A stretch of 64,000 bases of DNA. It comes from Synechococcus sp. CB0101 (GTDB lineage Bacteria > Cyanobacteriota > Cyanobacteriia > PCC-6307 > Cyanobiaceae). Shown piece after piece: positions 1-64,000 of the stretch; the stretch's first letter is position 1; each line of letters begins with the position of its first letter. The translations under genes and the position numbers were made by a program. Under the pieces are notes generated by a model, which was given only the letters and a program-made list of their open reading frames with translations, searched no databases and was not told the DNA's origin. The stretch is taken from NCBI RefSeq assembly GCF_000179235.2, contig NZ_CP039373.1:899860-963859 (forward strand), written 5' to 3'.

Positions 1-2
1 GG

Positions 3-1637
3 TTCCAAGCCGCTGACCTGAATCTGCGGATCGGCTTCGACCTATCTCTCACCAACCTGGCCGCCCTGGAGCTCGTCACGACGATGAGCCTGGTGTGCCA
101 GGTGTTTGCCCTCGGCTACCTCGATAAGGAGTGGTCGCTGGCTCGCTTTTATGCCCTGGTGGGCTTCTTTGAGGGCGCCATGAGTGGGGTGGTGCTGAGC
201 AGCAATCTGTTCATGAGCTATTTCCTGCTGGAGATGCTCACCCTCTCCACCTATCTCCTGGTGGGCTTCTGGTACGCCCAGCCCCTGGTGGTCACAGCGG
301 CCCGCGATGCCTTCCTCACCAAACGCGTGGGGGATGTGCTGCTGCTGATGGGCGTGGTGGCCGTTTCGGCCTGGGCGGGCTCGATGGAATTCGACGACCT
401 CTACGTCTGGGCTGCCCAGGCCCGCGAACAGAACCTGATCACGCCTCTGGCAGGAACGCTTCTGGGCCTTGGCCTGATTGCCGGCCCCATGGGCAAATGC
501 GCCCAGTTCCCGATGCACCTCTGGCTGGATGAAGCCATGGAGGGCCCCAACCCCGCCTCGATCCTGCGGAACTCCGTGGTGGTGACCTGCGGCGCCATCG
601 TGCTGATGAAGCTGATGCCCGTGGTGGCTGTGTCGCCGATCGCCACCGATGTGTTGCTGGTGGTGGGCAGCATCAGCGCCATCGGTGGCGGCCTGGTGGC
701 GATCGCCCAGGTGGATCTCAAGCGCGCCTTCAGCTACTCCACCACCTCGTATCTGGGGCTGGTGTTCATTGCCATCGCCCTGCAACAACCAGGCCTGGCA
801 CTGCTGCTGCTGTTCGCCCATGGCCTGGCCCGCGCCCTGCAATTCATGAGCGTGGGCAGCATCATCGCCACCACCAACTGCCAAGACCTCACCGAACTCG
901 GTGGGATCGGCACCCGCATGCCAGCCACCGCCACGGCCTTTCTTGTGGGCAGTGCCGGCGTGGTAGGCCTGCTGCCCCTGGGGGGCTTTTGGTGCTACGG
1001 CCTGTTGGTGGAGGATTTCCGCCAGCTAGCGCCGGCCTTCGCTGTGATCTTCCTGATCACCAACGTGCTGGCCGCCGCCAATGTGGCGCGGGTGTATCGC
1101 TCCGTATTCCTGGGCCCTGCACTGCCGAAAACGAAGCGCACCCCAGAGGCCAACTGGCTGATGGCTCTGCCGATGGTGAGCCTCACGGTGATCGTGCTGC
1201 TGCTCCCAGCGATCATGCAGCGCATTGATCCGGTGCCAGGGATCGCGGCCTTCTCGATGCCCGTGGCGGCTGCCGTGGTGGCGAGTGGCTTGCTGGGAGT
1301 TCTGCTGGGATCCCTTACCCCACTCGACAGCTTCTGGTCACGCTCGCGCCAGCCTGTGGTTCGGGTGGTTCAAGACCTGCTGGCTTACGACTTCTATACG
1401 CCTGAGATTTACCGCCGCACGGTGGTGAAACTGGTGGCCTCCGTGGCGCAATTCACCCGTTGGTTTGACATCCAGGTGATCAAAGGCGGCGTGGATGGCA
1501 TCGGGCGGTTGTCGATGGCAACCGCCAACGGCCTGAAACTCACGGTGAGCGGCCAGCTGCAGAGCTATGTACTCACGGTGATCGTGGCCGTGGTGCTGTT
1601 CATCGGCGCCCTGCAAGTGGCGCGGGGTGGGGTCTGA
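3..1637 (+). CDS. ndhF4: NdhF3/F4-type subunit of CO2-uptake NDH-1 (5' end cut by window)
   Basis: Membrane antiporter-like subunit of the specialised NDH-1 complex that powers CO2 hydration at the thylakoid. The reading frame is open from base 3, so the N-terminus lies outside the window. About 13 hydrophobic segments are visible. The conserved stretch GPMGKCAQFPMHLWLDEAMEG is present, but the HAAT motif of respiratory NdhF1 is replaced by RNSV, which is typical of the CO2-uptake paralogues. ndhD follows after 5 bases and cupB after that, a classic ndhF-ndhD-cup operon. Alpha-cyanobacteria usually keep only the NDH-1(4) version, and the 380-residue Cup partner fits CupB, so F4 is preferred over F3; that choice is inference. 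Confidence 0.88.
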   Translation, partial: FQAADLNLRIGFDLSLTNLAALELVTTMSLVCQVFALGYLDKEWSLARFYALVGFFEGAMSGVVLSSNLFMSYFLLEMLTLSTYLLVGFWYAQPLVVTAARDAFLTKRVGDVLLLMGVVAVSAWAGSMEFDDLYVWAAQAREQNLITPLAGTLLGLGLIAGPMGKCAQFPMHLWLDEAMEGPNPASILRNSVVVTCGAIVLMKLMPVVAVSPIATDVLLVVGSISAIGGGLVAIAQVDLKRAFSYSTTSYLGLVFIAIALQQPGLALLLLFAHGLARALQFMSVGSIIATTNCQDLTELGGIGTRMPATATAFLVGSAGVVGLLPLGGFWCYGLLVEDFRQLAPAFAVIFLITNVLAAANVARVYRSVFLGPALPKTKRTPEANWLMALPMVSLTVIVLLLPAIMQRIDPVPGIAAFSMPVAAAVVASGLLGVLLGSLTPLDSFWSRSRQPVVRVVQDLLAYDFYTPEIYRRTVVKLVASVAQFTRWFDIQVIKGGVDGIGRLSMATANGLKLTVSGQLQSYVLTVIVAVVLFIGALQVARGGV

Positions 1638-1642
1638 TCAGC

Positions 1643-3151
1643 ATGTTGTTGTCGTCCCTGTTGCTGGTTCCCTTCCTCGGCACCCTGGCGCTGCTGGTCT
1701 GGCCCGGAAGCCCCACGCCCGGGCAATTGCGGCAGATCACGATTGTGATCCTGGTGGCGCAGCTGGTGTTGAGCTTGCTCACCGCCCTGCAATTCGACAC
1801 CGCCACCGCTGGGTTACAGCTCACAGAACACCACAGCTGGGTGCCGAGCATCGGGCTGGATTACGCCGTTGGGGTGGACGGCCTGTCGCTGCCGCTGGTG
1901 CTGATCAATGGGGCCCTCACCCTGGTTTCGGCGGTGATCACCCGCGACATCAGCAAGCGTCCGCGCCTCTACTTCGCGATGCTGCTGCTGATCAGCGGCG
2001 CGGTGAATGGGGCCTTCCTGGCCGACAACCTGCTGCTGTTCTTCCTCTTCTATGAGCTGGAGCTGATTCCGCTCTGGCTGCTGATCTCGGTGTGGGGTGG
2101 GGTGAATCGCGCCTACGCCGCCACCAAGTTCCTGATCTTCACAGCGGTGTCTGGGATGTTGATCCTGGGTGCCTTCCTCGGCCTCGCCTTGCTCACCGGC
2201 AGCGTGGATTTCAGCCTCACACCGGTGCTCAGCGAGCGGCTTTCGATGGGCGGGCAGCTGTGGCTGCTGGGAGCGATCCTGATCGGCTTCGGCATCAAGA
2301 TTCCGCTAGTGCCGCTGCACAACTGGCTGCCCGATGCCCATACCCAGGCCTCCACGCCGGTGTCGGTGTTGCTGGCCGGCGTGTTGCTGAAGCTGGGCAC
2401 CTACGGCCTGCTGCGCTTTGGCCTGCAGCTGTTCCCGGAGGCCTGGGCGGCCTTGGCTCCTGGCCTGGCGATCTGGGCAGCGGTGTCGGTGCTTTATGGA
2501 TCGCTCGCCGCCATCGCCCAGACCGACATGAAACGGATGGTGGCCTACAGCTCCGTGGGCCACATGGGCTACGTGTTGCTGGCGGCGGCCGCCGATACCC
2601 CCGTGAGCCTGCTGGGGGCGGTGTTCCAGATGGTGAGCCACGGCCTGATCTCAGCGCTGCTGTTCCTTCTGGTGGGCATCGTCTACCGCAAAACCGGCAC
2701 CCGCGATCTCGAAGTGCTGCGGGGTCTGCTCAATCCGGAGCGGGGCCTTCCGCTCACCGGCTCGCTGATGATCGTGGCCGTGATGGCCAGTGCAGGCCTG
2801 CCCGGCATGGCTGGTTTCATCTCGGAATTCCTGGTGTTCCGGGGCAGCATCAGCGCCTTCCCCCTGGCAACGTTGCTGTCGATGGTGGGATCGGGCCTCA
2901 CGGCGGTGTATTTCCTGCTGCTGGTGAACCGCGCCTTCTTCGGGCGGCTGGCGATTACCCCGCCCAGTGGGGACACCACAGCTGACGCCCGCCTCGATGT
3001 GCAGCTGAGCTCTGTTGCTCCTCGCGAAACGATTCCGGCCCTGGCCCTGGCTGCCAGCATCGTGTTCATCGGCTTGGTGCCCAGCAGCCTGGGCAACCTG
3101 AGCGAAGTGGCCAGCACAGCCCTGGCCAACCTCACCGCAGGAGTGAGCTGA
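1643..3151 (+). CDS. ndhD4: NdhD3/D4-type subunit of CO2-uptake NDH-1
   Basis: Second proton-pumping antiporter-like subunit of the CO2-uptake NDH-1 complex, 502 residues, the usual length for NdhD. The Proton_antipo_M family signatures are clear: the YELELIPLW motif near residue 135, the KIPLVPLHNWLPDAHTQAS loop near 220-240 and the MKRMVAYSSVGHMG motif near 300. Hydrophobic helices run along the whole protein. It lies between ndhF and cupB with spacings of 5 and 1 bases, so the three are almost certainly co-transcribed. The assignment to D4 rather than D3 rests on the neighbouring Cup protein and on what is known of alpha-cyanobacteria. Confidence 0.9.
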   Translation: MLLSSLLLVPFLGTLALLVWPGSPTPGQLRQITIVILVAQLVLSLLTALQFDTATAGLQLTEHHSWVPSIGLDYAVGVDGLSLPLVLINGALTLVSAVITRDISKRPRLYFAMLLLISGAVNGAFLADNLLLFFLFYELELIPLWLLISVWGGVNRAYAATKFLIFTAVSGMLILGAFLGLALLTGSVDFSLTPVLSERLSMGGQLWLLGAILIGFGIKIPLVPLHNWLPDAHTQASTPVSVLLAGVLLKLGTYGLLRFGLQLFPEAWAALAPGLAIWAAVSVLYGSLAAIAQTDMKRMVAYSSVGHMGYVLLAAAADTPVSLLGAVFQMVSHGLISALLFLLVGIVYRKTGTRDLEVLRGLLNPERGLPLTGSLMIVAVMASAGLPGMAGFISEFLVFRGSISAFPLATLLSMVGSGLTAVYFLLLVNRAFFGRLAITPPSGDTTADARLDVQLSSVAPRETIPALALAASIVFIGLVPSSLGNLSEVASTALANLTAGVS

Positions 3152-3152
3152 G

Positions 3153-4295
3153 ATGCCTGTTGTTTCCCAAGATCTGGTTCAGGCCAATCTCTCCATCGAT
3201 CAGGCGGAGGTGAAGCGGCGCCTACTGGCGGGGCAAACCTTGCTCACCGACACCCCCGATCACCTCCTGGAAGTGGTGGGTGTGCTCGAGAGCTACGGCG
3301 AGGTTCTGGATGCCTACAGCATCAACCTCATTTATCAGGCGGAGCAGCAGTTTCTCAATCCATTCCCGATCTTCAAATACCTGGATGGCGATCTGAACCC
3401 GGCCAAGATCTGGCGCCATCTCAACCACGACCGCATCAATTTCGAATACGCCGAGTACTGCCAGAAGGCGATGTTCTGGCATGCCACCGGCGGAATGGAT
3501 GCCTACCTCGACTCTCCTGACTTTGCCGAGAACTGCCGCCGCATCATTACGGCCAAGCGCAGCCGTGATCCGCTGCTGGCTCTGCTCAACCCGCTCTTCC
3601 CCGGCTTCCTGCCGGAACTGATCCGCTCCGCGGCCACCACCCATGCCCTGGGTCAGTTCTGGCGGGTGATGAGCGATCTGTTCCTGGATCTGGCAGCCGC
3701 CGAGCGCGATGGCCGGGTGCGCAACATCCCCCAGGTGGTGGATTTCATCAAAGACGGCCTGGTGGCCGCCGCGGCCAATCCGATCAGCTACGGCGTGGAG
3801 ATCCACGGCCAACACTTCTGGGTGTTGCCACCGGAGGCCGGCCTCACCTTCCTAGTGGATGTGGCCGTGCCCTACGTGGAAGCGGTGTTTCTAAGGGGAA
3901 TGCCCTTCCTGGGTACGGTGAGCTTCAACGCCCAGGCCCAGCAGATCTCGCCAGACCAGGCCAAGTTCACCTACGGGGCCCTCTACGCCGATGCCCTGCC
4001 GAGCATGGGAGCCGGCATCCCCCCCAGCCTGCTGATGCAGGACATGTACCGCCACCTGCCGGAGAAGCTGCACCAGTGGTATCTCGAGCGCACGCGTGGC
4101 GAGGGGGATGTGCGCGTGAAAATCTGCATGAGCTTCCAGAAGTCGATGTTCTGCGTCACCAATGCAGCCATCAACGGCACCATGCCCCATCCGCTCTCCA
4201 GCACCGATCCCGAAGCCCAGGCCGCCAACGCCGCCTACGCCGAAGCCTGGGCCGCACGCCTCGGCATCGCCCGCACAGATTGCTTGGGGGCTTAG
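3153..4295 (+). CDS. cupB: CO2 hydration protein CupB/ChpX
   Basis: Soluble protein that docks on NdhF/NdhD and converts CO2 to bicarbonate, thought to act like a carbonic anhydrase coupled to NDH-1 electron transfer. At 380 residues it matches CupB (ChpX) better than the longer CupA. It lacks membrane segments and is rich in conserved His, Trp and Cys patches, for example the FWHATGGMDAY region near residue 110 and KICMSFQKSMFCVTNAAIN near 325. The ATG at 3153 follows the ndhD stop by one base and has GCAGGAG upstream. No cupS gene follows, which also suits the NDH-1(4) complex. Confidence 0.9.
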   Translation: MPVVSQDLVQANLSIDQAEVKRRLLAGQTLLTDTPDHLLEVVGVLESYGEVLDAYSINLIYQAEQQFLNPFPIFKYLDGDLNPAKIWRHLNHDRINFEYAEYCQKAMFWHATGGMDAYLDSPDFAENCRRIITAKRSRDPLLALLNPLFPGFLPELIRSAATTHALGQFWRVMSDLFLDLAAAERDGRVRNIPQVVDFIKDGLVAAAANPISYGVEIHGQHFWVLPPEAGLTFLVDVAVPYVEAVFLRGMPFLGTVSFNAQAQQISPDQAKFTYGALYADALPSMGAGIPPSLLMQDMYRHLPEKLHQWYLERTRGEGDVRVKICMSFQKSMFCVTNAAINGTMPHPLSSTDPEAQAANAAYAEAWAARLGIARTDCLGA

Positions 4296-4321
4296 ATGCC
4301 TGGCGGCGTAAGGTCGATCCC

Positions 4322-4576
4322 ATGGAGCACCAGTGGAACCCCCGCCCCAAGCCCGATCGCGTGGAGTGGCTGGAGCGGCGCATCGAATTCCCCGACTACG
4401 CCAGCAACCGCGCCTTTCTGGATCGCCTCAACGATTTTTGTGAGGGCGAAGGCCGCTATCCCGACATCAGCTTCGGACGTACATACGTGAACATCACCCT
4501 GCGAGCCGAGGGTGAGGAGGCGGCGATCGGCGAGGCTGACCACGCCTTCGCCGCCGCGATCGATGGCCTCGTCTGA
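4322..4576 (+). CDS. acRAF: acRAF-like PCD-family Rubisco assembly factor
   Basis: An 84-residue protein resembling pterin-4a-carbinolamine dehydratases. In organisms with alpha-carboxysomes such a PCD-like protein (acRAF) helps assemble form IA Rubisco. Visible features are the N-terminal [11 protein letters not shown] segment, a central basic/acidic alpha-beta pattern and the TYVNITLR strand. It starts 26 bases after cupB, and its last 14 bases overlap the start of cbbX, so translation of the two is probably coupled. The neighbours (CO2 uptake, Rubisco activase) support the Rubisco role. It was not compared with any database, so a true pterin dehydratase remains possible. Confidence 0.75.
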
Positions 4577-5513
4577 GCAACAGCCCGCAGGCATCGCTCC
4601 CGACGACACACCCGTGAACCTGCAGGCCGCCTATGAAGGGGCCCAGGTTCAAGATGTGCTCGCGCAACTCGATCAAGAGCTGATCGGTTTGCGGCCAGTG
4701 AAAACCCGGATCCGCGAGATCGCCGCACTGCTGGTGGTTGACCGCGCCCGCAAGCAGGTGGGGCTCTCCACCACCGCCCCCAGCCTGCACATGTCGTTCA
4801 CCGGACGGCCTGGCACGGGCAAAACAACGGTGGCGGCGAGGATGTCGCAGATCCTCCACCGCCTGGGCTATGTACGCAAAGGCCATGTGGTGACCGCCAC
4901 CCGCGATGACCTGGTGGGGCAATACATCGGCCACACCGCCCCAAAAACCCGCGAGATGCTCAAAAAGGCGATGGGCGGCGTGCTGTTCATCGATGAGGCT
5001 TATTACCTCTACCGCCCTGAAAACGAACGGGATTACGGCGCCGAGGCGATCGAGATCCTGCTGCAGGTGATGGAGAACAACCGCGATGATCTGGTGGTGA
5101 TCTTCGCCGGTTACAAAGAGCGGATGGATGTGTTCTATCAGAGCAATCCCGGCCTCTCCTCCCGGGTGGCCAACCACATCGATTTCCCCGACTACACCGC
5201 CGAAGAGCTACTGGCGATCGCGCGGCTGATCCTGGCGGAGGAGAACTACCGCTTCAGCGACGAAGCGCTGGCCGCCTTCGCCGACTACATCCAACGGCGG
5301 ATGCAGCTGCCCTTTTTCGCCAACGCCCGCTCGATCCGCAACGCCATCGATCGCGCCCGGATGCGTCAAGCGAACCGGCTGTTCAATCAGATGGGCGGCG
5401 GAGGGCTCACCAAGCTCGATCTGATGACCATCGAAGCCGATGACATCACCGCCAGCCGCGTCTTCTCCGGCCAAGTGGAAGGGCTCGACCCCAGCGAACC
5501 GATCACCGGCTGA
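4563..5513 (+). CDS. cbbX: CbbX AAA+ Rubisco activase
   Basis: Hexameric AAA+ motor that removes inhibitory sugar phosphates from red-type/form I Rubisco by tugging on the large subunit. The protein has 316 residues. Walker A is GRPGTGKTT at 81-89, the pore-loop motif YIGHTA is at 121-126 and Walker B LFIDEA is at 141-146; an arginine-rich sensor/C-terminal helical region follows. The ATG at 4563 was chosen over an upstream in-frame GTG because the added N-terminus would be an arginine/proline-rich shadow of the acRAF gene. It overlaps acRAF by 14 bases and converges on dnaA, ending 8 bases from it. Confidence 0.93.
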
Positions 5514-5521
5514 GCTCAGGC

Positions 5522-6976
5522 CTATTTGGTGCGGCGGCGTGAATCGATCTGCAGCAGATCGCGCACCTGCTGCACCTGCCGTCCCAGCTGAGGGTCGGCA
5601 TTGAGCTTCTTGTCGATCTGCTCCACGGCATACATCACGGTGGAGTGATCCTTGCCGCCAAACTCATCGCCGATGCGCGGCAGCGACAGATTGGTGCCCT
5701 GGCGCATCAGATACATGCCCACTTGCCGGGCCTGGCTCACAGCCCGTTTGCGGCTGGGGCTCTTCATCTCCTCCACGCTGACCCCGAACACTTCGGCCAC
5801 CTTGTTCAGCACCTGAGCGGGGGTCACCTCCACCTCCACACCGGCGGGATCGAGCATCGGGGCCACCGATTCCACCGTCATCGGCAGGCCGGTGATCGAA
5901 GCAAAGGCCACGGCCCGCGTCAGCGCTCCTTCCAACTCGCGGATGTTGGAGGTGAAACGACCAGCGAGGTATTGGATCAGATCGCGGGGCAGGTTCACCC
6001 GCTCGTGCTCGGCCTTTTTGTGCAGGATCGCCATGCGCGTTTCCAGGTCGGGCGCCTGGATATCGGCGATCAGCCCCATCGAGAAGCGCGAGATCAAGCG
6101 CTCCTGCAGGCGCGGAATCTGCGACGGCGGCCGGTCGCTGGCGATCACGATCTGGCGGCCAGCTTCATGCAGGGCATTGAAGGTGTGGAAGAACTCCTCC
6201 TGGGTGTATTCCTTGCCCTCGATGAACTGAATGTCGTCCACCAAGATCAGATCGGCAGCGCGGTAGCGATCGCGGAATTTCTGCATGCCGTCCTTGCGGA
6301 TGGCCTGGATCAGATCATTCGTGAACGTTTCAGTGCTCACATAGGCCACACGGGCCTCGGGATCGATCTCCAAGCGGTAGTGACCGATCGCCTGCATCAG
6401 GTGGGTCTTACCCAGACCCACTCCGCCGCAAATGAATAGGGGATTGAATTCACGGCCGGGGGCTTCGGCCACCGCCAGGGCCGCCGCGTGGGCCATGCGG
6501 CTGTTGGGCCCCACCACAAAACGGTTGAACACGTAGCGGGGGTTGAGGCCCGGCGCCAGCTTGCGGGGCGTCTCGCCCGTGGGCAGCCTCTGGCTGGCTG
6601 AAGCCGCCCCACCCGGGAGCGACGACTCCCCCACCGGGCTGGCTTCGCCGGGGGCCAGCGGGGCCTGAAAGCCGTTGCCGTTTAGGCCCTGGGCGAGATC
6701 CGGATCCCGGCCGGCCTCCACCTGCACGCTGATCGGGCGGCCAGCGATTTCGCTCGCCACCGAGGCGATCGTGACCAGATAGTTCTTGCGCAGCCAACCG
6801 CAGGCAAAGGCATTGGGCGCCAGCAGCTGGAGTTCGGTGCCATTGAATCCAGCGCAGCACGCGGGCCGGATCCAGGTTTCAAAGGTGGGTTTGGAGAGAT
6901 TGCCCTGGAGCGCTTCCTGCACCTGACGCCACAGCGTTTCCCCTTGCTGCACCGCCACTGACCCCCGCCGGCCCAC
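5522..6976 (-). CDS. dnaA: Chromosomal replication initiator DnaA
   Basis: Replication initiator and transcription factor of about 480 residues. The N-terminal domain I (LWRQVQEAL) is followed by a proline/glycine linker, the AAA+ core with Walker [10 protein letters not shown], Walker [10 protein letters not shown] and sensor motifs, and a C-terminal DnaA-box-binding helix-turn-helix with the KDHSTVMYA signature. Candidate starts are the GTG at 6976 and a GTG six codons later at 6958; neither has a strong ribosome site. Only 36 bases separate it from the divergent protease gene, so there is no room for an origin here, as is common in cyanobacteria. Confidence 0.96.
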
Positions 6977-7012
6977 GAATATAGGGGCAGTGCCCGGACG
7001 GGACCGTCTCCC

Positions 7013-8131
7013 ATGATGCGCATCTCAAGACGCCCATCTCTGCTCAGTGCCCTGCTGCTGGCGGGCCTGCTCAGTGCTTGCAGCGGGGGGCTGCCTGGGC
7101 GGCGTGGCGGCGACCCCACCCGCGTCAGCGACGCCCCGCCCAGTGCGGCGTTACAACCCGGCAACAACTTCATCGTGAGCGCCGTCGACAAGGTGGGGCC
7201 GTCGGTGGTGCGCATCGACACGGTGCGGCGGGTGGTCAACCCCCTCGGCGGCCTGTTCGGCGGCGGCCCCTCGATTCAGCAGCAGCAGGGCCAGGGATCC
7301 GGGTTCATCACCCGCTCCGACGGGGTGATCCTCACCAATGCCCACGTGGTGGAAGGGGCCAGCGAAGTGGGGGTAACCCTGCCGGATGGCCGTAGCTTCC
7401 GCGGCAAGGTGCTGGGCAGCGATCCGATCACCGATGTGGCCGTGGTGAAGGTGGCAGCGGCCGGCTTACCCGTGGCCCCCCTCGGTGACTCCGCCAAGGT
7501 GCGCCCGGGTGAATGGGCGATCGCCATCGGCAACCCGCTCGGCCTCGACAACACCGTGACCGCGGGAATCATCAGCGCGGTGCAGCGCACCAATGCGGTG
7601 GGCGAAGGGCAGCGGGTGCCCTACCTACAGACCGATGCCGCCGTGAACCCCGGCAACAGCGGTGGCCCGCTGATCAACGAGAGGGGCCAGGTGATCGGCA
7701 TCAACACCGCCATTCGCCAGGCCCCAGGCGCCGGCCTGAGCTTCGCCATCCCCATCAACCTGGGGAGGCAGATCGCCGCCCAGATCCTGGAGAGCGGCCG
7801 CGCCTCGCACCCCTACATCGGCGTGCGCCTGCAATCGCTCACCCCGCAACTGGCCCGTGAAGTGAACGCCACCAACGCCGAGTGCAAGCTGCCTGAAACC
7901 AATGGTGTGGTGGTGGTGGAAGTGATGCCAGGCAGCCCTGCAGCCCGAGGGGGCCTGCGCTCCTGCGACCTGATCGAACGGGTGGGCAGCACCGAGGTGG
8001 ATAACCCTTCAGAAGTGCAGGTGGCGGTGGATCAGGGCCGGGTGGGTGACCCGCTCACCGTGCAGGTGCAGCGGGGCGATCAGCAGCTCAACCTGCAGGT
8101 GCGGCCCGCCGAATTACCCCGCCAGAACTAA
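7013..8131 (+). CDS. HtrA/DegQ-family serine protease, lipoprotein
   Basis: Envelope quality-control protease of 372 residues. A hydrophobic N-terminus ends in a lipobox (LLSAC, Cys23), so the mature enzyme is probably membrane-anchored. The trypsin-like domain shows the triad His111 (TNAHVV), Asp141 (ITDVAVVK) and Ser216 (GNSGGPL), followed by one PDZ domain near residues 265-365 with the GSPAARGGL segment. Cyanobacteria carry several HtrA paralogues, so no gene symbol is given. It is divergent from dnaA and is followed after 4 bases by a glycosyltransferase-like gene. Confidence 0.93.
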
Positions 8132-8135
8132 CGCC

Positions 8136-8789
8136 ATGCCCATTGCCCGGCGTCAGCTGGTGGTGCTGGCCCGCTGGCCGGCGCCGGGGCGCTGCAAGCA
8201 ACGCCTGACCGCCAGCTGTGGCTCCAGCGCCTTGGCCGCTGCGATGCAGCGGCGGCTCAGCTGGCACACCGTGCAAACCGCAGCCGCGGCCGCCCGCCAC
8301 TGCGGCAGCGAGCTGCGGCTCTCGGCGTCCGGTCTGGGGCCGCGGGCTCTGCGCCGCTGGGGGCAGCAGTTGCAGCTGAGGCCGCTGCAACTGGACTTGC
8401 AACGGGGCGGCAACCTGGGCTGCCGCATGCATCGCCAGCTGCAGGCAGGCTTTTCCCGAGGGCTGCAGCAGCTGGTGCTGATCGGTAGTGATCTGCCGGA
8501 TCTGCAGAGCAGCGATCTCGAGCAAGCCTTCAGCCAGCTCGAGCGGCACGATCTGGTGCTGGGGCCCGCCAACGATGGCGGCTACTGGTTGATCGGCATG
8601 ACACGCCAGGGCTGGCATCGCAGTGGCTCCGCCCTGTTCACGGGAATCCCCTGGAGCACCGGTCAGGTGCTGCCCTTAAGCCTGCAGCGGGCCGCTGCGC
8701 ATGGGCTCAACGTGGCGCTGTTACGGCACCAGAGCGACCTCGACAGCCGCTCAGCGTTAGCCCCCTGGCTCAGGCTGCCGCGCGATTGA
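8136..8789 (+). CDS. DUF2064/TIGR04282-type glycosyltransferase-like protein
   Basis: A 217-residue protein of the small GT-A-like family often called TIGR04282, usually encoded beside a TIGR04283 glycosyltransferase, as here (9732). Visible hallmarks are the N-terminal VLARWPAPGRCKQRL segment (nucleotide-binding like), IGSDLPDL near residue 110 and the LGPANDGGYWLIG motif near 145. The ATG at 8136 follows the protease stop by 4 bases. The pair is thought to act on a lipid or glycan in cyanobacteria, but the substrate is not known. Confidence 0.82.
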   Translation: MPIARRQLVVLARWPAPGRCKQRLTASCGSSALAAAMQRRLSWHTVQTAAAAARHCGSELRLSASGLGPRALRRWGQQLQLRPLQLDLQRGGNLGCRMHRQLQAGFSRGLQQLVLIGSDLPDLQSSDLEQAFSQLERHDLVLGPANDGGYWLIGMTRQGWHRSGSALFTGIPWSTGQVLPLSLQRAAAHGLNVALLRHQSDLDSRSALAPWLRLPRD

Positions 8790-8817
8790 TGATGCAAAGA
8801 CAGGCATCCCATCGCTG

Positions 8818-9735
8818 ATGATCTCCCCACCGCCCAAGCTGGCCCATCGCAATGTGCTGCGGGTGGTGGGTCAACTGGCGCTGCGAATGCGCTGGGATCT
8901 GCTCTTGATGGCGCTGCTCTGCGGCGTGTCTGTGCTGTCTGCGCAGCTGGGGCAAGCCCGGGCGGTACGGCTCATCGACGGCTCAGGGCTCTCGATGCTC
9001 GGCATTGCGGTGTCGATCTTTGTGGCCTTCCGCAACACCCAGGCCATCAACCGTTGGTGGGAAGCGCGGGTCCTCTGGGGAAGCATCACCAATTGCAGTC
9101 GCCATTGGCGTGACTGCCTGCAGACCCTGCTTGGGGCCGACAGTCGACTGCGGCCCGAGCAGCAGCAGTTGGTGGGATTGCAGGTGCTGCAGTGCTGGCT
9201 GCTCAACTTTGAGCTGCGGGGCTTCTGGCGCCTTGATGCCCACGCGCGCGTGCAGGATCTCTGCCGGGCTCTAGGCCTGCCCGAAGCGATCACGGTGCAA
9301 CAGAGCATGGCGCTGCGGGCGAATCTGATCAGCCAGCTGCACCGGGAGGGGGCGGTGAATGACTGGGGGCGGGATGCCCTGCTGCGCGGCATGGAGCAGT
9401 TCACCAATGCGATGGGAGGGTTGCAACGCATTCGCAACACACCCCTGCCCCCCACCTACGACGTGTTTATCCGCCTGATCTGCTGGCTGTACGGCTACGC
9501 CCTGTTCGGCACCTTCGCAAACCAAGGGTCGATTTTCACCGGCGTGCTGCTGTTCCTGGGTTTTGTGAGCGCTGAGCGCATCGGGGCCTATGTGGAAGGT
9601 CCCTTTGATCAAGACGGCAGCAGCTTCTGTGTGCCGATGGATGTGGTGTGCCGCACGATCAGCGCTGACCTGCTGGGTGCCCATCACCCCCTCGCCGAAC
9701 TGCCCATCAGCCATGACCCCAGCCGCTGGTCATGA
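8818..9735 (+). CDS. Bestrophin-family (RFP-TM) chloride/bicarbonate channel
   Basis: A 305-residue membrane protein of the bestrophin/UPF0187 family. The signature VAFRNTQAINRWWEAR lies near residues 65-80, hydrophobic helices lie at about 20-60 and 225-255, and the C-terminal part has the conserved PFDQDGSSFCVPMD segment. Bacterial members are anion channels; in photosynthetic organisms related proteins move bicarbonate or chloride across thylakoids. Its stop overlaps the next ATG by 4 bases (ATGA), so the pair is co-translated. Which ion it moves cannot be read from the sequence. Confidence 0.85.
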   Translation: MISPPPKLAHRNVLRVVGQLALRMRWDLLLMALLCGVSVLSAQLGQARAVRLIDGSGLSMLGIAVSIFVAFRNTQAINRWWEARVLWGSITNCSRHWRDCLQTLLGADSRLRPEQQQLVGLQVLQCWLLNFELRGFWRLDAHARVQDLCRALGLPEAITVQQSMALRANLISQLHREGAVNDWGRDALLRGMEQFTNAMGGLQRIRNTPLPPTYDVFIRLICWLYGYALFGTFANQGSIFTGVLLFLGFVSAERIGAYVEGPFDQDGSSFCVPMDVVCRTISADLLGAHHPLAELPISHDPSRWS

Positions 9736-10451
9736 GGGCGGCGCCGCTGGCGGTGGTGATCCCCAGCTTCAACGAGGCGGAGCGGCTGCCGGCGCTGCTG
9801 GCTGATCTGGCAGCGGGCCCCGTTGATCTGATCGCGGAGCTGGTGGTGGTGGATGGCGGCAGCGGCGATGGCACCCCGCTGCAGGCCCGTCTTGGCGGAG
9901 CCCAACTGCTGCACTCCGCCGCTGGCCGGGGTCTGCAACTGCAGCGCGGCGTCGCCGCCACCACGGCTCCCTGGCTGTTGCTGTTGCACGCGGATTGCCG
10001 CCTGCAACCGGGATGGGCGGCTGCACTGCGGCGCGCCATGGCCAGTCCCGAGGCGGCCTGGGCCTTTGATCTGGCTGTGGAGGGACCAGGCCTTTCGTTA
10101 CGGCTGCTGGAGCGAGCTGTTCAGCTGCGCACGCAGCTGCGGCAACTGCCCTACGGCGATCAGGGGTTGCTGCTGCAGCGCAGGCTGCTGGAGAAGGCGG
10201 GCGGCATACCGGCTTGGCCGCTGATGGAAGATCTGGCGCTGATCCAACAGCTCCAGCAGCTGGCCCCGATCCGGCGGCTGGGTGTCCCGCTGCAGGTGAA
10301 CGGCCGGCGCTGGAGGCGCCACGGAGTCTTGGGCACGGCTTGGCGCAATGCCCAACTGCGGCAGGCCTGGCGGTGCGGCGTCAGCGCCGAAGAGCTGGCC
10401 GATCGCTATTACGCCCGTGATGGCTCAACAGTTCCGCCCTCGCCAGAATGA
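9732..10451 (+). CDS. TIGR04283-type family 2 glycosyltransferase
   Basis: A 239-residue GT2-fold enzyme. It starts with the strand VVIPSFNEAERLPALL, followed by VVVDGGSGDGT (nucleotide-sugar binding), HADCRL (metal-binding DxD-like position) and the acceptor-side DQGLLL segment. This compact family is regularly encoded next to TIGR04282 proteins, whose gene is one gene upstream. The start overlaps the bestrophin stop by 4 bases. Donor and acceptor are unknown. Confidence 0.85.
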   Translation: MRAAPLAVVIPSFNEAERLPALLADLAAGPVDLIAELVVVDGGSGDGTPLQARLGGAQLLHSAAGRGLQLQRGVAATTAPWLLLLHADCRLQPGWAAALRRAMASPEAAWAFDLAVEGPGLSLRLLERAVQLRTQLRQLPYGDQGLLLQRRLLEKAGGIPAWPLMEDLALIQQLQQLAPIRRLGVPLQVNGRRWRRHGVLGTAWRNAQLRQAWRCGVSAEELADRYYARDGSTVPPSPE

Positions 10452-10476
10452 AGCGCAGCAACTGCCGGGCTGAGCC

Positions 10477-12633
10477 ATGGACAAGCTCGCGCTGCTGCGC
10501 AGTGTGCGCCGCGAGTGGCAATGCCAGCGCCGCGACCATCCACGGCGGCTGAACACCGCCCTGCTGATCTGGGCCGTGCTCAGTGCTGCGCTGGCCGGGG
10601 TGCTGGTGGAGCAGCGCTGGCAACTGCTGCAACAGCGCCAGAGCCGGCAGGGACAAACCGATCAGGGGCTGCTGGAGCTGCGGGTGAACAGCCACAAGAT
10701 CACTGCGCTCGACTGGGGCCACTGGGATCCCGTGTATGCCTACGCAGGAGGAGCCGATCCCAGCTTTCCGGCCCGTGAGCTCGAAAACTCCTCCATCGTT
10801 GAAGACGGCCAGGGCCTGATGCTGGTGGATAGCCAGCAGCGCCCGCTGCTCACGCGTGGAAGCGCCGTGGCATCGGGGTTGTCGCCGGAACTGAGCCGTT
10901 GCCTCAACGGGTACCTGCAGCAGTTGGCAGCGCGCAGCCGGGCTGGCCAGGGCGATCAGGCTCATGGTTTTTACTGCGCCGCCGATGACCAGTCGGTGAT
11001 CGGCGCTGGCACCTCCATTCGCCGCAGCAGCGGCACAGGCCCCGAGCGGGGCTGGCTGCTCCACTTCAGCCGCATCCAGCGGCCTAGCTACAACAGCGCG
11101 GTGAATCAGGCGTTCAGCCGCATCAATGCCAGCTTGAGCAGCACCCCAGGCGTGGGGGGAACCCCGGCTCCAGCGGTCAGCGAATTGCGACCGGCCGCGC
11201 AAGTGCTCACCTTGAAGCCGGCGATTCCGGCCTGGCGGCAGCGCTGGATAGCCATCGAAGACGTGGCCCCGGGCTGGCTTGGTGTGAATGGATTGGTGGC
11301 GGGGGCGGCGGCAGGAACGCTGCTGAGCCTGCGCCAATGGCGACGGCGTGATCTGCAGATGGAGAGGGCCAAGCGCAACCAACTGCGCCTGCTGCGCCAG
11401 GAGCTGCCCGGGCCGCTGCTCAGTCGCAGCGAGCTGCTGCAGGTCATCCACCAACCCGATGGCGCCGGGGAGGACGGGCTGAGCGAGCTCTGGATTGCGG
11501 CCCTGCAGGTGAAGGTGATGCTCTTCCGCGAGGCGATCCGGCAGCGGGGCGAAGCTCAGAACCAGGCCCTGGCCTGGCTCGGCGAACGGCTCCAACAGCT
11601 GGAACACACCCGGCACCTGGCACTTGGTGAGAACAACACGCTGCTGCAGGTGATCCATCCCCTCAGCAGCGAAGCCCGCGAGGAGCTGAGCCAGATCGAA
11701 CACCACCTGCAGGAGCTGCAGCAAGCGATGGCAGAAGCGATGCAGCTGTCGGTCGATGGCATCCTCACCCGCCTTGACAGCAGCGATGTCACGCAGCAAC
11801 TCGCCGATCTCGCTCTGGTGCTCTCCCTCGCTGAGAGCTCCGGCGGGATCCGGCACATGCCCGAGGGTGTTGCCGATTGGGCCCGCGAGCTGAGGCAGCA
11901 GCAGAGCCGCGACTTTGACCTCACCCGCTCCTTTGCAACCCTGCAGGACCACCGCTATGCGTTGGAGCCGGTGTTGCAGCAGCAGGGCGACGGCTGGGAA
12001 GCGGCCTACAGCGAACTGTTGTTCCGGTTGCCGCAGGAGCTGGAGGGCTCGATCAGCGTGCAGGAGCTGGTGCTGGCCCTCGAGCGCAACAACAACATCC
12101 ACCTGCTCGATCAGCTGATGCTGCGGCGGGCCATCGCCCTGCTGCGCGAATCCGAAGACGCCACCCAGCAGTTGGGGGTGAACATCTCAGCGGTGAGCTT
12201 CGGATCGGACAAACACATCAAAGCCCTGTTCGCCCAGTTGCGTTCTCTGCCGGCGGCAGTGCGCCACCGCCTGGTACTGGAGGTGACCGAAACAGCCCTG
12301 GTGAATCGGCCTGAACTTTGGGCGCAAAGACTGCAACAACTCCGAGACTTCGGCGTTCGCATCGCGATCGACGACTTCGGCGTGGGGTATGCATCGATCG
12401 CCTACTTATTTCAGTTCAAACCCGACTTCCTCAAGCTCGACCTCAGCTACAGCCAACGCCTCGAAGACGCAAATGTGGATGCGCTGGTGAATTTCCTGGT
12501 GGGTTACGGAAAGCTCAACCACTGCGGCCTGATCCTGGAGGGGATCGAAACCGAAGAACAGCTGCGCTACTGGCAGGCCCGCGGGGTGCGCCTGTTCCAG
12601 GGGTATCTGTTCCGCAACCTTCCCAAGGGCTGA
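10477..12633 (+). CDS. Membrane-anchored CHASE4-like sensor with EAL c-di-GMP phosphodiesterase domain
   Basis: A 718-residue signalling protein. Residues 25-45 form a membrane anchor, followed by a periplasmic CHASE4-like sensor (DWGHWDPVYAY, then GLMLVDSQ) and a second membrane helix near 272-290. A linker leads to a C-terminal EAL domain. Its catalytic residues look intact: ELLFRLP (an EAL variant), NIS, LEVTET, IDDFGVGYAS, KLD, EGIETEE and QGYLF. It should therefore hydrolyse c-di-GMP, affecting biofilm or motility decisions. No GGDEF domain is present. It stands alone with its own upstream gap of 25 bases. Confidence 0.9.
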   Translation: MDKLALLRSVRREWQCQRRDHPRRLNTALLIWAVLSAALAGVLVEQRWQLLQQRQSRQGQTDQGLLELRVNSHKITALDWGHWDPVYAYAGGADPSFPARELENSSIVEDGQGLMLVDSQQRPLLTRGSAVASGLSPELSRCLNGYLQQLAARSRAGQGDQAHGFYCAADDQSVIGAGTSIRRSSGTGPERGWLLHFSRIQRPSYNSAVNQAFSRINASLSSTPGVGGTPAPAVSELRPAAQVLTLKPAIPAWRQRWIAIEDVAPGWLGVNGLVAGAAAGTLLSLRQWRRRDLQMERAKRNQLRLLRQELPGPLLSRSELLQVIHQPDGAGEDGLSELWIAALQVKVMLFREAIRQRGEAQNQALAWLGERLQQLEHTRHLALGENNTLLQVIHPLSSEAREELSQIEHHLQELQQAMAEAMQLSVDGILTRLDSSDVTQQLADLALVLSLAESSGGIRHMPEGVADWARELRQQQSRDFDLTRSFATLQDHRYALEPVLQQQGDGWEAAYSELLFRLPQELEGSISVQELVLALERNNNIHLLDQLMLRRAIALLRESEDATQQLGVNISAVSFGSDKHIKALFAQLRSLPAAVRHRLVLEVTETALVNRPELWAQRLQQLRDFGVRIAIDDFGVGYASIAYLFQFKPDFLKLDLSYSQRLEDANVDALVNFLVGYGKLNHCGLILEGIETEEQLRYWQARGVRLFQGYLFRNLPKG

Positions 12634-12645
12634 GCCCCAGAAGGT

Positions 12646-13146
12646 TCAGGGGGCGTACCAGAAGGCACAGCGGCGCTGCTGGGGCTCAAGCTGCCAGCCC
12701 TGCGCACCGTAGAAGTCCACCACGCCTGGATCGGCAAACAGCGTGACCCGCTCCACCTGCTGATCGCGCAGCAGATCGATCACATAGGTCATCAACTGTT
12801 TACCCAGGCCCACGCCCTGATACAGGGGGTGCACCGCCACATCCCACACCGTGGCTTCGATCACCCCGTCACCGGTGCAGCGGGCAAACCCCACCAGGCG
12901 AGGCAGACGGGGATCATGCCGCCACAGCCCCACCACCAGGAGGCTGTTCTCCAGGGCCTTGCGCACCCGGCGCAGCGGCCGGCGGCTCCAGCCCACCGCA
13001 TCACAAAGCTGCTCAAGCTCATAGAGATCGATCTCCCGCTCGGTGCTCAACACGAGGCTGAGCTGAGGATTGGGGGTCGGACACACGCGATACCCCTGGC
13101 CGTACAGACCATCCAGCTCGGTGGGGGGAGAGCTAAGCATTGCCAT
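12646..13146 (-). CDS. GNAT-family N-acetyltransferase
   Basis: A 166-residue acetyltransferase. The acetyl-CoA-binding motif A reads VAVHPLYQGVGLGKQLM (Q/RxxGxG/A pattern) and the final strand CAFWYAP closes the fold. The N-terminal part (LYELEQLCDAVGWSRRP) is shared with a cyanobacterial/plastid GNAT group. The substrate (an amine or a protein N-terminus) is not evident. A second ATG two codons downstream is an equally good start. The gene converges on the EAL gene and is divergent from the hydrolase gene. Confidence 0.85.
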   Translation of the reverse strand: MAMLSSPPTELDGLYGQGYRVCPTPNPQLSLVLSTEREIDLYELEQLCDAVGWSRRPLRRVRKALENSLLVVGLWRHDPRLPRLVGFARCTGDGVIEATVWDVAVHPLYQGVGLGKQLMTYVIDLLRDQQVERVTLFADPGVVDFYGAQGWQLEPQQRRCAFWYAP

Positions 13147-13173
13147 GATCCTCTCCCACTCTGGCCAAAGCTG

Positions 13174-13989
13174 ATGCAGGCTGGAGACCCTTCAACCACC
13201 GGAAGCCCTCTGGAGCGCTCCCCCCTGTTGGTGTGTGTGCACGGCTGGCTGCTCTCAGGCCGGCTGTGGCAGCCCCTCACCGATGCCCTCAGCCCCGATT
13301 GGGAGTGCTGGAGCCCCGATCTCCCGGGGTTTGGCAACGAGCCCAGGCCGAGAGGGTTGCAACCCAGCCTGGCCAGCTACGGCCGCTGGTTGGCCGAGGC
13401 GGCCCGCGAGCGGACCGGGGAGCGGCCGCTGGTGCTCATGGGTCATTCCCTGGGCGGCAGCCTGGTGGTGCATGCAGCGCCCCATCTGGGGGAGCAGTTG
13501 GCCGGGATCGTACAGGTGGCGTCCGGCGGCGGGGTGTTTCAGCCGCGGCCGTTCCGGATGGTGCGCCGCGGCGGAGCGGCGTTCCTGCGCTGGCGGCCCG
13601 GTTGGCTGGCCCAGCTGCCCGGCACTGAGGCGATCCGCAGCCCCCTGGTGGCGGAACTGCGGGCAGCCCGCGGCCTGCTGGCCTCGAGCATGCAGCGGGG
13701 CGCTGTGCGGCAGCTGCCCGGGTTAGTGGCTCAGCTGGAGGTGCCCAGCCTGTGGGTGGTGGGCAGCCGCGACACCGTGATGGAACCGCGTTATGTGCGG
13801 CATCTGGCGGGCTACAGCCCGGAGCATCAGGTGGAGGTGCTTGAAGGAGAAGGGCACCTGCCCATGCGCACGGCACACGACGCGTTGGCGGCGTTGATCA
13901 GCACATGGCTGAGGGAACAGGGCTGGCCCAACCGCTCAGCTCAGAGCCTGGCCAGCCCGCGCTCCTGGAGTTCAGCCAACTGCGCGTAG
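13174..13989 (+). CDS. Alpha/beta hydrolase
   Basis: A 271-residue alpha/beta-fold hydrolase. The oxyanion region VCVHGWLLSGRLW is near residue 20, the nucleophile elbow is GHSLGGS near residue 90, the acid is in VVGSRDTVM and the catalytic His is in EGEGHLPM near the C-terminus. The ATG at 13174 is preferred; the frame is open further upstream, but that stretch is antisense to the GNAT gene. The last 49 bases overlap the convergent ABC transporter gene. Substrate unknown. Confidence 0.85.
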   Translation: MQAGDPSTTGSPLERSPLLVCVHGWLLSGRLWQPLTDALSPDWECWSPDLPGFGNEPRPRGLQPSLASYGRWLAEAARERTGERPLVLMGHSLGGSLVVHAAPHLGEQLAGIVQVASGGGVFQPRPFRMVRRGGAAFLRWRPGWLAQLPGTEAIRSPLVAELRAARGLLASSMQRGAVRQLPGLVAQLEVPSLWVVGSRDTVMEPRYVRHLAGYSPEHQVEVLEGEGHLPMRTAHDALAALISTWLREQGWPNRSAQSLASPRSWSSANCA

Positions 13990-15740
13990 AGGCCCCCGGC
14001 CGCACGCAGGCTGATGTGGCTGCCCTGCTCAATCAATCGGCCGCGCTGCAGCACCAGGATGCGATCGGCCGCTTCCACCGTGGCGAGGCGGTGGGCGATC
14101 ACGATGGCGGTGCGATCGCGCAGCAATCTGTCGAGGTCGCGCTGGAGGGTGGCCTCAGTGGAGGGATCGAGGAAGGCGGTGGCCTCATCCATCACCAACA
14201 CCGATGGATCGCGGATCGCCACCCGCGCCACGGCCAGGAGCTGACGCTCGCCGGAGGAGAGGTTGCCTCCGCGCTCACGCAGTTCGGTGTCGAGGCCTTG
14301 GGGTAGGCGCTGCAGCAGCGGCTCCAATCCCAGATCACTGCAGAGGCGTTGCAAATCCCCATCGCTGATGGCGGCATCCAGCCGGAGGTTGTCGGCCACG
14401 TTGCCGCTGAACAGGAAGGTGTCCTGCAGCACCACGCCGAGCCGTTGGCGCAGGGTGGGGATCGGCAGCTCACGGATGTCGATGCCATCCAGCAGGATCC
14501 GGCCCTGCTGGGGCTCATAGAGGCGGCAGAGCAGGCGGATCACCGTGCTCTTGCCGGAGCCGGTGGGTCCCACCAGCGCCACGTGCTCACCCGGAGCAAT
14601 CCGGAAGGAGAGGTTGGAGAGGATCGGGTCGTCGGGCCGGTAGGCGAACGACACGTTGTCGAACACCACCTCACCGGCACTGCTGCGCTCACGGCCGCTG
14701 ACCACGGCCGCGGCCGAACGCTGCTCCTGCGGCAGCTCCTGAATTTCGATCGGCTCCTCCATCAGTTCGCCGATGCGCTCCACGGCGGTCAAACCGCCCT
14801 GGATTTGGGTGAAGCGCTCCGCCAGCTGCCGCAGGGGATCAAACAGGCGCTGGGAATACAAGATGAACGTGGTGAGGGTGCCCAGGCCCATCGCGCCGGC
14901 GGTGACCATCCAGCCCCCCAGGGCGAGCACGAGCGCGATCGCCCCGAGCGACACCCACTCGATCAGCGCCGAGATGGCCGAGTCGTAGAAGATCGTGCCG
15001 TTCACCGCCTGGCGGTAGGCGTCGGTGGTTTTGGCGAAGCGGGCCGCGTTGTAGCTCTCGCGGCGGAACATCTGCACCACCTCAAGCCCCTGCAGGTTTT
15101 CCTGCAGATCGGCATTGAGTTGGCTCAGCTCCTCACGCACCCGGTAGTTGGCCTTGCGGTAGCGCTTCTGCAGCCACAGCATCGTGAGCGTGACCGGCAC
15201 CTGGGAGCCCAGCAGCAGCAGGCCAAGACGCGGCTCGATCGCCACCATCGTGCCGGCAATCACCAGGAGGGTGACCAGATCCGCGAGCAGGCCCACTGCA
15301 CCGCTACCGAACACCTCGGCCAGGGCATCCACATCACTGGTGAGGCGGGTGAGCAACTTGCCCACCGGCGTGCGGTCGTGAAAGCGCAGCGAGAGATCGA
15401 GGGCGTGGGCGAAGAGGTCGTTGCGGATGCGGGCGGTGAGGCGCTGGCCCACGGCCTGCACGTTGAAGCTCTGCAACCCCTGCAGGCCCAAGCGCACCAT
15501 CACGGCCGCCAGCAGAAGCAGCACCAGCGTGCGCAACTGCTGAGCCAAGGGCATGGGCTCCAACCAGGCCAGCACGGGCTCCTGCCGCAGCGCCGAGATC
15601 GCCTGACCCACCAACAGGGGCTGCACCGCCGCCGCTCCCGCCACCGGGATCAACAGCACAAGAGTGAGCAGAAGGCGTTTGCGATCGCGGCCCAAGTAGG
15701 GCAGAAGGCGCAGCAGACGTTGCCGGTCGCGAGGTGCCAT
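13941..15740 (-). CDS. ABC exporter (fused membrane and ATPase domains, MdlB/MsbA-like)
   Basis: A 599-residue half-transporter. The N-terminal 320 residues hold six membrane helices of the ABC type-1 exporter fold, and the C-terminal 240 residues hold the ATPase: Walker A GPTGSGKST, Q-loop VLQDTFLF, signature NLSSGERQ, Walker B VLVMDEAT and the switch His in IVIAHRL. It would act as a dimer exporting a lipid or drug-like substrate. It begins immediately after hisG, with which it shares a TGATG junction, so the two are probably co-transcribed although functionally unrelated. Confidence 0.92.
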   Translation of the reverse strand: MAPRDRQRLLRLLPYLGRDRKRLLLTLVLLIPVAGAAAVQPLLVGQAISALRQEPVLAWLEPMPLAQQLRTLVLLLLAAVMVRLGLQGLQSFNVQAVGQRLTARIRNDLFAHALDLSLRFHDRTPVGKLLTRLTSDVDALAEVFGSGAVGLLADLVTLLVIAGTMVAIEPRLGLLLLGSQVPVTLTMLWLQKRYRKANYRVREELSQLNADLQENLQGLEVVQMFRRESYNAARFAKTTDAYRQAVNGTIFYDSAISALIEWVSLGAIALVLALGGWMVTAGAMGLGTLTTFILYSQRLFDPLRQLAERFTQIQGGLTAVERIGELMEEPIEIQELPQEQRSAAAVVSGRERSSAGEVVFDNVSFAYRPDDPILSNLSFRIAPGEHVALVGPTGSGKSTVIRLLCRLYEPQQGRILLDGIDIRELPIPTLRQRLGVVLQDTFLFSGNVADNLRLDAAISDGDLQRLCSDLGLEPLLQRLPQGLDTELRERGGNLSSGERQLLAVARVAIRDPSVLVMDEATAFLDPSTEATLQRDLDRLLRDRTAIVIAHRLATVEAADRILVLQRGRLIEQGSHISLRAAGGLYAQLAELQERGLARL

Positions 15741-16387
15741 CAGGCCGCCGGCCGGCTCGACACAGCCGCAATCTGATCCACGATCCCCTGCAGCTCGCCG
15801 CCATCAAGGCGCAGCGACAGGGGATGGCCCACCAGACGAGCGGTGGAGTGGAAGAGGTCTTCGATGGCGATCAAGCCGTTTTCCACGAGGGTTTTGCCGG
15901 TGGCCACCAGATCCACAATCGCCTCACTCATGCCGGTGATCGGCCCCAGCTCCACCGAGCCCGCCAGATGGATCAACTCCACCGGCAGATCAAGCGCCTC
16001 GAAATACTCCTCAGCGCAGCGGGTGAATTTGCTGGCGATGCGGCAGTGGGCGGGTAGATCGGCCGCTCGGCGGTAGGGGCTGGTGGCCTTCACCGCCACG
16101 CTCATGCGGCAGCCGCCGAAGCCGAGATCCACCAGGTGAGCCACGGGCAGCTGGTGCTCGCGCAGCACGTCGTAGCCCACCACACCGAGCTGGGCCTGGC
16201 CGTAGGCCACATACACGGGCACATCGGCATTGCGCACCAACAGCGCCCGGGCGCGTCCGCAGGCACTGGGCACCATCAATTGCCGGTTGCCGGGCTCCAG
16301 CACGGCGGCGAAATCGAGCCCGGCAGCGGCGAAGCGCGTCACTGAATCCTTGAGGAGGGCTCCCTTGGCCAGCGCGACGGTGATCAT
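15740..16387 (-). CDS. hisG: ATP phosphoribosyltransferase, short form HisG
   Basis: First enzyme of histidine biosynthesis, joining ATP and PRPP. At 215 residues it is the short HisG(S) form that lacks the C-terminal regulatory domain and needs the HisZ partner for activity; hisZ is not in this window. Motifs include LAKGALL at the N-terminus, the [16 protein letters not shown] segment and the PRPP-binding loop near [22 protein letters not shown]. It is divergent from the GloB-type gene across 29 bases. Confidence 0.94.
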
Positions 16388-16416
16388 GGGAGTCAGCCTG
16401 AACCGGGACTTTAACG

Positions 16417-17190
16417 ATGCAGCCGGCCCTCACCACGGCCTCGATCGCCCAGCGCGTCTCGCTGATCCCGGTGCTGAACGACAACTATGTGTTTGTGCTG
16501 CACGGCGATGGTCCCGGTCCGGCCGTGGTGGTTGATCCGGCCGTGGCCGAACCGGTGATCGCCTGGCTGGAGCAGCGCGGGCTGGAGCTCAGCGCGATCC
16601 TGCACACCCATCACCACCACGACCACATCGGCGGAACGCCAGGGCTGCTGCAGCGCTGGCCGCAGGCGGCCGTGATCGCGAGCGGCGCCGATCAAGCCCG
16701 CATCCCTCTGCAAACCCAGGCGGTGCAGGGGGGCGATCGGCTGGAGCTGCTGGGACGAGCGGTGCAGGTGATGGCCGTACCGGGCCATACGGCCCATCAC
16801 ATCGCCTTTTATCTGCCGCCGGCGGCCGCCGATGGCGGTCATCTGTTCTGCGGCGACACCCTGTTCGCCGGCGGCTGCGGGCGGTTGTTTGAAGGAACAC
16901 CGCAGCAGATGCAGCAGTCGTTGCAGGCGCTGGCGGCGCTGCCCGAGCGCACCCAGGTGTGGTGCGCCCACGAATACACCGCTGGAAACCTGCGCTGGGC
17001 AGCGGCGCAGCAGCCCGGCGATGCCGCGATTGAGGCTCGGCTGGCGGAGGTGGAAGCACTCCGGGCCCAGGGCAAACCCACCATCCCCAGCAGCATCGCC
17101 CTGGAGAAAGCCACCAACCTGTTTGTGCGGGCCAGCGATGCCGATGCCCTGCGCCAACTACGGGGCAGCAAGGATCTCTGGAAGGGCTGA
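16417..17190 (+). CDS. gloB: Hydroxyacylglutathione hydrolase (glyoxalase II)
   Basis: Metallo-beta-lactamase-fold thioesterase of 257 residues that completes methylglyoxal detoxification by hydrolysing S-lactoylglutathione. The metal motif [11 protein letters not shown] is complete (THxHxDH), with [19 protein letters not shown] and the C-terminal AHEYT motif that carries a further metal ligand, as in GloB proper. The C-terminal [18 protein letters not shown] segment is also characteristic of GloB and argues against a generic MBL enzyme. Confidence 0.92.
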
Positions 17191-17191
17191 G

Positions 17192-18319
<1,128 letters not shown>

Positions 18320-18362
18320 CAGGCGCTCTGGCCATAGGCTCAGCGCCCATCTTCCCTCCAGC

Positions 18363-18761
18363 ATGACCAGCCCCACGATCGAAGCCGTGACCACGAGCGC
18401 TGCTCCGGCGCCGGTGGGCCCCTACAACCAGGCCGTGAAAGCAGGCGGGGTGCTCTATTGCAGCGGTCAGATCGCCCTGGATCCGGCCACCGGCGCGATG
18501 GTGGGCAATGGCGATGTGGAAGCGGAAACCATCCAGGTGCTGAGCAACCTCAAGGCGGTGCTCGCAGAAGCAGGCTGCACGCCCCAGCAGGTGGTGCGCA
18601 CCACGGTGTTCCTGGCCGATCTGGGTGACTTCGCCAAGGTGAATGCGCTGTACGCCGAGGTGTTCGGCGCCGGTGTATCGCCGGCTCGGGCCTGCGTGGA
18701 GGTGGCGGCACTGCCCAAGGGCGCGCGGGTGGAGATCGATTGCATCGCCGTGCTCGGCTGA
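18363..18761 (+). CDS. ridA: RidA enamine/imine deaminase
   Basis: A 132-residue RidA/YjgF family protein that hydrolyses reactive enamine/imine intermediates made by PLP enzymes. Recognisable segments are APVGPYNQAVKAGGVLYCSGQI, the VRTTVFLADLGDF region containing the substrate-binding Arg, and the C-terminal PKGARVEIDCIA. The length is standard for the trimeric family. It is divergent from the iron-type ATPase gene across 43 bases. Confidence 0.93.
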   Translation: MTSPTIEAVTTSAAPAPVGPYNQAVKAGGVLYCSGQIALDPATGAMVGNGDVEAETIQVLSNLKAVLAEAGCTPQQVVRTTVFLADLGDFAKVNALYAEVFGAGVSPARACVEVAALPKGARVEIDCIAVLG

Positions 18762-18775
18762 GCGCGCCGGCCGCC

Positions 18776-19366
18776 TCAGGCAGGCCGAATCACACGAAAG
18801 GTGAGGTTGATCCGCTCCGCCACCACCCGCGCCCGTGGCGGCAGCGCGTGCTGCCAATGGCGCTGGCTGGGCGGATCCATCACCAAGAGATCACCATCGC
18901 CGAGGCGCACCGCAAAGGCCGCCTCATCACCATGCCGCGGCCGAAAGCGCAGATCCCTGGCAACGCCGAGGCTGAGGGAGGCAATCGGGGCCTGATCGTC
19001 GAGCTCGGGTTCGTCGTCGGCATGCCAGCCCATGCGGTCAGCACCGTCGCGGTAGCGGTTCAGCAACAGGCTGTTGAAATCCGCCCCCAGGTGCTCGTGG
19101 AGCAAACCGCGCAGCCGCAGGAGTTCTGGGGTCCACGGGTGGATCGCTTGCTGCAGGCCGCTATAGCGGTAATTGCAGCCGCGATCGGCCACCCAGCAGG
19201 TGAGCCGCGGGGTGCGGTGCTGCTTGCCATACACCGTGACCAACGGCTGCTCCCAGGCCAGACCGGTGATCAGGGATCGCCTGAGCTGCTGCGTGTCGAG
19301 CCCCTGCTGCTGCAACCAGGCCTCGCCATGGCGCAACTGCAGGCCAGAACGCTCAATCCGGATCAA
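18776..19366 (-). CDS. alkB: AlkB-like 2-oxoglutarate/Fe(II) dioxygenase
   Basis: DNA/RNA alkylation repair dioxygenase of 196 residues. The iron-binding facial triad is His115 and Asp117 (MGWHADDE) with His173 (HWQHALP), and the 2-oxoglutarate-binding arginines are in RINLTFR (185 and 191). The NRYRDGADRMGWH segment is typical of the bacterial/ALKBH2-3-like group. Its start overlaps the stop of the upstream M23 peptidase gene by four bases, suggesting a two-gene transcript. Confidence 0.9.
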   Translation of the reverse strand: MIRIERSGLQLRHGEAWLQQQGLDTQQLRRSLITGLAWEQPLVTVYGKQHRTPRLTCWVADRGCNYRYSGLQQAIHPWTPELLRLRGLLHEHLGADFNSLLLNRYRDGADRMGWHADDEPELDDQAPIASLSLGVARDLRFRPRHGDEAAFAVRLGDGDLLVMDPPSQRHWQHALPPRARVVAERINLTFRVIRPA

Positions 19367-20058
19367 GGAGAGGGCAACAGCAGACCCTGAGCCTGCTGCA
19401 GCGGAGGCGGCGCCTGCGGCAAGAGGCGTGTGGCCTGATCGATCAAGGGGGTGGGATCGAGAGCCAGCATCCGGTCGCCATCGCGGCGTCGCAGCTCCAC
19501 ATGCAGGTGTGGTCCACTGGCGCGACCGCTCTGGCCCACTTGGCCCAGGGGGCTGGCGGCGGGCAGGAAGTCGCCGGGTTGCACGTTGGCAGCTGCCAGG
19601 TGGGCATAGAGGGTTTGCCAGCCACGGCCGTGGTCGAGCACCACCGTGAGGCCATAGCCGTCGAGCTCTTCCACCAGAACCACATGGCCGGGGAGCATGG
19701 CCAGCACTGAGGTGCCTTCAGGAGCGACAAGATCCTGCCCCGCATGCATGCGCCAGGCCTGACGGCTCTGGGAGTAACGCCAGCCGTAGGGGTCCACCTC
19801 CTCCGCCTGGATCGCCAGCGGGTACACCAGGCGCAGAGGTTCACCGGGGCGCAGGGGCCAAGCCGCCTCCCGCGACAGCCCTGAGGGGACCGCCGCCGCC
19901 AGCACCACATCCGCCACCGGCGTTTCAGCAGGAATCAGGTCTGGTCGAGGAGGCAGGCCCGCGTCCATGGCCCCCTCCAGGCCAGGCTCGGCTCGCGCAG
20001 CGAGGCTGAACGCCGCGATGAAGCCCAGCACCACCAACAGCCATCGCCGTATGCGCAA
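19363..20058 (-). CDS. M23-family peptidoglycan metallopeptidase, secreted
   Basis: A 231-residue LytM/peptidase M23 domain protein. The hydrophobic N-terminus (RRWLLVVLGFIAAFSLAARA) is a signal peptide. The domain shows HAGQD (zinc His and Asp), the HLAAANVQPGD loop and HLHVE (third zinc ligand), so an active endopeptidase on cell-wall cross-links is likely. It has no LysM or coiled-coil extension. It lies upstream of alkB on the same strand. Confidence 0.9.
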   Translation of the reverse strand: MRIRRWLLVVLGFIAAFSLAARAEPGLEGAMDAGLPPRPDLIPAETPVADVVLAAAVPSGLSREAAWPLRPGEPLRLVYPLAIQAEEVDPYGWRYSQSRQAWRMHAGQDLVAPEGTSVLAMLPGHVVLVEELDGYGLTVVLDHGRGWQTLYAHLAAANVQPGDFLPAASPLGQVGQSGRASGPHLHVELRRRDGDRMLALDPTPLIDQATRLLPQAPPPLQQAQGLLLPSP

Positions 20059-20124
20059 AACAATGACGAACGAGGTGCAAGGGTTTTAACGGGCCTGTAG
20101 AAAAACGCCAGATGCCTCCTGGCC

Positions 20125-20370
20125 ATGCGTCCGATCGTGCTTTCGGCTCTTGCAGCCTTGGCCCTGCTGCCCATGGCACCAGCGCAGGCCGGATCCGCCA
20201 CGGCCGGCTCAATCATGAGCAAGCAGGCAGCGATCGCCACCGCCACCAGTTCGATGCCAGCGGGCAACAGCGTGACCCGCTCGCGCTGCACGACCATGGT
20301 GCGCGCGCTCTCAGCCCGCTACAGCTGCACCGTGTGGTGGAGTCCCACCCCCCTCGAGGGCGACGGGTAA
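20125..20370 (+). CDS. Small secreted protein, function unknown
   Basis: An 81-residue protein with a clear signal peptide (MRPIVLSALAALALLPMAPAQA) and a short mature part with two cysteines that could form a disulfide (SRCTTMVRALSARYSCTVWW). No family is recognised. It ends 12 bases before the tRNA gene and is the last backbone gene before the integrative element. Confidence 0.6.
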   Translation: MRPIVLSALAALALLPMAPAQAGSATAGSIMSKQAAIATATSSMPAGNSVTRSRCTTMVRALSARYSCTVWWSPTPLEGDG

Positions 20371-20382
20371 GCTCCCTGATGA

Positions 20383-20456
20383 CGGGGCGTGGCGCAGCTT
20401 GGTAGCGCGGGTGCTTTGGGAGCACTAGGTCGCAGGTTCGAATCCTGTCGCCCCGA
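20383..20456 (+). tRNA. tRNA-Pro (anticodon UGG)
   Basis: A 74-base tRNA. The acceptor stem is CGGGGCG paired with CGCCCCG, the D-stem GCGC pairs across AGCTTGGTA, the anticodon loop is TTTGGGA (TGG), and the T-arm CAGG-TTCGAAT-CCTG is perfect, with A as discriminator base. CCA is not encoded. Its 3' 43 bases are the attachment core of the integrative element and are regenerated intact at this left junction, so the gene remains functional. Confidence 0.97.
20414..20456 (+). repeat. Left attachment core (attL)
   Basis: Last 43 bases of the tRNA-Pro gene, from the anticodon arm to the discriminator base. The identical stretch recurs at 44793. Beyond the exact core the two copies stay similar for about 20 bases (TGA, T-rich, CAGGGATTG). 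Confidence 0.95.
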
Positions 20457-20740
20457 CTGACTTTTCAGGGATTGCACGGTTCCATCCGTGCAGAATCCCG
20501 TGTAACGGCTCCGAGAGCCGCCGAGATTTACACGGAACCTTCCGTGCGACACGTTGCGGCTGCGTGCGCTTTGGGTAGGGTTTCGGCACCGATACAGCAC
20601 GACCGCTCAGCGACGACGCGTTCCCCTCGGGGTCCAACGACCGACTGACCCGTCTGCTGCCGCCTCTGGCGGTCCGTACCCAGCCCCCAGTCATGGGGCT
20701 GAGAGATTGATGGCTCGGTTCTGTTCACCCCCTTTGTGGA
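20457..20740. other. Left-end noncoding region with probable recombinase arm sites
   Basis: This stretch holds short repeats of the type ACGGNNCCATCCGTG and TTACACGGAACCTTCCGTG, followed by a GCGGCTGCGTGCG segment. The region just outside the integrase gene at the right end (44665-44725) carries the related words ACACGGGTCTCCGTGTA and GCGACTGCGTGCG. Matching palindromic words at both ends fit arm-type binding sites of the recombinase or its directionality factor. No convincing gene is seen. Confidence 0.5.
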
Positions 20741-20947
20741 ATGGCTAAACAGAATCGCTTTGCCAATCAGACCGCTGAGGTTGTCGAGGTTGCTGGTCGC
20801 AAGCTGCGCACCAATGACCCTGCGCATCTGCGGAAGATGGTGCGTCGCGCAGAGGAACAGCTTGCGGAGGATCCGCAAGCTCTGGACCACCTGCGTGACA
20901 TGCGTGGCGGTGTCTGGGGAGCCATGCGCCTGAAGGGACTTCTGTAG
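20741..20947 (+). CDS. Small element protein, unknown function
   Basis: A 68-residue, charged, mostly helical protein (VEVAGRKLRTNDPAHLRKMVRRAEEQL). No signal peptide, membrane segment or known motif is visible. It is the first gene after the left attachment site and begins a run of closely spaced genes on the plus strand. Confidence 0.5.
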   Translation: MAKQNRFANQTAEVVEVAGRKLRTNDPAHLRKMVRRAEEQLAEDPQALDHLRDMRGGVWGAMRLKGLL

Positions 20948-20955
20948 TTCCCCGA

Positions 20956-21219
20956 GTGACCACAACCCAAGAACTCACCGTGCGTGAGGCGCAGCTGAAA
21001 GAAGCTGCCCGTGAGCTGCTGCATGTCAGCAAGCAGCTCAACCCAGATCAAACCGTTGACTATGGCGACTTTGGTGGCGTCAAGGTCGAAAGCGCCAATC
21101 ACCACGTCCTGGTCGCCTCGGCATTGCAGGCCCTCGACTACGGCAGGTTGGGCGACTGGACCGACTACTCGAAATTCGCCGATGGGGTGATCAAGCAGGA
21201 GGGCGGCAGCAATGGCTGA
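20956..21219 (+). CDS. Small element protein, unknown function
   Basis: An 87-residue protein starting at GTG 20956 that contains a predicted N-terminal amphipathic helix (VREAQLKEAARELLHVSKQL) and a glycine/aspartate-containing middle part (DYGDFGGVKVES). No family is recognised. Its end overlaps the next gene by 8 bases, which supports translation of both. Confidence 0.55.
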   Translation: MTTTQELTVREAQLKEAARELLHVSKQLNPDQTVDYGDFGGVKVESANHHVLVASALQALDYGRLGDWTDYSKFADGVIKQEGGSNG

Positions 21220-21616
21220 TTGGCTTGATGCTTACCGCGCTTCCGTTGCCTGGGGTGACGAAATCATCGCCGCCTACATCACGCAGCACGCCCTCGCCTG
21301 CTGCTTCGTCAACCACGATGGCGAGCACTTCTATGAGGTGCCTGGCACGTTGAAAGACCTGCCAAAGGCATTCCGTGATGCTGCCATTGTCATCGAAGCC
21401 ACCAGCTGCAAAGTTGGCGTTCTATTTACCGACGAGGAAGCCACCGCTGCGGAGGTAGAGGAGGCAATGGTGACCCTCGCTGATGCAGGCATTGGCTGCG
21501 GCTTCATTGAACCGAAGCCACGGGTTCATCAGTACGCGCTGCTGAACCGATACACCGAAGGCGGCTTGATCAAGGAAGCCCTGAAGGTCATTGACCAGGA
21601 GGGCGGTGATGCCTAA
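21212..21616 (+). CDS. Element protein, unknown function
   Basis: A 134-residue mixed alpha/beta protein containing the segments AYITQHALACCFVNHDGEHFYEV and VTLADAGIGCGFIEPK. It is probably cytosolic. It overlaps both neighbours by 8 bases, so it sits within a tight early operon. No function can be assigned. Confidence 0.6.
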   Translation: MADWLDAYRASVAWGDEIIAAYITQHALACCFVNHDGEHFYEVPGTLKDLPKAFRDAAIVIEATSCKVGVLFTDEEATAAEVEEAMVTLADAGIGCGFIEPKPRVHQYALLNRYTEGGLIKEALKVIDQEGGDA

Positions 21617-21923
21617 CCCCAAGACCTTGGCAACAGGCACCTGGCTGCCGATTGAACAGCTCGCGGAGCAGCTGGTCTGCGGTGAACGCACCGTGGACAC
21701 GCTGCGCTCTGAAGGCATCTTCAAAGCAGGCGAGCACTACTACGCAGTCGGCTCAGGCAAGAAACGCCCGAAGTTCGTCTACTGCCTGGAGAGCTGCAGG
21801 GCTGCCCTGCTGAAGCGCACTGCCGAGTTGGAGGCAGAGCGCAAGGCAACGGTGGAAGACGCCGTTACCTACGACGAGGAGCACCTGGAGGAGCTGATCA
21901 GGGAGGTGCGCGATGGCGACTGA
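21609..21923 (+). CDS. Excisionase/MerR-like winged-helix protein
   Basis: A 104-residue protein whose first 60 residues have the layout of excisionase-type winged helices: PIEQLAEQLVCGERTVDTLRSEGIF then KAGEHYYAVGSGKKRPKFVYCLESC. The C-terminal part is an acidic helix. It could be the directionality factor or an early repressor of the element. A related protein is encoded outside the right boundary at 45092 (shared ERT, K-GEH and Y-LE-C positions). The ATG at 21609 overlaps the upstream stop. Confidence 0.65.
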   Translation: MPNPKTLATGTWLPIEQLAEQLVCGERTVDTLRSEGIFKAGEHYYAVGSGKKRPKFVYCLESCRAALLKRTAELEAERKATVEDAVTYDEEHLEELIREVRDGD

Positions 21924-22944
21924 CCTCGGCAAGCGTCGTTCACCAGCGCTGGAGCAAATGCAGCGCCTGGTTGCCTCCTACGACCTCTTCAACAAAGAGC
22001 TGTTCAGCAATCAGCTCCCGCCCGTTTGGCTTGACCTACGCAACAAGCCAGGCAGCTACGGCTACTTCCAAGCCAACAAGTGGAAAGACGCCAACGGCAA
22101 CCTGCTTGATGTCATCAGCCTCGACAGCAAGACGGCAGCCGAACGCCCGCTGATTGAGCTGCTCAGCACCCTCGTGCATGAGATGGCGCACGCGTACGAC
22201 TTCCACATCGTCAACGAACGCAAGGCACGCCCCACGCACAGCGCTGAATGGCGCCGTGAAATGGAACGCCTCGGCTTGCCTCCTGTTCAGGTGGGCAGCA
22301 CATGGCGACAGGCGACGCATCGCATCGACCCTGACGGGCTCTATGCCCGCACCTTTGCCAAACATCAGGCAGCGCTTCAGGCGTTGCCGTGGCAGGAGTG
22401 CATTGGCACTGCCAATCGCGGGCGTGGTGTTGACCGCGTGAAGTTCCAGTGCCCGCAATGCGGGTTCAATGCTTGGGCAAAGGCAGCAGGTGAGCTGCAC
22501 TGCGGGTTTTGCTCCACCCCGCAGGAGCTGGTGGCGATGCTGCCCGAATACCGCCCGCACGGCGGCGGCGGTAAAGGGAAGCCAGGACGTGCCACTGCCA
22601 AGCGTGAGCACTACGCCGAGCCTTCGGGCGTACCAGCGCTGCCCGTCTACACCGACGAGCTAGGGCGTGAGCTGCGCCTGCATACAGGGCTCGACTACCC
22701 GCCCAAGGACAAAGTTGATGCGCTGTTGGTGATGACGTTCGGGGTCAAGGAGCGGAAGCCTGAACTGCTGCCACCGCTGACCGCAGCGATTGAGGAGCAG
22801 GACTGGGAGGCGATGGATGCAGCGCTCAAAGCGGTCTATCGCCATCGCTGCCAGGTGCTGCACCCCGATGTTGAGGGCGGCTCTGAGGTTGCTTTCAAAG
22901 CACTGCAGACCGCCTACCTCATCCTCAAGCGAGGGAAGCGCTGA
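21913..22944 (+). CDS. SprT-like metalloprotease fused to zinc ribbon and J-domain
   Basis: A 343-residue multidomain protein. Residues 15-110 are a SprT-like zinc protease with HEMAH at 89-93 and a candidate third ligand His109; relatives cut DNA-protein crosslinks. Residues 178-202 form a zinc ribbon (Cys180, Cys183, Cys197, Cys200). Residues about 285-340 look like a short J-domain: VYRHRCQVLHPDVEGG with an intact HPD at 317-319 and FKALQTAYLIL, a layout typical of DnaJ, which recruits Hsp70. A basic glycine-rich linker joins the parts. The gene overlaps the upstream HTH gene by 11 bases. Removal of covalent protein from element DNA, coupled to host DnaK, is a plausible but inferred role. 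Confidence 0.8.
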   Translation: MATDLGKRRSPALEQMQRLVASYDLFNKELFSNQLPPVWLDLRNKPGSYGYFQANKWKDANGNLLDVISLDSKTAAERPLIELLSTLVHEMAHAYDFHIVNERKARPTHSAEWRREMERLGLPPVQVGSTWRQATHRIDPDGLYARTFAKHQAALQALPWQECIGTANRGRGVDRVKFQCPQCGFNAWAKAAGELHCGFCSTPQELVAMLPEYRPHGGGGKGKPGRATAKREHYAEPSGVPALPVYTDELGRELRLHTGLDYPPKDKVDALLVMTFGVKERKPELLPPLTAAIEEQDWEAMDAALKAVYRHRCQVLHPDVEGGSEVAFKALQTAYLILKRGKR

Positions 22945-23019
22945 CCGCTGCTGAACGGGTTTATAGGACTAGCCCCATAAGGGGAAGTCGCAAGCGAAAA
23001 CCACACATGGGTCAAGCAC

Positions 23020-23904
23020 ATGCGAAGAAGCAAAGCCGAAATAGAAGCCATCAGGGCAGCCATCTACGACTACTGCCAGCGGCACTACCCGCTGACCGTG
23101 CGCCAGCTGTTCTATGCCCTGACCGTGCTTCACCTCATCAACAAAACAGAGGGTGAGTACAAGCAGACCGTCTGCCGCCTGGCAAAGGACATGCGCCTGC
23201 AGGGTGAATTGCCCTGGCACTGGCTGGTGGACAACACCCGCTGGATGCGCAAGCCAATCAGCTACGGCAGCCTGGCGGACTGCGTTGAGCAGTCAGCTCG
23301 GACCTACCGCCGCAGCCTCTGGCAGAACCGCCAGGAGTACGTCGAGGTCTGGCTGGAGAAAGACGCGCTATCAGGCGTGCTCTACGACGTCACGCAGGAC
23401 TACGACGTGCCGCTGATGGTGACTCGGGGCTATCCATCCCTGAGTTACCTACGCAGCGCGGCGGAGGCGATGGTGGCGACGGGCAAGCCCGTGACCATCT
23501 ACTACTTCGGGGACTACGACCCCAGCGGGGCGGACATCAGCCGCAACGTCGAGGAACGCCTGCAGGAGTTCATGCGGGAGGTGGCGAGGGAGTGGACCCT
23601 CAGCAATGAAGGTGAGCGGGTCTTTGCCCCGTCTCTGAACTTCCACCGTGTTGCCGTCAACGAATGGCAAATCGACGATTGGAACCTCCCCACACGCCCG
23701 ACGAAGACCAGCGACAGCCGAGCAGCCAAGTTCGGCAGCCGCTCCGTTGAGCTTGATGCCATCCCACCTGACGACCTCCGCGAACTCGTACGGATGCACC
23801 TTTCGCAGCATGTTGATGCTTACGAATTAGCGGCAGCTGAAGAGACTGACCGCATGGAGAGGCAAACGCTCCAGGCGATGGCAGCCAAGCTGCGGGCGGG
23901 GTGA
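23020..23904 (+). CDS. Stand-alone Spo11/TopoVI-A-like protein (Mini-A type)
   Basis: A 294-residue protein with the two parts of type IIB topoisomerase A subunits. The N-terminal winged helix has TVRQLFYALT with Arg28 and Tyr32 aligned to the catalytic RDIFY motif of Spo11/TopoVI-A. The Toprim domain follows with Glu113 (VWLEKDAL) and the acidic pair Asp165/Asp167 (YYFGDYDPSGADI). No B-subunit (GHKL ATPase) gene is nearby. Orphan proteins of this kind on mobile elements have been called Mini-A. The neighbours (SprT-like crosslink protease, primase-helicase) suggest a role in element replication, nicking or resolution; the biochemical activity is unknown. Confidence 0.8.
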   Translation: MRRSKAEIEAIRAAIYDYCQRHYPLTVRQLFYALTVLHLINKTEGEYKQTVCRLAKDMRLQGELPWHWLVDNTRWMRKPISYGSLADCVEQSARTYRRSLWQNRQEYVEVWLEKDALSGVLYDVTQDYDVPLMVTRGYPSLSYLRSAAEAMVATGKPVTIYYFGDYDPSGADISRNVEERLQEFMREVAREWTLSNEGERVFAPSLNFHRVAVNEWQIDDWNLPTRPTKTSDSRAAKFGSRSVELDAIPPDDLRELVRMHLSQHVDAYELAAAEETDRMERQTLQAMAAKLRAG

Positions 23905-23909
23905 TTACA

Positions 23910-23932
23910 GGGAGCCTGCGGGCTCCCTTTTT
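23910..23932 (+). terminator. Rho-independent terminator after the Spo11-like gene
   Basis: Perfect 7-bp stem GGGAGCC/GGCTCCC with a TGCG loop followed by five T residues, starting 6 bases after the stop codon. It separates the early block from the primase-helicase block. Confidence 0.85.
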
Positions 23933-24033
23933 AATGCCTGCCGCCAAGAAAGTGGCACACGCCTGAAAGCCAAACTCGGCGCACATAGGCGCAGGTAGCC
24001 GCATACATTCGCAAGCAAGGATTTATCAGGGTT

Positions 24034-24309
24034 GTGCCAGTTGAATCCCGCCAGATTGACCCGTTGCCTTATCAGGTGGCACGCATACCTTGGTGGCACC
24101 CCAGCCAGGAATCAATGCCACTCAGGGTCAGGCAGGACCATGAAGGTCTGCCACTCAACGAGTCACTGCACATCAAGATTTCAAAGGTCCACTGGACCAA
24201 CTTGGTGACGCAGGCAGAAATCAGCAACGTCGGTCATACCACACTCGCCCGCCACTGGATGCTCAAAGGCGCCATGGCAGATGGCGTTGACCTTGAAGCC
24301 TTCCTCTAG
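24034..24309 (+). CDS. Small hypothetical protein
   Basis: A 91-residue reading frame from GTG 24034; an ATG at 24115 gives a 64-residue alternative (MPLRVRQDHEGLPLNESLHIKISK). The C-terminal half (VTQAEISNVGHTTLARHWMLKGAMADGVDLEAFL) has a ribbon-helix-helix-like feel, strand then helices, but no family is certain. Isolated between a terminator and the next operon. Confidence 0.4.
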   Translation: MPVESRQIDPLPYQVARIPWWHPSQESMPLRVRQDHEGLPLNESLHIKISKVHWTNLVTQAEISNVGHTTLARHWMLKGAMADGVDLEAFL

Positions 24310-24396
24310 GCAGCACGAAGCCTGCGGCTAAAGGCTCCCCAGCCACCGCAGACCTCGCCCTTGTGACTCAGCCAGCCCGAATGACCAGCTCTTGTC

Positions 24397-24711
24397 ATGC
24401 ACAACCATACCCGCACTGCCAATCCCCTGCCCTCCACCAGGGCACACATTGCTGCACGAGCCAGAGCTGCAGCTAGGCGCATTGCCTACAACCAACAGGT
24501 TGAGCGTTGGGAACAGCTCCTGCGAATGGAGCAGGCGTTAGAAGACAGCACTGCCCTCTACTTCAGCGGTGCGCCACACCCTGCTCGCTTCCAATCTGAC
24601 TTCGACTGGTTGGAAGAGCTGATTCGTGGTGGTGAAACCCTCTCCCGTTGGATGGCGGATTGCGTTGACCGCTTAAGCGCTCTGCAGGAGCAAGAGGGAG
24701 GGCAGCGCTGA
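24397..24711 (+). CDS. Small helical protein, unknown function
   Basis: A 104-residue, arginine- and alanine-rich helical protein (THIAARARAAARRIAYNQQVERW type pattern, then a tryptophan-containing acidic helix). It ends exactly at the start of the next gene (TGATG), and the two are followed with the same kind of overlap by the primase-helicase, forming a three-gene operon. Confidence 0.55.
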   Translation: MHNHTRTANPLPSTRAHIAARARAAARRIAYNQQVERWEQLLRMEQALEDSTALYFSGAPHPARFQSDFDWLEELIRGGETLSRWMADCVDRLSALQEQEGGQR

Positions 24712-24899
24712 TGGCTCTCTCCAGCAACGACCGCATTGACCTCATCAATGCCCTTGATGTGCTCATCGGCGCCTACGGACAGAACTCCGAAGCCGAAAAC
24801 CGCCTGCGCAAGGACTACACCGCCGACCGCCCTCGCGGTCGTCGTGCCCGTGCCCTGCTGGAGCGCATCGCTCGCGGTGCCCTGGAGGTGGATTGCTGA
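24711..24899 (+). CDS. Small protein upstream of primase-helicase, unknown function
   Basis: A 62-residue charged protein (MALSSNDRIDLINALDVLIGAYG, then a basic RPRGRRARALLERI segment). Its stop codon overlaps the start codon of the primase-helicase (TGATG), so translation is coupled. It may be a regulator or accessory factor of replication, but nothing in the sequence proves this. Confidence 0.55.
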   Translation: MALSSNDRIDLINALDVLIGAYGQNSEAENRLRKDYTADRPRGRRARALLERIARGALEVDC

Positions 24900-27493
24900 T
24901 GCCTCAGGACTTCACCGATTGGCGCCACTACCTCCCGCAACTCGACGGCTTCCCTCTCCTCCCCGTTGGTGCAGGCGTTAAGGGCAAGTCACCGATTGAC
25001 CCCGCTACTGGCAAAGGGCTCGCAGGTTGGCAAACCAAACGATTCACGCCTGACCAGATCGCCGCCATGAATGGCGTCGTGAAATCCGTTGGCACCCTCA
25101 CTGGTCCGCAGGCAGACCACACCGCCTTCATCGACATTGATGGGGCGCTCTGCATTGAACGCTGCAAGCACCACGGCTGCACCACCAAAGAACTCGGCTG
25201 GACCGTTCGCCGCACAACTGCCAAAGACCGTCTCAAAGTCCCGTTCCACATCCCCGAGGAACTCCGTCACTACCTCCAGGACAGCAACGGCAATCCCATC
25301 GGCAAGGTGGTGCTCACCATCAAGCCCGCCGTCTATGACCTCGACGCAGACGGCAAGCCCAAGCGTGATAACAACGGGCGTCCCATCACCCTTGAACCCG
25401 CTCAGCAGATTGAGCTGTTCTACGGCTCAGGGCAGTGCATCGTCCTAGGCGAGCACGTTGAATCCAAAGGGCACTACACCTGGACGGGTAGCCCCATTCA
25501 GATGGGCACCCCCACGCCTGAATGGTGGGCGCTCATCACTGAAGTACTCGAAGCAGGTGCTGCTGAAGCCAAAGCTGCTCGCAAGACCTCTCACGGCTCT
25601 GGCGCCGTCACTCAATCAGGACCACACCACGCCTGCCGCATATGCGGTCGCAACACCAGCGGCGCCTGCACTGAATACAGCGACGGTGAACGCGTACGCA
25701 TTAACTGCTTTCAAGGGCAAACCTTCAGCCCGCCCACAGGGCACGGGCTCAAAGAAGGGCACACCGTCACCATCAACGGCACCACATGGGCGTTCTGTGG
25801 GCACGGCTTCAATCCATCCATCGGCAGCTTCGCCACCTTCGCTGAACACATCCAACGCACGCCTGAGCCCGCAGCGGAGCCATCAGGCGTAGCGCAGGGC
25901 GATGTCCAGCTCTACGACACCGAGTGGCTGAAGCAGCAGCTGCGTGAGTGCCTTGAGGAAGGGCTCAGTGATGGCGAGATGGCAGTCGAGGTTGATCGCC
26001 TCGCCGTTAAAGCCGACGTCCACACCAGCAGGGTTGAAAAGCTCCTCGCTGGTTTGCGTGCTGATGACGCCGCCGCTGAAACCATCGCGGATGTCTCTGA
26101 GGTCATCCAGCAAATCGAAGAGGCAGAGGCAGCCGTCTACGCCATACGCCTGCACGACTTCCTCCCCGCAACCCTCTGCACAGCACTGCAGACCATTCAG
26201 CAAGGCATCCCCTATCCAGACATCACCTTGCTCATGGCGCAGCTGACGCACATCAGCAGCTGCATCAAGCTCGGCACACGCATCAACGGCAACCCCTTCA
26301 CCGATTGGGAAGTGCCCGCCAACCTCTTTCACATTGATGTCGGTCCATCAGGCGCTCGCAAGTCGCCACTTATCAAGGCTGTCTTCACCAAGCCCTCTAC
26401 CGACATCCGCCAACAGCTCAGTCGCCTCAACGCCCAGCGCTACGACGCCTGGGAGGCGGAGTGCGCTGGCAAGAAGCAAAACAAGCCGCCCGCTCCTCTC
26501 GCCATCGTTCACTCCACCAACAGCTACACGGGCGAAGCACTCACTGAACGCCTAGAAGCCCACGAACACCACAAGCAGCCACTCCTCATCCAACGCGATG
26601 AGATCGCAGGGCTCTTTGATTCCTGGGGCAAGTACAAGCAAGGCGGCAAAGGCACAGGTGGTGATGAGCAGCAGCTCCTGGAGCTGTTCGATGGCGATGG
26701 ACATCACTCCATCCGTGTTGGGCGTGGTCGCGCCTACGACCGCTGCCACGTCAGCCTTCATGGCGGCATCCAGGACGCTGTACTGCGTCGCCTCATCGCT
26801 GCAGGTGATGACAACGGCAAGTGGGCGCGTTGCACCTTCGCCCCACTCCCTGAAATGACCTATCGCCTGCCCGTCTTCAGCGAGGAAGCCGCAGAGCAAC
26901 GCAGGCAATCAGAGCGCACCCTCCAAACCATCAGCACTGCTCTCTTCACCGCATCACCCAAGACTTACTTCCTCGATGCAGCAGGCGTGCAGATGCTTGC
27001 CGACTACGACCACCTCTGCCAACTCCAACGCAACGAGTCCCGCGTCCCAGCCATCAAGGCACTCAAGAACAAGGCAGCCGCAAAAGCCATGCGCCTCGCC
27101 TGCCTCCTCCACCTCACGCAGTGCCAAGCCGCTGATCACTACGACGCATCCGTCCCATCAGACCGCCTGGCACTAGCCATCACCCTCGTGGATGCCCTAG
27201 ACGCCTGGGCTGCCTCGTTCCACGCCACCGCTGCGCTCAACGCTCAAGAGGCAAACGCCCTCGCTGATCGCAATCGCATCGCGCAACGCATCCATGAGAT
27301 TGCTGCCAAGCACAAGGGCTACGTCCCCTGGACAACCATCCGTCGCTCCCTTAAAGGCGCTGAAAAGAAAGGCATCACCAACGCCATGGCGCACGTCGTG
27401 CTCCAACAGCTCTGCAATATGGGCATCGGCACCACCAAAGAAGGCACACGCGGCGGCATCTCCTACCGCGCTCTCGGTCCCTTCCCTCAATAG
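24899..27493 (+). CDS. Prim-pol/DUF3987 primase-helicase
   Basis: An 864-residue replication protein. The N-terminal 200 residues resemble bifunctional primase-polymerase domains (FPLLPVGAGVKGKSP, then TAFIDIDG carrying the acidic pair). Around residues 245-275 lies a cysteine-containing zinc-finger-like segment (CRICGRNTSGACTEYSDGE). The C-terminal half is a DUF3987-type SF3/RecA-like helicase with Walker A VGPSGARKSPL near residue 482 and a Walker B-like LIQRDEIAGLF. Such proteins start and drive replication of phages, plasmids and satellites. The codon use is strongly C-ending with frequent CTC and ACC, unlike the terminase gene downstream. Confidence 0.82.
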   Translation: MPQDFTDWRHYLPQLDGFPLLPVGAGVKGKSPIDPATGKGLAGWQTKRFTPDQIAAMNGVVKSVGTLTGPQADHTAFIDIDGALCIERCKHHGCTTKELGWTVRRTTAKDRLKVPFHIPEELRHYLQDSNGNPIGKVVLTIKPAVYDLDADGKPKRDNNGRPITLEPAQQIELFYGSGQCIVLGEHVESKGHYTWTGSPIQMGTPTPEWWALITEVLEAGAAEAKAARKTSHGSGAVTQSGPHHACRICGRNTSGACTEYSDGERVRINCFQGQTFSPPTGHGLKEGHTVTINGTTWAFCGHGFNPSIGSFATFAEHIQRTPEPAAEPSGVAQGDVQLYDTEWLKQQLRECLEEGLSDGEMAVEVDRLAVKADVHTSRVEKLLAGLRADDAAAETIADVSEVIQQIEEAEAAVYAIRLHDFLPATLCTALQTIQQGIPYPDITLLMAQLTHISSCIKLGTRINGNPFTDWEVPANLFHIDVGPSGARKSPLIKAVFTKPSTDIRQQLSRLNAQRYDAWEAECAGKKQNKPPAPLAIVHSTNSYTGEALTERLEAHEHHKQPLLIQRDEIAGLFDSWGKYKQGGKGTGGDEQQLLELFDGDGHHSIRVGRGRAYDRCHVSLHGGIQDAVLRRLIAAGDDNGKWARCTFAPLPEMTYRLPVFSEEAAEQRRQSERTLQTISTALFTASPKTYFLDAAGVQMLADYDHLCQLQRNESRVPAIKALKNKAAAKAMRLACLLHLTQCQAADHYDASVPSDRLALAITLVDALDAWAASFHATAALNAQEANALADRNRIAQRIHEIAAKHKGYVPWTTIRRSLKGAEKKGITNAMAHVVLQQLCNMGIGTTKEGTRGGISYRALGPFPQ

Positions 27494-27800
27494 GGGACGT
27501 CCCCCCGTCCCCCCTTTAAGTCCCCACAAACCTCCCTGCTACAGAAAGGGTTTTCAGAGATAAAGGAAGGGGGGACTAATACCCCTATCTCTTTCTGTAT
27601 TCCTCTCTTTTCGCAGATATAGAGGGGGGGGGTATGGTCCCCCCTTACCTCTATCGCCCAAATCGCCTGCCACCACTGCGGTTTGGGTGAGGACTGAATG
27701 GGGGACCAAAGGGGGGACCAGCAACCAGTCCCCCCTAACGCCTGAAGCCCCAAACACTCGGGAGGCTGCCAAACTGGGAATAACTTTGAGATTTTGAAAA
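27494..27800. promoter_or_regulatory. Palindrome-rich G/C-tract region, candidate replication origin or packaging site
   Basis: Between the primase-helicase and TerS genes lie repeated runs of GGGGGAC/GTCCCCC on both strands. A large interrupted inverted repeat starts with TACAGAAA at 27540 and AGAGATA and is answered by TATCTCT and TTCTGTA near 27586-27600. A second pairs GATATAGAGG with CCTCTATC (about 27616-27655) around GGGGGG and CCCCCC arms. Two direct GGGGGACC copies follow. Structured DNA next to a primase-helicase is typical of origins, and DNA just before terS is typical of cos/pac sites; the sequence alone cannot choose. Confidence 0.5.
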
Positions 27801-28328
27801 TTGGCTCGCCCAAGCAAACCCGAGCAGCTCAAGATTCAGGAGCGTTGTTATCAGCTATGGGTTGAAGGCAAGTCCCATACAGACATCGCCCGCTTAGCGG
27901 AGGTGAGCACCACCACCGTCACCAAATATGTGAGGCAGTTCCTGGCGGCACAGCCCATCGCAAAGATGACCCGCGAGGAACGCGAGGCGGCGGTCTGGCA
28001 GGAGTGGCAAGAGATTGCGCAGAAGCTGCGCATGGACATTGAGGAACAACGCCATCGCGGTCGCGTCAAGGTCGTCCGCAATCGCCATCCCGATGGCAGC
28101 GAGACGGTGGAGCAATCAATGCTGGCTGGGGTTGACCCGCAGCTCTACCGAGCATGGGGCGCACACCTGGACCGCAAGGCGCGGCAGCTGCTTGACCAGA
28201 CGCCAATCAGCGAAGGCGGCAACGTCGTGAACGTCTCGGTGGTGCGCGACTTCCTCGGGCAGAGCGATGCGCCAGCCGCCAGGCTCAGCGCTGAGCAGTG
28301 GAACGAGCAGGCTGCGATTGACGTCTAG
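27801..28328 (+). CDS. Terminase small subunit-like HTH protein
   Basis: A 175-residue protein starting at TTG 27801. The N-terminal helix-turn-helix (WVEGKSHTDIARLAEVSTTTVTKYVRQFL) is followed by a long charged helical region and a C-terminal tail, the usual layout of small terminase subunits that recognise the packaging site. It is placed before the large terminase with three small genes between. The assignment depends mostly on context; a transcription regulator is the alternative. Confidence 0.6.
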   Translation: MARPSKPEQLKIQERCYQLWVEGKSHTDIARLAEVSTTTVTKYVRQFLAAQPIAKMTREEREAAVWQEWQEIAQKLRMDIEEQRHRGRVKVVRNRHPDGSETVEQSMLAGVDPQLYRAWGAHLDRKARQLLDQTPISEGGNVVNVSVVRDFLGQSDAPAARLSAEQWNEQAAIDV

Positions 28329-28460
28329 CGCTACGGCAGCACTCGGTTAGTGCAGCAAAGCCCGCATCAGCAATGCGCTTTGCGTTGACCGCTTGAACGT
28401 TCCGTGCAAAATCCGTGCAAATGGGCTGCCTACCCTGCCTTGGGAGTCACCATCCAGCAC

Positions 28461-28682
28461 ATGCGCAACCCTGCCATCGGTCTTCTGCGAAGCGATATGG
28501 CAGAGCTGCAGGATGCGTGGGAGGTAGGGCAAGCAACCAGGGCAGAGGGCTGGGAGCTGGACCCGACGCATGACGCGACGTTGTATGCGTCGGTTGTGCT
28601 GCTTGGGATGCTCGGGTTGATTGAACTGGGGCGGCTGTGTCTGAAGCAGAGCGCAGCCACCCGCGAGGCAGTGGAGGGTTGA
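28461..28682 (+). CDS. Small hypothetical protein with one hydrophobic segment
   Basis: A 73-residue frame from ATG 28461 (an upstream GTG at 28404 is possible). A polar helix (LLRSDMAELQDAWEVGQATRAEG) is followed by a hydrophobic stretch (LYASVVLLGMLGLIELGRLCL) that could span a membrane. No family recognised. Confidence 0.45.
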   Translation: MRNPAIGLLRSDMAELQDAWEVGQATRAEGWELDPTHDATLYASVVLLGMLGLIELGRLCLKQSAATREAVEG

Positions 28683-28698
28683 GCTTGTAGGACTAGAC

Positions 28699-28827
28699 CT
28701 ACAGCTCAGCCAATGCTTCACGCAGCTGCTCGCAGGCGATTGCCAGGGGCAGGTCATCACCTGATTGGGCGACCTGAAGGGCTAGCTGTTGCAGTTCAAA
28801 CAGCAGTCCACAGATGTCTTCAGACAT
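28699..28827 (-). CDS. Very small helical protein, tentative
   Basis: A 42-residue frame on the minus strand (MSEDICGLLFELQQLALQVA, then LPLAIACEQLREALAEL) with regular heptad-like leucines. It resembles in style the small helical protein encoded at 40233. The only support is the coherent amino-acid pattern and an ATG start. Confidence 0.35.
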   Translation of the reverse strand: MSEDICGLLFELQQLALQVAQSGDDLPLAIACEQLREALAEL

Positions 28828-28987
28828 GAGGTGTTGATCAGGGGCGAACCCTTATGGCATGAGAGATGCGGACTTGACCAGCGATAGGGAGATGCGTACG
28901 CCTACGCAGGGACAAGACAACGCCTGAATGGGGGATGCAAAAGGGTCTACTCCTTGCCAGGCTGGTATCAGGAGAGCGGAGTCACCC

Positions 28988-29377
28988 TTGAAAATCCGTG
29001 TGGCGACAGCGTTCGCCTCAGTAGTCGTCACCGTGGCAATGACAGGAGGGTGTAGCAAGCCCTCTGTTCAGGAGCCATCGAGAGAAAGCGCACTAGCCAG
29101 GTGCAGGAAGGAATTGGACGCGAAGCTGCCTGGATACATCAGGCAGCGCACGGACCCGAAAGCCATGGGCGCATTTCTCGCGAACACCGAGTATTGGGAA
29201 GTGGAATTAACTCAGAGTTGGTGCGAGACACAGCCGAGCAAGAAGTCCAAGTACGTGGGCATGGCAGTCGGCTATCTGGAGTGGCTCGAAAAGGGAACTG
29301 ACAAGCGGTTTCGCGAGACAGAGGTTAAAAAGGTCATCGTGATCGGTCCGATTACATACCGTCGCGACCCAAGCTGA
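28988..29377 (+). CDS. Small lipoprotein, unknown function
   Basis: A 129-residue protein from TTG 28988, preceded by AGGAGAG. The N-terminus KIRVATAFASVVVTVAMTGGC is a lipoprotein signal with a TGGC lipobox. The mature part has three further cysteines and a conserved-looking middle (ALARCRKELDAKLPGYIRQRT). An envelope lipoprotein in a satellite-like element could alter phage sensitivity, but that is speculation. Confidence 0.6.
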   Translation: MKIRVATAFASVVVTVAMTGGCSKPSVQEPSRESALARCRKELDAKLPGYIRQRTDPKAMGAFLANTEYWEVELTQSWCETQPSKKSKYVGMAVGYLEWLEKGTDKRFRETEVKKVIVIGPITYRRDPS

Positions 29378-29448
29378 GCAGCACGAGGCTGGGCTAAGTA
29401 TCCGCGAAGTGCAATTACGGCAGACTGAGGGGAGCTATTAGCTGATTG

Positions 29449-30954
29449 ATGTCTGTACGCCCGCTGCAGCTAAGCCCTTGGCAGCGCAAGGTTGCTGGCT
29501 TGGTGCAGAGCGTGGATTCGCTGAACACGTTGCTGCTGGCAGGCGGTCGTGGTGGCGGCAAGTCGGTGTTGCTGGTGTGGCTGATTTGCTACTTCGCCAT
29601 CACGAGCGGTGGGAGTTTCAGGGGTGTGTTGATTAGGGCGGATCTGAGTGGTTTGCAGAAGCTGGAGGGGATGCTGATGGAGCAGATACCGCTGCTGTTA
29701 CCAGGGAGTAAGTATTTGCGGGCGAAGCGGCAGTGGAACCTGAGCAATGGTGGCAATCTTAAGTTAATACATATGGACGGAAATGATGGATTTAACAAGA
29801 TTCAGGGTGAGGATTTAAGTCATGTGTTCTGGGATGAGCTGGGGCAGGAAGCAGACCCGCAGGTTGTGTTGAGGGTGCGCAGCTCAATGCGTACGACTGA
29901 CCCGAGCGTGGTGCCGAAGTTTGTGGCGACGGCTAACCCGCTTGGTCCTGGTAGTTGGTGGATCAGGGATTATGTGGTGACGAAGGCGTTACCGAATCGG
30001 ATATTTAAGTGTGAGTTCTTTGGTGGTGGTGAGTGTTGTTGGGTTAAGTCAACGCTGCGGGACAACCCGTATCTGAGCAATCCAGATCAGTATGAGGCTG
30101 AGCTGAAGGCGAGTTGCTTTGGTGATGAGTCAAAGATTGCGGCTGAGGTTTACGGGGATTGGGGGCAGGTAACAGCTGGCTTCTTTGGTAGTTGCCTGAG
30201 TATTGAGCGAAGCATGTTGCCCGGCGGGTTGACCCTCCCGTATCAAGGCGTTGATGGGTCTGTGATCAGACGCGAACACCAGTCGCGGTGGTGCTGGCTT
30301 GGCTGTGACTGGGGCACTGCATCACCGGCCTGCGCGGTGCTGATGGTCGAGGTGGTCGATGACTGGATTGAGCTCGGCGGGAAGGTGATCCCCCGCGGTT
30401 CGTGGATCTGCCTGGATGAGGCTTACATCTGCTCGATCCAGCCCGATGGCTCCAAGGAATGGAATCGCGGCGACCGCTCGCTCACCACGCAACGCTTCGC
30501 CTCGAGAGTTGGCGGTCTGCTCAGTCACTACGGGATGAGCCTTGCAGATGTCGGCAAGCGCCGCACGATCATGGATTCGGCCGTCACCGCACAGCTGGGT
30601 TACACGCAGGAAGGCTGGGATGCGCCTGTGACGTTGGCTAATGACTTTGCGCGCTACGGCTTTCAGGTCACCGGTAGCCCCAAAAGCTCGAGAGCTGTTG
30701 GCTGGCAGTTCATGAAACAGCTGCTCTATGCAGCGGACCGCGACGGCTCACCCGGGCTCTACATCTCCGAATCCTGCGAATCGCTTTGGCAAACATTGCC
30801 CTACTGCGTTAGCGATGAAAAGAACCCCGAGGACATGGAAAAGACTGCACCTGATCACAGCGCGGATGCAGTGCGCTATGTCCTCACCGCTGCCAATCAG
30901 AAGCAGCATGGATGGAGAGTTCCGGTTGGTGGTTGTCAGATAAGGCTTTACTGA
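29449..30954 (+). CDS. Phage terminase large subunit (TerL)
   Basis: A 501-residue DNA-packaging motor. The ATPase part shows Walker A GGRGGGKS at residues 32-39 and Walker B/catalytic VFWDE ending near 130. The C-terminal RNase H-like nuclease has its acidic residues in GCDWGTASPACAV, IMDSAVTAQ and DHSADAVRY. Length and order are standard. Codon use changes sharply near 30200: the first half is rich in TTG, GTG, GGT and TTT codons, the second half in C- and G-ending codons like the backbone, suggesting a recombinant gene. No portal or capsid gene follows. Confidence 0.88.
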   Translation: MSVRPLQLSPWQRKVAGLVQSVDSLNTLLLAGGRGGGKSVLLVWLICYFAITSGGSFRGVLIRADLSGLQKLEGMLMEQIPLLLPGSKYLRAKRQWNLSNGGNLKLIHMDGNDGFNKIQGEDLSHVFWDELGQEADPQVVLRVRSSMRTTDPSVVPKFVATANPLGPGSWWIRDYVVTKALPNRIFKCEFFGGGECCWVKSTLRDNPYLSNPDQYEAELKASCFGDESKIAAEVYGDWGQVTAGFFGSCLSIERSMLPGGLTLPYQGVDGSVIRREHQSRWCWLGCDWGTASPACAVLMVEVVDDWIELGGKVIPRGSWICLDEAYICSIQPDGSKEWNRGDRSLTTQRFASRVGGLLSHYGMSLADVGKRRTIMDSAVTAQLGYTQEGWDAPVTLANDFARYGFQVTGSPKSSRAVGWQFMKQLLYAADRDGSPGLYISESCESLWQTLPYCVSDEKNPEDMEKTAPDHSADAVRYVLTAANQKQHGWRVPVGGCQIRLY

Positions 30955-30972
30955 GGTCGTGATCCGACTGGT

Positions 30973-31158
30973 TTGATTGAGCTGATCGCTGAAACCCAGC
31001 TACCCAGCGAGAAGGACAGCCTGGCGTTTTAAGCACAGCTCCACCAGCAGTTCGATCAGTGGCGCAAGCCGGAGACTGAGATCTTCTGCTTCACACCGGA
31101 CCAGGTGAAACAGGTCAAGAAAGCAATGGCTCAACCGTCAGTCACGATGTCCATGTAG
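30973..31158 (+). pseudogene. Decayed short gene with one internal stop
   Basis: One frame reads coherently from TTG 30973 to TAG 31156-31158 (LIELIAETQLPSEKDSLAF, stop at 31030-31032, then HQQFDQWRKPETEIFCFTPDQV). The amino-acid pattern on both sides of the TAA looks protein-like, so a nonsense-mutated gene or two tiny genes are possible. It overlaps the end of a small minus-strand gene. Confidence 0.35.
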
Positions 31159-31292
31159 GCATCGACCAGCTGGAGCCGCTTCTCCTCATCGAAGCCAGCC
31201 GGGTCCTCGATCACCTCAAGCATCCCCAGGATTTCTGGCCTGAAGCGGTCGAAGTACATCAGCGACAACTCACGGGAAGTGGGTTCAGGCAT
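31131..31292 (-). CDS. Small acidic protein, unknown function
   Basis: A 53-residue minus-strand frame with ATG start: MPEPTSRELSLMYFDRFRPE, then ILGMLEVIEDPAGFDEEKRLQ. The composition is protein-like and acidic and the frame is free of rare patterns. It has no recognised family. It separates the terminase from the cargo array. Confidence 0.45.
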   Translation of the reverse strand: MPEPTSRELSLMYFDRFRPEILGMLEVIEDPAGFDEEKRLQLVDAYMDIVTDG

Positions 31293-31361
31293 CGCAGACC
31301 AGGCGGACACGCCAACCGTGGCAAAGGCCTGCTTTGCTGTCAGCCGTCACCCGCTCAACCC

Positions 31362-31531
31362 ATGAGCCTCTGGGGCGTAGACAAGCCCGAGCAGAAACGC
31401 CAGCAGGGCAGTGGTGGCATCGGCTGGCTGCGTTCCCCTGACGGCGACAAGGTGGTTCGCATCGAGGGTGCCGGCGAATCTCTCCATGCCAAGCGAGGCT
31501 TTGGACAACCAGCTCGACTCAGGAGACGGTT
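31362..31531 (+). repeat. First copy of the DKPEQKRQQ repeat block
   Basis: About 190 bases starting at ATG 31362 are nearly identical to 34053-34252. Both encode [25 protein letters not shown], then [12 protein letters not shown]. Here the stop codon of the other copy (TGA) is CGA, so the frame runs on into noncoding sequence. It lies directly before an upstream repeat and the first leader-peptide gene. Confidence 0.6.
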
Positions 31532-31633
31532 TGACCTCACCAGAAACTCCCTGAAACCTCCCTGGCTCCTCATCTGGCAATGGGCAATCATCCCAGTGAT
31601 AGTGAATACATCGAGAGGAACACACCTCCGACC
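31532..31633 (+). repeat. Cassette upstream repeat, copy 1
   Basis: Conserved noncoding module beginning TCACCAGAAACTCCCTGAAA, with CTCCTCATCTGG in the middle and GTGAATACATCGAGAGGAAC near the end. It precedes the gene at 31664. The GTGAATACAT word could act as a -10 region, which is unproved. Confidence 0.75.
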
Positions 31634-31663
31634 TCACGCCAAACGCTCAACAAGGTCAACACT

Positions 31664-31813
31664 ATGAACACCAACATCACTGAACTCAAAAACGAAGAAC
31701 TGGAAACCATCCAGGGCGGTGGCTCCACAATTCTCGGCAACACAGCACCCGCTGATCCGCAGCTCCAACAGCTGCACGATGTCTTGCCAAAAAGGGGCAT
31801 TCGCAACATCTAG
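31664..31813 (+). CDS. Double-glycine leader peptide, core 1 (RiPP/bacteriocin precursor-like)
   Basis: A 49-residue peptide. The leader NTNITELKNEELETIQGGG has the amphipathic helix plus double-glycine cleavage site of bacteriocin/RiPP precursors. The core (STILGNTAPADPQLQQLHDV then LPKRGIRNI) has no Cys and little Ser/Thr after the first residues, so lanthionine formation is unlikely; it may be exported unmodified. The leader resembles that of the FKBP fusion at 34365. It is preceded by the conserved upstream repeat. Confidence 0.7.
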   Translation: MNTNITELKNEELETIQGGGSTILGNTAPADPQLQQLHDVLPKRGIRNI

Positions 31814-31847
31814 GGAGACTCTGGACAACAAGCTCGGCCGAGGAATG

Positions 31848-31978
31848 ACTTGGCCTCACTAGAAACACACCGCGCCTCACCCGCTCCTCCTCTGGGGTGG
31901 CGCGAGCAAACCTGTGACGGCAAATACATCGAGAGAAAAGCCCTCCGACTGCACCTCACACTTCAAGGAGTTTCAATC
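31848..31978 (+). repeat. Cassette upstream repeat, copy 2
   Basis: More diverged copy with CCTCACTAGAAAC, CTCCTCTGG and AATACATCGAGAG, running up to the AAGGAGTTTC ribosome site of the gene at 31979. Confidence 0.65.
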
Positions 31979-32122
31979 ATGACTAACAAAGCAGACCGTG
32001 ATCTGAACCTTCAAACTACCGACCTCCCTCATCAACCAGTAGAGCTTGCGGGCAAGGAGCTAGAAGGTGTGACTGGTGGTTTCATTGAGCCTATACTGGG
32101 CTTGTTTGGTATTCGCACCTAA
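31979..32122 (+). CDS. Double-glycine leader peptide, core 2
   Basis: A 47-residue precursor. The leader MTNKADRDLNLQTTDLPHQP is followed by VELAGKELEGVTGG (double-glycine site), then the short hydrophobic core FIEPILGLFGIRT. A strong AAGGAG site precedes the ATG. The leader is close to those at 35074, 35484 and 35946, while the core is unrelated to any of them. A small hydrophobic amphiphilic core of 13 residues could be membrane-active. Confidence 0.8.
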   Translation: MTNKADRDLNLQTTDLPHQPVELAGKELEGVTGGFIEPILGLFGIRT

Positions 32123-32146
32123 ACAACCTCACCCACCCAAAACCCA

Positions 32147-32491
32147 ATGCCAGAAGAACAACTAAAAGCCTTCCTGGAAGCCGTCAAGGCTGATGCGGAT
32201 CTACAGGAAAAGCTGACGGCAGCTGCAGATGTGGATGCCGTGGTGGAGATTGCCAATGCAGCGGCGTTTGCGATTTCTGCTGAGGAGCAGGGTCAGGTAG
32301 AGATTTGCGATGAGGAACTGGGAGGCGTGACTGGGGGCATCCGACCATCTTACGCAGAGATAAAGGAGCATACTGATAGCTTAGTGCGACAATGCAATGA
32401 AGCTTACGAAAAAAAACTTAGAGCTGAAACTCTAGAAAAGGAAAAACAACAAAGATATGATTGGTATAAGCCCAAAGATGATCAAGGCTAG
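32147..32491 (+). CDS. Nif11-type leader peptide protein, core 3
   Basis: A 114-residue Nif11-like precursor. The leader MPEEQLKAFLEAVKADADLQ, then EKLTAAADVDAVVEIANAAA, ends in DEELGGVTGG. The 48-residue C-terminal part (IRPSYAEIKEHTDSLVRQC, with one Cys, then many Lys/Glu) looks like a charged helix rather than a typical modified core. It begins 24 bases after the previous precursor with no separate upstream repeat, so the two are probably co-transcribed. Nif11-type leaders guide modification enzymes in other bacteria; none is present here. Confidence 0.8.
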   Translation: MPEEQLKAFLEAVKADADLQEKLTAAADVDAVVEIANAAAFAISAEEQGQVEICDEELGGVTGGIRPSYAEIKEHTDSLVRQCNEAYEKKLRAETLEKEKQQRYDWYKPKDDQG

Positions 32492-32526
32492 CGGCAGCTA
32501 CTTAACCGCTGATTGTATATACCCAG

Positions 32527-32552
32527 AGCCCCTGTAACCGCAGGGGCTTTTT
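32527..32552 (+). terminator. Rho-independent terminator after the first Nif11 gene
   Basis: Perfect 8-bp stem AGCCCCTG/CAGGGGCT around TAACCG, followed by a T-rich tail (TTTTC). Confidence 0.85.
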
Positions 32553-32744
32553 CTTCAATAGCCCACAAAGACCCATTATTCAGTCACCAATACCTGGTAC
32601 CATTTCAATTACGGTAACTATTGCTGGACGGGTTTTCCAGAGGTCTCTCAAGTAATCTTGCTGACGCAGGAGTGACCTTGGGCGATAATGAAGTCATCCA
32701 CCTCGCCCACTCATAGCTTTGTCAGAAGAGCAACTCAAAGCATT
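32553..32744 (+). repeat. Nif11 upstream repeat, copy 1 (ending in IS-interrupted Nif11 start)
   Basis: Begins CTTCAATAGCCCACAAAGA and includes TGGTACCATTTCAATTACGG, GGTTTTCCAGAGGTCTCTCA and CTCGCCCACTC. It matches the sequence before the intact Nif11 gene at 36331. Its last 26 bases (32719-32744) encode LSEEQLKAF, the first residues of a Nif11 leader, with TTG in place of ATG, and stop at the IS3 end. Confidence 0.75.
32719..32744 (+). pseudogene. Nif11 leader gene truncated by IS3 insertion
   Basis: Nine codons (SEEQLKAF after a TTG) match the start of the gene at 36331 exactly and are then cut by the IS end at 32745. The remaining part of the gene is not found on the other side of the IS, so the insertion was accompanied by a deletion or rearrangement. 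Confidence 0.7.
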
Positions 32745-32795
32745 TGACGTGACCCCCTTTATCGGTCCAGGCCTTATGAGAGTGGGTGGTCGTGG

Positions 32796-33644
32796 TCATG
32801 CTGCAGCTCCTGGTTGAGCTGCCTCCAGGGGCGTACGCCCCTGGAGGGCCGAATGTGGCCTGAACGTGTTGTACTCCCAGCGCCAGCGATCAGCCAGGAG
32901 TTGAGCCTCGGGAGCCGTGGTGAACAGCTCGGTGTTGAGGAACTCATCCCGGAAGCGTCCGTTGAACGATTCTGCAAAGCCGTTCTCCCATGGGGAGCCC
33001 GGCTCGATGTACGCCGTGCTGGTGGTCTCGCTGGCCTCGCACCAGTCCCGTAGAGCTTGGGCGATGAATTCCGGCCCGTTGTCAGACCGGATAAACGTCG
33101 GCGCTGGATAGACGCTGGTCAGCTCTTCCAGCACGGCCACGACGTCCTTGGCCTTGCAGCGCCTGCCGACTCGGATGGCCAGGCAGAGACGGCTGTGCTC
33201 ATCGATCACGTTCAGGAATTTGAGTCTGCGACCGTCGGCCGTGGCATCGAACTGGAAATCCATAGCCCACACCTGGTGGGGATGCTCAGCCCGGTGACGC
33301 CGCACGGAGCCATCGGCTGGCCTGGCCCGCTTGCGTTTCCTGGAGATGGGCCGCTGCAGGCCCTCCTCTCGCCACAGCCGTTGCACCCGTTTGTGGTTCA
33401 CGCTCCAGCCCTCTCGCCGCAGCAGGCGGTAAGCCATCCGCCGGCCCCAGCGGATGTGCTCGGCTGCGATCTCGCGGAGACGATGCCGCAGCTTTCCCTC
33501 CTCGATCGAGACGACCTTGGCTGGATGGCGCTGGGTGCTGCGGTTTTGACCCACCACACGGCAGACCTTCCGCTCAGATGCCCGGTAACGCTCCTGCAGG
33601 ACAACAACGGCCCGCCGGCGACGCTCCGGGCTCAGAAGTTTCCC
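32796..33644 (-). CDS. IS3-family transposase OrfB (DDE integrase domain)
   Basis: About 280 residues read in the -1 frame relative to orfA. The HTH_21 region ([21 protein letters not shown]) is followed by the DDE core: [10 protein letters not shown] (first Asp), [11 protein letters not shown] (second Asp) and [17 protein letters not shown] (Glu). No separate good start codon is seen; it is probably made as an OrfAB fusion through a slippery GGGAAAC at 33638-33644. This copy has an open frame through the [12 protein letters not shown] region that is frameshifted in copy 2. Confidence 0.88.
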
Positions 33645-33910
33645 TCGGCGAGATCCTTGTGCATCGCCTTCTCCAGCTCGGCTTCTGCCAGAAGCTTCTT
33701 GAGCCGGGCGTTCTCCTTCTCCAGCTGGGTTAGCCGCTTGGCCTCCTCCGCTTGCATCCCGCCGTATTGCTGCCGCCAACGGTGATACGTCGGCTGCGTC
33801 ACCTCGATCACGCGGCAGACGTCGGCGACGGTCTTGCCTTGGGCGATCAGCTGCTCCGCGGTTTTGAGCTTGCGGATGATCTGCTCGGCTGTATGCCTGG
33901 TGCGTTTCAT
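33632..33910 (-). CDS. IS3-family transposase OrfA
   Basis: A 92-residue DNA-binding protein: helix-turn-helix ([20 protein letters not shown] then [18 protein letters not shown]) followed by a leucine-zipper coiled coil ([20 protein letters not shown]). It ends GNF-stop immediately after the slippery heptamer used to reach orfB. Confidence 0.9.
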
Positions 33911-34049
33911 GGTCGAGTCCCCGGCCCAGTCTGGCCGGATGAGGACTCTCATTCACCCTGGACCGATCACCAGGGTCCACGTCAAGCTCACCACTGTCAG
34001 CTCCAAACCGGCAGAGTTGTGGCCGTCCACCCTGGGAGCCAAGCTGGCA

Positions 34050-34184
34050 ATGGGCCTCGGGGGCATAGACAAGCCCGAGCAGAAACGCCAGCAGGGCAGT
34101 GGTGGCATCGGCTGGCTGCGCTCCCCTGATGGCGACAAGGTGATTCGCATCGAAGGGGCAAACGAATCGCTCCATGCCAAGTGA
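34050..34184 (+). CDS. Small protein of the DKPEQKRQQ repeat (second copy), unknown function
   Basis: A 44-residue frame [19 protein letters not shown], then [20 protein letters not shown], ending SLHAK. The frame is also open upstream towards the IS. The same peptide is encoded at 31362. The two copies keep the protein sequence although many codon third positions differ (GGT/GGC, GTT/ATT), which hints at selection on the protein. No family recognised. Confidence 0.45.
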
Positions 34185-34218
34185 GGCTCTGGACAACCAG
34201 CTCGACTCAGGAGACGGT

Positions 34219-34328
34219 TTGACCTCACCAGAAACTCCCTGAAACCTCCCTGGCTCCTCATCTGGTATTGCGCGCCCAACCCTGCGATCGTGAATACATC
34301 GAGAGGAACACACCTCCGATCGTTACGC
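34219..34328 (+). repeat. Cassette upstream repeat, copy 3
   Basis: Near-identical to copy 1 over its first 60 bases (TCACCAGAAACTCCCTGAAA, CTCCTCATCTGG) and its GTGAATACATCGAGAGGAAC end. It precedes the FKBP fusion gene. Confidence 0.75.
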
Positions 34329-34364
34329 CACAAAAGCGAACAACCTTATACATACTCCTGTCCC

Positions 34365-34709
34365 ATGAACACCCCAATTCTCGCACTTAGCGATCAAGAA
34401 CTCATCACCGCAGTCGGAGGTAGCGGATCTGGAGCCAAACCTGGCCAGACTGTTGTCGTTCATTATCGCGGTACCTTCGAGAATGGCCAAGAGTTCGACA
34501 GCAGCTACGGCCGTGACCCCTTCTCCTTCCCCCTCGGCCTCGGCCGTGTTATCAAAGGCTTGGATGAAGGTGTGGTCGGAATGAAGGTGGGCGAGAAGCG
34601 CACCCTAGTGGTTCCCCCAGCCCTGGCCCACGGTGAGCGCGGTGTAGGCGACAAGATCCCCCCCAACACCACCTTGATTTTTGATATTGAGCTTCTTAAG
34701 ATCCGCTGA
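34365..34709 (+). CDS. Double-glycine leader fused to an FKBP-type prolyl isomerase domain
   Basis: A 114-residue protein. Residues 1-19 (MNTPILALSDQELITAVGG) are a short double-glycine leader like that at 31664. Residues 24-114 form one complete FKBP domain: GQTVVVHYRGTFENGQEFDS, FSFPLGLGRVIKG.DEGV, GMKVGEKRTLVVPP, IPPNTTLIFDIELL. The FKBP active site is mostly kept, but the Trp floor residue is Leu (KGLDEG) and the loop Tyr is His (ALAHGERG). Known FKBPs of this small type have signal peptides or none; a double-glycine leader implies export by a leader-cleaving ABC transporter. The gene has the same upstream repeat as the peptide cassettes. Confidence 0.85.
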   Translation: MNTPILALSDQELITAVGGSGSGAKPGQTVVVHYRGTFENGQEFDSSYGRDPFSFPLGLGRVIKGLDEGVVGMKVGEKRTLVVPPALAHGERGVGDKIPPNTTLIFDIELLKIR

Positions 34710-34942
34710 GCAGGCTCAAGCATAGGGCTCGAAAGTGTTAATGGTAAATATTTGACAGTACTTAGGTATCCTTTGCTAGTTAATCATTGACTAGGGAAGT
34801 CTTAGCAGGGTCGCTCGCCGGTGGCAGCGGTTCCGATCTCTCCTTCCCCAAAGCGCTCGGTTAATCTCAAGGCAACAAACCACTAAGAGCCCCGGGTTGC
34901 GCCGAGGCTTTTGCTTTGCTCACGGCAGCTGCTGCTTCAGCT
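34710..34942. other. Intergenic stretch with AT-rich promoter-like sequence and weak terminator
   Basis: No gene seen. A TTGACA at 34752-34757 is followed at suboptimal spacing by TAGTTA in a locally AT-rich patch, a possible promoter. Near 34886 AGCCCCGG...GAGGCTTTTG forms an imperfect terminator-like hairpin. Confidence 0.35.
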
Positions 34943-35073
34943 CCTCGCTCACCAGAAAATCCCTGAAACATCCCTCGCTTCTCATCTGGTATCGGGGACT
35001 CGGCCCTGCGATGGTGAATACATCGAGAGGAACACACCTCCGACTCAACCTCACACATCAAGGAGTTTTAATC
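34943..35073 (+). repeat. Cassette upstream repeat, copy 4
   Basis: Carries TCACCAGAAAATCCCTGAAA, TCATCTGGTATCG, GGTGAATACATCGAGAGGAA and ends with the AAGGAGTTTTAATC ribosome-site region of the gene at 35074. Confidence 0.75.
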
Positions 35074-35235
35074 ATGACTAACCAACCCAACCGCGATCTC
35101 ACTCAGCAAGCCCAGGAGCTGGACGACCAGCAGTTGGAAGCCGTTGCCGGAGGTTTTATTAGTTATCCCGTGCCGACGCGGGAAGATTGGGAAGAATTGA
35201 AGCGCCGTCATGAGCGAAACCCTAATGGTCACTGA
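35074..35235 (+). CDS. Double-glycine leader peptide, core 4
   Basis: A 53-residue precursor: leader MTNQPNRDLTQQAQELDDQQ, LEAVAGG cleavage site, then a 26-residue core FISYPVPTREDWEELKRRHE ending RNPNGH. The core is charged and helical with no Cys. A perfect AAGGAG lies 8 bases before ATG. Confidence 0.8.
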   Translation: MTNQPNRDLTQQAQELDDQQLEAVAGGFISYPVPTREDWEELKRRHERNPNGH

Positions 35236-35316
35236 TCTGTTGTGGGGGCTCTGCTTTTATGGCCGCCCATGCGGAAATGAATTGCCTAGCAATATAGAAA
35301 AACTATGAATTCATTG

Positions 35317-35342
35317 AGCCCCGGCTTCGGCTGGGGCTTTTT
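35317..35342 (+). terminator. Rho-independent terminator after core 4
   Basis: AGCCCC-GGC-TTCG-GCT-GGGGCT hairpin with a stable TTCG tetraloop followed by a T run. Confidence 0.85.
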
Positions 35343-35349
35343 GCTGCGC

Positions 35350-35483
35350 TCTCGCTCACCAGAAACTCACTGAAACCTCCCTGGCTCCTCATCTGGTATT
35401 GAGCGTTCAACCCTGCGATCGTGAATACATCGAGAGGAACACACCTCCGACATTCACACCTCACACTCCAAGGGGTTTCAACC
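35350..35483 (+). repeat. Cassette upstream repeat, copy 5
   Basis: TCACCAGAAACTCACTGAAA, CTCCTCATCTGGTATTG, TGCGATCGTGAATACATCGA and AGGAACACACCTCCGACATT, up to the AAGGGG ribosome site of the gene at 35484. Confidence 0.78.
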
Positions 35484-35645
35484 ATGACCAATCAATTCAA
35501 TCGCGACCTCACGCTGCAAGCTTTCGACATTGTTCATCAGCCTTTAGAGCTTTCGGACAAGGATCTGGAAGGCGTGGCTGGTGGCCAATTGTGCCCTGTC
35601 GGTCCATTTTTCTGCCCGGACGATCCTGTGTATTCCGACTGGTGA
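35484..35645 (+). CDS. Double-glycine leader peptide, core 5 (two-cysteine core)
   Basis: A 53-residue precursor: leader MTNQFNRDLTLQAFDIVHQP, LELSDKDLEGVAGG, then core QLCPVGPFFCPDDPVYSDW. The core contains two Cys flanked by Pro (LCPVGPFFCP) and could form a disulfide-closed loop. It is the only core of this leader type with cysteines. The leader is 70-80% like those at 31979 and 35946 by eye. Confidence 0.82.
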   Translation: MTNQFNRDLTLQAFDIVHQPLELSDKDLEGVAGGQLCPVGPFFCPDDPVYSDW

Positions 35646-35819
35646 TTCGGATCAAGGGGGCAACGGGCATTCAGTAGGCACGGCCAAGTCAGGTCTCTTG
35701 TTGTTCCTCCCCTACCACTTCCTCTGGCCTCCGCCCTCTAAAAGCGGTTGGGCGTGCAGCTGTAGCTTGGCCGGTCTTTCATTGAACAGGCTTTTGGTTA
35801 AGTGCAAATCACTATTCCG
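35646..35819. other. Intergenic stretch, nothing recognised
   Basis: About 170 bases between core 5 and the next upstream repeat. CCTCTAAAAGCGGTTGGGCGT and flanking C-rich sequence show no gene, strong hairpin or repeat that was recognised. Confidence 0.4.
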
Positions 35820-35945
35820 TCTCACCTGAAATTCACTGAATCCCCCATGGCTCCTCATCTGGTAGGAGGCAATCAGCCCTGCGACAGTGAATAAACCGAG
35901 AGAAAATACCTCCTACTTCACCTCAAACATCAAGGAGTTTTAATC
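35820..35945 (+). repeat. Cassette upstream repeat, copy 6
   Basis: Diverged copy: TCACCTGAAATTCACTGAAT, CTCCTCATCTGGTAGGAGG, GTGAATAAACCGAGAGAAAA, then AAGGAGTTTTAATC before ATG 35946. The ACATCGAGAG word is changed to AAACCGAGAG. Confidence 0.7.
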
Positions 35946-36104
35946 ATGACTAACAAAGCAGACCGTGATCTCAACCTTCAAGCTACCGACCTCCGTCATC
36001 AACCAGTAGAGCTTGCGGACAAGCAGCTAGAAGGTGTGTCTGCGGCTTCCAACACCCTGAGGCACTACAGGCGTGATTTCCTGGATCGAGCGGCTGGCTA
36101 CTAA
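35946..36104 (+). CDS. Leader peptide of the same family with double glycine lost
   Basis: A 52-residue frame. The leader MTNKADRDLNLQATDLRHQP and VELADKQLEGV is nearly identical to that of core 2, but the cleavage site reads VSAAS instead of VTGGF. The C-terminus NTLRHYRRDFLDRAAGY is basic and unrelated to the others. With GG changed to AA the leader would probably not be cleaved by a C39-type peptidase, so the product may be non-functional, retained, or processed differently. Confidence 0.7.
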   Translation: MTNKADRDLNLQATDLRHQPVELADKQLEGVSAASNTLRHYRRDFLDRAAGY

Positions 36105-36162
36105 GGGAATGTACATCCTGACGCTATTCCCCCAGAGCCTCTGTAGTCGCAGGTTTTTTTAT

Positions 36163-36330
36163 CTTCAATAGCCCGCAGAGATCCATCATTCAGCATCCAG
36201 TACTTGGCACCATTTCAATTCTGGAGGCCATTGCTGGTCGGATTTTCCAGAGGTCTTTCATACTATCCTGCTGCCACCAGGTTGGAGGTCAGCCATAATG
36301 GAGTTCATCACACCTCGCCCACTCCAAGCG
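36163..36330 (+). repeat. Nif11 upstream repeat, copy 2
   Basis: CTTCAATAGCCCGCAGAGA, TTGGCACCATTTCAATTCTG, GATTTTCCAGAGGTCTTTCA and CTCGCCCACTCCAAGCG, matching 32553-32744 throughout with scattered changes. It runs into the ATG at 36331. Confidence 0.75.
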
Positions 36331-36660
36331 ATGTCAGAAGAGCAACTCAAAGCATTCCTGGAAGCCGTCAAGGCTGATGCAGGTCTTCAAGAGAAGCTAA
36401 AGGCAGCAGGCGATGCCGATGCCGTGGTGGCGATCGCCAAGGGTGCAGGCTTTTTGATCTCTGCTGAGGAGCTGAAAAAAGCGCAGGCTGAGGTTTCAGA
36501 TCAAGAGTTGGCTATTGTGGCTGGTGGGGGACAGCTTAATCGTCTTAACGATTTCTATTCTGAGGCGATGAAAAAAAGACTTCAGCAAGAGCTTTCAGAT
36601 AAGGAGCTCGAAGGCGTAGCTGGGGGAATGAATGGCATCCTCCCTAGGGACAAAAATTAG
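36331..36660 (+). CDS. Nif11-type leader protein with two double-glycine motifs
   Basis: A 109-residue protein. The Nif11 leader MSEEQLKAFLEAVKADAGLQ, then EKLKAAGDADAVVAIAKGAG, ends in a first site VSDQELAIVAGGG near residue 70. A 20-residue spacer (QLNRLNDFYSEAMKKRLQQ) follows, then a second, consensus site LSDKELEGVAGG near 100 and a last short tail MNGILPRDKN. The arrangement looks like fusion of two precursors or a precursor with two cleavage events that would release a linker and a 10-residue tail. Confidence 0.8.
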   Translation: MSEEQLKAFLEAVKADAGLQEKLKAAGDADAVVAIAKGAGFLISAEELKKAQAEVSDQELAIVAGGGQLNRLNDFYSEAMKKRLQQELSDKELEGVAGGMNGILPRDKN

Positions 36661-36699
36661 TTAGGGAATCCTCTTGATAACCCCGCACACGCGAGCAGA

Positions 36700-36785
36700 T
36701 GCTCCCTGGGTCTCACCCCATCCTGCTGACACCAGACTGAAGATGGGCGATGCTGAAGTCAGACACACCTCACCCACTCAAAGCG
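36700..36785 (+). repeat. Nif11 upstream repeat, shortened copy 3
   Basis: Retains CCTGCTGACACCAGACTGAA, GGGCGATGCTGAAGTCA and CCTCACCCACTCAAAGCG from the 3' half of the module; the 5' half is missing. Confidence 0.55.
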
Positions 36786-37073
36786 ATGCCAGAAGAGCAA
36801 CTCAAAACGTTTCTGGAAGCGGTCAAGGCTGATACGGGGCTTCAGTAGAAGCTGAAGGGAGCAAGTGATGCTGATGCCGTGGTGGCGATTGCCAAGGGTG
36901 CAGGCTTTTTGATCTCTGCTGAGGAGCTTCAGAAGTCTCAGTCGGACTTGTCTGACGAGGAGTTGGAAGGCGTGGCTGGGGGCGTCGGCGAGGTGTGTTG
37001 GCAGACGAAGGACGTAAATGAGTGGCCTGGGAACGGAGGGAAGGCGTCAGAGGATTGGTGGAAACCTGCCTGA
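36786..37073 (+). pseudogene. Nif11-type leader gene with a nonsense codon
   Basis: The frame encodes MPEEQLKTFLEAVKADTGLQ, then TAG at 36846-36848 where the paralogues have Glu (GAA/GAG), then KLKGASDADAVVAIAKGAG, LSDEELEGVAGG and the core VGEVCWQTKDVNEWPGNGGK ending in ASEDWWKPA. Everything after the stop is intact, so the change is recent, a suppressed codon, or a sequencing error. Internal re-initiation at GTG 36882 would make a shortened leader. Confidence 0.75.
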
Positions 37074-37132
37074 ACTAAGAGTTACCCACTTTGATCTCCT
37101 AAAACCCCTGCAAACACAAGGGCTTTTTGTTT

Positions 37133-37197
37133 CTTCAATAGCGCACTCAAGACCATAAGTCAGCCTCCAGTGCCTGGCACCATTGCATCGAAATGAG
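37133..37197 (+). repeat. Nif11 upstream repeat, partial copy 4
   Basis: CTTCAATAGCGCACTCAAGA and CCTGGCACCATTGCATCGA match the 5' part of the module. No Nif11 gene follows, so this marks the decayed right edge of the array. An imperfect hairpin with a T run (about 37105-37130) lies just before it. Confidence 0.6.
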
Positions 37198-37233
37198 CCT
37201 TGTTGGCGGGTTGTCGAGAGGATCGCAAGTGTG

Positions 37234-37374
37234 TGGAGGTGACTGACGCCGACATCACCAGCTCAGGCAGGCCCCTGGTGAAGCACTGCCGCCGGATGCT
37301 GCGCTTCAACGCCGAGCAGCTTTGGCAGAACCTGATCCGGCAGGGGTGGAAACGGGTGCCGCCGCAGTGGTGAG
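37234..37374 (+). CDS. Small basic protein, tentative
   Basis: A 46-residue frame from GTG 37234: VEVTDADITSSGRPLVKHCR, RMLRFNAEQLWQNLIRQGW, KRVPPQW. The pattern of conserved aromatic and charged residues looks genuine, but there is no strong ribosome site and no family is recognised. Confidence 0.4.
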
Positions 37375-37527
37375 GTTCAAATGAAAACCCCGCCATTGCA
37401 TACGGGGCTCGGGAAAGTTCTGCCGGGGTGTTGATCAGGACAAACCCAAAACCTGCCCTGCTTTTCCCTCATGGTGTTGTATGGCTTTCAGCTTAATGTG
37501 TGAGCATAAGGCGCCCCGGCATCCATA

Positions 37528-39123
37528 TTAGAGCCCGGATGTATTTGCAACCACGAAAATACTGGCATAGGCCTCTGACTCGTCTTGGGTGCTAACAATG
37601 CTGATTCCCTGCCAGATCGACGGAGAGTGTTCTTTCCATGAATTGTCCTTGTCGCCAGACCCCTCCGAGCCCTTGCCCTCGGATTGAGATTGGCCCGCTT
37701 CATCCGTCAATATGAGGCTCAGACCTGGAGTCCCAAGACTGGTCTTCGCTGCCCGATGGAGATCGTGAAAAGACACACTGCCAAGGCCAGAGCCTAGCGA
37801 GCCACGAGAAGAAGGATTCAATCCACCTTCAATAATCGGATCCTCTGCGGAGCCATTGGCCAGCCCAGTTCGCGCAACTGGTCCGCCGACACCCCAGTCA
37901 TCTACTGGATTAGGGCGAAAATCATCATCCCAGGGATTTGTTTGAGATTCAAACGGATTAGGCCGAGAGCCGCCGCCCCTAGAGTTGCCTTCGAACGGAT
38001 TCGGACGGTCTTCGGGATTAGGCCTATCTTGCGAGTCTCCTGCATTGTTGTCAGTGTCGGTGTCATCATCATTTGAATCGCTAGTGCCATCTGTCCACTC
38101 ACCAGTCTGTGCGTTGTAAGTTGAACCCCAATCATCATCTGACTCTACGTTCTGCTCCTGCTGGGCCTGGTCCTCGCTGCTTGCATGCCCGGAGCCACCT
38201 GTTCTGGTTCTGCCATGGTCAGTGGCTTGATCATTGGATGAGATCCCAGTAATTGGGTCTGCTGATTGCCCAGACCCATTGGTGCCTCTTGCTGAGCTCT
38301 GTGCAGCAGCGGTGTCTTGCTGGACAATTGCCTGCGACTGTTCTCTATCTGAATGACCACCCTGCCCAGCCTGGCTCCTTGCGTTACTAGCGCCATTAGA
38401 CTCCGCAGCATCCAGATAGCCTTCTTGCGCTATCTGATGCATTTCAAATTGCGAGAAAGAACCCGCGTTGGCGTGGCCAGTAGAATCTATCCGCTGGTTA
38501 TTCTCTGTAGTGCCATGCTCTATTTGTGTAGAGTTTGCTCCTGACAACTCTCCTTGCCCGGAGGCCTCTGGCAGAGCAAAGCGATCAGGATTCGATGTTG
38601 CTAGATTGTAAGCGGCACCGAGGGCTGCTGATGTAAGCAGGCCAATCGCGAATGCCGGCGCACCTGCAACCCCCAGAATCCCAACAACAGAAATCGCGAC
38701 GACATTGCTAACTGCCGTAACAGCCGCATCTTCTGCCCAGTCCTCATTGAAGAGCGATTCGCCATCTCTCGCCGTTTCAAGCCCTTCGTTGAGGACTATT
38801 GCTGCACCTGTGTCAACTAGGTATTCAAATGCAGGTCGAGAACCCGGGAGCCACTTATTGGCAACAGCCCCAATAAGATCGCCAAGGATATTGGTGGTAG
38901 TAGCACTGCCTGAACCAATGGCTATGTTTGCCAGGGTGTCGCGCTGAAAAGTGGTTTCATGCTTGGCAGAAGAAGTAGTCTTCGTGCCTTGTTTCTTGGA
39001 TGCTGACTTAGTTAATCCAGGTGCCATTGCTCTTGTTTCGGTGGGGTTTGTGTCTTTGGGATCTCTCCCTCCGATGCACACACCATCGCCCGGTTGACTG
39101 GAGGACAAATTGACCTGGCTCAA
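37528..39123 (-). CDS. Acidic Ser/Asp/Gly-rich protein with glycine-rich hydrophobic N-terminal half
   Basis: A 531-residue protein; TTG 39123 gives the longest form, ATG 39027 (MAPGLTKSASKK) is an equally likely start. Residues about 60-180 contain two hydrophobic glycine/alanine-rich stretches (AVTAVSNVVAISVVGILGVA and FAIGLLTSAALGAAYNLA) of the glycine-zipper type seen in pore-forming and pre-toxin regions. Residues 190-430 are low-complexity Ser, Gly, Asp, Asn and Gln with NPFE repeats (RPNPFEGN, RPNPFESQ). The C-terminal 100 residues are more ordered. No known family. It is alone on its strand among cargo genes; a secreted or toxin-like role is only a guess. Confidence 0.65.
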   Translation of the reverse strand: MSQVNLSSSQPGDGVCIGGRDPKDTNPTETRAMAPGLTKSASKKQGTKTTSSAKHETTFQRDTLANIAIGSGSATTTNILGDLIGAVANKWLPGSRPAFEYLVDTGAAIVLNEGLETARDGESLFNEDWAEDAAVTAVSNVVAISVVGILGVAGAPAFAIGLLTSAALGAAYNLATSNPDRFALPEASGQGELSGANSTQIEHGTTENNQRIDSTGHANAGSFSQFEMHQIAQEGYLDAAESNGASNARSQAGQGGHSDREQSQAIVQQDTAAAQSSARGTNGSGQSADPITGISSNDQATDHGRTRTGGSGHASSEDQAQQEQNVESDDDWGSTYNAQTGEWTDGTSDSNDDDTDTDNNAGDSQDRPNPEDRPNPFEGNSRGGGSRPNPFESQTNPWDDDFRPNPVDDWGVGGPVARTGLANGSAEDPIIEGGLNPSSRGSLGSGLGSVSFHDLHRAAKTSLGTPGLSLILTDEAGQSQSEGKGSEGSGDKDNSWKEHSPSIWQGISIVSTQDESEAYASIFVVANTSGL

Positions 39124-39189
39124 GCCCTGCAGTGATCTTGCTCACAGACCATCAGAACCACTGCAGCAACTGAGTTCTGCTAGCACCTG

Positions 39190-39230
39190 ACACAACAAAA
39201 CCCCCAGGCCATGGGCGCCTGAGGGTCGTT
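39190..39230. terminator. Terminator-like inverted repeat, also present at 41655
   Basis: CCCCCAGGCCATGGGCGCCTGAGGG folds into a hairpin, partly imperfect. The same unit with two changes recurs at 41655-41690. Both sit near gene ends on the minus strand, so a bidirectional terminator module is likely. Confidence 0.5.
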
Positions 39231-39312
39231 GGTCGGTGGGAGTGGATCCTTGGCTTATCGGCCCCACCGTCTGCAGCTGTTCTGGCTCAGGTGGGTGGCT
39301 GGGTGCAAGGGG

Positions 39313-39975
39313 TTACCTCAGGCTTTCGCACGCCTCCCCATCACGGTCGCCGTCCAGATAGGTGTGCCCCTGCTTGAGCAATTCCTGAGCCCTGGCCCAA
39401 CTGCCCACATCCGCACACCGGTATCGCCCTGAAGGCTTGCGGCTGCTGGCTGGAAGAGTGGTGGAGCTTGAGCGGGACGACCCACCACGCCGCCAGTTCC
39501 AGGGCCTGGTGATGCCACCTGATACTGACCACACCCCACGACGGGCTGACTCAGCCTGCTTCTCGGCAGACAGGTAAGCGTTCCGGTCGCAGCCACTTAA
39601 GTACTGGCGGTAGACAAAGGCATCCCCTCGGCGGACCAGCTCCACATTCACGTTGGTGCTTCCACGCAGGATCTCAGCCACTGTCCTGCCGTAGCGGTCC
39701 TTCTTGTTGCCCTGCACCGTGACCGTTGCCCCAACAGGAGCAAGCGATTGCAACGCGGCACGGGATTGGCCGCCATAGGGCCGCTGGGCTGATTCGGGTG
39801 CGTCGACACAAGCCAGGCGGATCGTGGTTCTCCGGCCAGAGGCATTGACGGTGAGTGTGTCCCCGTCACCAACTGAGAGCACCGTGGCTGGCCCAGCCCA
39901 TGCAGGGGTCCACCAAGTGCTGACAAGTAGGGAGAGGGCAATACCTCCTCCCGCGATGCTGGTCCTTGAGATCAC
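39313..39975 (-). CDS. Secreted thermonuclease (SNase-like) with C-terminal Excalibur domain
   Basis: A 220-residue nuclease. After a signal peptide (IALSLLVSTWWTPAWA) comes the SNase fold: VGDGDTLTV, RLACVDAPESAQRPYGGQS (catalytic Arg and Asp), YGRTVAEI and the VELVRRGDAFVY helix. The last 40 residues are an Excalibur calcium-binding motif (YRCADVGSWARAQELL, DGDRDGEACESL). GTG 39975 was chosen because it overlaps the upstream gene's stop by four bases (GTGA). It would degrade extracellular nucleic acid with Ca2+. Confidence 0.88.
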   Translation of the reverse strand: MISRTSIAGGGIALSLLVSTWWTPAWAGPATVLSVGDGDTLTVNASGRRTTIRLACVDAPESAQRPYGGQSRAALQSLAPVGATVTVQGNKKDRYGRTVAEILRGSTNVNVELVRRGDAFVYRQYLSGCDRNAYLSAEKQAESARRGVWSVSGGITRPWNWRRGGSSRSSSTTLPASSRKPSGRYRCADVGSWARAQELLKQGHTYLDGDRDGEACESLR

Positions 39976-40181
39976 CGAGGCATGTTCTCGCCGTTCTTGC
40001 CGCAGAGGCTTTCGCAAGGGATCCCGTCCTTATCCCGATCCAGCTTGGTGTTGCCGGCCTTGTATGAGGCAACAGCCTGAGCGCAGGTTTGGAAGGAGGA
40101 GCAGCTCTGGGCCCAAGCAGTCCCTGAGCTGAGAACCAGAACCCCAAGGCCGGCGAGAGCAGCGATGGCTGAAGGCTTCAT
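39972..40181 (-). CDS. Small secreted Excalibur-domain protein
   Basis: A 69-residue protein with a signal peptide (MKPSAIAALAGLGVLVLSSG) and one Excalibur domain: CSSFQTCAQAVASYKAG then LDRDKDGIPCESLC, with four cysteines and a DxDxDG calcium loop. It is translationally coupled to the thermonuclease gene, so both may act together outside the cell. Confidence 0.8.
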   Translation of the reverse strand: MKPSAIAALAGLGVLVLSSGTAWAQSCSSFQTCAQAVASYKAGNTKLDRDKDGIPCESLCGKNGENMPR

Positions 40182-40232
40182 AGCAAAAAGGCTTACTGAT
40201 CTCGGCTTAGCCCGGGTCAGATGTGGGTGGCA

Positions 40233-40463
40233 ATGATCAGTCCCAGCCGCTTCCATGCCGATGCCTTGGGCGATCTGCGTGACTTCCTCGAAACCACCGA
40301 GGAGAACCCTGCACTCAGAGCTGCGGCCACCTTTCGAGCAATGGATCGGCTGCGCGATGCCCTGCTGCTGATTGAGGAGACCGCTTCGGTCGAAACCCCG
40401 GTGCCATTGCTCCTGCAGGACGTGGCGCTGCTAGGGCGGCAACTGCTTCAACGCCTGCGCTGA
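40233..40463 (+). CDS. Small helical protein, unknown function
   Basis: A 76-residue helical protein (ALGDLRDFLETTEENPALRA, FRAMDRLRDALLLIEETASV, LLLQDVALLGRQLLQRLR). A second ATG upstream at 40221 is possible. It is divergent from the Excalibur pair. No family recognised. Confidence 0.5.
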   Translation: MISPSRFHADALGDLRDFLETTEENPALRAAATFRAMDRLRDALLLIEETASVETPVPLLLQDVALLGRQLLQRLR

Positions 40464-40565
40464 GCTATGGCATGAGTAGCCAGGATCTAGCCCACATTCA
40501 CCGACTCGGACTAATCTGCAAATGAGGCTCGTACTTCTCGCCAGACCTGATCACTAGCGAAGGCC

Positions 40566-41411
40566 GTGAAACCGCTCACTTTCAATGCATTGCTTGAATC
40601 AGAGGGGCTCGACCCTGCAAGGGTCCGTCTTATCAGACACAAGCATGAGAGACGCTATCAAGAGCAAGTATTCAGCGACGCGCTAAACAAGCGCGAGAAA
40701 TTCGAGAAATACCAGTCAAGCCAGGGTGACACGAGAGTAATTAAGTCAATTAAGACCGCTGATTACATAGCCTCGTTCGTGGTCAGCCCCTCCGGCGAAA
40801 CGGTATTTGCGGGCATTTGGAAGGTCAATGGCTGCAAGGAGATTTTTACCGCTGACCCGTACAAGGATGGGAAAAATCCGCCGTCAGAAACTGAATCCAC
40901 CTTCGATCTAGCGCGCACTGCTCACTTAGATGGCTTAGTGGGGAAGCTTCTAGTGGAATGGGGCGATGGAGCGCGCGCATGGGTTCAGCGCGCTGAAAAT
41001 GGGAATAAACCCGTTATCGAGCTAAGGCAGAGCATCTCAGAGCCTCCATTCCCAGGGTGGCTTGAGTTCCGCCGGAGACTTAGCGAAATCGAGTCCATGC
41101 CAATCACATGGCAAGAAGTATTGAAGGAATACAAGGGTGTTTATCTAATAGTCGATGAGGAGGATGGGTCGCAATATGTTGGCTCTGCCACTGGGGACAA
41201 TGGTTTCTTTGGGCGGTGGCGTGACTACCACAATGGTCACGGTGGTAACGAAAGCCTCAAGCATAGAGCCAAGTCAGCAGCAAGCTATTACGTCGCCATC
41301 CTGCAGGCGATTGCTCCTGGGAATGCAAATGAAGGAAGCCTGATCACCGAGCTAGAAACATACTGGAAGATAAAGCTTGGCTCTAGGGTGCACGGCCTGA
41401 ATCTTAATTAA
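40566..41411 (+). CDS. GIY-YIG nuclease-domain protein
   Basis: A 281-residue protein from GTG 40566. The C-terminal 95 residues are a GIY-YIG nuclease domain: GVYLIV at 191-196, YVGSA at 204-208, the catalytic Arg in FGRWRDY near 217-219, a Tyr/His segment and a late Glu in TELETYWKIKLGS. The N-terminal 180 residues (YQEQVFSDALNKREKFEKYQ region) are a domain not recognised by eye that occurs with such nucleases. A defence or homing function is possible. Its AT content is higher than that of the backbone. Confidence 0.8.
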   Translation: MKPLTFNALLESEGLDPARVRLIRHKHERRYQEQVFSDALNKREKFEKYQSSQGDTRVIKSIKTADYIASFVVSPSGETVFAGIWKVNGCKEIFTADPYKDGKNPPSETESTFDLARTAHLDGLVGKLLVEWGDGARAWVQRAENGNKPVIELRQSISEPPFPGWLEFRRRLSEIESMPITWQEVLKEYKGVYLIVDEEDGSQYVGSATGDNGFFGRWRDYHNGHGGNESLKHRAKSAASYYVAILQAIAPGNANEGSLITELETYWKIKLGSRVHGLNLN

Positions 41412-41427
41412 CAAGTCCACCTATTCG

Positions 41428-41628
41428 TCAATAACTGGCTAGTCCTGGGTCGAATTCTGGCGAGTAGAAGCCACTATCCATGAGTATCTGCTGGGCTTCT
41501 CCGAGTTTCTTGTATGCTTCTTTCCATTTTTTATTGGTTTCATCAGGCCGGGTGCTCAAGATTGTTCTTCTGATTAGCTCAAGCGCAAAGCCGGCCTGGT
41601 CTCTTTCGTCCAATGAATTGAGTCGCAT
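41428..41628 (-). CDS. Small charged protein, unknown function
   Basis: A 66-residue frame from ATG 41628: MRLNSLDERDQAGFALELIR, RTILSTRPDETNKKWKEAYK, KLGEAQQILMD. The helical, charged pattern is protein-like. An extension upstream runs through a terminator-like repeat and is not believed. Confidence 0.5.
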   Translation of the reverse strand: MRLNSLDERDQAGFALELIRRTILSTRPDETNKKWKEAYKKLGEAQQILMDSGFYSPEFDPGLASY

Positions 41629-41737
41629 GCGTCGGGATCCATTTGGATTAGACAACGAAACCCCAGGCCGTGGGTGCCTGAGGGTCGTTGCGGGTGAGCA
41701 GTAGATGAGGCCCCTTGGCTGGCCGCTCACCACTGCA

Positions 41738-41905
41738 TCAGTTCTGCCTCAGATGCCTGCCAGGGTGCAACCCCCTGGTTGCCGCCATCAGCTCCTGCAG
41801 CAGGGCTAGATCCTTCTGGCGCTTCTGCTGGCCTGCTGGCGTGGCATCCCAGCCAAGCTGCTCAGCGGCGCGGGCCAGGTAGTCGGCGGTGAATGTGGTG
41901 CTCAT
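41738..41905 (-). CDS. Small protein, unknown function
   Basis: A 55-residue minus-strand frame (MSTTFTADYLARAAEQLGWD, ATPAGQQKRQKDLALLQELM). A GGAG ribosome site lies 7 bases before the ATG. The coherent helical pattern supports a real small gene; no family is recognised. Confidence 0.5.
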   Translation of the reverse strand: MSTTFTADYLARAAEQLGWDATPAGQQKRQKDLALLQELMAATRGLHPGRHLRQN

Positions 41906-42018
41906 GGGGTCTCCATGCGTGGATCCCCTGAGTGTTCCCCTGGCGATGGCGGCAGGGACACGGCTTAACGCTTCAGCAGTGGATGGGGAGGCGTGGAATA
42001 GCAGCGGACAGCAGGAAA

Positions 42019-43380
42019 CTAAAAGTCAATCTTCTGCCTGCCACCCAATGTTGACAATGAAATAGAAGCCATAGAAGCTAGCTCATTAAGACTGTCTACT
42101 CTTAGATCAACTGTCGACCAGTTTTCCCGCCTTCCCTCAACCAAGTCAAAGTTAGATGAAAGCCATCTTTTCAAAGAACTCTCAACTTCCAAAACCATTG
42201 AACCTGGCGCTGGTCCACGCAATTCGAGTAACGTCCAGCCGTCCCTACGATGAGTCGAGAGACGACTGACAGGGACATTGGTTATTCCAATTTGCTGCTC
42301 TCCAGGACGCGCCATCAAATAGAGCCAGGCATCCTTTCCCTGGTTAAATCCAACGGGAGTACAGGAGGGGCAACCTGTTGGACTAGAACACGTAAGGCGA
42401 ACAGGTTGAATACTCCAGATGTGCAGGCACGAAGGAAGCTGACACTGAAACTGGGTTTTATGCCCATACCCATGATAAGCACCCATCATTTTGATGCCCC
42501 CCTTGGAGACCTTTTCTAAACGCTCAAGGAAGTCTTCCTCCGTGACGCGAGCCACTCCCGAGCATCGTGGGCACCCCGCATCGTTATTAGTAAAAACGGC
42601 AATACTAGTCTTCCACTCGTACTCGCACACGAGACAGCTAAACGTGCAGGGCGTCTTGGTATCAATGTAATCATCCCCCATTCGGATGCTCGGCTTTTTC
42701 TCCTCCATCCATTGCCTCTTCTCCTGCTCTGACACCAAGAACTGCTTGCCATTTGCAGTCCACCCACAATCCGGGCAACCCTGAAGCCCCCTGCCCTGCA
42801 AGCGAATTACCTCGGGAATGGTGGTCCATTCTCGAAACGAAGACTCATGATTTGGATTAAGGCAACGAAAGGTGGCAGGCTCCGATTGCGACGTGTATTC
42901 CAGTAGATGCACGAAAGGGCGATTTTCCTTTAGCCATTTACGAAACTCATCCTCGGGCAGGCGCTTACTCTCTGCATTGCGCCTGATAGCGCACTGCGGG
43001 CAGCCCGTCGCAGCCGTTTTGAGTGACCTGAATGTCGTTTCCCACTTATGCAGGCACTGTTCATCAGTGCACTGAAAAAGCGTCTTGCCCCGATGGGTTG
43101 TCAGCTCACCAATCAGCTTGACATCGGGGCGATGCTTTCTGAGCCATTTCCGTATTTCTGCTTTCCATTCTTCGTTCCGCGCAGCTAACGCACACTTTGG
43201 GCATCCATACTTGACACCACGCAGAAGGTTATCAGGGGTGGCTTGCCATTCATGGGAGCATGCTTTACAGCGCAGACTAATCTTTTCTTTTGCCGTGACG
43301 TAATCACTCAGGGCTTCGATCCGAGGAAACCTTTGCGCAAGGCGCCTCACAAACTCCTCAGGAGAAAGTCGAGCAAGCAT
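42019..43380 (-). CDS. Five-fold zinc-ribbon repeat protein with GIY-YIG-like C-terminus
   Basis: A 453-residue protein. The ATG at 43380 has AAGGAGGG at the right distance and is preferred over the upstream GTG. Five repeats of about 70 residues each carry CxxC...W...CPxC (CKACSHEW/CPKC, CTDEQCLHKW/CPQC, CLNPNHESSFREW/CPDC, CLVCEYEW/CPRC, CQLPSCLHIW/CPSC). The last 100 residues (AWLYLMARPGEQQIGITNV then RLSTHRRDGW, LEVESSLKRWL) match the GIY-YIG layout with YLM for GIY and IGIT for YIG. A sequence-specific nuclease reading DNA through several ribbons is a reasonable inference. Confidence 0.75.
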   Translation of the reverse strand: MLARLSPEEFVRRLAQRFPRIEALSDYVTAKEKISLRCKACSHEWQATPDNLLRGVKYGCPKCALAARNEEWKAEIRKWLRKHRPDVKLIGELTTHRGKTLFQCTDEQCLHKWETTFRSLKTAATGCPQCAIRRNAESKRLPEDEFRKWLKENRPFVHLLEYTSQSEPATFRCLNPNHESSFREWTTIPEVIRLQGRGLQGCPDCGWTANGKQFLVSEQEKRQWMEEKKPSIRMGDDYIDTKTPCTFSCLVCEYEWKTSIAVFTNNDAGCPRCSGVARVTEEDFLERLEKVSKGGIKMMGAYHGYGHKTQFQCQLPSCLHIWSIQPVRLTCSSPTGCPSCTPVGFNQGKDAWLYLMARPGEQQIGITNVPVSRLSTHRRDGWTLLELRGPAPGSMVLEVESSLKRWLSSNFDLVEGRRENWSTVDLRVDSLNELASMASISLSTLGGRQKIDF

Positions 43381-43413
43381 GGCTAACCCTCCTTGCACGT
43401 AGCGAGCATGGCT

Positions 43414-44640
43414 TCAGCCTCCTACCGCCACAGCCTGCCCTGCATCCCCTGAATGGGTGAGACACGCCTGCCCGTTCACAGCCTCAAAGGCACTGGCAAG
43501 GTCGCGCGTCATGAAGCGGGCGTAGTTGCCCATATGCACCTCAAGGCTGTGCCCCATGGCATCAGCCATTTGCTTGGGCTGCAGACCACGGGCGTGACCA
43601 GTAGCGCTGTAGCGATGACGGAATGAGTAGGGCACGAGTTCCTGCCCTTCAGCAGCAGCTTCAGCAGCGATGGACTGCCAAGTGGGCTGACGCTTGAGGA
43701 AGGTGCCAAGCGCCTCGCCTGCTTTGCCTGGCTGCCCCAGCGGCGGCAGTTCCTCTTTGAGGTGGACGCGCTGCTGCAGGTTCCAATCCACTGCCCCATC
43801 CACGTCATGCACGAGCAGGGGGTAGAGGCGACGTTCAGCCGTGCGAGCACCTTTACGCCCGCCCTTGGACTTCTGATAGGTGGACCACAGCTCGGTGCCG
43901 TTGTTGCGGGTGACGAGATGGCGCAGGTCTTCAGGGCGCAAGCCGTAGACGGCGAGCAGCTGCAGGGCAAAGCGCCAGCGGTGCCCTGCGGCGGTATCAG
44001 GCACCGCATCCACCAGACGCAGCACCTGAGCATCGGTGAGGGGATAGCCGATGCGCTTCTCGTTGACGTATTCACCATCAACGGCAGCAGGTGGCAGCCA
44101 GCAGGATTTGAAGCTGCGGCGCTGAACGCAAAAGCGGAGGAAGCCGCTGAGTGATTGGCGCATGATTTGGCGCTGACGGGTGCCTGGCTCCCAACGCTTG
44201 AGAGCGGCATCACAGAGGTCAACACCGTTGGTGGGGGCGTTCTTGCTGCCGAGTGCCTTCAGCGCTGCCTCAAAGACAGGCGTGTACTTCTGACGCCATG
44301 TGCGGTCAGAGACGCGTTGCTTGTGCTGGCGGTAGGCAGCAGCGGCAGCAGTCCAGTCGGTGTCGTGGGCAGAGCGCACGACGGTGGCGACCTTGGCGGC
44401 ACCTTTGAGGTCAACGCCACCTTCGTTGAAGGCTTTGGCAATGACCTTGATGTGCTGCAGGGCATCAACCCATGCCGCTTCCTCCCAGGCAAAGGGGAGG
44501 TTCATGGATTGGGTCTTGATGCCAGGGCGACGCACTTGAAGGCGCATACGCCCGTAGTCGGGCATGACAAGCCAGCCGCTGCCCACCTGGGACTTGATGG
44601 CTTTACGGAGCTGGATTGCCCAGTCGGTTGAGGTATTCAC
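43414..44640 (-). CDS. Tyrosine recombinase/integrase of the element
   Basis: A 408-residue phage-type integrase beginning at GTG 44640. An N-terminal arm/core-binding region (residues 1-190) precedes the catalytic domain with Arg235 (YGLRPEDL), a basic Lys segment, YSFRHRY with Arg341 (the usual His of HxxR is Tyr338), His364 (MGHS) and the nucleophile Tyr373 (GNYARF). It lies next to the right attachment site and catalyses insertion into tRNA-Pro. The gene reads towards the interior of the element. Confidence 0.92.
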   Translation of the reverse strand: MNTSTDWAIQLRKAIKSQVGSGWLVMPDYGRMRLQVRRPGIKTQSMNLPFAWEEAAWVDALQHIKVIAKAFNEGGVDLKGAAKVATVVRSAHDTDWTAAAAAYRQHKQRVSDRTWRQKYTPVFEAALKALGSKNAPTNGVDLCDAALKRWEPGTRQRQIMRQSLSGFLRFCVQRRSFKSCWLPPAAVDGEYVNEKRIGYPLTDAQVLRLVDAVPDTAAGHRWRFALQLLAVYGLRPEDLRHLVTRNNGTELWSTYQKSKGGRKGARTAERRLYPLLVHDVDGAVDWNLQQRVHLKEELPPLGQPGKAGEALGTFLKRQPTWQSIAAEAAAEGQELVPYSFRHRYSATGHARGLQPKQMADAMGHSLEVHMGNYARFMTRDLASAFEAVNGQACLTHSGDAGQAVAVGG

Positions 44641-44648
44641 TTGCGCTG

Positions 44649-44662
44649 GGGAGCACTAGGTC
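44649..44662 (+). repeat. Partial attachment-core repeat beside the integrase start
   Basis: GGGAGCACTAGGTC is identical to the anticodon-arm part of the attachment core and lies 9 bases upstream of the integrase GTG. It could be a recombinase binding site, an autoregulatory operator or a remnant of an earlier junction. Confidence 0.5.
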
Positions 44663-44792
44663 ATTTCTACACGGGTCTCCGTGTAAAAGCAAGCGATACG
44701 GTGCGGCAGCGTGCGACTGCGTGCGGAGTCAACCCAGTGTGGATCCCTATTTTTTACTGGGGTTTTGCCGTCCTGCCAGCTTTGCCCAGTCC

Positions 44793-44835
44793 CTTTGGGA
44801 GCACTAGGTCGCAGGTTCGAATCCTGTCGCCCCGA
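44793..44835 (+). repeat. Right attachment core (attR)
   Basis: Exact 43-base copy of the tRNA-Pro 3' end (CTTTGGGAGCACTAGGTCGC at its start, GTCGCCCCGA at its end) without the 5' half of a tRNA. It marks the right boundary of the element. Confidence 0.95.
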
Positions 44836-45091
44836 TTGATTTCTCAGGGATTGAGCCGAAACTTTCCGCTCAAATCCCGCTCAAAAATCCGTCCCGCTAT
44901 GGCTGGCAGTGTCTGGAAGCGTCCGGGGTTGTCAGGGCCGTCCCCCGTAGCCTCCAGTGCGAGCAAGCCTCAACGGGGGCGATACCGAGCTGCGTCATCC
45001 CTGAACGCATCCATCCCCTTTCGCCGAATCCGCTGATGGATCGATCGCAGATCTCCGGTCCCAGGAGTTCCTGTCCTTCGCATCCGAGCCA

Positions 45092-45352
45092 ATGACCCAT
45101 ACCCCCCACTGGTCCGTGCAACGTCAGGCCACCGATTGCCTGGGCGTGAGCGAGCGGACGCTGCATCGCTGGCGCTCCGCCGGCCTGCTCAAGCCGGGTG
45201 AGCACTTCCGCCGGAAGTTCCCCTCGCCCAACAGCCCGCTCCTCTATCACCTGGAGCGCTGCGAGGAAGCCATGAACCATGCCTGCGCACGTCCCTGGCA
45301 GCAGCTCGAGCGTGCACCCCAGTGCTCCCGCGAGAAACTCAAGCGCCGTTGA
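45092..45352 (+). CDS. Excisionase/MerR-like winged-helix protein outside attR
   Basis: An 86-residue DNA-binding protein: VQRQATDCLGVSERTLHRWR then SAGLLKPGEHFRRKFPS and LLYHLERCEEAM. The layout and several positions (SERT/GERT, RSxG, KxGEH, YxLExC) match the protein at 21609 inside the element. It probably belonged to another or earlier element at the same tRNA site. Confidence 0.65.
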   Translation: MTHTPHWSVQRQATDCLGVSERTLHRWRSAGLLKPGEHFRRKFPSPNSPLLYHLERCEEAMNHACARPWQQLERAPQCSREKLKRR

Positions 45353-45361
45353 AGACAACCC

Positions 45362-45712
45362 TCAGGGCTGGCCCTGCCCCCGACCGCTCACCGAGCTTCC
45401 CAAGGCGAGTCCAGCCAGGATGCTGAGCCCCTGATTCACCGCGTCATCAATGCGCCCCTGAGGGCGGGCGCAGAACAAGACGACTGGGTGCTCGGGAGTG
45501 GGAGTGCCCAAGGCTTGCTGCGTTGCATCAGGCTCAACAACGGCTCTGGAGCCGACAGATACGTCAACACGCCGCTCAAGTGCCGGCACGCCATGAATTC
45601 GCACATACAGCCAGCTCAGCGCCGTGCAGTTGAGTAAGTCGAAGGCGAGAGTGGCGCCCTGGAACCCGAGGATCCCTGTGGAAATCCAAACCACAAGTCT
45701 GCGGGAATCCAT
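45362..45712 (-). CDS. Hypothetical protein with membrane-anchor segment
   Basis: A 116-residue frame with a hydrophobic N-terminus (RLVVWISTGILGFQGATLAF) and a second hydrophobic C-terminal stretch (LSILAGLALGSSVSG). The middle is polar. No family is recognised; it may be a small envelope protein or decayed coding sequence. Confidence 0.4.
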   Translation of the reverse strand: MDSRRLVVWISTGILGFQGATLAFDLLNCTALSWLYVRIHGVPALERRVDVSVGSRAVVEPDATQQALGTPTPEHPVVLFCARPQGRIDDAVNQGLSILAGLALGSSVSGRGQGQP

Positions 45713-46211
45713 GAAGCACGATCGAACTGATTAAAGAGTTCCGAGGTCGCACGTCTGCTCAAAAATGCTCTGCTTCTGCCCAATGGCAGAGACCCAGGGG
45801 CCTAAAGCAAGCTCAGAGCAGGCAAGCCCTTCACCAGAGCTGCCACCCAGGTTCGGGAAGGTGCGATAAATCCAATTGATCAGCGGGGTAAGAGGGCGAG
45901 AAGCTACAGACAGGGCTAAAACTCAGCAAGCATCAAGCCGCGTGCAAGCGGCGGGGAAAGAGAGAAACGAACAGGACTGACCAGCCAAGCGACAGGCAGC
46001 TCCGCAGCGTTGATCGCTCGACTCGAGGGAGCGGTGCCCGAGTCCTGACTGCTTGAACGCCTTGCAATGCTTGACCGTGAAAGAGCACTTGGACACCATG
46101 AGGCAACGGATGAGGGAGGCAGCCCTCTAACACACCCGAGCGTGAAGCGAACGAAACAGCCGAGGACAAGAAGCGTCAAAAGACAGTCGTATTTCCGAAA
46201 GCCAAGCACCC
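45713..46211. other. Gene-free stretch left of IS copy 2
   Basis: About 500 bases with several short frames but none with a protein-like pattern or ribosome site. No AbrB N-terminal sequence is found here, although the abrB remnant lies on the other side of the IS. Confidence 0.5.
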
Positions 46212-46285
46212 TGACGTGGCCCCTAAAAATCGGTCCAGGGTGAATGAGAGCCCTCATCCGGCCAGACTGGGCCGGGGACTCCACC

Positions 46286-46564
46286 ATGAAACGAACCCGC
46301 CACACACCCGAGCAGATCATCCGCAAGCTCAAAACGGCTGACCAGTTGCTTGCCCAGGGCCAGACAGTTGCGGACGCCTGCCGATTTCTCGAGGTCTCCC
46401 AGCCCACCTACCACCGCTGGCGGCAGCTCTACGGCGGAATGAAGGCAGAAGAGGCCAAACGGCTCAGCCAGCTGGAGAAAGAGAACGCCCGGCTCAAAAG
46501 GCTTCTGGCGGAAGCAGAGCTCGACAAGGCGATGCTCAAGGACCTCGCCGAGGGAAACTTCTGA
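46286..46564 (+). CDS. IS3-family transposase OrfA
   Basis: A 92-residue HTH/leucine-zipper protein ([20 protein letters not shown] then [20 protein letters not shown]). It is about 85% like OrfA of copy 1 by eye. It ends AEGNF-stop over the slippery GGGAAAC at 46552-46558, as in copy 1. Confidence 0.9.
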   Translation: MKRTRHTPEQIIRKLKTADQLLAQGQTVADACRFLEVSQPTYHRWRQLYGGMKAEEAKRLSQLEKENARLKRLLAEAELDKAMLKDLAEGNF

Positions 46565-47393
46565 GCCCGGAGCGTCGCCGGCGGGCCGTCACAGTCCTGC
46601 AGGAGCGTTACCGGGCATCCCAGCGGAGGGTCTGCCGATTGGTGGGCCAGCACCGCAGCAGCCAGCGCCATGTCGGCAAGGTCGCCGATCTTGAGGAGGC
46701 CAAGCTGAGGCATCGTCTCCGCGAAATCGCAGCTGAGCACATCCGCTGGGGCCGGCGCATGGCCCACCGCCTGTTGCGGCGGGAAGGCTGGACGGTAAAC
46801 CACAAGCGGGTGCACCGGCTCTGGCGCGAGGAGGGCCTCCAGCGGCCCACCCCCGCAAGCAGAAGAGGGCACGCCCGGCTGACGGCTCGGTGCGACGTCA
46901 CCAGGCTGAGCACCCGCACCAGGTCTGGGCGATGGACTTCCAATTCGACGCCACGGCCGATGGCCGGCGGCTCAAGTTCCTCAACGTGATCGACGAGCAC
47001 AGCCGTCTCTGCCTGGCCATCCGGGTGGGCAGGCGCTGCAAGTCCAGAGACGTCGTGGCGGTGCTGGAGGAGCTCACCAGCCTCTACCCAGCCCCAGCGT
47101 TCATCCGCAGCGACAACAGGCCCGAATTCATCGCCCACGCCCTCAAGCGCTGGAGCGAGAACAGCGGCACCACCACGGCCTACATCGAACCAGGATCACC
47201 GTGGCAGAACGGGTTTGCCGAGTCGTTCAACAGCCGGTTCAGGGATGAGTTACTGAACACCGAGCTGTTCGCCACCGTGAGCGAGGCCCAAACCTTGGCT
47301 GATCGCTGGCGCTGGGAGTACAACACCTTGAGGCCGCATTCAGCCCTCCAGGGGCGTACGCCCCTGGAGGCAGCTCAACCAGCTGCTGCATAA
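46552..47393 (+). pseudogene. IS3-family transposase OrfB, frameshifted
   Basis: The first part ([20 protein letters not shown] to [11 protein letters not shown]) and the second part ([20 protein letters not shown] onward with SDNRPEF and [17 protein letters not shown]) are in different frames. Compared with copy 1 the linking segment of 39 bases is 38 bases here, a one-base loss. The DDE residues remain, but the conserved Gly of SDNGPEF is Arg. The element would need copy 1 in trans to move, unless the shift is a sequencing error. Confidence 0.8.
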
Positions 47394-47438
47394 CCACCCA
47401 CTCTCATTGCGCCTGGACCAATGAAGGGGGTCACGTCA

Positions 47439-47621
47439 GGCCGGGGCAAGGGTGGCCGCAAGCTCAGCTACACCGCCACCGTGCAGGGCAACGGCAACCT
47501 GTTGATCGGCAAGGCCTACACCGCCATGCTCGACCTCAAGCCCGGCGATGAATTTGAAATCAAACTCGGCCGCAAGCAAGTTCGCCTGATCCCCGTGGGT
47601 GGGGTCGACGAAGACGAGTGA
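47439..47621 (+). pseudogene. C-terminal half of cyanobacterial AbrB regulator, cut by IS
   Basis: Residues GRGKGGRKLSYTATVQGNG, NLLIGKAYTAMLDLKPGDEF, EIKLGRKQVRLIPVGG match the SpoVT/AbrB-like C-terminal domain of picocyanobacterial AbrB proteins, which are normally about 120-130 residues. The N-terminal half is missing; the IS end supplies ATGAAGGGGGTCACGTCA (MKGVTS), so a 66-residue chimeric product could still be made from 47421. AbrB proteins control carbon/nitrogen genes in cyanobacteria; this copy is probably inactive or altered. Confidence 0.8.
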
Positions 47622-47648
47622 TGTCCTGAACAATCCGTTGATTCCCAC

Positions 47649-47677
47649 GACCCCTGGCGTTTCGCCAGGGGTCTTTT
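47649..47677 (+). terminator. Strong Rho-independent terminator after abrB
   Basis: Perfect 11-bp stem GACCCCTGGCG/CGCCAGGGGTC with a TTT loop and a TTTT tail, 27 bases after the abrB stop. It confirms that abrB was a real gene end. Confidence 0.93.
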
Positions 47678-47742
47678 GATGCAGACGACGTCAACCAACA
47701 GGCTGACCGTGGCATCGTGGAAGGGGCAACACGCAGGAGGCA

Positions 47743-47904
47743 ATGCCCAAACAGAGACCCAAACGCAGGAATGCTTTGGCCGTCTTCAGCCTGGCCCTGT
47801 CCCTCGCCGGCTATCTGCTTCTGCAGAGCGGTGCGCTGCCTAACAAGAAGAAGAAAGTGTCGACTTCAACGTCGGTGGAGATCATGAGCGATACCCGGTC
47901 TTGA
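47743..47904 (+). CDS. Small single-pass membrane protein
   Basis: A 53-residue protein: MPKQRPKRRNALAVFSLALS, LAGYLLLQSGALPNKKKKVS, then a polar tail. The basic N-terminus and the helix (LAVFSLALSLAGYLLL) fit a small membrane protein. The start is supported by a perfect AGGAGG five bases before ATG. No family recognised. Confidence 0.65.
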   Translation: MPKQRPKRRNALAVFSLALSLAGYLLLQSGALPNKKKKVSTSTSVEIMSDTRS

Positions 47905-48616
47905 AGCAGCTCGACGTGTAGGTCTGGGCATGATGTGTGGATCGCAGATCTGATCATGCAACAACAGGCCTATGACAGCGATGGAGAACTGTTGACACCT
48001 CGCGACGGTGCTAGCGACAGGATCTCATTCCTGCAATGCGCGGCAGGAGAAAGTTCCTGGCCTGGCGGAGGCACTAGCTAGTGTTTCGCATTGAGGGTAT
48101 GGAAACGAACGTCGCGCGCGCAAACCCAGAAACGCAAGAGCAATGACAGGCAAACTCAAAGGCAAGAGACCAACACAAGCTGATGCACGTTCAGCCCTCA
48201 CGAGAGGAGAGATAATCGACAGAGAGAATCACAGCGATGGGTTCAGGCGTCGCGCTGCAGCGAATGATTGGCTGAGGGATTCTGAACTGAGATGCAATTT
48301 AACGGACAGGAGAGCCTTCTGGTACGCCCGCTCAAAGCAGCGATCAGCGACCTGCTCCCAATACTGACGAGCACGGTTATCGATAACAGAGCGAAGTCAA
48401 ACGCGATGTCGGTCGCTGGGATGATTGACTCTGCTGATAGGCGAGGCCAAGGCTACTTAACCAGGCTGACAAGCAGTTGATAGAACGTGAAGCCATCACG
48501 ACGTGACGTCACTGATATCGAAGAGACACAGATCGACCCTTGATATCGAGAGTCTCGATGGACGGCCAGGGAATATGCTTGCCATGCATAAGACTATGAA
48601 GGTTGGCGATGCACCG
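47905..48616. other. Gene-free 0.7 kb stretch
   Basis: No convincing gene on either strand; short frames exist (for example near 48143) but are arginine-rich and lack ribosome sites. The composition is lower in GC than the backbone. Nothing like an RNA gene or repeat was recognised. Confidence 0.5.
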
Positions 48617-50083
48617 TCATGTGATTGCTGTTGAGGACTGGTGATGCAGTGACGTACTTGTGCGGCCGTAGCGGTCTTCAAAGCGAACGATATCGTCTTC
48701 GCCTAGGTAAGGTCCGCTCTGCACCTCGATCATCTCGACGGGGATCTTGCCAGGGTTAGACAGGCGGTGCTTGCAGCCCAGGGGGATGTAGGTGCTCTGA
48801 TTTTCACCGACCAGCTGCTCTTGGCCATCGCGTTCCACCACGGCGGTGCCGCGCACCACGATCCAGTGCTCGGCGCGGTGGTGGTGCATCTGTAGCGACA
48901 GGCTGGCACCTGGATTCACCACGATTTTCTTCACCTGCCAGCGCTCGCCTTCGGTAATGCCGTCGTAGCTGCCCCACGGGCGGTAAATGCGGCGATGGGC
49001 CTTGCTTTCTGGCGCTCCCTCAACCTCGAGCAATCCCACGATCGATTTCACATCTTGAGCGCGATCGCGGTGAGCTACCAGCACCACATCGTCGGTTTCC
49101 ACCACCACCAAGTTCTCGACGCCCAGTCCCACCACCAGGCGGTGCTCACTGCGCAGATAACAGTTCCTGCTGTCTTCACTGATCACGCGGCCCCGCAACA
49201 CGTTGCCCGAGCTGTCTTGAGTGGCCGTTTCCCAGAGGGTGCTCCAGCTGCCCACATCGCTCCAGCCCGCATCGAGCGGCACAACGGCGCCCCGGTCGGT
49301 GCGCACCATGACGGCCACATCGATCGCCACGTTGGGGCAACCGGCGAAGGCTTCGCGTTCGAGCCGCAGGAAATCCAGATCTTCGCTGTCGTGCTCCAGG
49401 GCGGCCCGGCAGGCACTCACCACATCCGGGGCCAGGCGTTCAAGCTCCGCCAAGATCGCGCTGGCCTTGAACAGGAACATGCCGCTGTTCCAGGTGAAGC
49501 GGCCGCTGGCTAGGAATTGTTCGGCGGTGGCGCGATCGGGCTTCTCCACAAATCGTGCGATCGGCACCGGCGACTGAGTGCCGCTAACACCTTCGGCAGC
49601 CTCGATGTAGCCGTATCCCGTTTCCGGTGCTGTCGGCACGATCCCGAAGGTCACCAGCTGGCCGGCTTCCGCGGCGGCTCTGCCCGCTTCAACGCTCTGC
49701 CGGAATCCGGCCGCATCGCGAATCACATGATCAGCCGCTAAAACGAAGAGCAAAGGGTCGTCGCCGTGGGCGGTGGCATGCAAAGCGGCTACCGCGACGG
49801 CTGGCGCTGTGTTGCGGCCCATCGGCTCCAACAGGATCACACCCGGATCCACACCGATTTGGCGCATCTGCTCAGCCACAATGAAGCGGTGGTCTTCATG
49901 GCAAATCAAGAGCGGAGGCTGGAGCCCCTGAATGCCATTCAGCCGCTGCTGGGTTTGCTGAAGAAGGGTGTCATCACCATCGCCGGCGAGAGCCCAATAC
50001 TGCTTGGGGTAGCTGGCTCTGGACAGGGGCCAGAGCCGCGTGCCAGTGCCGCCGCAGAGAATGACGGGAACAAGAGGAGTCAT
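48617..50083 (-). CDS. manC: Mannose-1-phosphate guanylyltransferase/mannose-6-phosphate isomerase
   Basis: Bifunctional enzyme of about 488 residues making GDP-mannose for surface polysaccharide. The N-terminal nucleotidyltransferase has VILCGGTGTRLWPLSR and the FVEKPD motif; the C-terminal cupin isomerase has RPWGSYDGI, QMHHHRAEHWIVVRGTA and the final EVQSGPYLGEDDIVR. ATG 50083 (MTPLVPVILCGG) is preferred; two ATGs lie a few codons upstream, the longest form starting at 50110. It heads the glycan cluster that fills the rest of the window. Confidence 0.94.
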   Translation of the reverse strand: MTPLVPVILCGGTGTRLWPLSRASYPKQYWALAGDGDDTLLQQTQQRLNGIQGLQPPLLICHEDHRFIVAEQMRQIGVDPGVILLEPMGRNTAPAVAVAALHATAHGDDPLLFVLAADHVIRDAAGFRQSVEAGRAAAEAGQLVTFGIVPTAPETGYGYIEAAEGVSGTQSPVPIARFVEKPDRATAEQFLASGRFTWNSGMFLFKASAILAELERLAPDVVSACRAALEHDSEDLDFLRLEREAFAGCPNVAIDVAVMVRTDRGAVVPLDAGWSDVGSWSTLWETATQDSSGNVLRGRVISEDSRNCYLRSEHRLVVGLGVENLVVVETDDVVLVAHRDRAQDVKSIVGLLEVEGAPESKAHRRIYRPWGSYDGITEGERWQVKKIVVNPGASLSLQMHHHRAEHWIVVRGTAVVERDGQEQLVGENQSTYIPLGCKHRLSNPGKIPVEMIEVQSGPYLGEDDIVRFEDRYGRTSTSLHHQSSTAIT

Positions 50084-50110
50084 GGGAGGTTGGATCAGCA
50101 TTAAATGCAA

Positions 50111-50479
50111 CAGACGGCACGCTTAGAAATAGCTATGCCCACAGCGATAGAACGACAATCGGGAGTCAGACAGCTCAAAGTCACGACAGAACGAGCAAGG
50201 TTGTGCGTGAGTGTGAAAGGTGCAAGTGCAAGGCCAACGAGCGCAGAGGAGCACAAAGCCAGTCCAGGTGAGAGCTGGAGCTGCTTTGGATGACTCAGAA
50301 TCCAGAGCCGGTGCAAAAATTGCTGGCAAGTGGGATTCAAGTTGCCTGCAGGGCTTAAACCAGAAATCCGGCGACAGACGCCCAAAGCAAGAACCCGTCA
50401 GCGATGCCGCAAAGCATGAAGATCAATAAGCTAGGTTAGACAAGTCATAAAGACGAGACTGCTCAGTCTGCCCACCAAG
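50111..50479. other. Gene-free stretch between manC and TPR gene
   Basis: About 370 bases between divergent genes that must hold both promoters. No conserved element is recognised. Confidence 0.4.
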
Positions 50480-51187
50480 ATGGAGCTTATAGATTACTAC
50501 AGGTGGTGCCTTAGGCAACTCGAGCTGAAGCAGTGGGAAGCGGCAGAAGGGCGCTTACTCTGGCTCCGACATCAGCTGGGTCCAACAGACCAAGACATTG
50601 CTGATGCTCTGGCCTATGCGCTACTCATGCAGGGTGCATACGAACAATGCATAGCAGTACTAACTCCTGTTCTCTATAGCCCCAAGCGGAGCTTCTGGAT
50701 CCATCACAAATATGCAGATGCAAAACGGGGACTGCATCAACTCAGGGATGCCGTCAAGCATTACCAGCAGGCCGTCTTGGATGGATCAACAAGCCACCTG
50801 ACCATTCGCAATCTTCTAGAAGTGTTATTCGCCTTAGATCCCCGAGAAGCGATCGAAGAGCTGGGGAGATGGCAGGAACCGCTCCAAGATGAACACATTC
50901 AAGGCGTCACGAGCGCTGCCATGGCCGTGCCTGGACTCGACATCGCCCGATGGTTACAAGAGCGCGGCTTAGCCAACAGTGCCATCCAGCGCAGGCTCAT
51001 CGAAGCAGATGTTCTGACCCTTAACATGAGAGGCCTCGAAGAGATATCAGCATCTGCAAAAGCTCATGCAATGTCAGAAATCGAACACCATGATGAACAT
51101 CAAGATGGCGAGCAACAACGCTGGCTTGATGCTATACACCATCGTCTGAAACGATTGGCCGTGTTGGTTGATCAACCGAGTGATTGA
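50480..51187 (+). CDS. TPR-like protein, unknown function
   Basis: A 235-residue helical protein with tetratricopeptide-like repeats: LELKQWEAAEGRLLWLRHQL, ADALAYALLMQGAYEQCIAV and LHQLRDAVKHYQQAVLDG. The C-terminal third is charged (EHHDEHQDGEQQRW). TPR proteins occur at several places in this glycan cluster, so a scaffold role for glycosyltransferases is possible. Its end overlaps the convergent glycosyltransferase gene by 16 bases. Confidence 0.65.
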   Translation: MELIDYYRWCLRQLELKQWEAAEGRLLWLRHQLGPTDQDIADALAYALLMQGAYEQCIAVLTPVLYSPKRSFWIHHKYADAKRGLHQLRDAVKHYQQAVLDGSTSHLTIRNLLEVLFALDPREAIEELGRWQEPLQDEHIQGVTSAAMAVPGLDIARWLQERGLANSAIQRRLIEADVLTLNMRGLEEISASAKAHAMSEIEHHDEHQDGEQQRWLDAIHHRLKRLAVLVDQPSD

Positions 51188-52341
51188 AGCACTGGAGAGC
51201 TCGTATTCAATAGCTCACGACGCGTCGGCTTGAGCAATAGAGTACCTAAGCGTTGACGCACGACCGGCGCGAGACGCTCAAAGCTCAACCGTTCACGAAC
51301 AGCAACGGCCCCACGGGCAGCAAGGCGGGCGCCAACCTGTGGATCAGACGCCAGATCACGCATCCAAGCTGCTGCCGCGTTGAGATCAGGGTCTGCCCAC
51401 AACCAACCTCGACGGTAATCACCAGAAGTGTGCTCTATCGGAATCAGCTGCCATGGAATCAAGGCAGCACTTCCTTGTGGCATGAATTCGAGATTGCCTG
51501 AATAAGCCGTGGCCATCACCGGCAGGCCGATGGCCATCGCATCTGCCAACACCAATCCGAAGCCTTCACTACGATGCAAACTAACCAGGACATCGGCACT
51601 GAGCAATAGCTCATCCAAATCATCGGAACTAAGCAACTGATGTTGCCAATGAATCCGGGGATCATCTGCCGTCTTGGCCATTAACTGGTTGCAGGCGGCG
51701 GGGAACTGCTCGGCGCTACTGGTTTTAATCAAGAGTTCTACCGGCGGAAGGTGAGATGAGCCCGGAGGGAAGGCCTTCCAGAAGGCTTCAATCACACCAT
51801 CTGGATTCTTGCGTTCCGTGGTGCTCCAGAAATCAAACAAACAGAGAAATCGAAATGCCCGGCCAGCCTGGGGACGACGATCACGACGTCGGTCTTGTAA
51901 CACCTGCAAGCGAGGCCAATCAGGGTAGTGGGGCACACTGACCACAGGAATTGGGCTGCGTTGTGCCAGCGCTTGCGCCGTGAATGGACTCGGGCACCAG
52001 ATTTCATCGTAGGAGGACAAGAACGATTCCCAGCCTTCAGGAAACGCTTCAAGCTCCCACGCCCAGTAACCGATCCGGAGCGGAGCCGTGAGGTCTGCGG
52101 CGTGCAGCAAACACGGGTCGGCCTGCAGCAGATTGGGATTGGTATGAACCAGATCAATCTGCACGGGCAGTGATTGGTGTTGGCTGCACGGCGCCGACTG
52201 AATGGCTGGATGGCTAGCCAAAGGCAAATCGTGACATGCGACGTTGCAGCCAACCTCACGCAGGAGCCTGACTGTGGCCGCAGCCCCACCTGCCAGACCA
52301 AAGGAGGCACGGTGGTGCCCCCAAACGCGCAGGTTGATCAA
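51172..52341 (-). CDS. GT4-like glycosyltransferase
   Basis: A 389-residue GT-B-fold enzyme. The N-terminal part has GAAATVRLLREVG, an IGYWAWELEAFPEGW segment and the DEIWCPSPFTAQAL loop. The C-terminal Rossmann domain has the donor-binding HRSEGFGLVLADAMAIGLPV (EX7E-type) motif, as in family 4 retaining enzymes. A TTG start at 52341 is assumed because no ATG/GTG is close. It belongs to the surface glycan cluster; donor and acceptor are unknown. Confidence 0.85.
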   Translation of the reverse strand: MINLRVWGHHRASFGLAGGAAATVRLLREVGCNVACHDLPLASHPAIQSAPCSQHQSLPVQIDLVHTNPNLLQADPCLLHAADLTAPLRIGYWAWELEAFPEGWESFLSSYDEIWCPSPFTAQALAQRSPIPVVSVPHYPDWPRLQVLQDRRRDRRPQAGRAFRFLCLFDFWSTTERKNPDGVIEAFWKAFPPGSSHLPPVELLIKTSSAEQFPAACNQLMAKTADDPRIHWQHQLLSSDDLDELLLSADVLVSLHRSEGFGLVLADAMAIGLPVMATAYSGNLEFMPQGSAALIPWQLIPIEHTSGDYRRGWLWADPDLNAAAAWMRDLASDPQVGARLAARGAVAVRERLSFERLAPVVRQRLGTLLLKPTRRELLNTSSPVLQSLG

Positions 52342-52365
52342 AACTGTGTCATGCCCTCAGCCGCT

Positions 52366-53319
52366 TCAGACGAATTCAATGCCACCCTGATTGAAGGGTG
52401 TGCCTCCAGAGATAATCTCAATGACACCCCCTTTCTTGGTGGCGATCGTCAGCTCATCAGTACCAATACCGGTAACCCGCTGTGGACTGGTTTCAAGGAT
52501 GATGTCATCGCGAGCCGTATCAAAATCGTCAATGATAATCTTGGTACGCTTCTTAGAGCGTCGAATCGCGCGCCTGGCGATAATTAGATCATCCTCACCA
52601 TTGGCGCCAGCGTTCCCGCCAGAACCATCCATCGTCAGCTTGACTTTGGCTTTTGAAATGACCGAATCCGCAACAAATACGTCATCTCCACCGCCTCCGA
52701 TGATGACGTCCTTGCCCTTGGAGAGAACAACACCATCATTGAATTCCGTGCCGAGCAGGTAGTCATTGCCCCGAGACAGCTCTATAAATGTATTAAGCGC
52801 CGGCACGTCAGCCTGAAGCGACGCTGATGCGAGCGCGTTCGAAGCCAGGCTTGCCGCGGAGAGGCCTGCAGCAAAGATGCGCGGGAAGACTGGGGGCAGC
52901 TTCTCCGGTAGCACCAGCTCAGTAGCCAGACCACCCTCAAGGGAGATGGAGAGACCATTCGCTGATTTCCCGCGGATCACCAAGCCACCAACCTGAAGAG
53001 AGTTACCCTGCTCATCAACACCAACACGGATCTGAACACCGGTTGTTGCCAATGTTGAGCTCGCTTTTGTAGCTACAAAAGCGAGCTCAACCTTGGCCGT
53101 TGCAATGGCAATAAAAAGATTTTGCGGCAATCCATCAAATTGAGGATCCAGAAGAACATTCACAGGCGCCGTGCCCGTATTCGGATCAGTAATTGCAGCG
53201 GTGCCTGAGGAAAGGCCAGTAAAGACAATAGTCGTACCGCCAGGCGGCTGAGGTAACGAATCTTCAACTGTGATTTGACGCACAGTTGTATCGACAAAAT
53301 CGGGAGGCGCGAAGGACAT
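52366..53319 (-). CDS. RTX-like (haemolysin-type calcium-binding) secreted protein
   Basis: A 317-residue protein. The N-terminal 170 residues are a beta-rich, Thr/Val-rich region. Around residues 180-215 is a degenerate run of glycine/aspartate nonapeptides (RGNDYLLGTEFNDGVVL, GKDVIIGGGGDDVFV) of the RTX type that bind calcium and favour type I secretion. The C-terminus (FDTARDDIILETSPQRVTGI) resembles other cyanobacterial RTX proteins. It has no signal peptide, consistent with type I export. It may coat the cell surface. Confidence 0.78.
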   Translation of the reverse strand: MSFAPPDFVDTTVRQITVEDSLPQPPGGTTIVFTGLSSGTAAITDPNTGTAPVNVLLDPQFDGLPQNLFIAIATAKVELAFVATKASSTLATTGVQIRVGVDEQGNSLQVGGLVIRGKSANGLSISLEGGLATELVLPEKLPPVFPRIFAAGLSAASLASNALASASLQADVPALNTFIELSRGNDYLLGTEFNDGVVLSKGKDVIIGGGGDDVFVADSVISKAKVKLTMDGSGGNAGANGEDDLIIARRAIRRSKKRTKIIIDDFDTARDDIILETSPQRVTGIGTDELTIATKKGGVIEIISGGTPFNQGGIEFV

Positions 53320-53544
53320 CTGACAAATCCAAGTTTCCGCACTTTAACGAGATGCACTTATCCCAACCATTGCCAATCGCTGCTTGCATACGCCTATGCA
53401 CTGATTGAGTATTAAAGTGTTCATTCCACAACAGGCCAGCCGACACTCAGGCCAACAGTGAAGGCATTCGCTGCGAGGTTCCGCGCTACATCCAACCAAA
53501 GCGCTCGTTACCCCGTCGTCTGAGCACCTGCAGCAGTTGAGCGA

Positions 53545-55026
53545 TCACAGGGCTGACAAGGCCGAGGGTTCCAGATCAATCGGCCACTCCAGAGGACCCG
53601 CATAGAGCAGGTCTTGAAGGATTGGCGGGGTGGCTGCACCCAGGCAACGGCGCTGGCGCTGGTTGGCGCTGGCGAGCAGGCTGGCGCTGTAGGGCGGCTG
53701 GTAACCGGGATTCATCAGTTCGATCAACTCCGAACCCCTCGGCATCAGCAACAAGTTCGCCATCGCGCCGCCGTGCGCCATCACCACCCGCTCGGTGCAC
53801 TCCAAGGCACGGAGCTGCTGAGCCACGCTGCGGCCGAGGCTCGGGCTTTGGAGGCCAAGCTTGGGTAAGGCGAGTAACCAGCGCTGGTGTTGCAGTAGGG
53901 GGCGGCGCTGTTCCGGTGATCGCGAAAGAAACACACCCATGCCACGGGTGTCTGCCTGAGGAAGCCGCTCGCTGATGGCGCCCCAAAACCTTCGCAACCA
54001 ATGAAGGCTGCGCACACCCGGACGGCCAAACGAGGAGGTGTAGGTGGGCACCAACAGCTCACACGCCTGCAGGTGGGGATGTCGGTGGGCACACAGTTGT
54101 CGATCGGCGGGAATGCCTAAATGGTGAAGGGCCTCGCGGATCCAAGGCGTTGAACCGCCGTTATGCCAGAGCCGCAAGCCTGGGTAGTGGGCACTCAATT
54201 GCTGCCAGGCGCGCCCCAGCCGCGGCATCAACTCAAGCTGTGCGTGGTAGTACAACTCTGCGGAGAGGTCCGCCACCGCCAACACCGGGCCCTCGAACTG
54301 AAGCGCTGAAGCGGGCCGGTGATGGGGGTGGGCCATCAAGGCCAAAACCTGCAACTGATGTTGCGCCTCAACGCGGCAATCGGGCCAATGCCACGGGTAG
54401 CGGCGCACGAGGGCCGGGATGAGGCGACCATCGGCCTGGGCAACCGCCACACCATGGGTCTGGCCCAGCTGCACATGGCGTTCAATCCAGATGCGGCCGT
54501 GCTCGAGGGCATGAATCTGCAGATCGGGCTCCTCCGGTAGCGGATTCGCCGCTAAGGCAGAGGAGCAGGGCTGGCAATGCAAGCCAGCGCAGTGACGCTG
54601 CGGCCAAGGGGGCTGATGTGGCTGGGGCACCGCTAGGGCATGGGCCCCCGCCGCAAGGCCCTGGCGCGCATAGAGATCCGCCAACTGCTGATCGAGTTGT
54701 GGATCAGAGCCGCAGGCCCAGGCCCGCTCGAGGAGCTGCAACGACCGCCCCGGTGCATGGTCGAGGCAGAGCGCAGCCCAACCGCGCAACACCTGGCCCA
54801 ACAAGCTGATCTCTGCCTCGCCGGGGACACCAGCCTGCAGCTGCGCAAGCAGGCGCAGCACCAGGCTGCGCTGCTCAGCGAGGGGGTCTTGGGGTAAGGC
54901 CTGATGAGCTGCCTCGATGTAGGCGAGGCAACGGTGGCTCTGCAGCAACTGCTCGCGCCAGATGCCAAGGGCATGGTGGGGCTTGCCGCGGTCGAGCAGT
55001 GGCCATGCCTCGGATATTGCACTCAC
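53545..55026 (-). CDS. GT61/DUF563-like glycosyltransferase with helical N-terminal region
   Basis: A 493-residue protein. Residues 1-150 are helical and TPR-like (HHALGIWREQLL; ARQGLAAGAHALAV). The C-terminal half is a GT61-type domain: VLVPTYTSSFGRPG-like segment, FLSRSPEQRRPLL and the diagnostic VVMAHGGAMANLLLMPRGSE then LIELMNP. The GTG start at 55026 overlaps the upstream gene's stop by four bases (GTGA), which decides the start. Coupled translation with the GT2 gene suggests that they act on the same glycan. Confidence 0.85.
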   Translation of the reverse strand: MSAISEAWPLLDRGKPHHALGIWREQLLQSHRCLAYIEAAHQALPQDPLAEQRSLVLRLLAQLQAGVPGEAEISLLGQVLRGWAALCLDHAPGRSLQLLERAWACGSDPQLDQQLADLYARQGLAAGAHALAVPQPHQPPWPQRHCAGLHCQPCSSALAANPLPEEPDLQIHALEHGRIWIERHVQLGQTHGVAVAQADGRLIPALVRRYPWHWPDCRVEAQHQLQVLALMAHPHHRPASALQFEGPVLAVADLSAELYYHAQLELMPRLGRAWQQLSAHYPGLRLWHNGGSTPWIREALHHLGIPADRQLCAHRHPHLQACELLVPTYTSSFGRPGVRSLHWLRRFWGAISERLPQADTRGMGVFLSRSPEQRRPLLQHQRWLLALPKLGLQSPSLGRSVAQQLRALECTERVVMAHGGAMANLLLMPRGSELIELMNPGYQPPYSASLLASANQRQRRCLGAATPPILQDLLYAGPLEWPIDLEPSALSAL

Positions 55027-56048
55027 AGCGGTTGGAGCAACAACTCCCGGGCCTGGCGCCAAAAGGAGCTTTCACAGAAGCTGGTGCGATCGAAGCCGAT
55101 GCCATCGCGCAGGCAACTGCGGCTGATGTGTTCGAGGAAATGCACAGGTCGCTGCACCAGGGGTAAGGGGCAGCTGAGGCGGGCGCGCCTCAGCGTTTGC
55201 AAAGCAAGGAGCTGATCACCACTGCACCAAGCCCGCCAAGCCCCCCAGGTGAGGGTGCCGTAGCGGATCTGATCAGCCCAGGGCTGGGGCTGATCGATCA
55301 AGTGGCGATCCACCACAGCGGCAAGGCCATCGATCACGGCGCTGGTGTGGGCACTGGCGGCCGATGGATGCACGCGATAACGCACCAAGGGCTCCTTCAG
55401 CCACTGGCCGAGATGCCCTGCAGCCGCCAAGCGGAGCATTAAATCCACATCCTCGGCGTGGCTGAGGCTCTCATCGAAGCCGCCCACAGCAAGCAGGGCG
55501 TCTCGACGCAGAGTCCAGGCGCTGGGCAGCACAGCCTTGTGGGTGAGGGCGGAGCGCAGATCAAACGCTGCTCCATCGCGCCAAGGTTCAACGGTGCTTA
55601 GGGATTGCCCACTGGGGCACACCCGAAGCCACCCTCCGTGCACATGACTCAGTTGCGGATTGGCCCGCAGGTGGTGCAGTGGTGCCTGCAAACGGCGGGG
55701 AAGGGCCGCATCGTCGGCATCGAGCAGGGCAATGATGGGCGCCTTGGTGGTGCGGATGGCAAGGTTGCGCGCCGCTGCAACTCCGATTCCTGGGGTGCGC
55801 AGAAGGATGCATTGCTGCGCGGGCCAGTGTGCGGTGAGGCGGCGAAGAAGATGCCCACCCTGATCCGTGGATCCGTCATCTACGGCGATCAATTGCCAAC
55901 GAAGATCCTGAGACGCGTTCACCAGCGCGAGCAGGCTCTCCGCTAACCAGCGCTGCGCATTGCGAAAGGGAAGAACAACCGCAAGATCACAGGATTCAGG
56001 TAACAATGGATGGGTGGATGGTGAGCAGAAGCGATGGGCAAGCGCCAA
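55023..56048 (-). CDS. GT2 family glycosyltransferase
   Basis: A 341-residue inverting GT-A enzyme: LAVVLPFRNAQRWLAESLLA, IAVDDGSTDQGG, GVAAARNLAI, ALLDADDAALPRRL (DxD metal site) and the HAEDVDLMLRLA acceptor segment. The start is uncertain; TTG 56048 gives the longest form, which overlaps the divergent TPR gene by 15 bases. It is translationally coupled with the GT61 gene. Confidence 0.88.
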   Translation of the reverse strand: MALAHRFCSPSTHPLLPESCDLAVVLPFRNAQRWLAESLLALVNASQDLRWQLIAVDDGSTDQGGHLLRRLTAHWPAQQCILLRTPGIGVAAARNLAIRTTKAPIIALLDADDAALPRRLQAPLHHLRANPQLSHVHGGWLRVCPSGQSLSTVEPWRDGAAFDLRSALTHKAVLPSAWTLRRDALLAVGGFDESLSHAEDVDLMLRLAAAGHLGQWLKEPLVRYRVHPSAASAHTSAVIDGLAAVVDRHLIDQPQPWADQIRYGTLTWGAWRAWCSGDQLLALQTLRRARLSCPLPLVQRPVHFLEHISRSCLRDGIGFDRTSFCESSFWRQARELLLQPL

Positions 56049-57074
56049 GCCAAACAGCGCAGCAAGAAAAGCAAGGATGCAACCCCAGCAGAGCCGGCGT
56101 GTTCAGCAGCTGTTTCCAAGCCTGATGCCCAATGCGGGTCAAACGCTGAAGCACGCAACACCTTGATTCACCGTTATCTAGAGATGGCGGAAGATTTGAA
56201 TCAACGCGGTGCCATGGAGATGGCGGTTCCGTTCTACCGCCAGGTGATTGCGTTGCTGATGGGGCCCGAGAACGTCAGCCTCCCAGCCGCTGTTGTGCAG
56301 GCCGAAGACCAGCCCTCGGTCATCGCGGAAGCGGTTGTGCGCGAGACGGGGTTGAGCGGGGAGCTGGAAGCAACCCAGGCGAGCACTAGCGATGAGGCGC
56401 CGGCGGAGCTGAACCGCCAGTTGGAAGCCATCGTGGCGCAGTTGCAGCCCAACACCAGTGCCGAAGCGGCGGCAGCCCTGGCTGAGCTGAGCGAACGCTG
56501 GGGCCAGCCGAACGATGCTCTGCTCGCCGCTCAGGCCAAGGCGGCGCTGCTGCAAGGCGAGCTCGAGGTTGCCCTGGAGCACTTCGAGCAAGCCCTCGAG
56601 CTCAATCCCCACAGCGTGCACCACCGGCTCAATGCCGCCTCAGCCCATCTGGCCAGTGGCTGCCATCAAGTGTGTTTGACCCTGCTGGAGCCGCTCGTGG
56701 GGCAACAGGCCGTGATGAACGAGCTGGGTGTGTTGGGCAGTTTCCGCAATAACTGGATCCTGGCTCAGCTGGCAGACCAGAACATTGAAGCCGCCAGCGA
56801 AGCACTGGCACAATGGCTGGGTGATCAACCTGGAAGCGTGAATCTGCAGGTCTGGATTCAGCAGGCAGAGCTGTTGCGAGCTGATCAACAGCTGGAAGCG
56901 GCGCAACAACTGCTGAAGACGCTGGCGGATGGGGTCGACGCCGAACAACGCCGCTCCGTTCTGCCGCGACTGGCGGAGCTGCTGGATGAACGAGGAGAGC
57001 ACCGCGAAGCGGCCTTGTTGTATCGAGAACTGCTCAGACCGGAGCTGGAGACAAGCAACCCAATCCCTGCATAG
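56034..57074 (+). CDS. TPR protein, unknown function
   Basis: A 346-residue helical protein. A lysine-rich start (MGKRQAKQRSKKSKDA) precedes TPR-like helices: MAEDLNQRGAMEMAVPFYRQ, AAQAKAALLQGELEVALEHF and LADQNIEAASEALAQWL, with a closing LLDERGEHREAALLYRELL. It is upstream of and co-directional with the large TPR-GT2 gene. A scaffold or chain-length role is inference. Confidence 0.72.
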   Translation: MGKRQAKQRSKKSKDATPAEPACSAAVSKPDAQCGSNAEARNTLIHRYLEMAEDLNQRGAMEMAVPFYRQVIALLMGPENVSLPAAVVQAEDQPSVIAEAVVRETGLSGELEATQASTSDEAPAELNRQLEAIVAQLQPNTSAEAAAALAELSERWGQPNDALLAAQAKAALLQGELEVALEHFEQALELNPHSVHHRLNAASAHLASGCHQVCLTLLEPLVGQQAVMNELGVLGSFRNNWILAQLADQNIEAASEALAQWLGDQPGSVNLQVWIQQAELLRADQQLEAAQQLLKTLADGVDAEQRRSVLPRLAELLDERGEHREAALLYRELLRPELETSNPIPA

Positions 57075-57148
57075 CCGTATTCAGTTTATGCATGGCCGAG
57101 GCCCTTTGGGTGCAGTTTTTGTTAGATCATTAGGACTGGAGAAGCTGT

Positions 57149-59011
57149 GTGCAAAACGCTTCATGGGCACAGCTTTACAGCACAGCTGATGCACTCGTTC
57201 AGGTGGGGCAATGGGATCAAGCCCTGCCTCTCTTGGAGCAGGTTTGTTCCATCAAACACGACCATGCCAGCGCGCATCACCTGTTGGGTAAATACTTTGC
57301 AGCATGCGGTCAACTGGATCGGGCTGAGCAGCATCAAACCCTTAGTTGCCAATTCGATCCCCAGCTCGGCTGGAACTGGTTCGCCTTAGCGGAGCTCTTG
57401 CTTGAGCTCAAGCGCTATGAAAAAGCCTGGGCCTGTTTCAGGCGTGCCCGGGAAGCTCTACCGGAAGAGCACTGGATTGCAGACCATGACGCTGCACTGC
57501 AGCTGACACACCTGTTGGGCGGAGAGCCGCTGGAACGCGGGGGCTCAGCTGGCAGCTACAAGCTGTGGTGTGCCGCATTGGAGCCGCGCTTGCCGTTGAG
57601 CAGCCGGCGGCTGGCACAGCCGTGGTGGTTGGAGCCGCCTGATTCGATGCCGCAACAAGGCTGGATTGTGCTGATGCATCGGGCAGCGAAGCTGCGCGCT
57701 GGTGGCCTGCAGGCCATCGAGCAATGGTTGGAGCAGTGCCCTGCCGATGCCCAACCCGATCTGATCTATTGCGATGAAGATCGGCTGATCGAACACGAGC
57801 GACGCGATCCCTGGTTCAAGCCGGGGTGGTGCTGGGAGAGCTACTGGGCGATGCCCTGGCTTGAGTCGTTGTCAGCCTGGCGCGTGAGCTGGCTGCGGTT
57901 GAAGCAACTGCCGCTGCCACCGCTGGAGCCAGAGGAACAACAGCAGTGGATCTGGCGGGCCTTGGAGCAGCGCCCCTGCCCAGGCATGGTGCCCCAGGTG
58001 CTGGTGCATCGCTTGGATCAAGCCTGCGAGGCAACGGCTGAACAGGTGAACGCCCTAAAGGCTCATCTGCAGCGGATGGGGGAGGGAGACGTTCGCGTTG
58101 GCGCCTCCGATCAAGTGAAAGGTGGCCTGAGCTTGCAGTGGCCGACACCCACCGAACAGCGCTGCCGCATCGTGATCCCCACGCGCAACCAAGCGCCGCT
58201 GCTCGCAGCTTGCCTCCAAAGCCTGGAGACCACTCTCAAAGGCGGGGCTGTGGGCTGGGAGATCGTGGTGATCGACAACGGATCCACCGAGGCTGATCTC
58301 GAGGCTTTGTTGAAGCAATGGCAGGGGAAGCTGGGGGAGCGCTTCAGCGTGGTGCGTGATGCGCGTGCGTTCAACTGGAGCCTTCTGAACCACCGCGGCG
58401 TGGTGCACAACAGCGCAACTGATCAACAACCGGAGCTGTTGCTCTTTCTCAACAACGACATCGAGGCGATCGAGGCTGGCTGGCTGGAGGCCATGGCCTC
58501 CCAAGCCTGCCGCGAGAGCATCGGCTGCGTGGGCGCCAATCTGCTCTATCCCGATGGCAGCCTGCAACACGGTGGCGTGGTGGTGGGACTGCACGGGGGC
58601 GCTGATCACGCCTATCGCGGCTTACCGCACAGGCATCGCGTGCACCGCGGTCGCAGTCAGTTGTTGAGCAACTGGGGGGCCGTGACCGGGGCTTGCCTGA
58701 TGGTGCGCCGCAGTCTTTACGAGCAGGCGGGGGGATTTGATCCGGCGCTACCGGTTGAATTCAATGACGTGGATTTCTGCCTGCGGCTCGGGCAGGCGGG
58801 CTATCGGCATGTGATTCCACCGGAAGCGGTGCTGATCCACAAGGAAAGCCAAAGCCGCGATTGCCGCAACAGCCCAACAGAACAGAGCGCACTGCGGCTG
58901 ATGCGAGCGCGCTGGGGAACACGGCTTTCCACCTGTAGGCCCTGGTGGCCTGAAGCGAGTGATCCAACCCAGGCGGATGGCCGCGCCCGCGAGTGGGCTT
59001 TAGCTGGATGA
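57149..59011 (+). CDS. TPR/GT2 glycosyltransferase fusion
   Basis: A 620-residue protein from GTG 57149 with GGAG eight bases before. Residues 1-120 are TPR repeats (VGQWDQALPLLEQVCSI; ACGQLDRAEQHQTLSCQFD). Residues 180-330 form an extra region with a LIYCDEDRLIE motif like that of rhamnosyl/rhamnan-type GT2 proteins. Residues 335-600 are a full GT2 domain: CRIVIPTRNQAPLLAACLQS, VVIDNGSTEADL, LLFLNNDIEAIEAGWLEAM and the FNDVDFCLRLGQAGYR acceptor motif. It ends 12 bases inside the convergent GT4 gene. Confidence 0.87.
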   Translation: MQNASWAQLYSTADALVQVGQWDQALPLLEQVCSIKHDHASAHHLLGKYFAACGQLDRAEQHQTLSCQFDPQLGWNWFALAELLLELKRYEKAWACFRRAREALPEEHWIADHDAALQLTHLLGGEPLERGGSAGSYKLWCAALEPRLPLSSRRLAQPWWLEPPDSMPQQGWIVLMHRAAKLRAGGLQAIEQWLEQCPADAQPDLIYCDEDRLIEHERRDPWFKPGWCWESYWAMPWLESLSAWRVSWLRLKQLPLPPLEPEEQQQWIWRALEQRPCPGMVPQVLVHRLDQACEATAEQVNALKAHLQRMGEGDVRVGASDQVKGGLSLQWPTPTEQRCRIVIPTRNQAPLLAACLQSLETTLKGGAVGWEIVVIDNGSTEADLEALLKQWQGKLGERFSVVRDARAFNWSLLNHRGVVHNSATDQQPELLLFLNNDIEAIEAGWLEAMASQACRESIGCVGANLLYPDGSLQHGGVVVGLHGGADHAYRGLPHRHRVHRGRSQLLSNWGAVTGACLMVRRSLYEQAGGFDPALPVEFNDVDFCLRLGQAGYRHVIPPEAVLIHKESQSRDCRNSPTEQSALRLMRARWGTRLSTCRPWWPEASDPTQADGRAREWALAG

Positions 59012-60376
59012 AACAGCCGCCGCCGAGAGCAAAGAACTGGGGTGCCCCACTAACACCTGCTGATAGAGATCAGCCACCTCGGCTGCACAGGCCGCCGAGG
59101 TGCGGACCTGGGCATCACTGGGCATGCGGCGCTGACGGCGTTCATACACCCAGCGGAACAATGGCCCCTCATCCAAGGCTGCCATCAAGGCCTGCGCCCA
59201 ACGATCGGGCTGATCAGCATCAAGCATGAACACACGGCTTCGGCCGGCTAGGTCGGCGAGGGCACCAGCATTCGTCACGATCAGCGGCAAGCCATAACAA
59301 AGTGCTTCGCGTGCAATCAAGCCGTAGACCTCCTGCCATAAGGAGGGCATCACCAGACAGTCAATCGCAGCGAAGATGGAGGCGAGTTGATCGCGGCGAT
59401 AGGGTCCATGCCAGGCGACCCAATCGGGATGAGAGCGGATGATCGCCTGCAAACGCTGCTGTGGTGCAGGGTCGCCCTGGTAGGTGTCAGGAATGCTTCC
59501 GTAGAGGCTGAGCTGAATGAGGCCTTTGAGATCTGGATGCAAACACGCTTCGCAAAACGCGAGTTGCCCTTTTGATGGAACCAGATGACCTAACAGACCC
59601 AGCCGGATGCGAGAGGGGAGGGGAGTGGGATGAGGAGGTTCTCGGCTTAATCCGGCACTGATGCCGTCGGTGTCGATGCCATTTTCAATCACCTGAAGAT
59701 CCGACTCAATGCCATGGGCAGCAAACACGCTTGCTGCGGCCTGAGAAGGAGCCACCAGCCGCTGGCATGAGGCCAGGCATTGGCGTGAGAAAGCCTGCCA
59801 GCGCGCCATCAAGCTGGGTGGATCTAGCTGTTGGTTCGCTTGAAAGTAACGCGCCAGGAAGCGACTCTTCTCATAGGCCTGAGGCCACGTCTGCCGTACA
59901 CCGGCTTCCCAGGCCTCATCGGTGAGCAGGCCGTCGGGCCTTGAGGCGAAGCCATACAACTGGCCGCGGGGATCGAGCAACCAGTAATCGTGGAGCGTCG
60001 CCACAACAGGCACCAGCGCGGATAGCACCGGCAAAACGCGGACGCCCACATAGAGGGTGTGGTGCACATCCACGAGCTGGAGCTGGTGATAGCGCACCCA
60101 CTCGCACAGAATCACCTCGGCCTGATCCACGCATTGGAAGCCAGGCAGGGCCTGGAGATCCTGATAGGCGTAGTTCAGCTCTTGTACATGGATGCCGTTC
60201 TCAATCCAGCTGCGGGTTTCAAACAGCGGTGCCTGGGGATCGGTGTTCACGCAGTGCACAAACACCGCATAGCCCTGATCACACAGGGCATGGGCCAAAT
60301 CCACCACATGGCTGCGGAGACCACCCGGGTGATCGGCTGTCCACGCGAAGCTGACCAGGCCAATCCTGGGCTTCAA
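59000..60376 (-). CDS. GT4 family glycosyltransferase
   Basis: A 458-residue GT-B enzyme. The N-terminus PRIGLVSFAWTADHPGGLRS shows the glycine-rich acceptor loop; later come VPVVATLHDYWLLDPRGQLY, LVAPSQAAASVFAAHGI, LGLLGHLVPSKGQLAF and the donor-binding MPSLWQEVYGLIAREALCYG. Length and motifs are standard. It overlaps the next gene upstream by four bases, so these minus-strand genes form an operon with the barrel-like protein and the initiating transferase. Confidence 0.9.
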   Translation of the reverse strand: MKPRIGLVSFAWTADHPGGLRSHVVDLAHALCDQGYAVFVHCVNTDPQAPLFETRSWIENGIHVQELNYAYQDLQALPGFQCVDQAEVILCEWVRYHQLQLVDVHHTLYVGVRVLPVLSALVPVVATLHDYWLLDPRGQLYGFASRPDGLLTDEAWEAGVRQTWPQAYEKSRFLARYFQANQQLDPPSLMARWQAFSRQCLASCQRLVAPSQAAASVFAAHGIESDLQVIENGIDTDGISAGLSREPPHPTPLPSRIRLGLLGHLVPSKGQLAFCEACLHPDLKGLIQLSLYGSIPDTYQGDPAPQQRLQAIIRSHPDWVAWHGPYRRDQLASIFAAIDCLVMPSLWQEVYGLIAREALCYGLPLIVTNAGALADLAGRSRVFMLDADQPDRWAQALMAALDEGPLFRWVYERRQRRMPSDAQVRTSAACAAEVADLYQQVLVGHPSSLLSAAAVSSS

Positions 60377-61812
60377 AATTTCACTTCAACGGAAGCCTGC
60401 ACGCTCAAGCGCGCGCGCTGGGTGAGCACCGACGAGGGGAGTGGGAAGGTGCCACTGGCACCAGGCATCTTCACCTTGCAGCCTGCATATTCACAGTTTT
60501 GAACAAGGCTCTGCACCATGGGCGTGATCACAAAGCCCCACTGGGGAACAGGCCGCCAGCTCACGCCGAGGTTGAGGTTGCGGCCGGTCCACTCGCTGAT
60601 CAGGTTGACGCCCTTGTACACCTCAAGACCCAGCGAGCCGATCGGATTGATCGTGCCGTAATTACTACCCGACTGGATGGCGCGGTTAAAGGTGTCTTGG
60701 CTGCAAGGTTTCTTGGGTGTGAAGCCATAGGTGGCACAACCCGCTGCCCGCAAGGCAGCCGTTTGCGCCTGCACAATCTGCTCAATCGGCCGGTAATCAC
60801 CGTTGCCGATGCCCGCTGTTAAGTAGAGGCTGGAGAACAAAGGGGAGCGTTCATCGTTGATGCGGATGCGCTGGGTGGCGACGGCATAAAAGCTGAGCGG
60901 ATCGTAGAAGGCGCTGTTGCCATCCCAGCGGATCAAGTTGTCGATTCCGGTACGAATCGAGGTATCCGGTCCAAAGGCTTTAGCCAGATGAACACCGGTT
61001 TGATTACCGGTGAACACACTGGTGGAATCCAGAGTTCCTGAGGGCACACTGGCAGCCAGGCCTTCTGAGCTGTTGTTGAGCACCACCGAAAAGGCCTTGA
61101 TGGGATCCCCAAAGCCAATCACCTGCTCGATTTGCCCACTTCCCAATTGATTAAGCGAGCTTTGCCAGGCCGAATAGGTGGTGAAGCCCGGGCATTCACC
61201 CTTACCGGCCACGCAATCGAGCCCTCGGCCGTAGAGCGTGAGCATCACCCCTTTGGGGCCGTAGCCCACGGGCACCAAGCTGCTGATCTGCGGCAGCCAA
61301 TCCCCATCGCGCCATAGGGCACGGAAATTGGCGTAGGTCGGGCCGCTGGATGGGATGACTGCCTTGAGCTGGCGCTGCTCGTCCTGAGCCTCCAGCAGTT
61401 GTTGCTTGGATTCTTGGCGCTGTTCTTGGATCTGATCCGGGGTGCGTGTGCGCCATGACAAGCCACTGGCTGTGGCCACATCTGGAGCACTGGGTGTGGC
61501 TTGGGGCACCGGATCACGGGGCACAACCCGCCATGGCAAACCACCGCTGGCGGCAGCCGCAGGGCGGCTCGATGGTGGTGCAGCGCCAGGGTTGGTGAGC
61601 CTCCACTGCAAACCCGATGCCTGAGCAGGAGCAACCGCCGCAACAGCGAGTGAAGCCGCAAGAGCGGCTGAGGGGCTGAGCCGGCGGATCGACGAACGGC
61701 AGCTCAACACGCCCCAGGCAGAAAGATGGCTCATCTTGTTGGCAACATTGCGGCGATGCACTGCGCTAGTCAGCTGATGCATGGCGCGATCCAGGCCAGC
61801 CTCAGTAGGCAT
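60373..61812 (-). CDS. Outer-membrane barrel-like protein of the glycan cluster
   Basis: A 479-residue secreted protein. The signal peptide (AALAASLAVAAVAPAQA) is preceded by a long N-terminus if ATG 61812 is used; ATG 61734 (MSHLSAWG) is a likely alternative. After a repeated SGLQWR/GLPWRV/GLSWRT proline-rich region, the remaining 330 residues have alternating hydrophobic strands and an aromatic C-terminal residue (VEVKF) typical of outer membrane beta-barrels. It may export or anchor the polymer. No family name is certain. Confidence 0.7.
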   Translation of the reverse strand: MPTEAGLDRAMHQLTSAVHRRNVANKMSHLSAWGVLSCRSSIRRLSPSAALAASLAVAAVAPAQASGLQWRLTNPGAAPPSSRPAAAASGGLPWRVVPRDPVPQATPSAPDVATASGLSWRTRTPDQIQEQRQESKQQLLEAQDEQRQLKAVIPSSGPTYANFRALWRDGDWLPQISSLVPVGYGPKGVMLTLYGRGLDCVAGKGECPGFTTYSAWQSSLNQLGSGQIEQVIGFGDPIKAFSVVLNNSSEGLAASVPSGTLDSTSVFTGNQTGVHLAKAFGPDTSIRTGIDNLIRWDGNSAFYDPLSFYAVATQRIRINDERSPLFSSLYLTAGIGNGDYRPIEQIVQAQTAALRAAGCATYGFTPKKPCSQDTFNRAIQSGSNYGTINPIGSLGLEVYKGVNLISEWTGRNLNLGVSWRPVPQWGFVITPMVQSLVQNCEYAGCKVKMPGASGTFPLPSSVLTQRARLSVQASVEVKF

Positions 61813-63238
61813 TGCTCGACTTCAAATGCAGCACCGTTTGAATGAGGATGCGTAGGTCGGTGCTCAGGCTCCAATCGCGTTGGTATTCGAGGTCGGCGGC
61901 GATGCGGTTGGCCATCGCTTCGAGGGTGGCGGTTTCGCCGCGGAAGCCGCGGATCTGGGCGAGGCCGGTCATGCCGGGTTTGGCGAGGTGGCGCTGCATG
62001 TAGCCGGGGATGAGTTGGCGGTATTGCTCGTTGTGATCCACCGCATGGGGCCGGGGGCCCACAACGCTCATGTCACCCTTGAGCACATTCAGCAACTGGG
62101 GCAGTTCATCGAGGCTCCAGCGGCGCATCACCGCACCCAGCGGCGTGATGCGGGGATCGTTGCGGGTGGCCTGGCGGAGGCCCTTTTGATCACCGGCTTC
62201 CACCACGCGCATGCTGCGGAACTTGTAGATCAAGAAGCGGCGGCCATCGAGGCCATAGCGGTCTTGCTTGAACAGCACGGGCCCAGGGCTGGTGCAGCGA
62301 ATGGCCAAGGCCAAGCCGATCAACAGCGGACTGAGCAGTGTGAGGGCAAAGCCCGCCACCGCCAGATCAAACAGGCGTTTGAAGCCGGCATCCAAGCCGG
62401 AATGGTGGGGCCGCCACAGATCAATGCAAGGCTGATCGGCCACGTGCTCCACCGCGAAACGCATCCCGGGCATCACCCAACCCGGCGCATAGGTCACCGG
62501 GATACAGGTGTCGCCAAAGAAGCGCAGCAGATCCACCATCGAACACTGATCGGTGGTGACATGGCTGAACACGATCTGATCAGCGCTGTGATCGTCGAGC
62601 CAATGGCGCAGCTGTGGCAGACCACCACCCCAGGCGGGCATCCCGGCCGGGAGCCGCTGCTCAATAGGCGGGGGAGCGGGGCTGAACCAGGCCACCACTT
62701 TGAGGCCGAGATAGGGGGATTGCTCCAGGCGCCGAACAAAGTCCACCGCTGATGCTGCGGTGCCCCAATACACCAGCGAACGGGTGTTGCCGCCGCGGAT
62801 GCGCCACCAGCGCAGCAGTTTGCGGCCGCCCACATGCAACAGAAACAGGCCGCACCAGCCGAGCAGCGCCCAATTCATGACCGCTAGGCGCGAGAACTGG
62901 GCTGAGACCTTGGTGCCAAAAGCCAGGGCCAGCAGCACGGCGAGCAACAGCAACCAGCTCAGGCTCAACCGCCGCATCAAGGTGAGCAGCGATTGCTGGC
63001 GGTAGCTCTGATACAACTTGCCCTGCGGCAAGATCAGCGCGGCCAACGTGGCGACAACCGCCGCGATCAACCACTCCTCCGCGGTGGAGCGGGGCCGCAG
63101 CTGCGTGAGCACCAAGCCATCGAAGAGCAGGGTGACGTAGAGGGGATCCACGAGCCGCTGCAGGCGGTTGAGGTCGTCGCCATACAGGCGCAACCAACCA
63201 CCCCAGCGACGCCGGGACGGTGACTGTGGTGAGGTCAT
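61802..63238 (-). CDS. Polyprenyl-phosphate sugar phosphotransferase (WcaJ/WbaP type)
   Basis: Initiating enzyme of surface polysaccharide synthesis, 478 residues, transferring a sugar phosphate to undecaprenyl phosphate. Four N-terminal membrane helices and a CoA-binding-like region are followed by the catalytic bacterial sugar transferase domain: a membrane re-entrant helix (FDLAVAGFALTLLSPLLIGL), PVLFKQDRYGLDGRRFLIYK, FRSM, SLDELPQLLNVLKGDMSVVG, PRP and the C-terminal KPGMTGLAQIRGFRGET. Its start overlaps nothing upstream; its end overlaps the barrel gene by 11 bases. Confidence 0.93.
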   Translation of the reverse strand: MTSPQSPSRRRWGGWLRLYGDDLNRLQRLVDPLYVTLLFDGLVLTQLRPRSTAEEWLIAAVVATLAALILPQGKLYQSYRQQSLLTLMRRLSLSWLLLLAVLLALAFGTKVSAQFSRLAVMNWALLGWCGLFLLHVGGRKLLRWWRIRGGNTRSLVYWGTAASAVDFVRRLEQSPYLGLKVVAWFSPAPPPIEQRLPAGMPAWGGGLPQLRHWLDDHSADQIVFSHVTTDQCSMVDLLRFFGDTCIPVTYAPGWVMPGMRFAVEHVADQPCIDLWRPHHSGLDAGFKRLFDLAVAGFALTLLSPLLIGLALAIRCTSPGPVLFKQDRYGLDGRRFLIYKFRSMRVVEAGDQKGLRQATRNDPRITPLGAVMRRWSLDELPQLLNVLKGDMSVVGPRPHAVDHNEQYRQLIPGYMQRHLAKPGMTGLAQIRGFRGETATLEAMANRIAADLEYQRDWSLSTDLRILIQTVLHLKSSNAY

Positions 63239-63257
63239 ACCAACAGAGAGCGAGGCC

Positions 63258-63809
63258 CTACAGGCGTCCTTGCAGCCGGTAGAGCCAGGTGGCGGCGGTT
63301 TCGCGCAGGGCCAATCGATTGCGCTGGCGAGCCGTGAGGTGGGGATTGATGGCCATGGGCTGCACCTCCAGGCCCTGGCGCCGAAAGGCGGCGGTGGCGC
63401 GGGGCAACTGCCAGGGATCGGTGATCAACAGCACGGGCGCCAGGGGGTGATGGATGCGCAACCAGGCGGCCGTGTGGGTGGCGTTCTCCCAGGTGGTGCG
63501 GGCGCAGGAATCACCGGCGATCTGATCGCTGGCCACGCCCTGGCGCTCCAGTGCCTCAGCCGTGCTGGTGGCATCGCCCGACACGTACACAGCTGCCGCG
63601 TCTTGATCTCGCAGCAACGCCGCTGCCAGGCGAGTGGATGCAGCGGCGATCTGCGGTCCGCGGCCGAGCACAACGGCCACAGCTGGTGGATGCAACGGAC
63701 CTGGCGAGCTGGTGGAGGTGGGGATCTGTTCCTCCATCCAGGTGGTTAAAGCAGTAGTGCCGATGGGGCTGTACAGCAAGGCTGACAGCGCAAGCAGGGC
63801 AGCCACCAA
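63258..63809 (-). CDS. YdcF/ElyC-like DUF218 protein (N-terminus possibly frameshifted)
   Basis: A 183-residue frame: AVAVVLGRGPQIAAASTRLA, VYVSGDATSTAEALERQG, the Cys/Arg segment CARTTWENATHTAAWL and LLITDPWQLPRATAAFRRQG are the DUF218 landmarks. The only start is TTG 63809 inside a hydrophobic stretch. Upstream, another frame (to 63940) reads LREPLLQVLYRPWLALPLLG, the sort of membrane N-terminus expected for this family, so a one-base indel near 63800 may split the gene. Its role in envelope glycan metabolism is inferred from family and location. Confidence 0.75.
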   Translation of the reverse strand: MVAALLALSALLYSPIGTTALTTWMEEQIPTSTSSPGPLHPPAVAVVLGRGPQIAAASTRLAAALLRDQDAAAVYVSGDATSTAEALERQGVASDQIAGDSCARTTWENATHTAAWLRIHHPLAPVLLITDPWQLPRATAAFRRQGLEVQPMAINPHLTARQRNRLALRETAATWLYRLQGRL

Positions 63810-63940
63810 ACCAGGCCACCCAGCAGTGGCAAGGCCAGCCAGGGGCGATAGAGAACCTGGAGCAATGGCTCACGCAGCTGCAACCAGAGCAGTGGCTCCG
63901 GCGGGCAATGGCTCCAAGCGATCGCCGATGGATCAGGCAA

Positions 63941-64000
63941 AGGAATCAGGGATCACATGCACAACACGAGGTGATGGGGCACATTGCATTGATGAAGCGC
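63941..64000. other. Window edge, nothing recognised
   Basis: The last 60 bases hold no feature that can be supported without the following sequence. Confidence 0.4.

Follow-up and report, generated by a model that had tools for sequence, protein, structure and literature searches.

A promoter element and double-glycine leaders shared by genes with unrelated products in Synechococcus sp. CB0101

What joins genes that carry the same type of export leader and encode products that do not resemble one another? In a window of 64,000 nucleotides from Synechococcus sp. CB0101 (the whole stretch of DNA that was analysed), translation identified ten genes or gene remnants at 31664-37073 whose double-glycine (GG) leaders are conserved and whose cores are unrelated (Table 1). 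A first-pass annotation had recognized at least nine such genes or remnants, in agreement with the translation, but had distinguished two leader types where there are three: MTN (31979, 35074, 35484, and 35946), MNT (31664 and 34365) and Nif11 (32147, 36331, 36786, and the fragment at 32719). It also placed the start of the array at 31362, where no gene starts; positions 31362-31641 are an upstream flank which repeats 34050-34330 with 90% identity. Signs of decay in the array include the in-frame TAG of one Nif11 gene and the Nif11 fragment cut by an insertion sequence (IS). Further arrays and single cassettes of the same type are found at other chromosomal loci, and about twenty genes in the genome combine a common promoter element and an export leader with unrelated products.

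Table 1. Features of the GG-leader array and of the element that carries it (window positions).
Feature	Position	Strand	Basis
tRNA-Pro (TGG), integration site	20383..20457	+	ARAGORN
attL, 43-nt direct repeat, 3' half of tRNA-Pro	20414..20456	+	exact repeat of 44793-44835
SprT-like protein	21913..22944	+	Pfam E=6.5e-9
Primase/helicase-like protein	24893..27493	+	DUF3987 E=1.3e-30; Prim-Pol just below cut-off; PHROG DNA helicase
HTH-like protein, small-terminase position	27801..28328	+	weak Pfam HTH below cut-off; no PHROG match
Terminase large subunit-like	29446..30954	+	PHROG E=5.4e-20; Pfam below cut-off
Promoter element copy 1 (block 1 = first 44 nt)	31536..31641	+	sequence comparison
MNT-class precursor, 49 aa, core GSTILGNTAP...	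31664..31813	+	translation
Promoter element copy 2, one-base gap in block 1	31855..31959	+	sequence comparison, model match
MTN-class precursor, 47 aa, core FIEPILGLFGIRT	31979..32122	+	translation
Nif11-leader precursor, 114 aa	32147..32491	+	57.7 bits
Nif11 leader fragment, stops at IS	32719..32744	+	translation, repeat comparison
IS3-type insertion sequence, limits approximate	32745..33991	-	83% identity to L028 8572-9805
Promoter element copy 3	34224..34329	+	sequence comparison, model match
GG leader fused to FKBP domain, 114 aa	34365..34709	+	Pfam FKBP_C
Promoter element copy 4	34948..35053	+	sequence comparison, model match
MTN-class precursor, 53 aa, core FISYPVPTRE...	35074..35235	+	translation
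Promoter element copy 5	35355..35460	+	BLAST, model match
MTN-class precursor, 53 aa, core QLCPVGPFFCPDDPVYSDW, two Cys	35484..35645	+	translation
Promoter element copy 6	35821..35926	+	sequence comparison, model match
MTN-class precursor, 52 aa, AA replacing GG	35946..36104	+	translation
Nif11-leader precursor, 109 aa, two GG motifs	36331..36660	+	93.9 bits
Nif11-leader gene with in-frame TAG, probable pseudogene	36786..37073	+	translation, 38.6 bits
Integrase-like gene	43414..44640	-	PHROG integrase E=1.4e-14; Pfam below cut-off
attR, 43-nt direct repeat	44793..44835	+	exact repeat of attL

The conserved unit is not the leader alone but also includes an upstream promoter element of approximately 100 bp, not noticed in the first-pass annotation, which precedes all six non-Nif11 genes of the array. 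BLAST located this element at 20 places in the genome. A model of the element gave 23 genome matches, 21 of them training copies, and 21 matches precede ORFs of five leader classes, 18 of these with GG; in the other 3 of the 21 leader ORFs the motif is altered to AA, GP or AG. The two matches without a leader ORF, which like the altered motifs are further signs of decay, lie at 1431166 (no leader gene) and 1421211 (at a transposase), and no promoters of other kinds were found in the model search of the genome. The first 44 bp of the element (block 1) consist of four tandem 11-bp repeats, with a lag-11 self-match of 19/33 (shuffle p 0.0002; p 0.001 for any lag of 6-14). A block-1 matrix yielded 21 matches above 8 bits in 317 kb, 20 of which stand before leader ORFs, and none in one shuffle. 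The spacing from block 1 to the start codon is 80-85 nt, and 97 nt in both FKBP genes; two diverged promoters have kept block 1 with its spacing, and only block 1 is well kept in them. Such tandem 11-bp repeats are the form of site that is bound by OmpR/PhoB-type regulators. A function of the element as an RNA regulator was considered and rejected, since the aligned element folds with only -1.4 kcal/mol and three pairs, which makes a structured RNA unlikely. As a separate observation made by eye, which we do not count as proof, the element contains a small inverted repeat, GAGG..CCTC, which reads GGGG..CCCC in three diverged copies. Among 25 genomes of the genus, one has the element, in many copies, and a survey of the mostly open-access literature gave no account of a promoter module common to cyanobacterial GG-leader genes.

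The leaders themselves were compared with curated families, as the first-pass annotation had advised. The cut-off of the NCBIfam model leader_Nif11 (TIGR03798, 32.3 bits) was exceeded by three frames, the score of 36786 covering only the part 3' of the in-frame stop. The MTN and MNT peptides gave at most 15.7 bits or no match against TIGR03798 and missed all NCBIfam and Pfam curated cut-offs shown, including those of CTB and other GG bacteriocin families. The Nif11 gene at 36331 scored 28.8 bits against CTB (cut-off 32) and passed Pfam L_biotic_typeA over its second GG leader (25.1 vs 21.7). Relatives of the MTN class were matched in 9 of 151 family genomes, the own genome being one of the nine; its 12 strong matches (E < 1e-11) correspond to the 12 genes of the alignment, and the other eight genomes gave partial matches across the GG end (best E 6.6e-6).

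Within the MTN class, DNA homology spans the upstream element and the leader; in 22 of 60 pairs with different cores (10-22 with other scoring) it ends at most 5 nt from the GG codon. As the cores are wholly different at the DNA level while promoter and leader remain alignable, this pattern is not due to chance. The cores had been described as hypervariable; they are indeed unrelated, but hypervariability by mutation is ruled out by a pooled core dN/dS of 0.49 where a core recurs elsewhere (leader 0.30). The core pool comprises nine of ten computed pairs, one being dropped as a same-gene repeat, with 31664 used twice. Synonymous divergence was higher in cores (0.46) than in leaders (0.26; p 0.005). 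A common promoter and leader, unrelated products and a switch at the predicted cleavage site together make it seem that one reusable secretion module serves many cargoes.

Not all cargoes are peptide-like. The "core" of the gene at 34365 is a whole FKBP-type isomerase domain (FKBP_C E=3.4e-34), and such a cargo occurs in two cassette copies of the genome. The FKBP of the window has changed residues at two positions which we take to belong to the active site. Among 80 listed of 441 confirmed FKBP loci, 33 N-termini were compared and none has a short GG leader directly before the domain; they carry a longer, different region, many with a membrane-anchor-like stretch, and in many marine strains ALGG is found approximately 20 residues upstream of the domain. 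The fusion suggests that the export route may carry enzyme domains.

The array sits in a 24.4-kb tRNA-Pro element carrying a terminase, and its proposed location on a mobile element is borne out by the 43-nt tRNA-Pro repeat and the integrase-like gene. Since similar arrays and single cassettes lie elsewhere on the chromosome, the mobile element does not explain everything. Five of 7 related loci have, near TerL, an ORF 35-40% identical to the product of 27801-28328. In three of the seven related elements examined, GG-leader arrays, mostly Nif11, lie behind the terminase, and related elements also have Nif11 arrays whose cores contain Cys. Among the element proteins scanned, none was recognised as a capsid or tail protein, a 2521-base stretch had no match among phages and plasmids, and 69 stretches of viral contigs fitted a peptide pattern, none of which was confirmed. 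Several cassette loci are adjoined by IS elements. Tycheposons are tRNA-integrated phage satellites of picocyanobacteria, and the element resembles them in its integrase-like gene, tRNA direct repeats, replication and terminase-like genes and cargo region, a likeness that does not establish membership. Arrays behind the terminase in other genera suggest a route by which peptide repertoires could spread.

Genes for C39-peptidase ABC transporters, which the first-pass annotation had recommended looking for in the host genome, were found at two loci, neither inside the array and both scoring below the NHLM model cut-offs. One locus, at about 2020 kb, adjoins an OmpR-type response regulator and a kinase, the genome having 16 OmpR-type domains; a further OmpR-type gene, at 123 kb, has Nif11 genes in its vicinity. 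The element model detected no block-1 site near either exporter locus or the adjoining two-component system (797-803 kb and 2018-2026 kb), and a tandem-unit scan at both loci gave no more than the shuffled-sequence level. Because no block-1 site lies there, the link between this regulator and the cassettes is circumstantial. The earlier statement that no maturase is present is borne out for LANC_like (found in one of 14 control genomes) and YcaO, neither of which had a match in the complete genome; the single SPASM match is GrrM, adjoining its own Gly-rich ORF. The cores also lack the Ser/Thr/Cys pattern of lanthipeptides, as had been noted: in the window, two Cys occur in 35484, one each in 32147 and 36879, and none in most others.

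Drawing on the promoter module, tandem repeats, homology break at GG, exporter genes and mobile element, which are evident from the sequence, we propose with moderate confidence that the cassettes form a regulon for the export of GG peptides, co-regulated and built of swappable promoter-leader modules, which works like streptococcal blp. We infer the regulator, joint expression, export, cleavage, recombination route and activity as follows. A cassette would have three parts. The first is the promoter element, to whose 44-bp repeat block an OmpR/PhoB-family response regulator probably binds; the second is a leader, 18-34 residues long, that normally ends in GG; and the third is an exchangeable cargo, in most cases a peptide (13-69 residues) but an FKBP domain in two copies. 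The response regulator would switch on all cassettes together, and a C39-peptidase ABC exporter would cut behind GG and release the cargo to the outside with no modification other than, at most, disulfides. Duplication and gene conversion would keep promoter and leader alike, cargo would be replaced at the GG codon, and some arrays would travel on the tRNA-Pro-integrated, terminase-bearing element. The likely role would be to supply a mixture of secreted products for competition or signalling.

In the blp (pneumocin) system of Streptococcus pneumoniae, several promoters with upstream tandem direct repeats of 9 bp, one of them outside the main cluster, drive GG-leader peptides that are processed during export by ABC transporters, and the regulator BlpR and the pheromone BlpC are known (accessible text of PMC4739728). 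Here too, several GG-leader promoters have common tandem repeats and the genome has C39-peptidase ABC exporter genes; unlike in blp, the repeats are 11 bp long, the loci are dispersed, an FKBP cargo occurs, the switch lies at the GG codon, and the OmpR-type regulator is only a candidate.

More tentatively, promoter plus leader might be a reusable secretion plug for nearly any frame, including a folded FKBP, with cargo swapped exactly at the cleavage codon, its own PhoB-type regulator, no need for a maturase, and spread among picocyanobacteria by terminase-bearing tRNA-integrated elements. The same export regulon could also serve adhesion, biofilm or surface structure like EbfG rather than competition, which we consider rather unlikely. 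Dispersed, strain-limited cassettes are more usual for competition factors, which counts against such a role; the FKBP cargo and the very mixed cores would suit a general secretion route. Biofilm formation in S. elongatus needs small GG proteins whose export is aided by a C39 transporter, and EbfG1-4 are one co-transcribed set (PMC4997328, accessible part). Small cyanobacterial GG proteins and C39 genes are common to EbfG1-4/PteB and to the present system, where secretion is predicted, whereas here about twenty dispersed, strain-limited cassettes have a common promoter module.

Alternatively, the element may be a self-spreading repeat (MITE-like or a segmental duplication), its cassettes largely decaying relics and its promoter without joint function. 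Such an origin fits the many copies in one genome (1/25 of the genus), the adjoining IS elements, the TAG, the IS-cut fragment, the altered GG motifs and the 1431166 copy without leader gene, but it is improbable given that five leader classes have the element upstream at much the same distance from the ATG, that block 1 alone is well preserved in two diverged copies, and that pooled dN/dS is 0.49 in the core and 0.30 in the leader. Even more doubtful is a prochlorosin-type array, in which a promiscuous modifying enzyme, fed by the leaders, would turn the diverse cores into lanthipeptides or other RiPPs. Marine Synechococcus with ProcM-like enzymes use Nif11 leaders (PMC10783134, accessible part), and the array resembles Nif11 (N11P) precursors and prochlorosins in its conserved GG leaders with unrelated cores; three frames are bona fide Nif11 leaders, and related elements hold Nif11 arrays with Cys-bearing cores. 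However, the MTN and MNT leaders fall outside Nif11, most cores have no Cys (only 35484 has two and two others have one), and the complete genome is without LANC_like and YcaO, its sole SPASM protein being the GrrM mentioned above.

Returning to the export regulon, picocyanobacterial GG-leader precursors are numerous and their roles are debated; GG-leader genes that share a promoter module in a genome without LANC_like and YcaO can be tested as a single regulon. The switch at the GG codon further offers a natural experiment on the separate evolution of leader and cargo. Between the core of 35074 and its copy at 1105502, approximately 16 nonsynonymous and no synonymous changes were counted (p 0.03, uncorrected).

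Translation of the array at 31664-37073 gave ten double-glycine (GG) leader genes or gene remnants in three leader classes, MTN, MNT and Nif11. The first-pass annotation had described conserved leaders with unrelated cores; this array is real and exceeds that description. Copies of its upstream element occur genome-wide. The conserved leader classes were likewise recovered, as three classes instead of two. Three Nif11 frames of the window passed the NCBIfam cut-off, and none of the window's MTN and MNT peptides reached any NCBIfam cut-off. Additional GG-leader genes with larger, microcin-like cores were seen elsewhere in the genome (1426006, 1427407 and 1428119), two of them in copies 97% identical across 513 nt. 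Alike C-terminal tails (SQTVFS, SSTVFA, IQVVFS) were found on differing cores at four further loci (1106120, 2216225, 2581129 and 2147249).

Features of the array and its surroundings (window coordinates)
Feature	Position	Remark
MTN-class genes	31979, 35074, 35484, 35946	35946 with AA replacing GG
MNT-class genes	31664, 34365	
Nif11-class genes	32147, 36331, 36786	in-frame TAG in 36786
Nif11-class fragment	32719	terminated by insertion sequence
Nif11 upstream motif	32522-32607, 36131-36217, 37105-37187	no gene behind 37105-37187
tRNA-Pro	20383-20457	
Repeat of tRNA-Pro 3' part	44793-44835	
Second IS3-type transposase copy	46244-47393	outside integrated element

The upstream sequences of all six non-Nif11 genes form one alignable stretch that ends right before the start codon. 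Using one copy of this element as BLAST query, 20 places in eight loci of the same genome were found. Its first 44 nt (block 1) consist of four 11-nt units, CTCACCAGAAA CTCCCTGAAAC CTCCCTGGCTC CTCATCTGGTA, with a self-match of 19/33 at lag 11 (shuffle p 0.0002; p 0.001 when any lag of 6-14 is allowed). A block-1 matrix gave 21 matches above 8 bits in 317 kb and zero in one shuffle. A sequence-only element model built from 21 copies was then searched against the complete genome, which is a single contig of 2,789,616 bases including the window at 899860-963859. At E<=10 it returned 23 places: the 21 training copies, a known copy at 931714 and a site at a transposase gene (1421211, E=0.002). Judged from the downstream frames, a leader-class ORF follows 21 of the 23 sites (12 MTN, 4 MNT-ITEL, 2 FKBP, 1 MTINTSEL, 2 basic-core family); the two exceptions are the site at the transposase gene and 1431166, behind which no leader could be recognised. 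GG is present in 18 of these 21 ORFs, and AA, GP or AG in the other three. Block 1 ends 80-85 nt upstream of the start codon, and 97 nt in both FKBP genes. Because the copies at 1431405 and 2584408 keep block 1 and its spacing while the remaining promoter is largely divergent, the comparison argues for block 1 as a functional site rather than a product of recent duplication alone. No stable RNA structure was predicted for the element. Within the genus the module occurs in one of 25 genomes, and in five of 59 other relatives the only matches were weak and partial, 18-26 nt long (E 0.02-0.1).

All 66 pairs of the 12 MTN-class genes were aligned from 120 nt before the ATG to 150 nt after the GG codon; six pairs share a core. 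For the 60 different-core pairs, which are non-independent and involve about seven core types, homology ended no more than 5 nt from the GG codon in 22, earlier in 37 and later in one. Alternative scoring placed 20, 20 and 10 pairs within 5 nt, with 21 running on under the most permissive scheme and 50 ending earlier under the strictest. BLAST matches in the Nif11 class likewise stop at GG (36982, 32341), and two paralogues with two GG motifs break at the second (36626). Many pairwise matches start exactly with block 1, and others reach further upstream. Promoter and leader are ~73-96% identical next to unrelated cores; point mutation hardly explains this, and replacement or recombination has to be invoked. 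Cores recurring at another locus are under mild purifying selection, the pooled dN/dS over nine pairs being 0.49 for the cores and 0.30 for the leaders. Synonymous divergence in these pairs is lower in leaders (0.26) than in cores (0.46; p 0.005), which fits homogenisation of the promoter-leader part by gene conversion.

The cargo can be an enzyme domain. Gene 34365 joins a leader of 19 residues to an FKBP domain (Pfam E=3.4e-34), captured as cargo of a GG-leader cassette. Compared with a solved FKBP it has Leu at the Trp of VIKGW and His at the Tyr of AYGE, which we take to be active-site residues; a second FKBP cassette near genome position 1106335 retains both.

In line with the earlier proposal of a host exporter, the genome has two C39-peptidase ABC transporter loci, one at 799 kb followed by an HlyD-type gene and one at 2020 kb with an HlyD-like gene and a further ABC gene beside it. 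The top NCBIfam model of both proteins is NHLM_micro_ABC1, below cut-off (414.1 and 545.3 vs 853.3 bits). The claim that no maturase is present held for LANC_like and YcaO enzymes, both absent from the complete genome; the sole SPASM protein is GrrM (613.6 bits vs 310), adjoining its own Gly-rich ORF. This GrrM-type radical SAM maturase and the ORF lie at about 1145 kb (L179:290-1863).

Tandem 11-bp repeats are typical for OmpR/PhoB-type regulators. The OmpR-type DNA-binding domain has 16 matches in the genome, and one of these genes, with its kinase, adjoins a C39 exporter. Since neither the genome-wide element model nor a local tandem-unit scan found a block-1 site near that exporter, the link between regulator and cassettes is circumstantial. 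At another locus (L032, 123-131 kb) an OmpR-type DNA-binding gene (123214) lies close to two Nif11 genes; ~6 kb further there is an integrase that shares 41% identity with that of the window. A sigma-70-family factor gene (L025:5284-6213) lies ~1.1 kb ahead of the 1105-kb array's first cassette.

Most likely, a response regulator would bind the tandem repeats and switch the cassettes on, a C39 exporter would cleave after GG and secrete the cargo, and the products would act extracellularly, in competition or signalling. Such a working would resemble the blp regulon, described as having promoters with tandem direct repeats and GG peptides processed during export (PMC4739728). The CB0101 cassettes share tandem-repeat promoters and GG leaders with it; we do not claim membership. 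Cyanobacterial GG proteins can instead serve biofilm formation, as described for the EbfG proteins of Synechococcus elongatus (PMC4997328). The set is best described as a probable GG-peptide regulon, dispersed over the genome, in which promoter and leader form one module, the cargo changes at the GG codon and an enzyme domain serves as cargo in the FKBP cassettes.

The array had been placed on a mobile element, in agreement with the exact repetition of 43 nt of the tRNA-Pro 3' part. The interval between the repeats codes for an integrase-like, a SprT-like and a DUF2399 protein as well as a primase/helicase and a terminase large subunit, with the array downstream of the last. When 300 family genomes were searched for the terminase, 21 had a match, own genome included, and the seven best-scoring others (L201-L207) were examined. 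Three or four GG-leader genes lie within ~4.5 kb past the terminase in L203, L205 and L207, and the same motif scan found none in L202, L204 and L206. The single GG match in L201, antisense inside a 2068-aa ORF, was dismissed as chance. tRNA-Pro is present in L202, L203 and L204, the last of these having a second site marked by a 28-nt tRNA-Pro repeat. Of six genes of the related loci scored against NCBIfam, five exceed the Nif11 cut-off; the sixth, L203:12918, has no family match. The sequence ahead of this sixth gene is similar to the module and shares its spacing of 66-67 nt from CTCACCAG to the second-block TGAA (hand count), and apart from this case the module's distribution looks confined.

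A separate upstream motif, AT-N-CCTGGCAC, belongs to the Nif11-class genes and is found in several genera (also in L203, L205, L207, L071, L075, L080, L082 and L085). On both strands of 12 loci, 345 kb in all, it occurs 28 times and precedes 14 of 35 Nif11-like starts, with set distances to the ATG in each genome (131 nt in this one; 86, 99 or 46-47 nt in others). The second IS3-type transposase copy has near-identical copies at three other loci (L028, L031, L032) and a partial one in L025.
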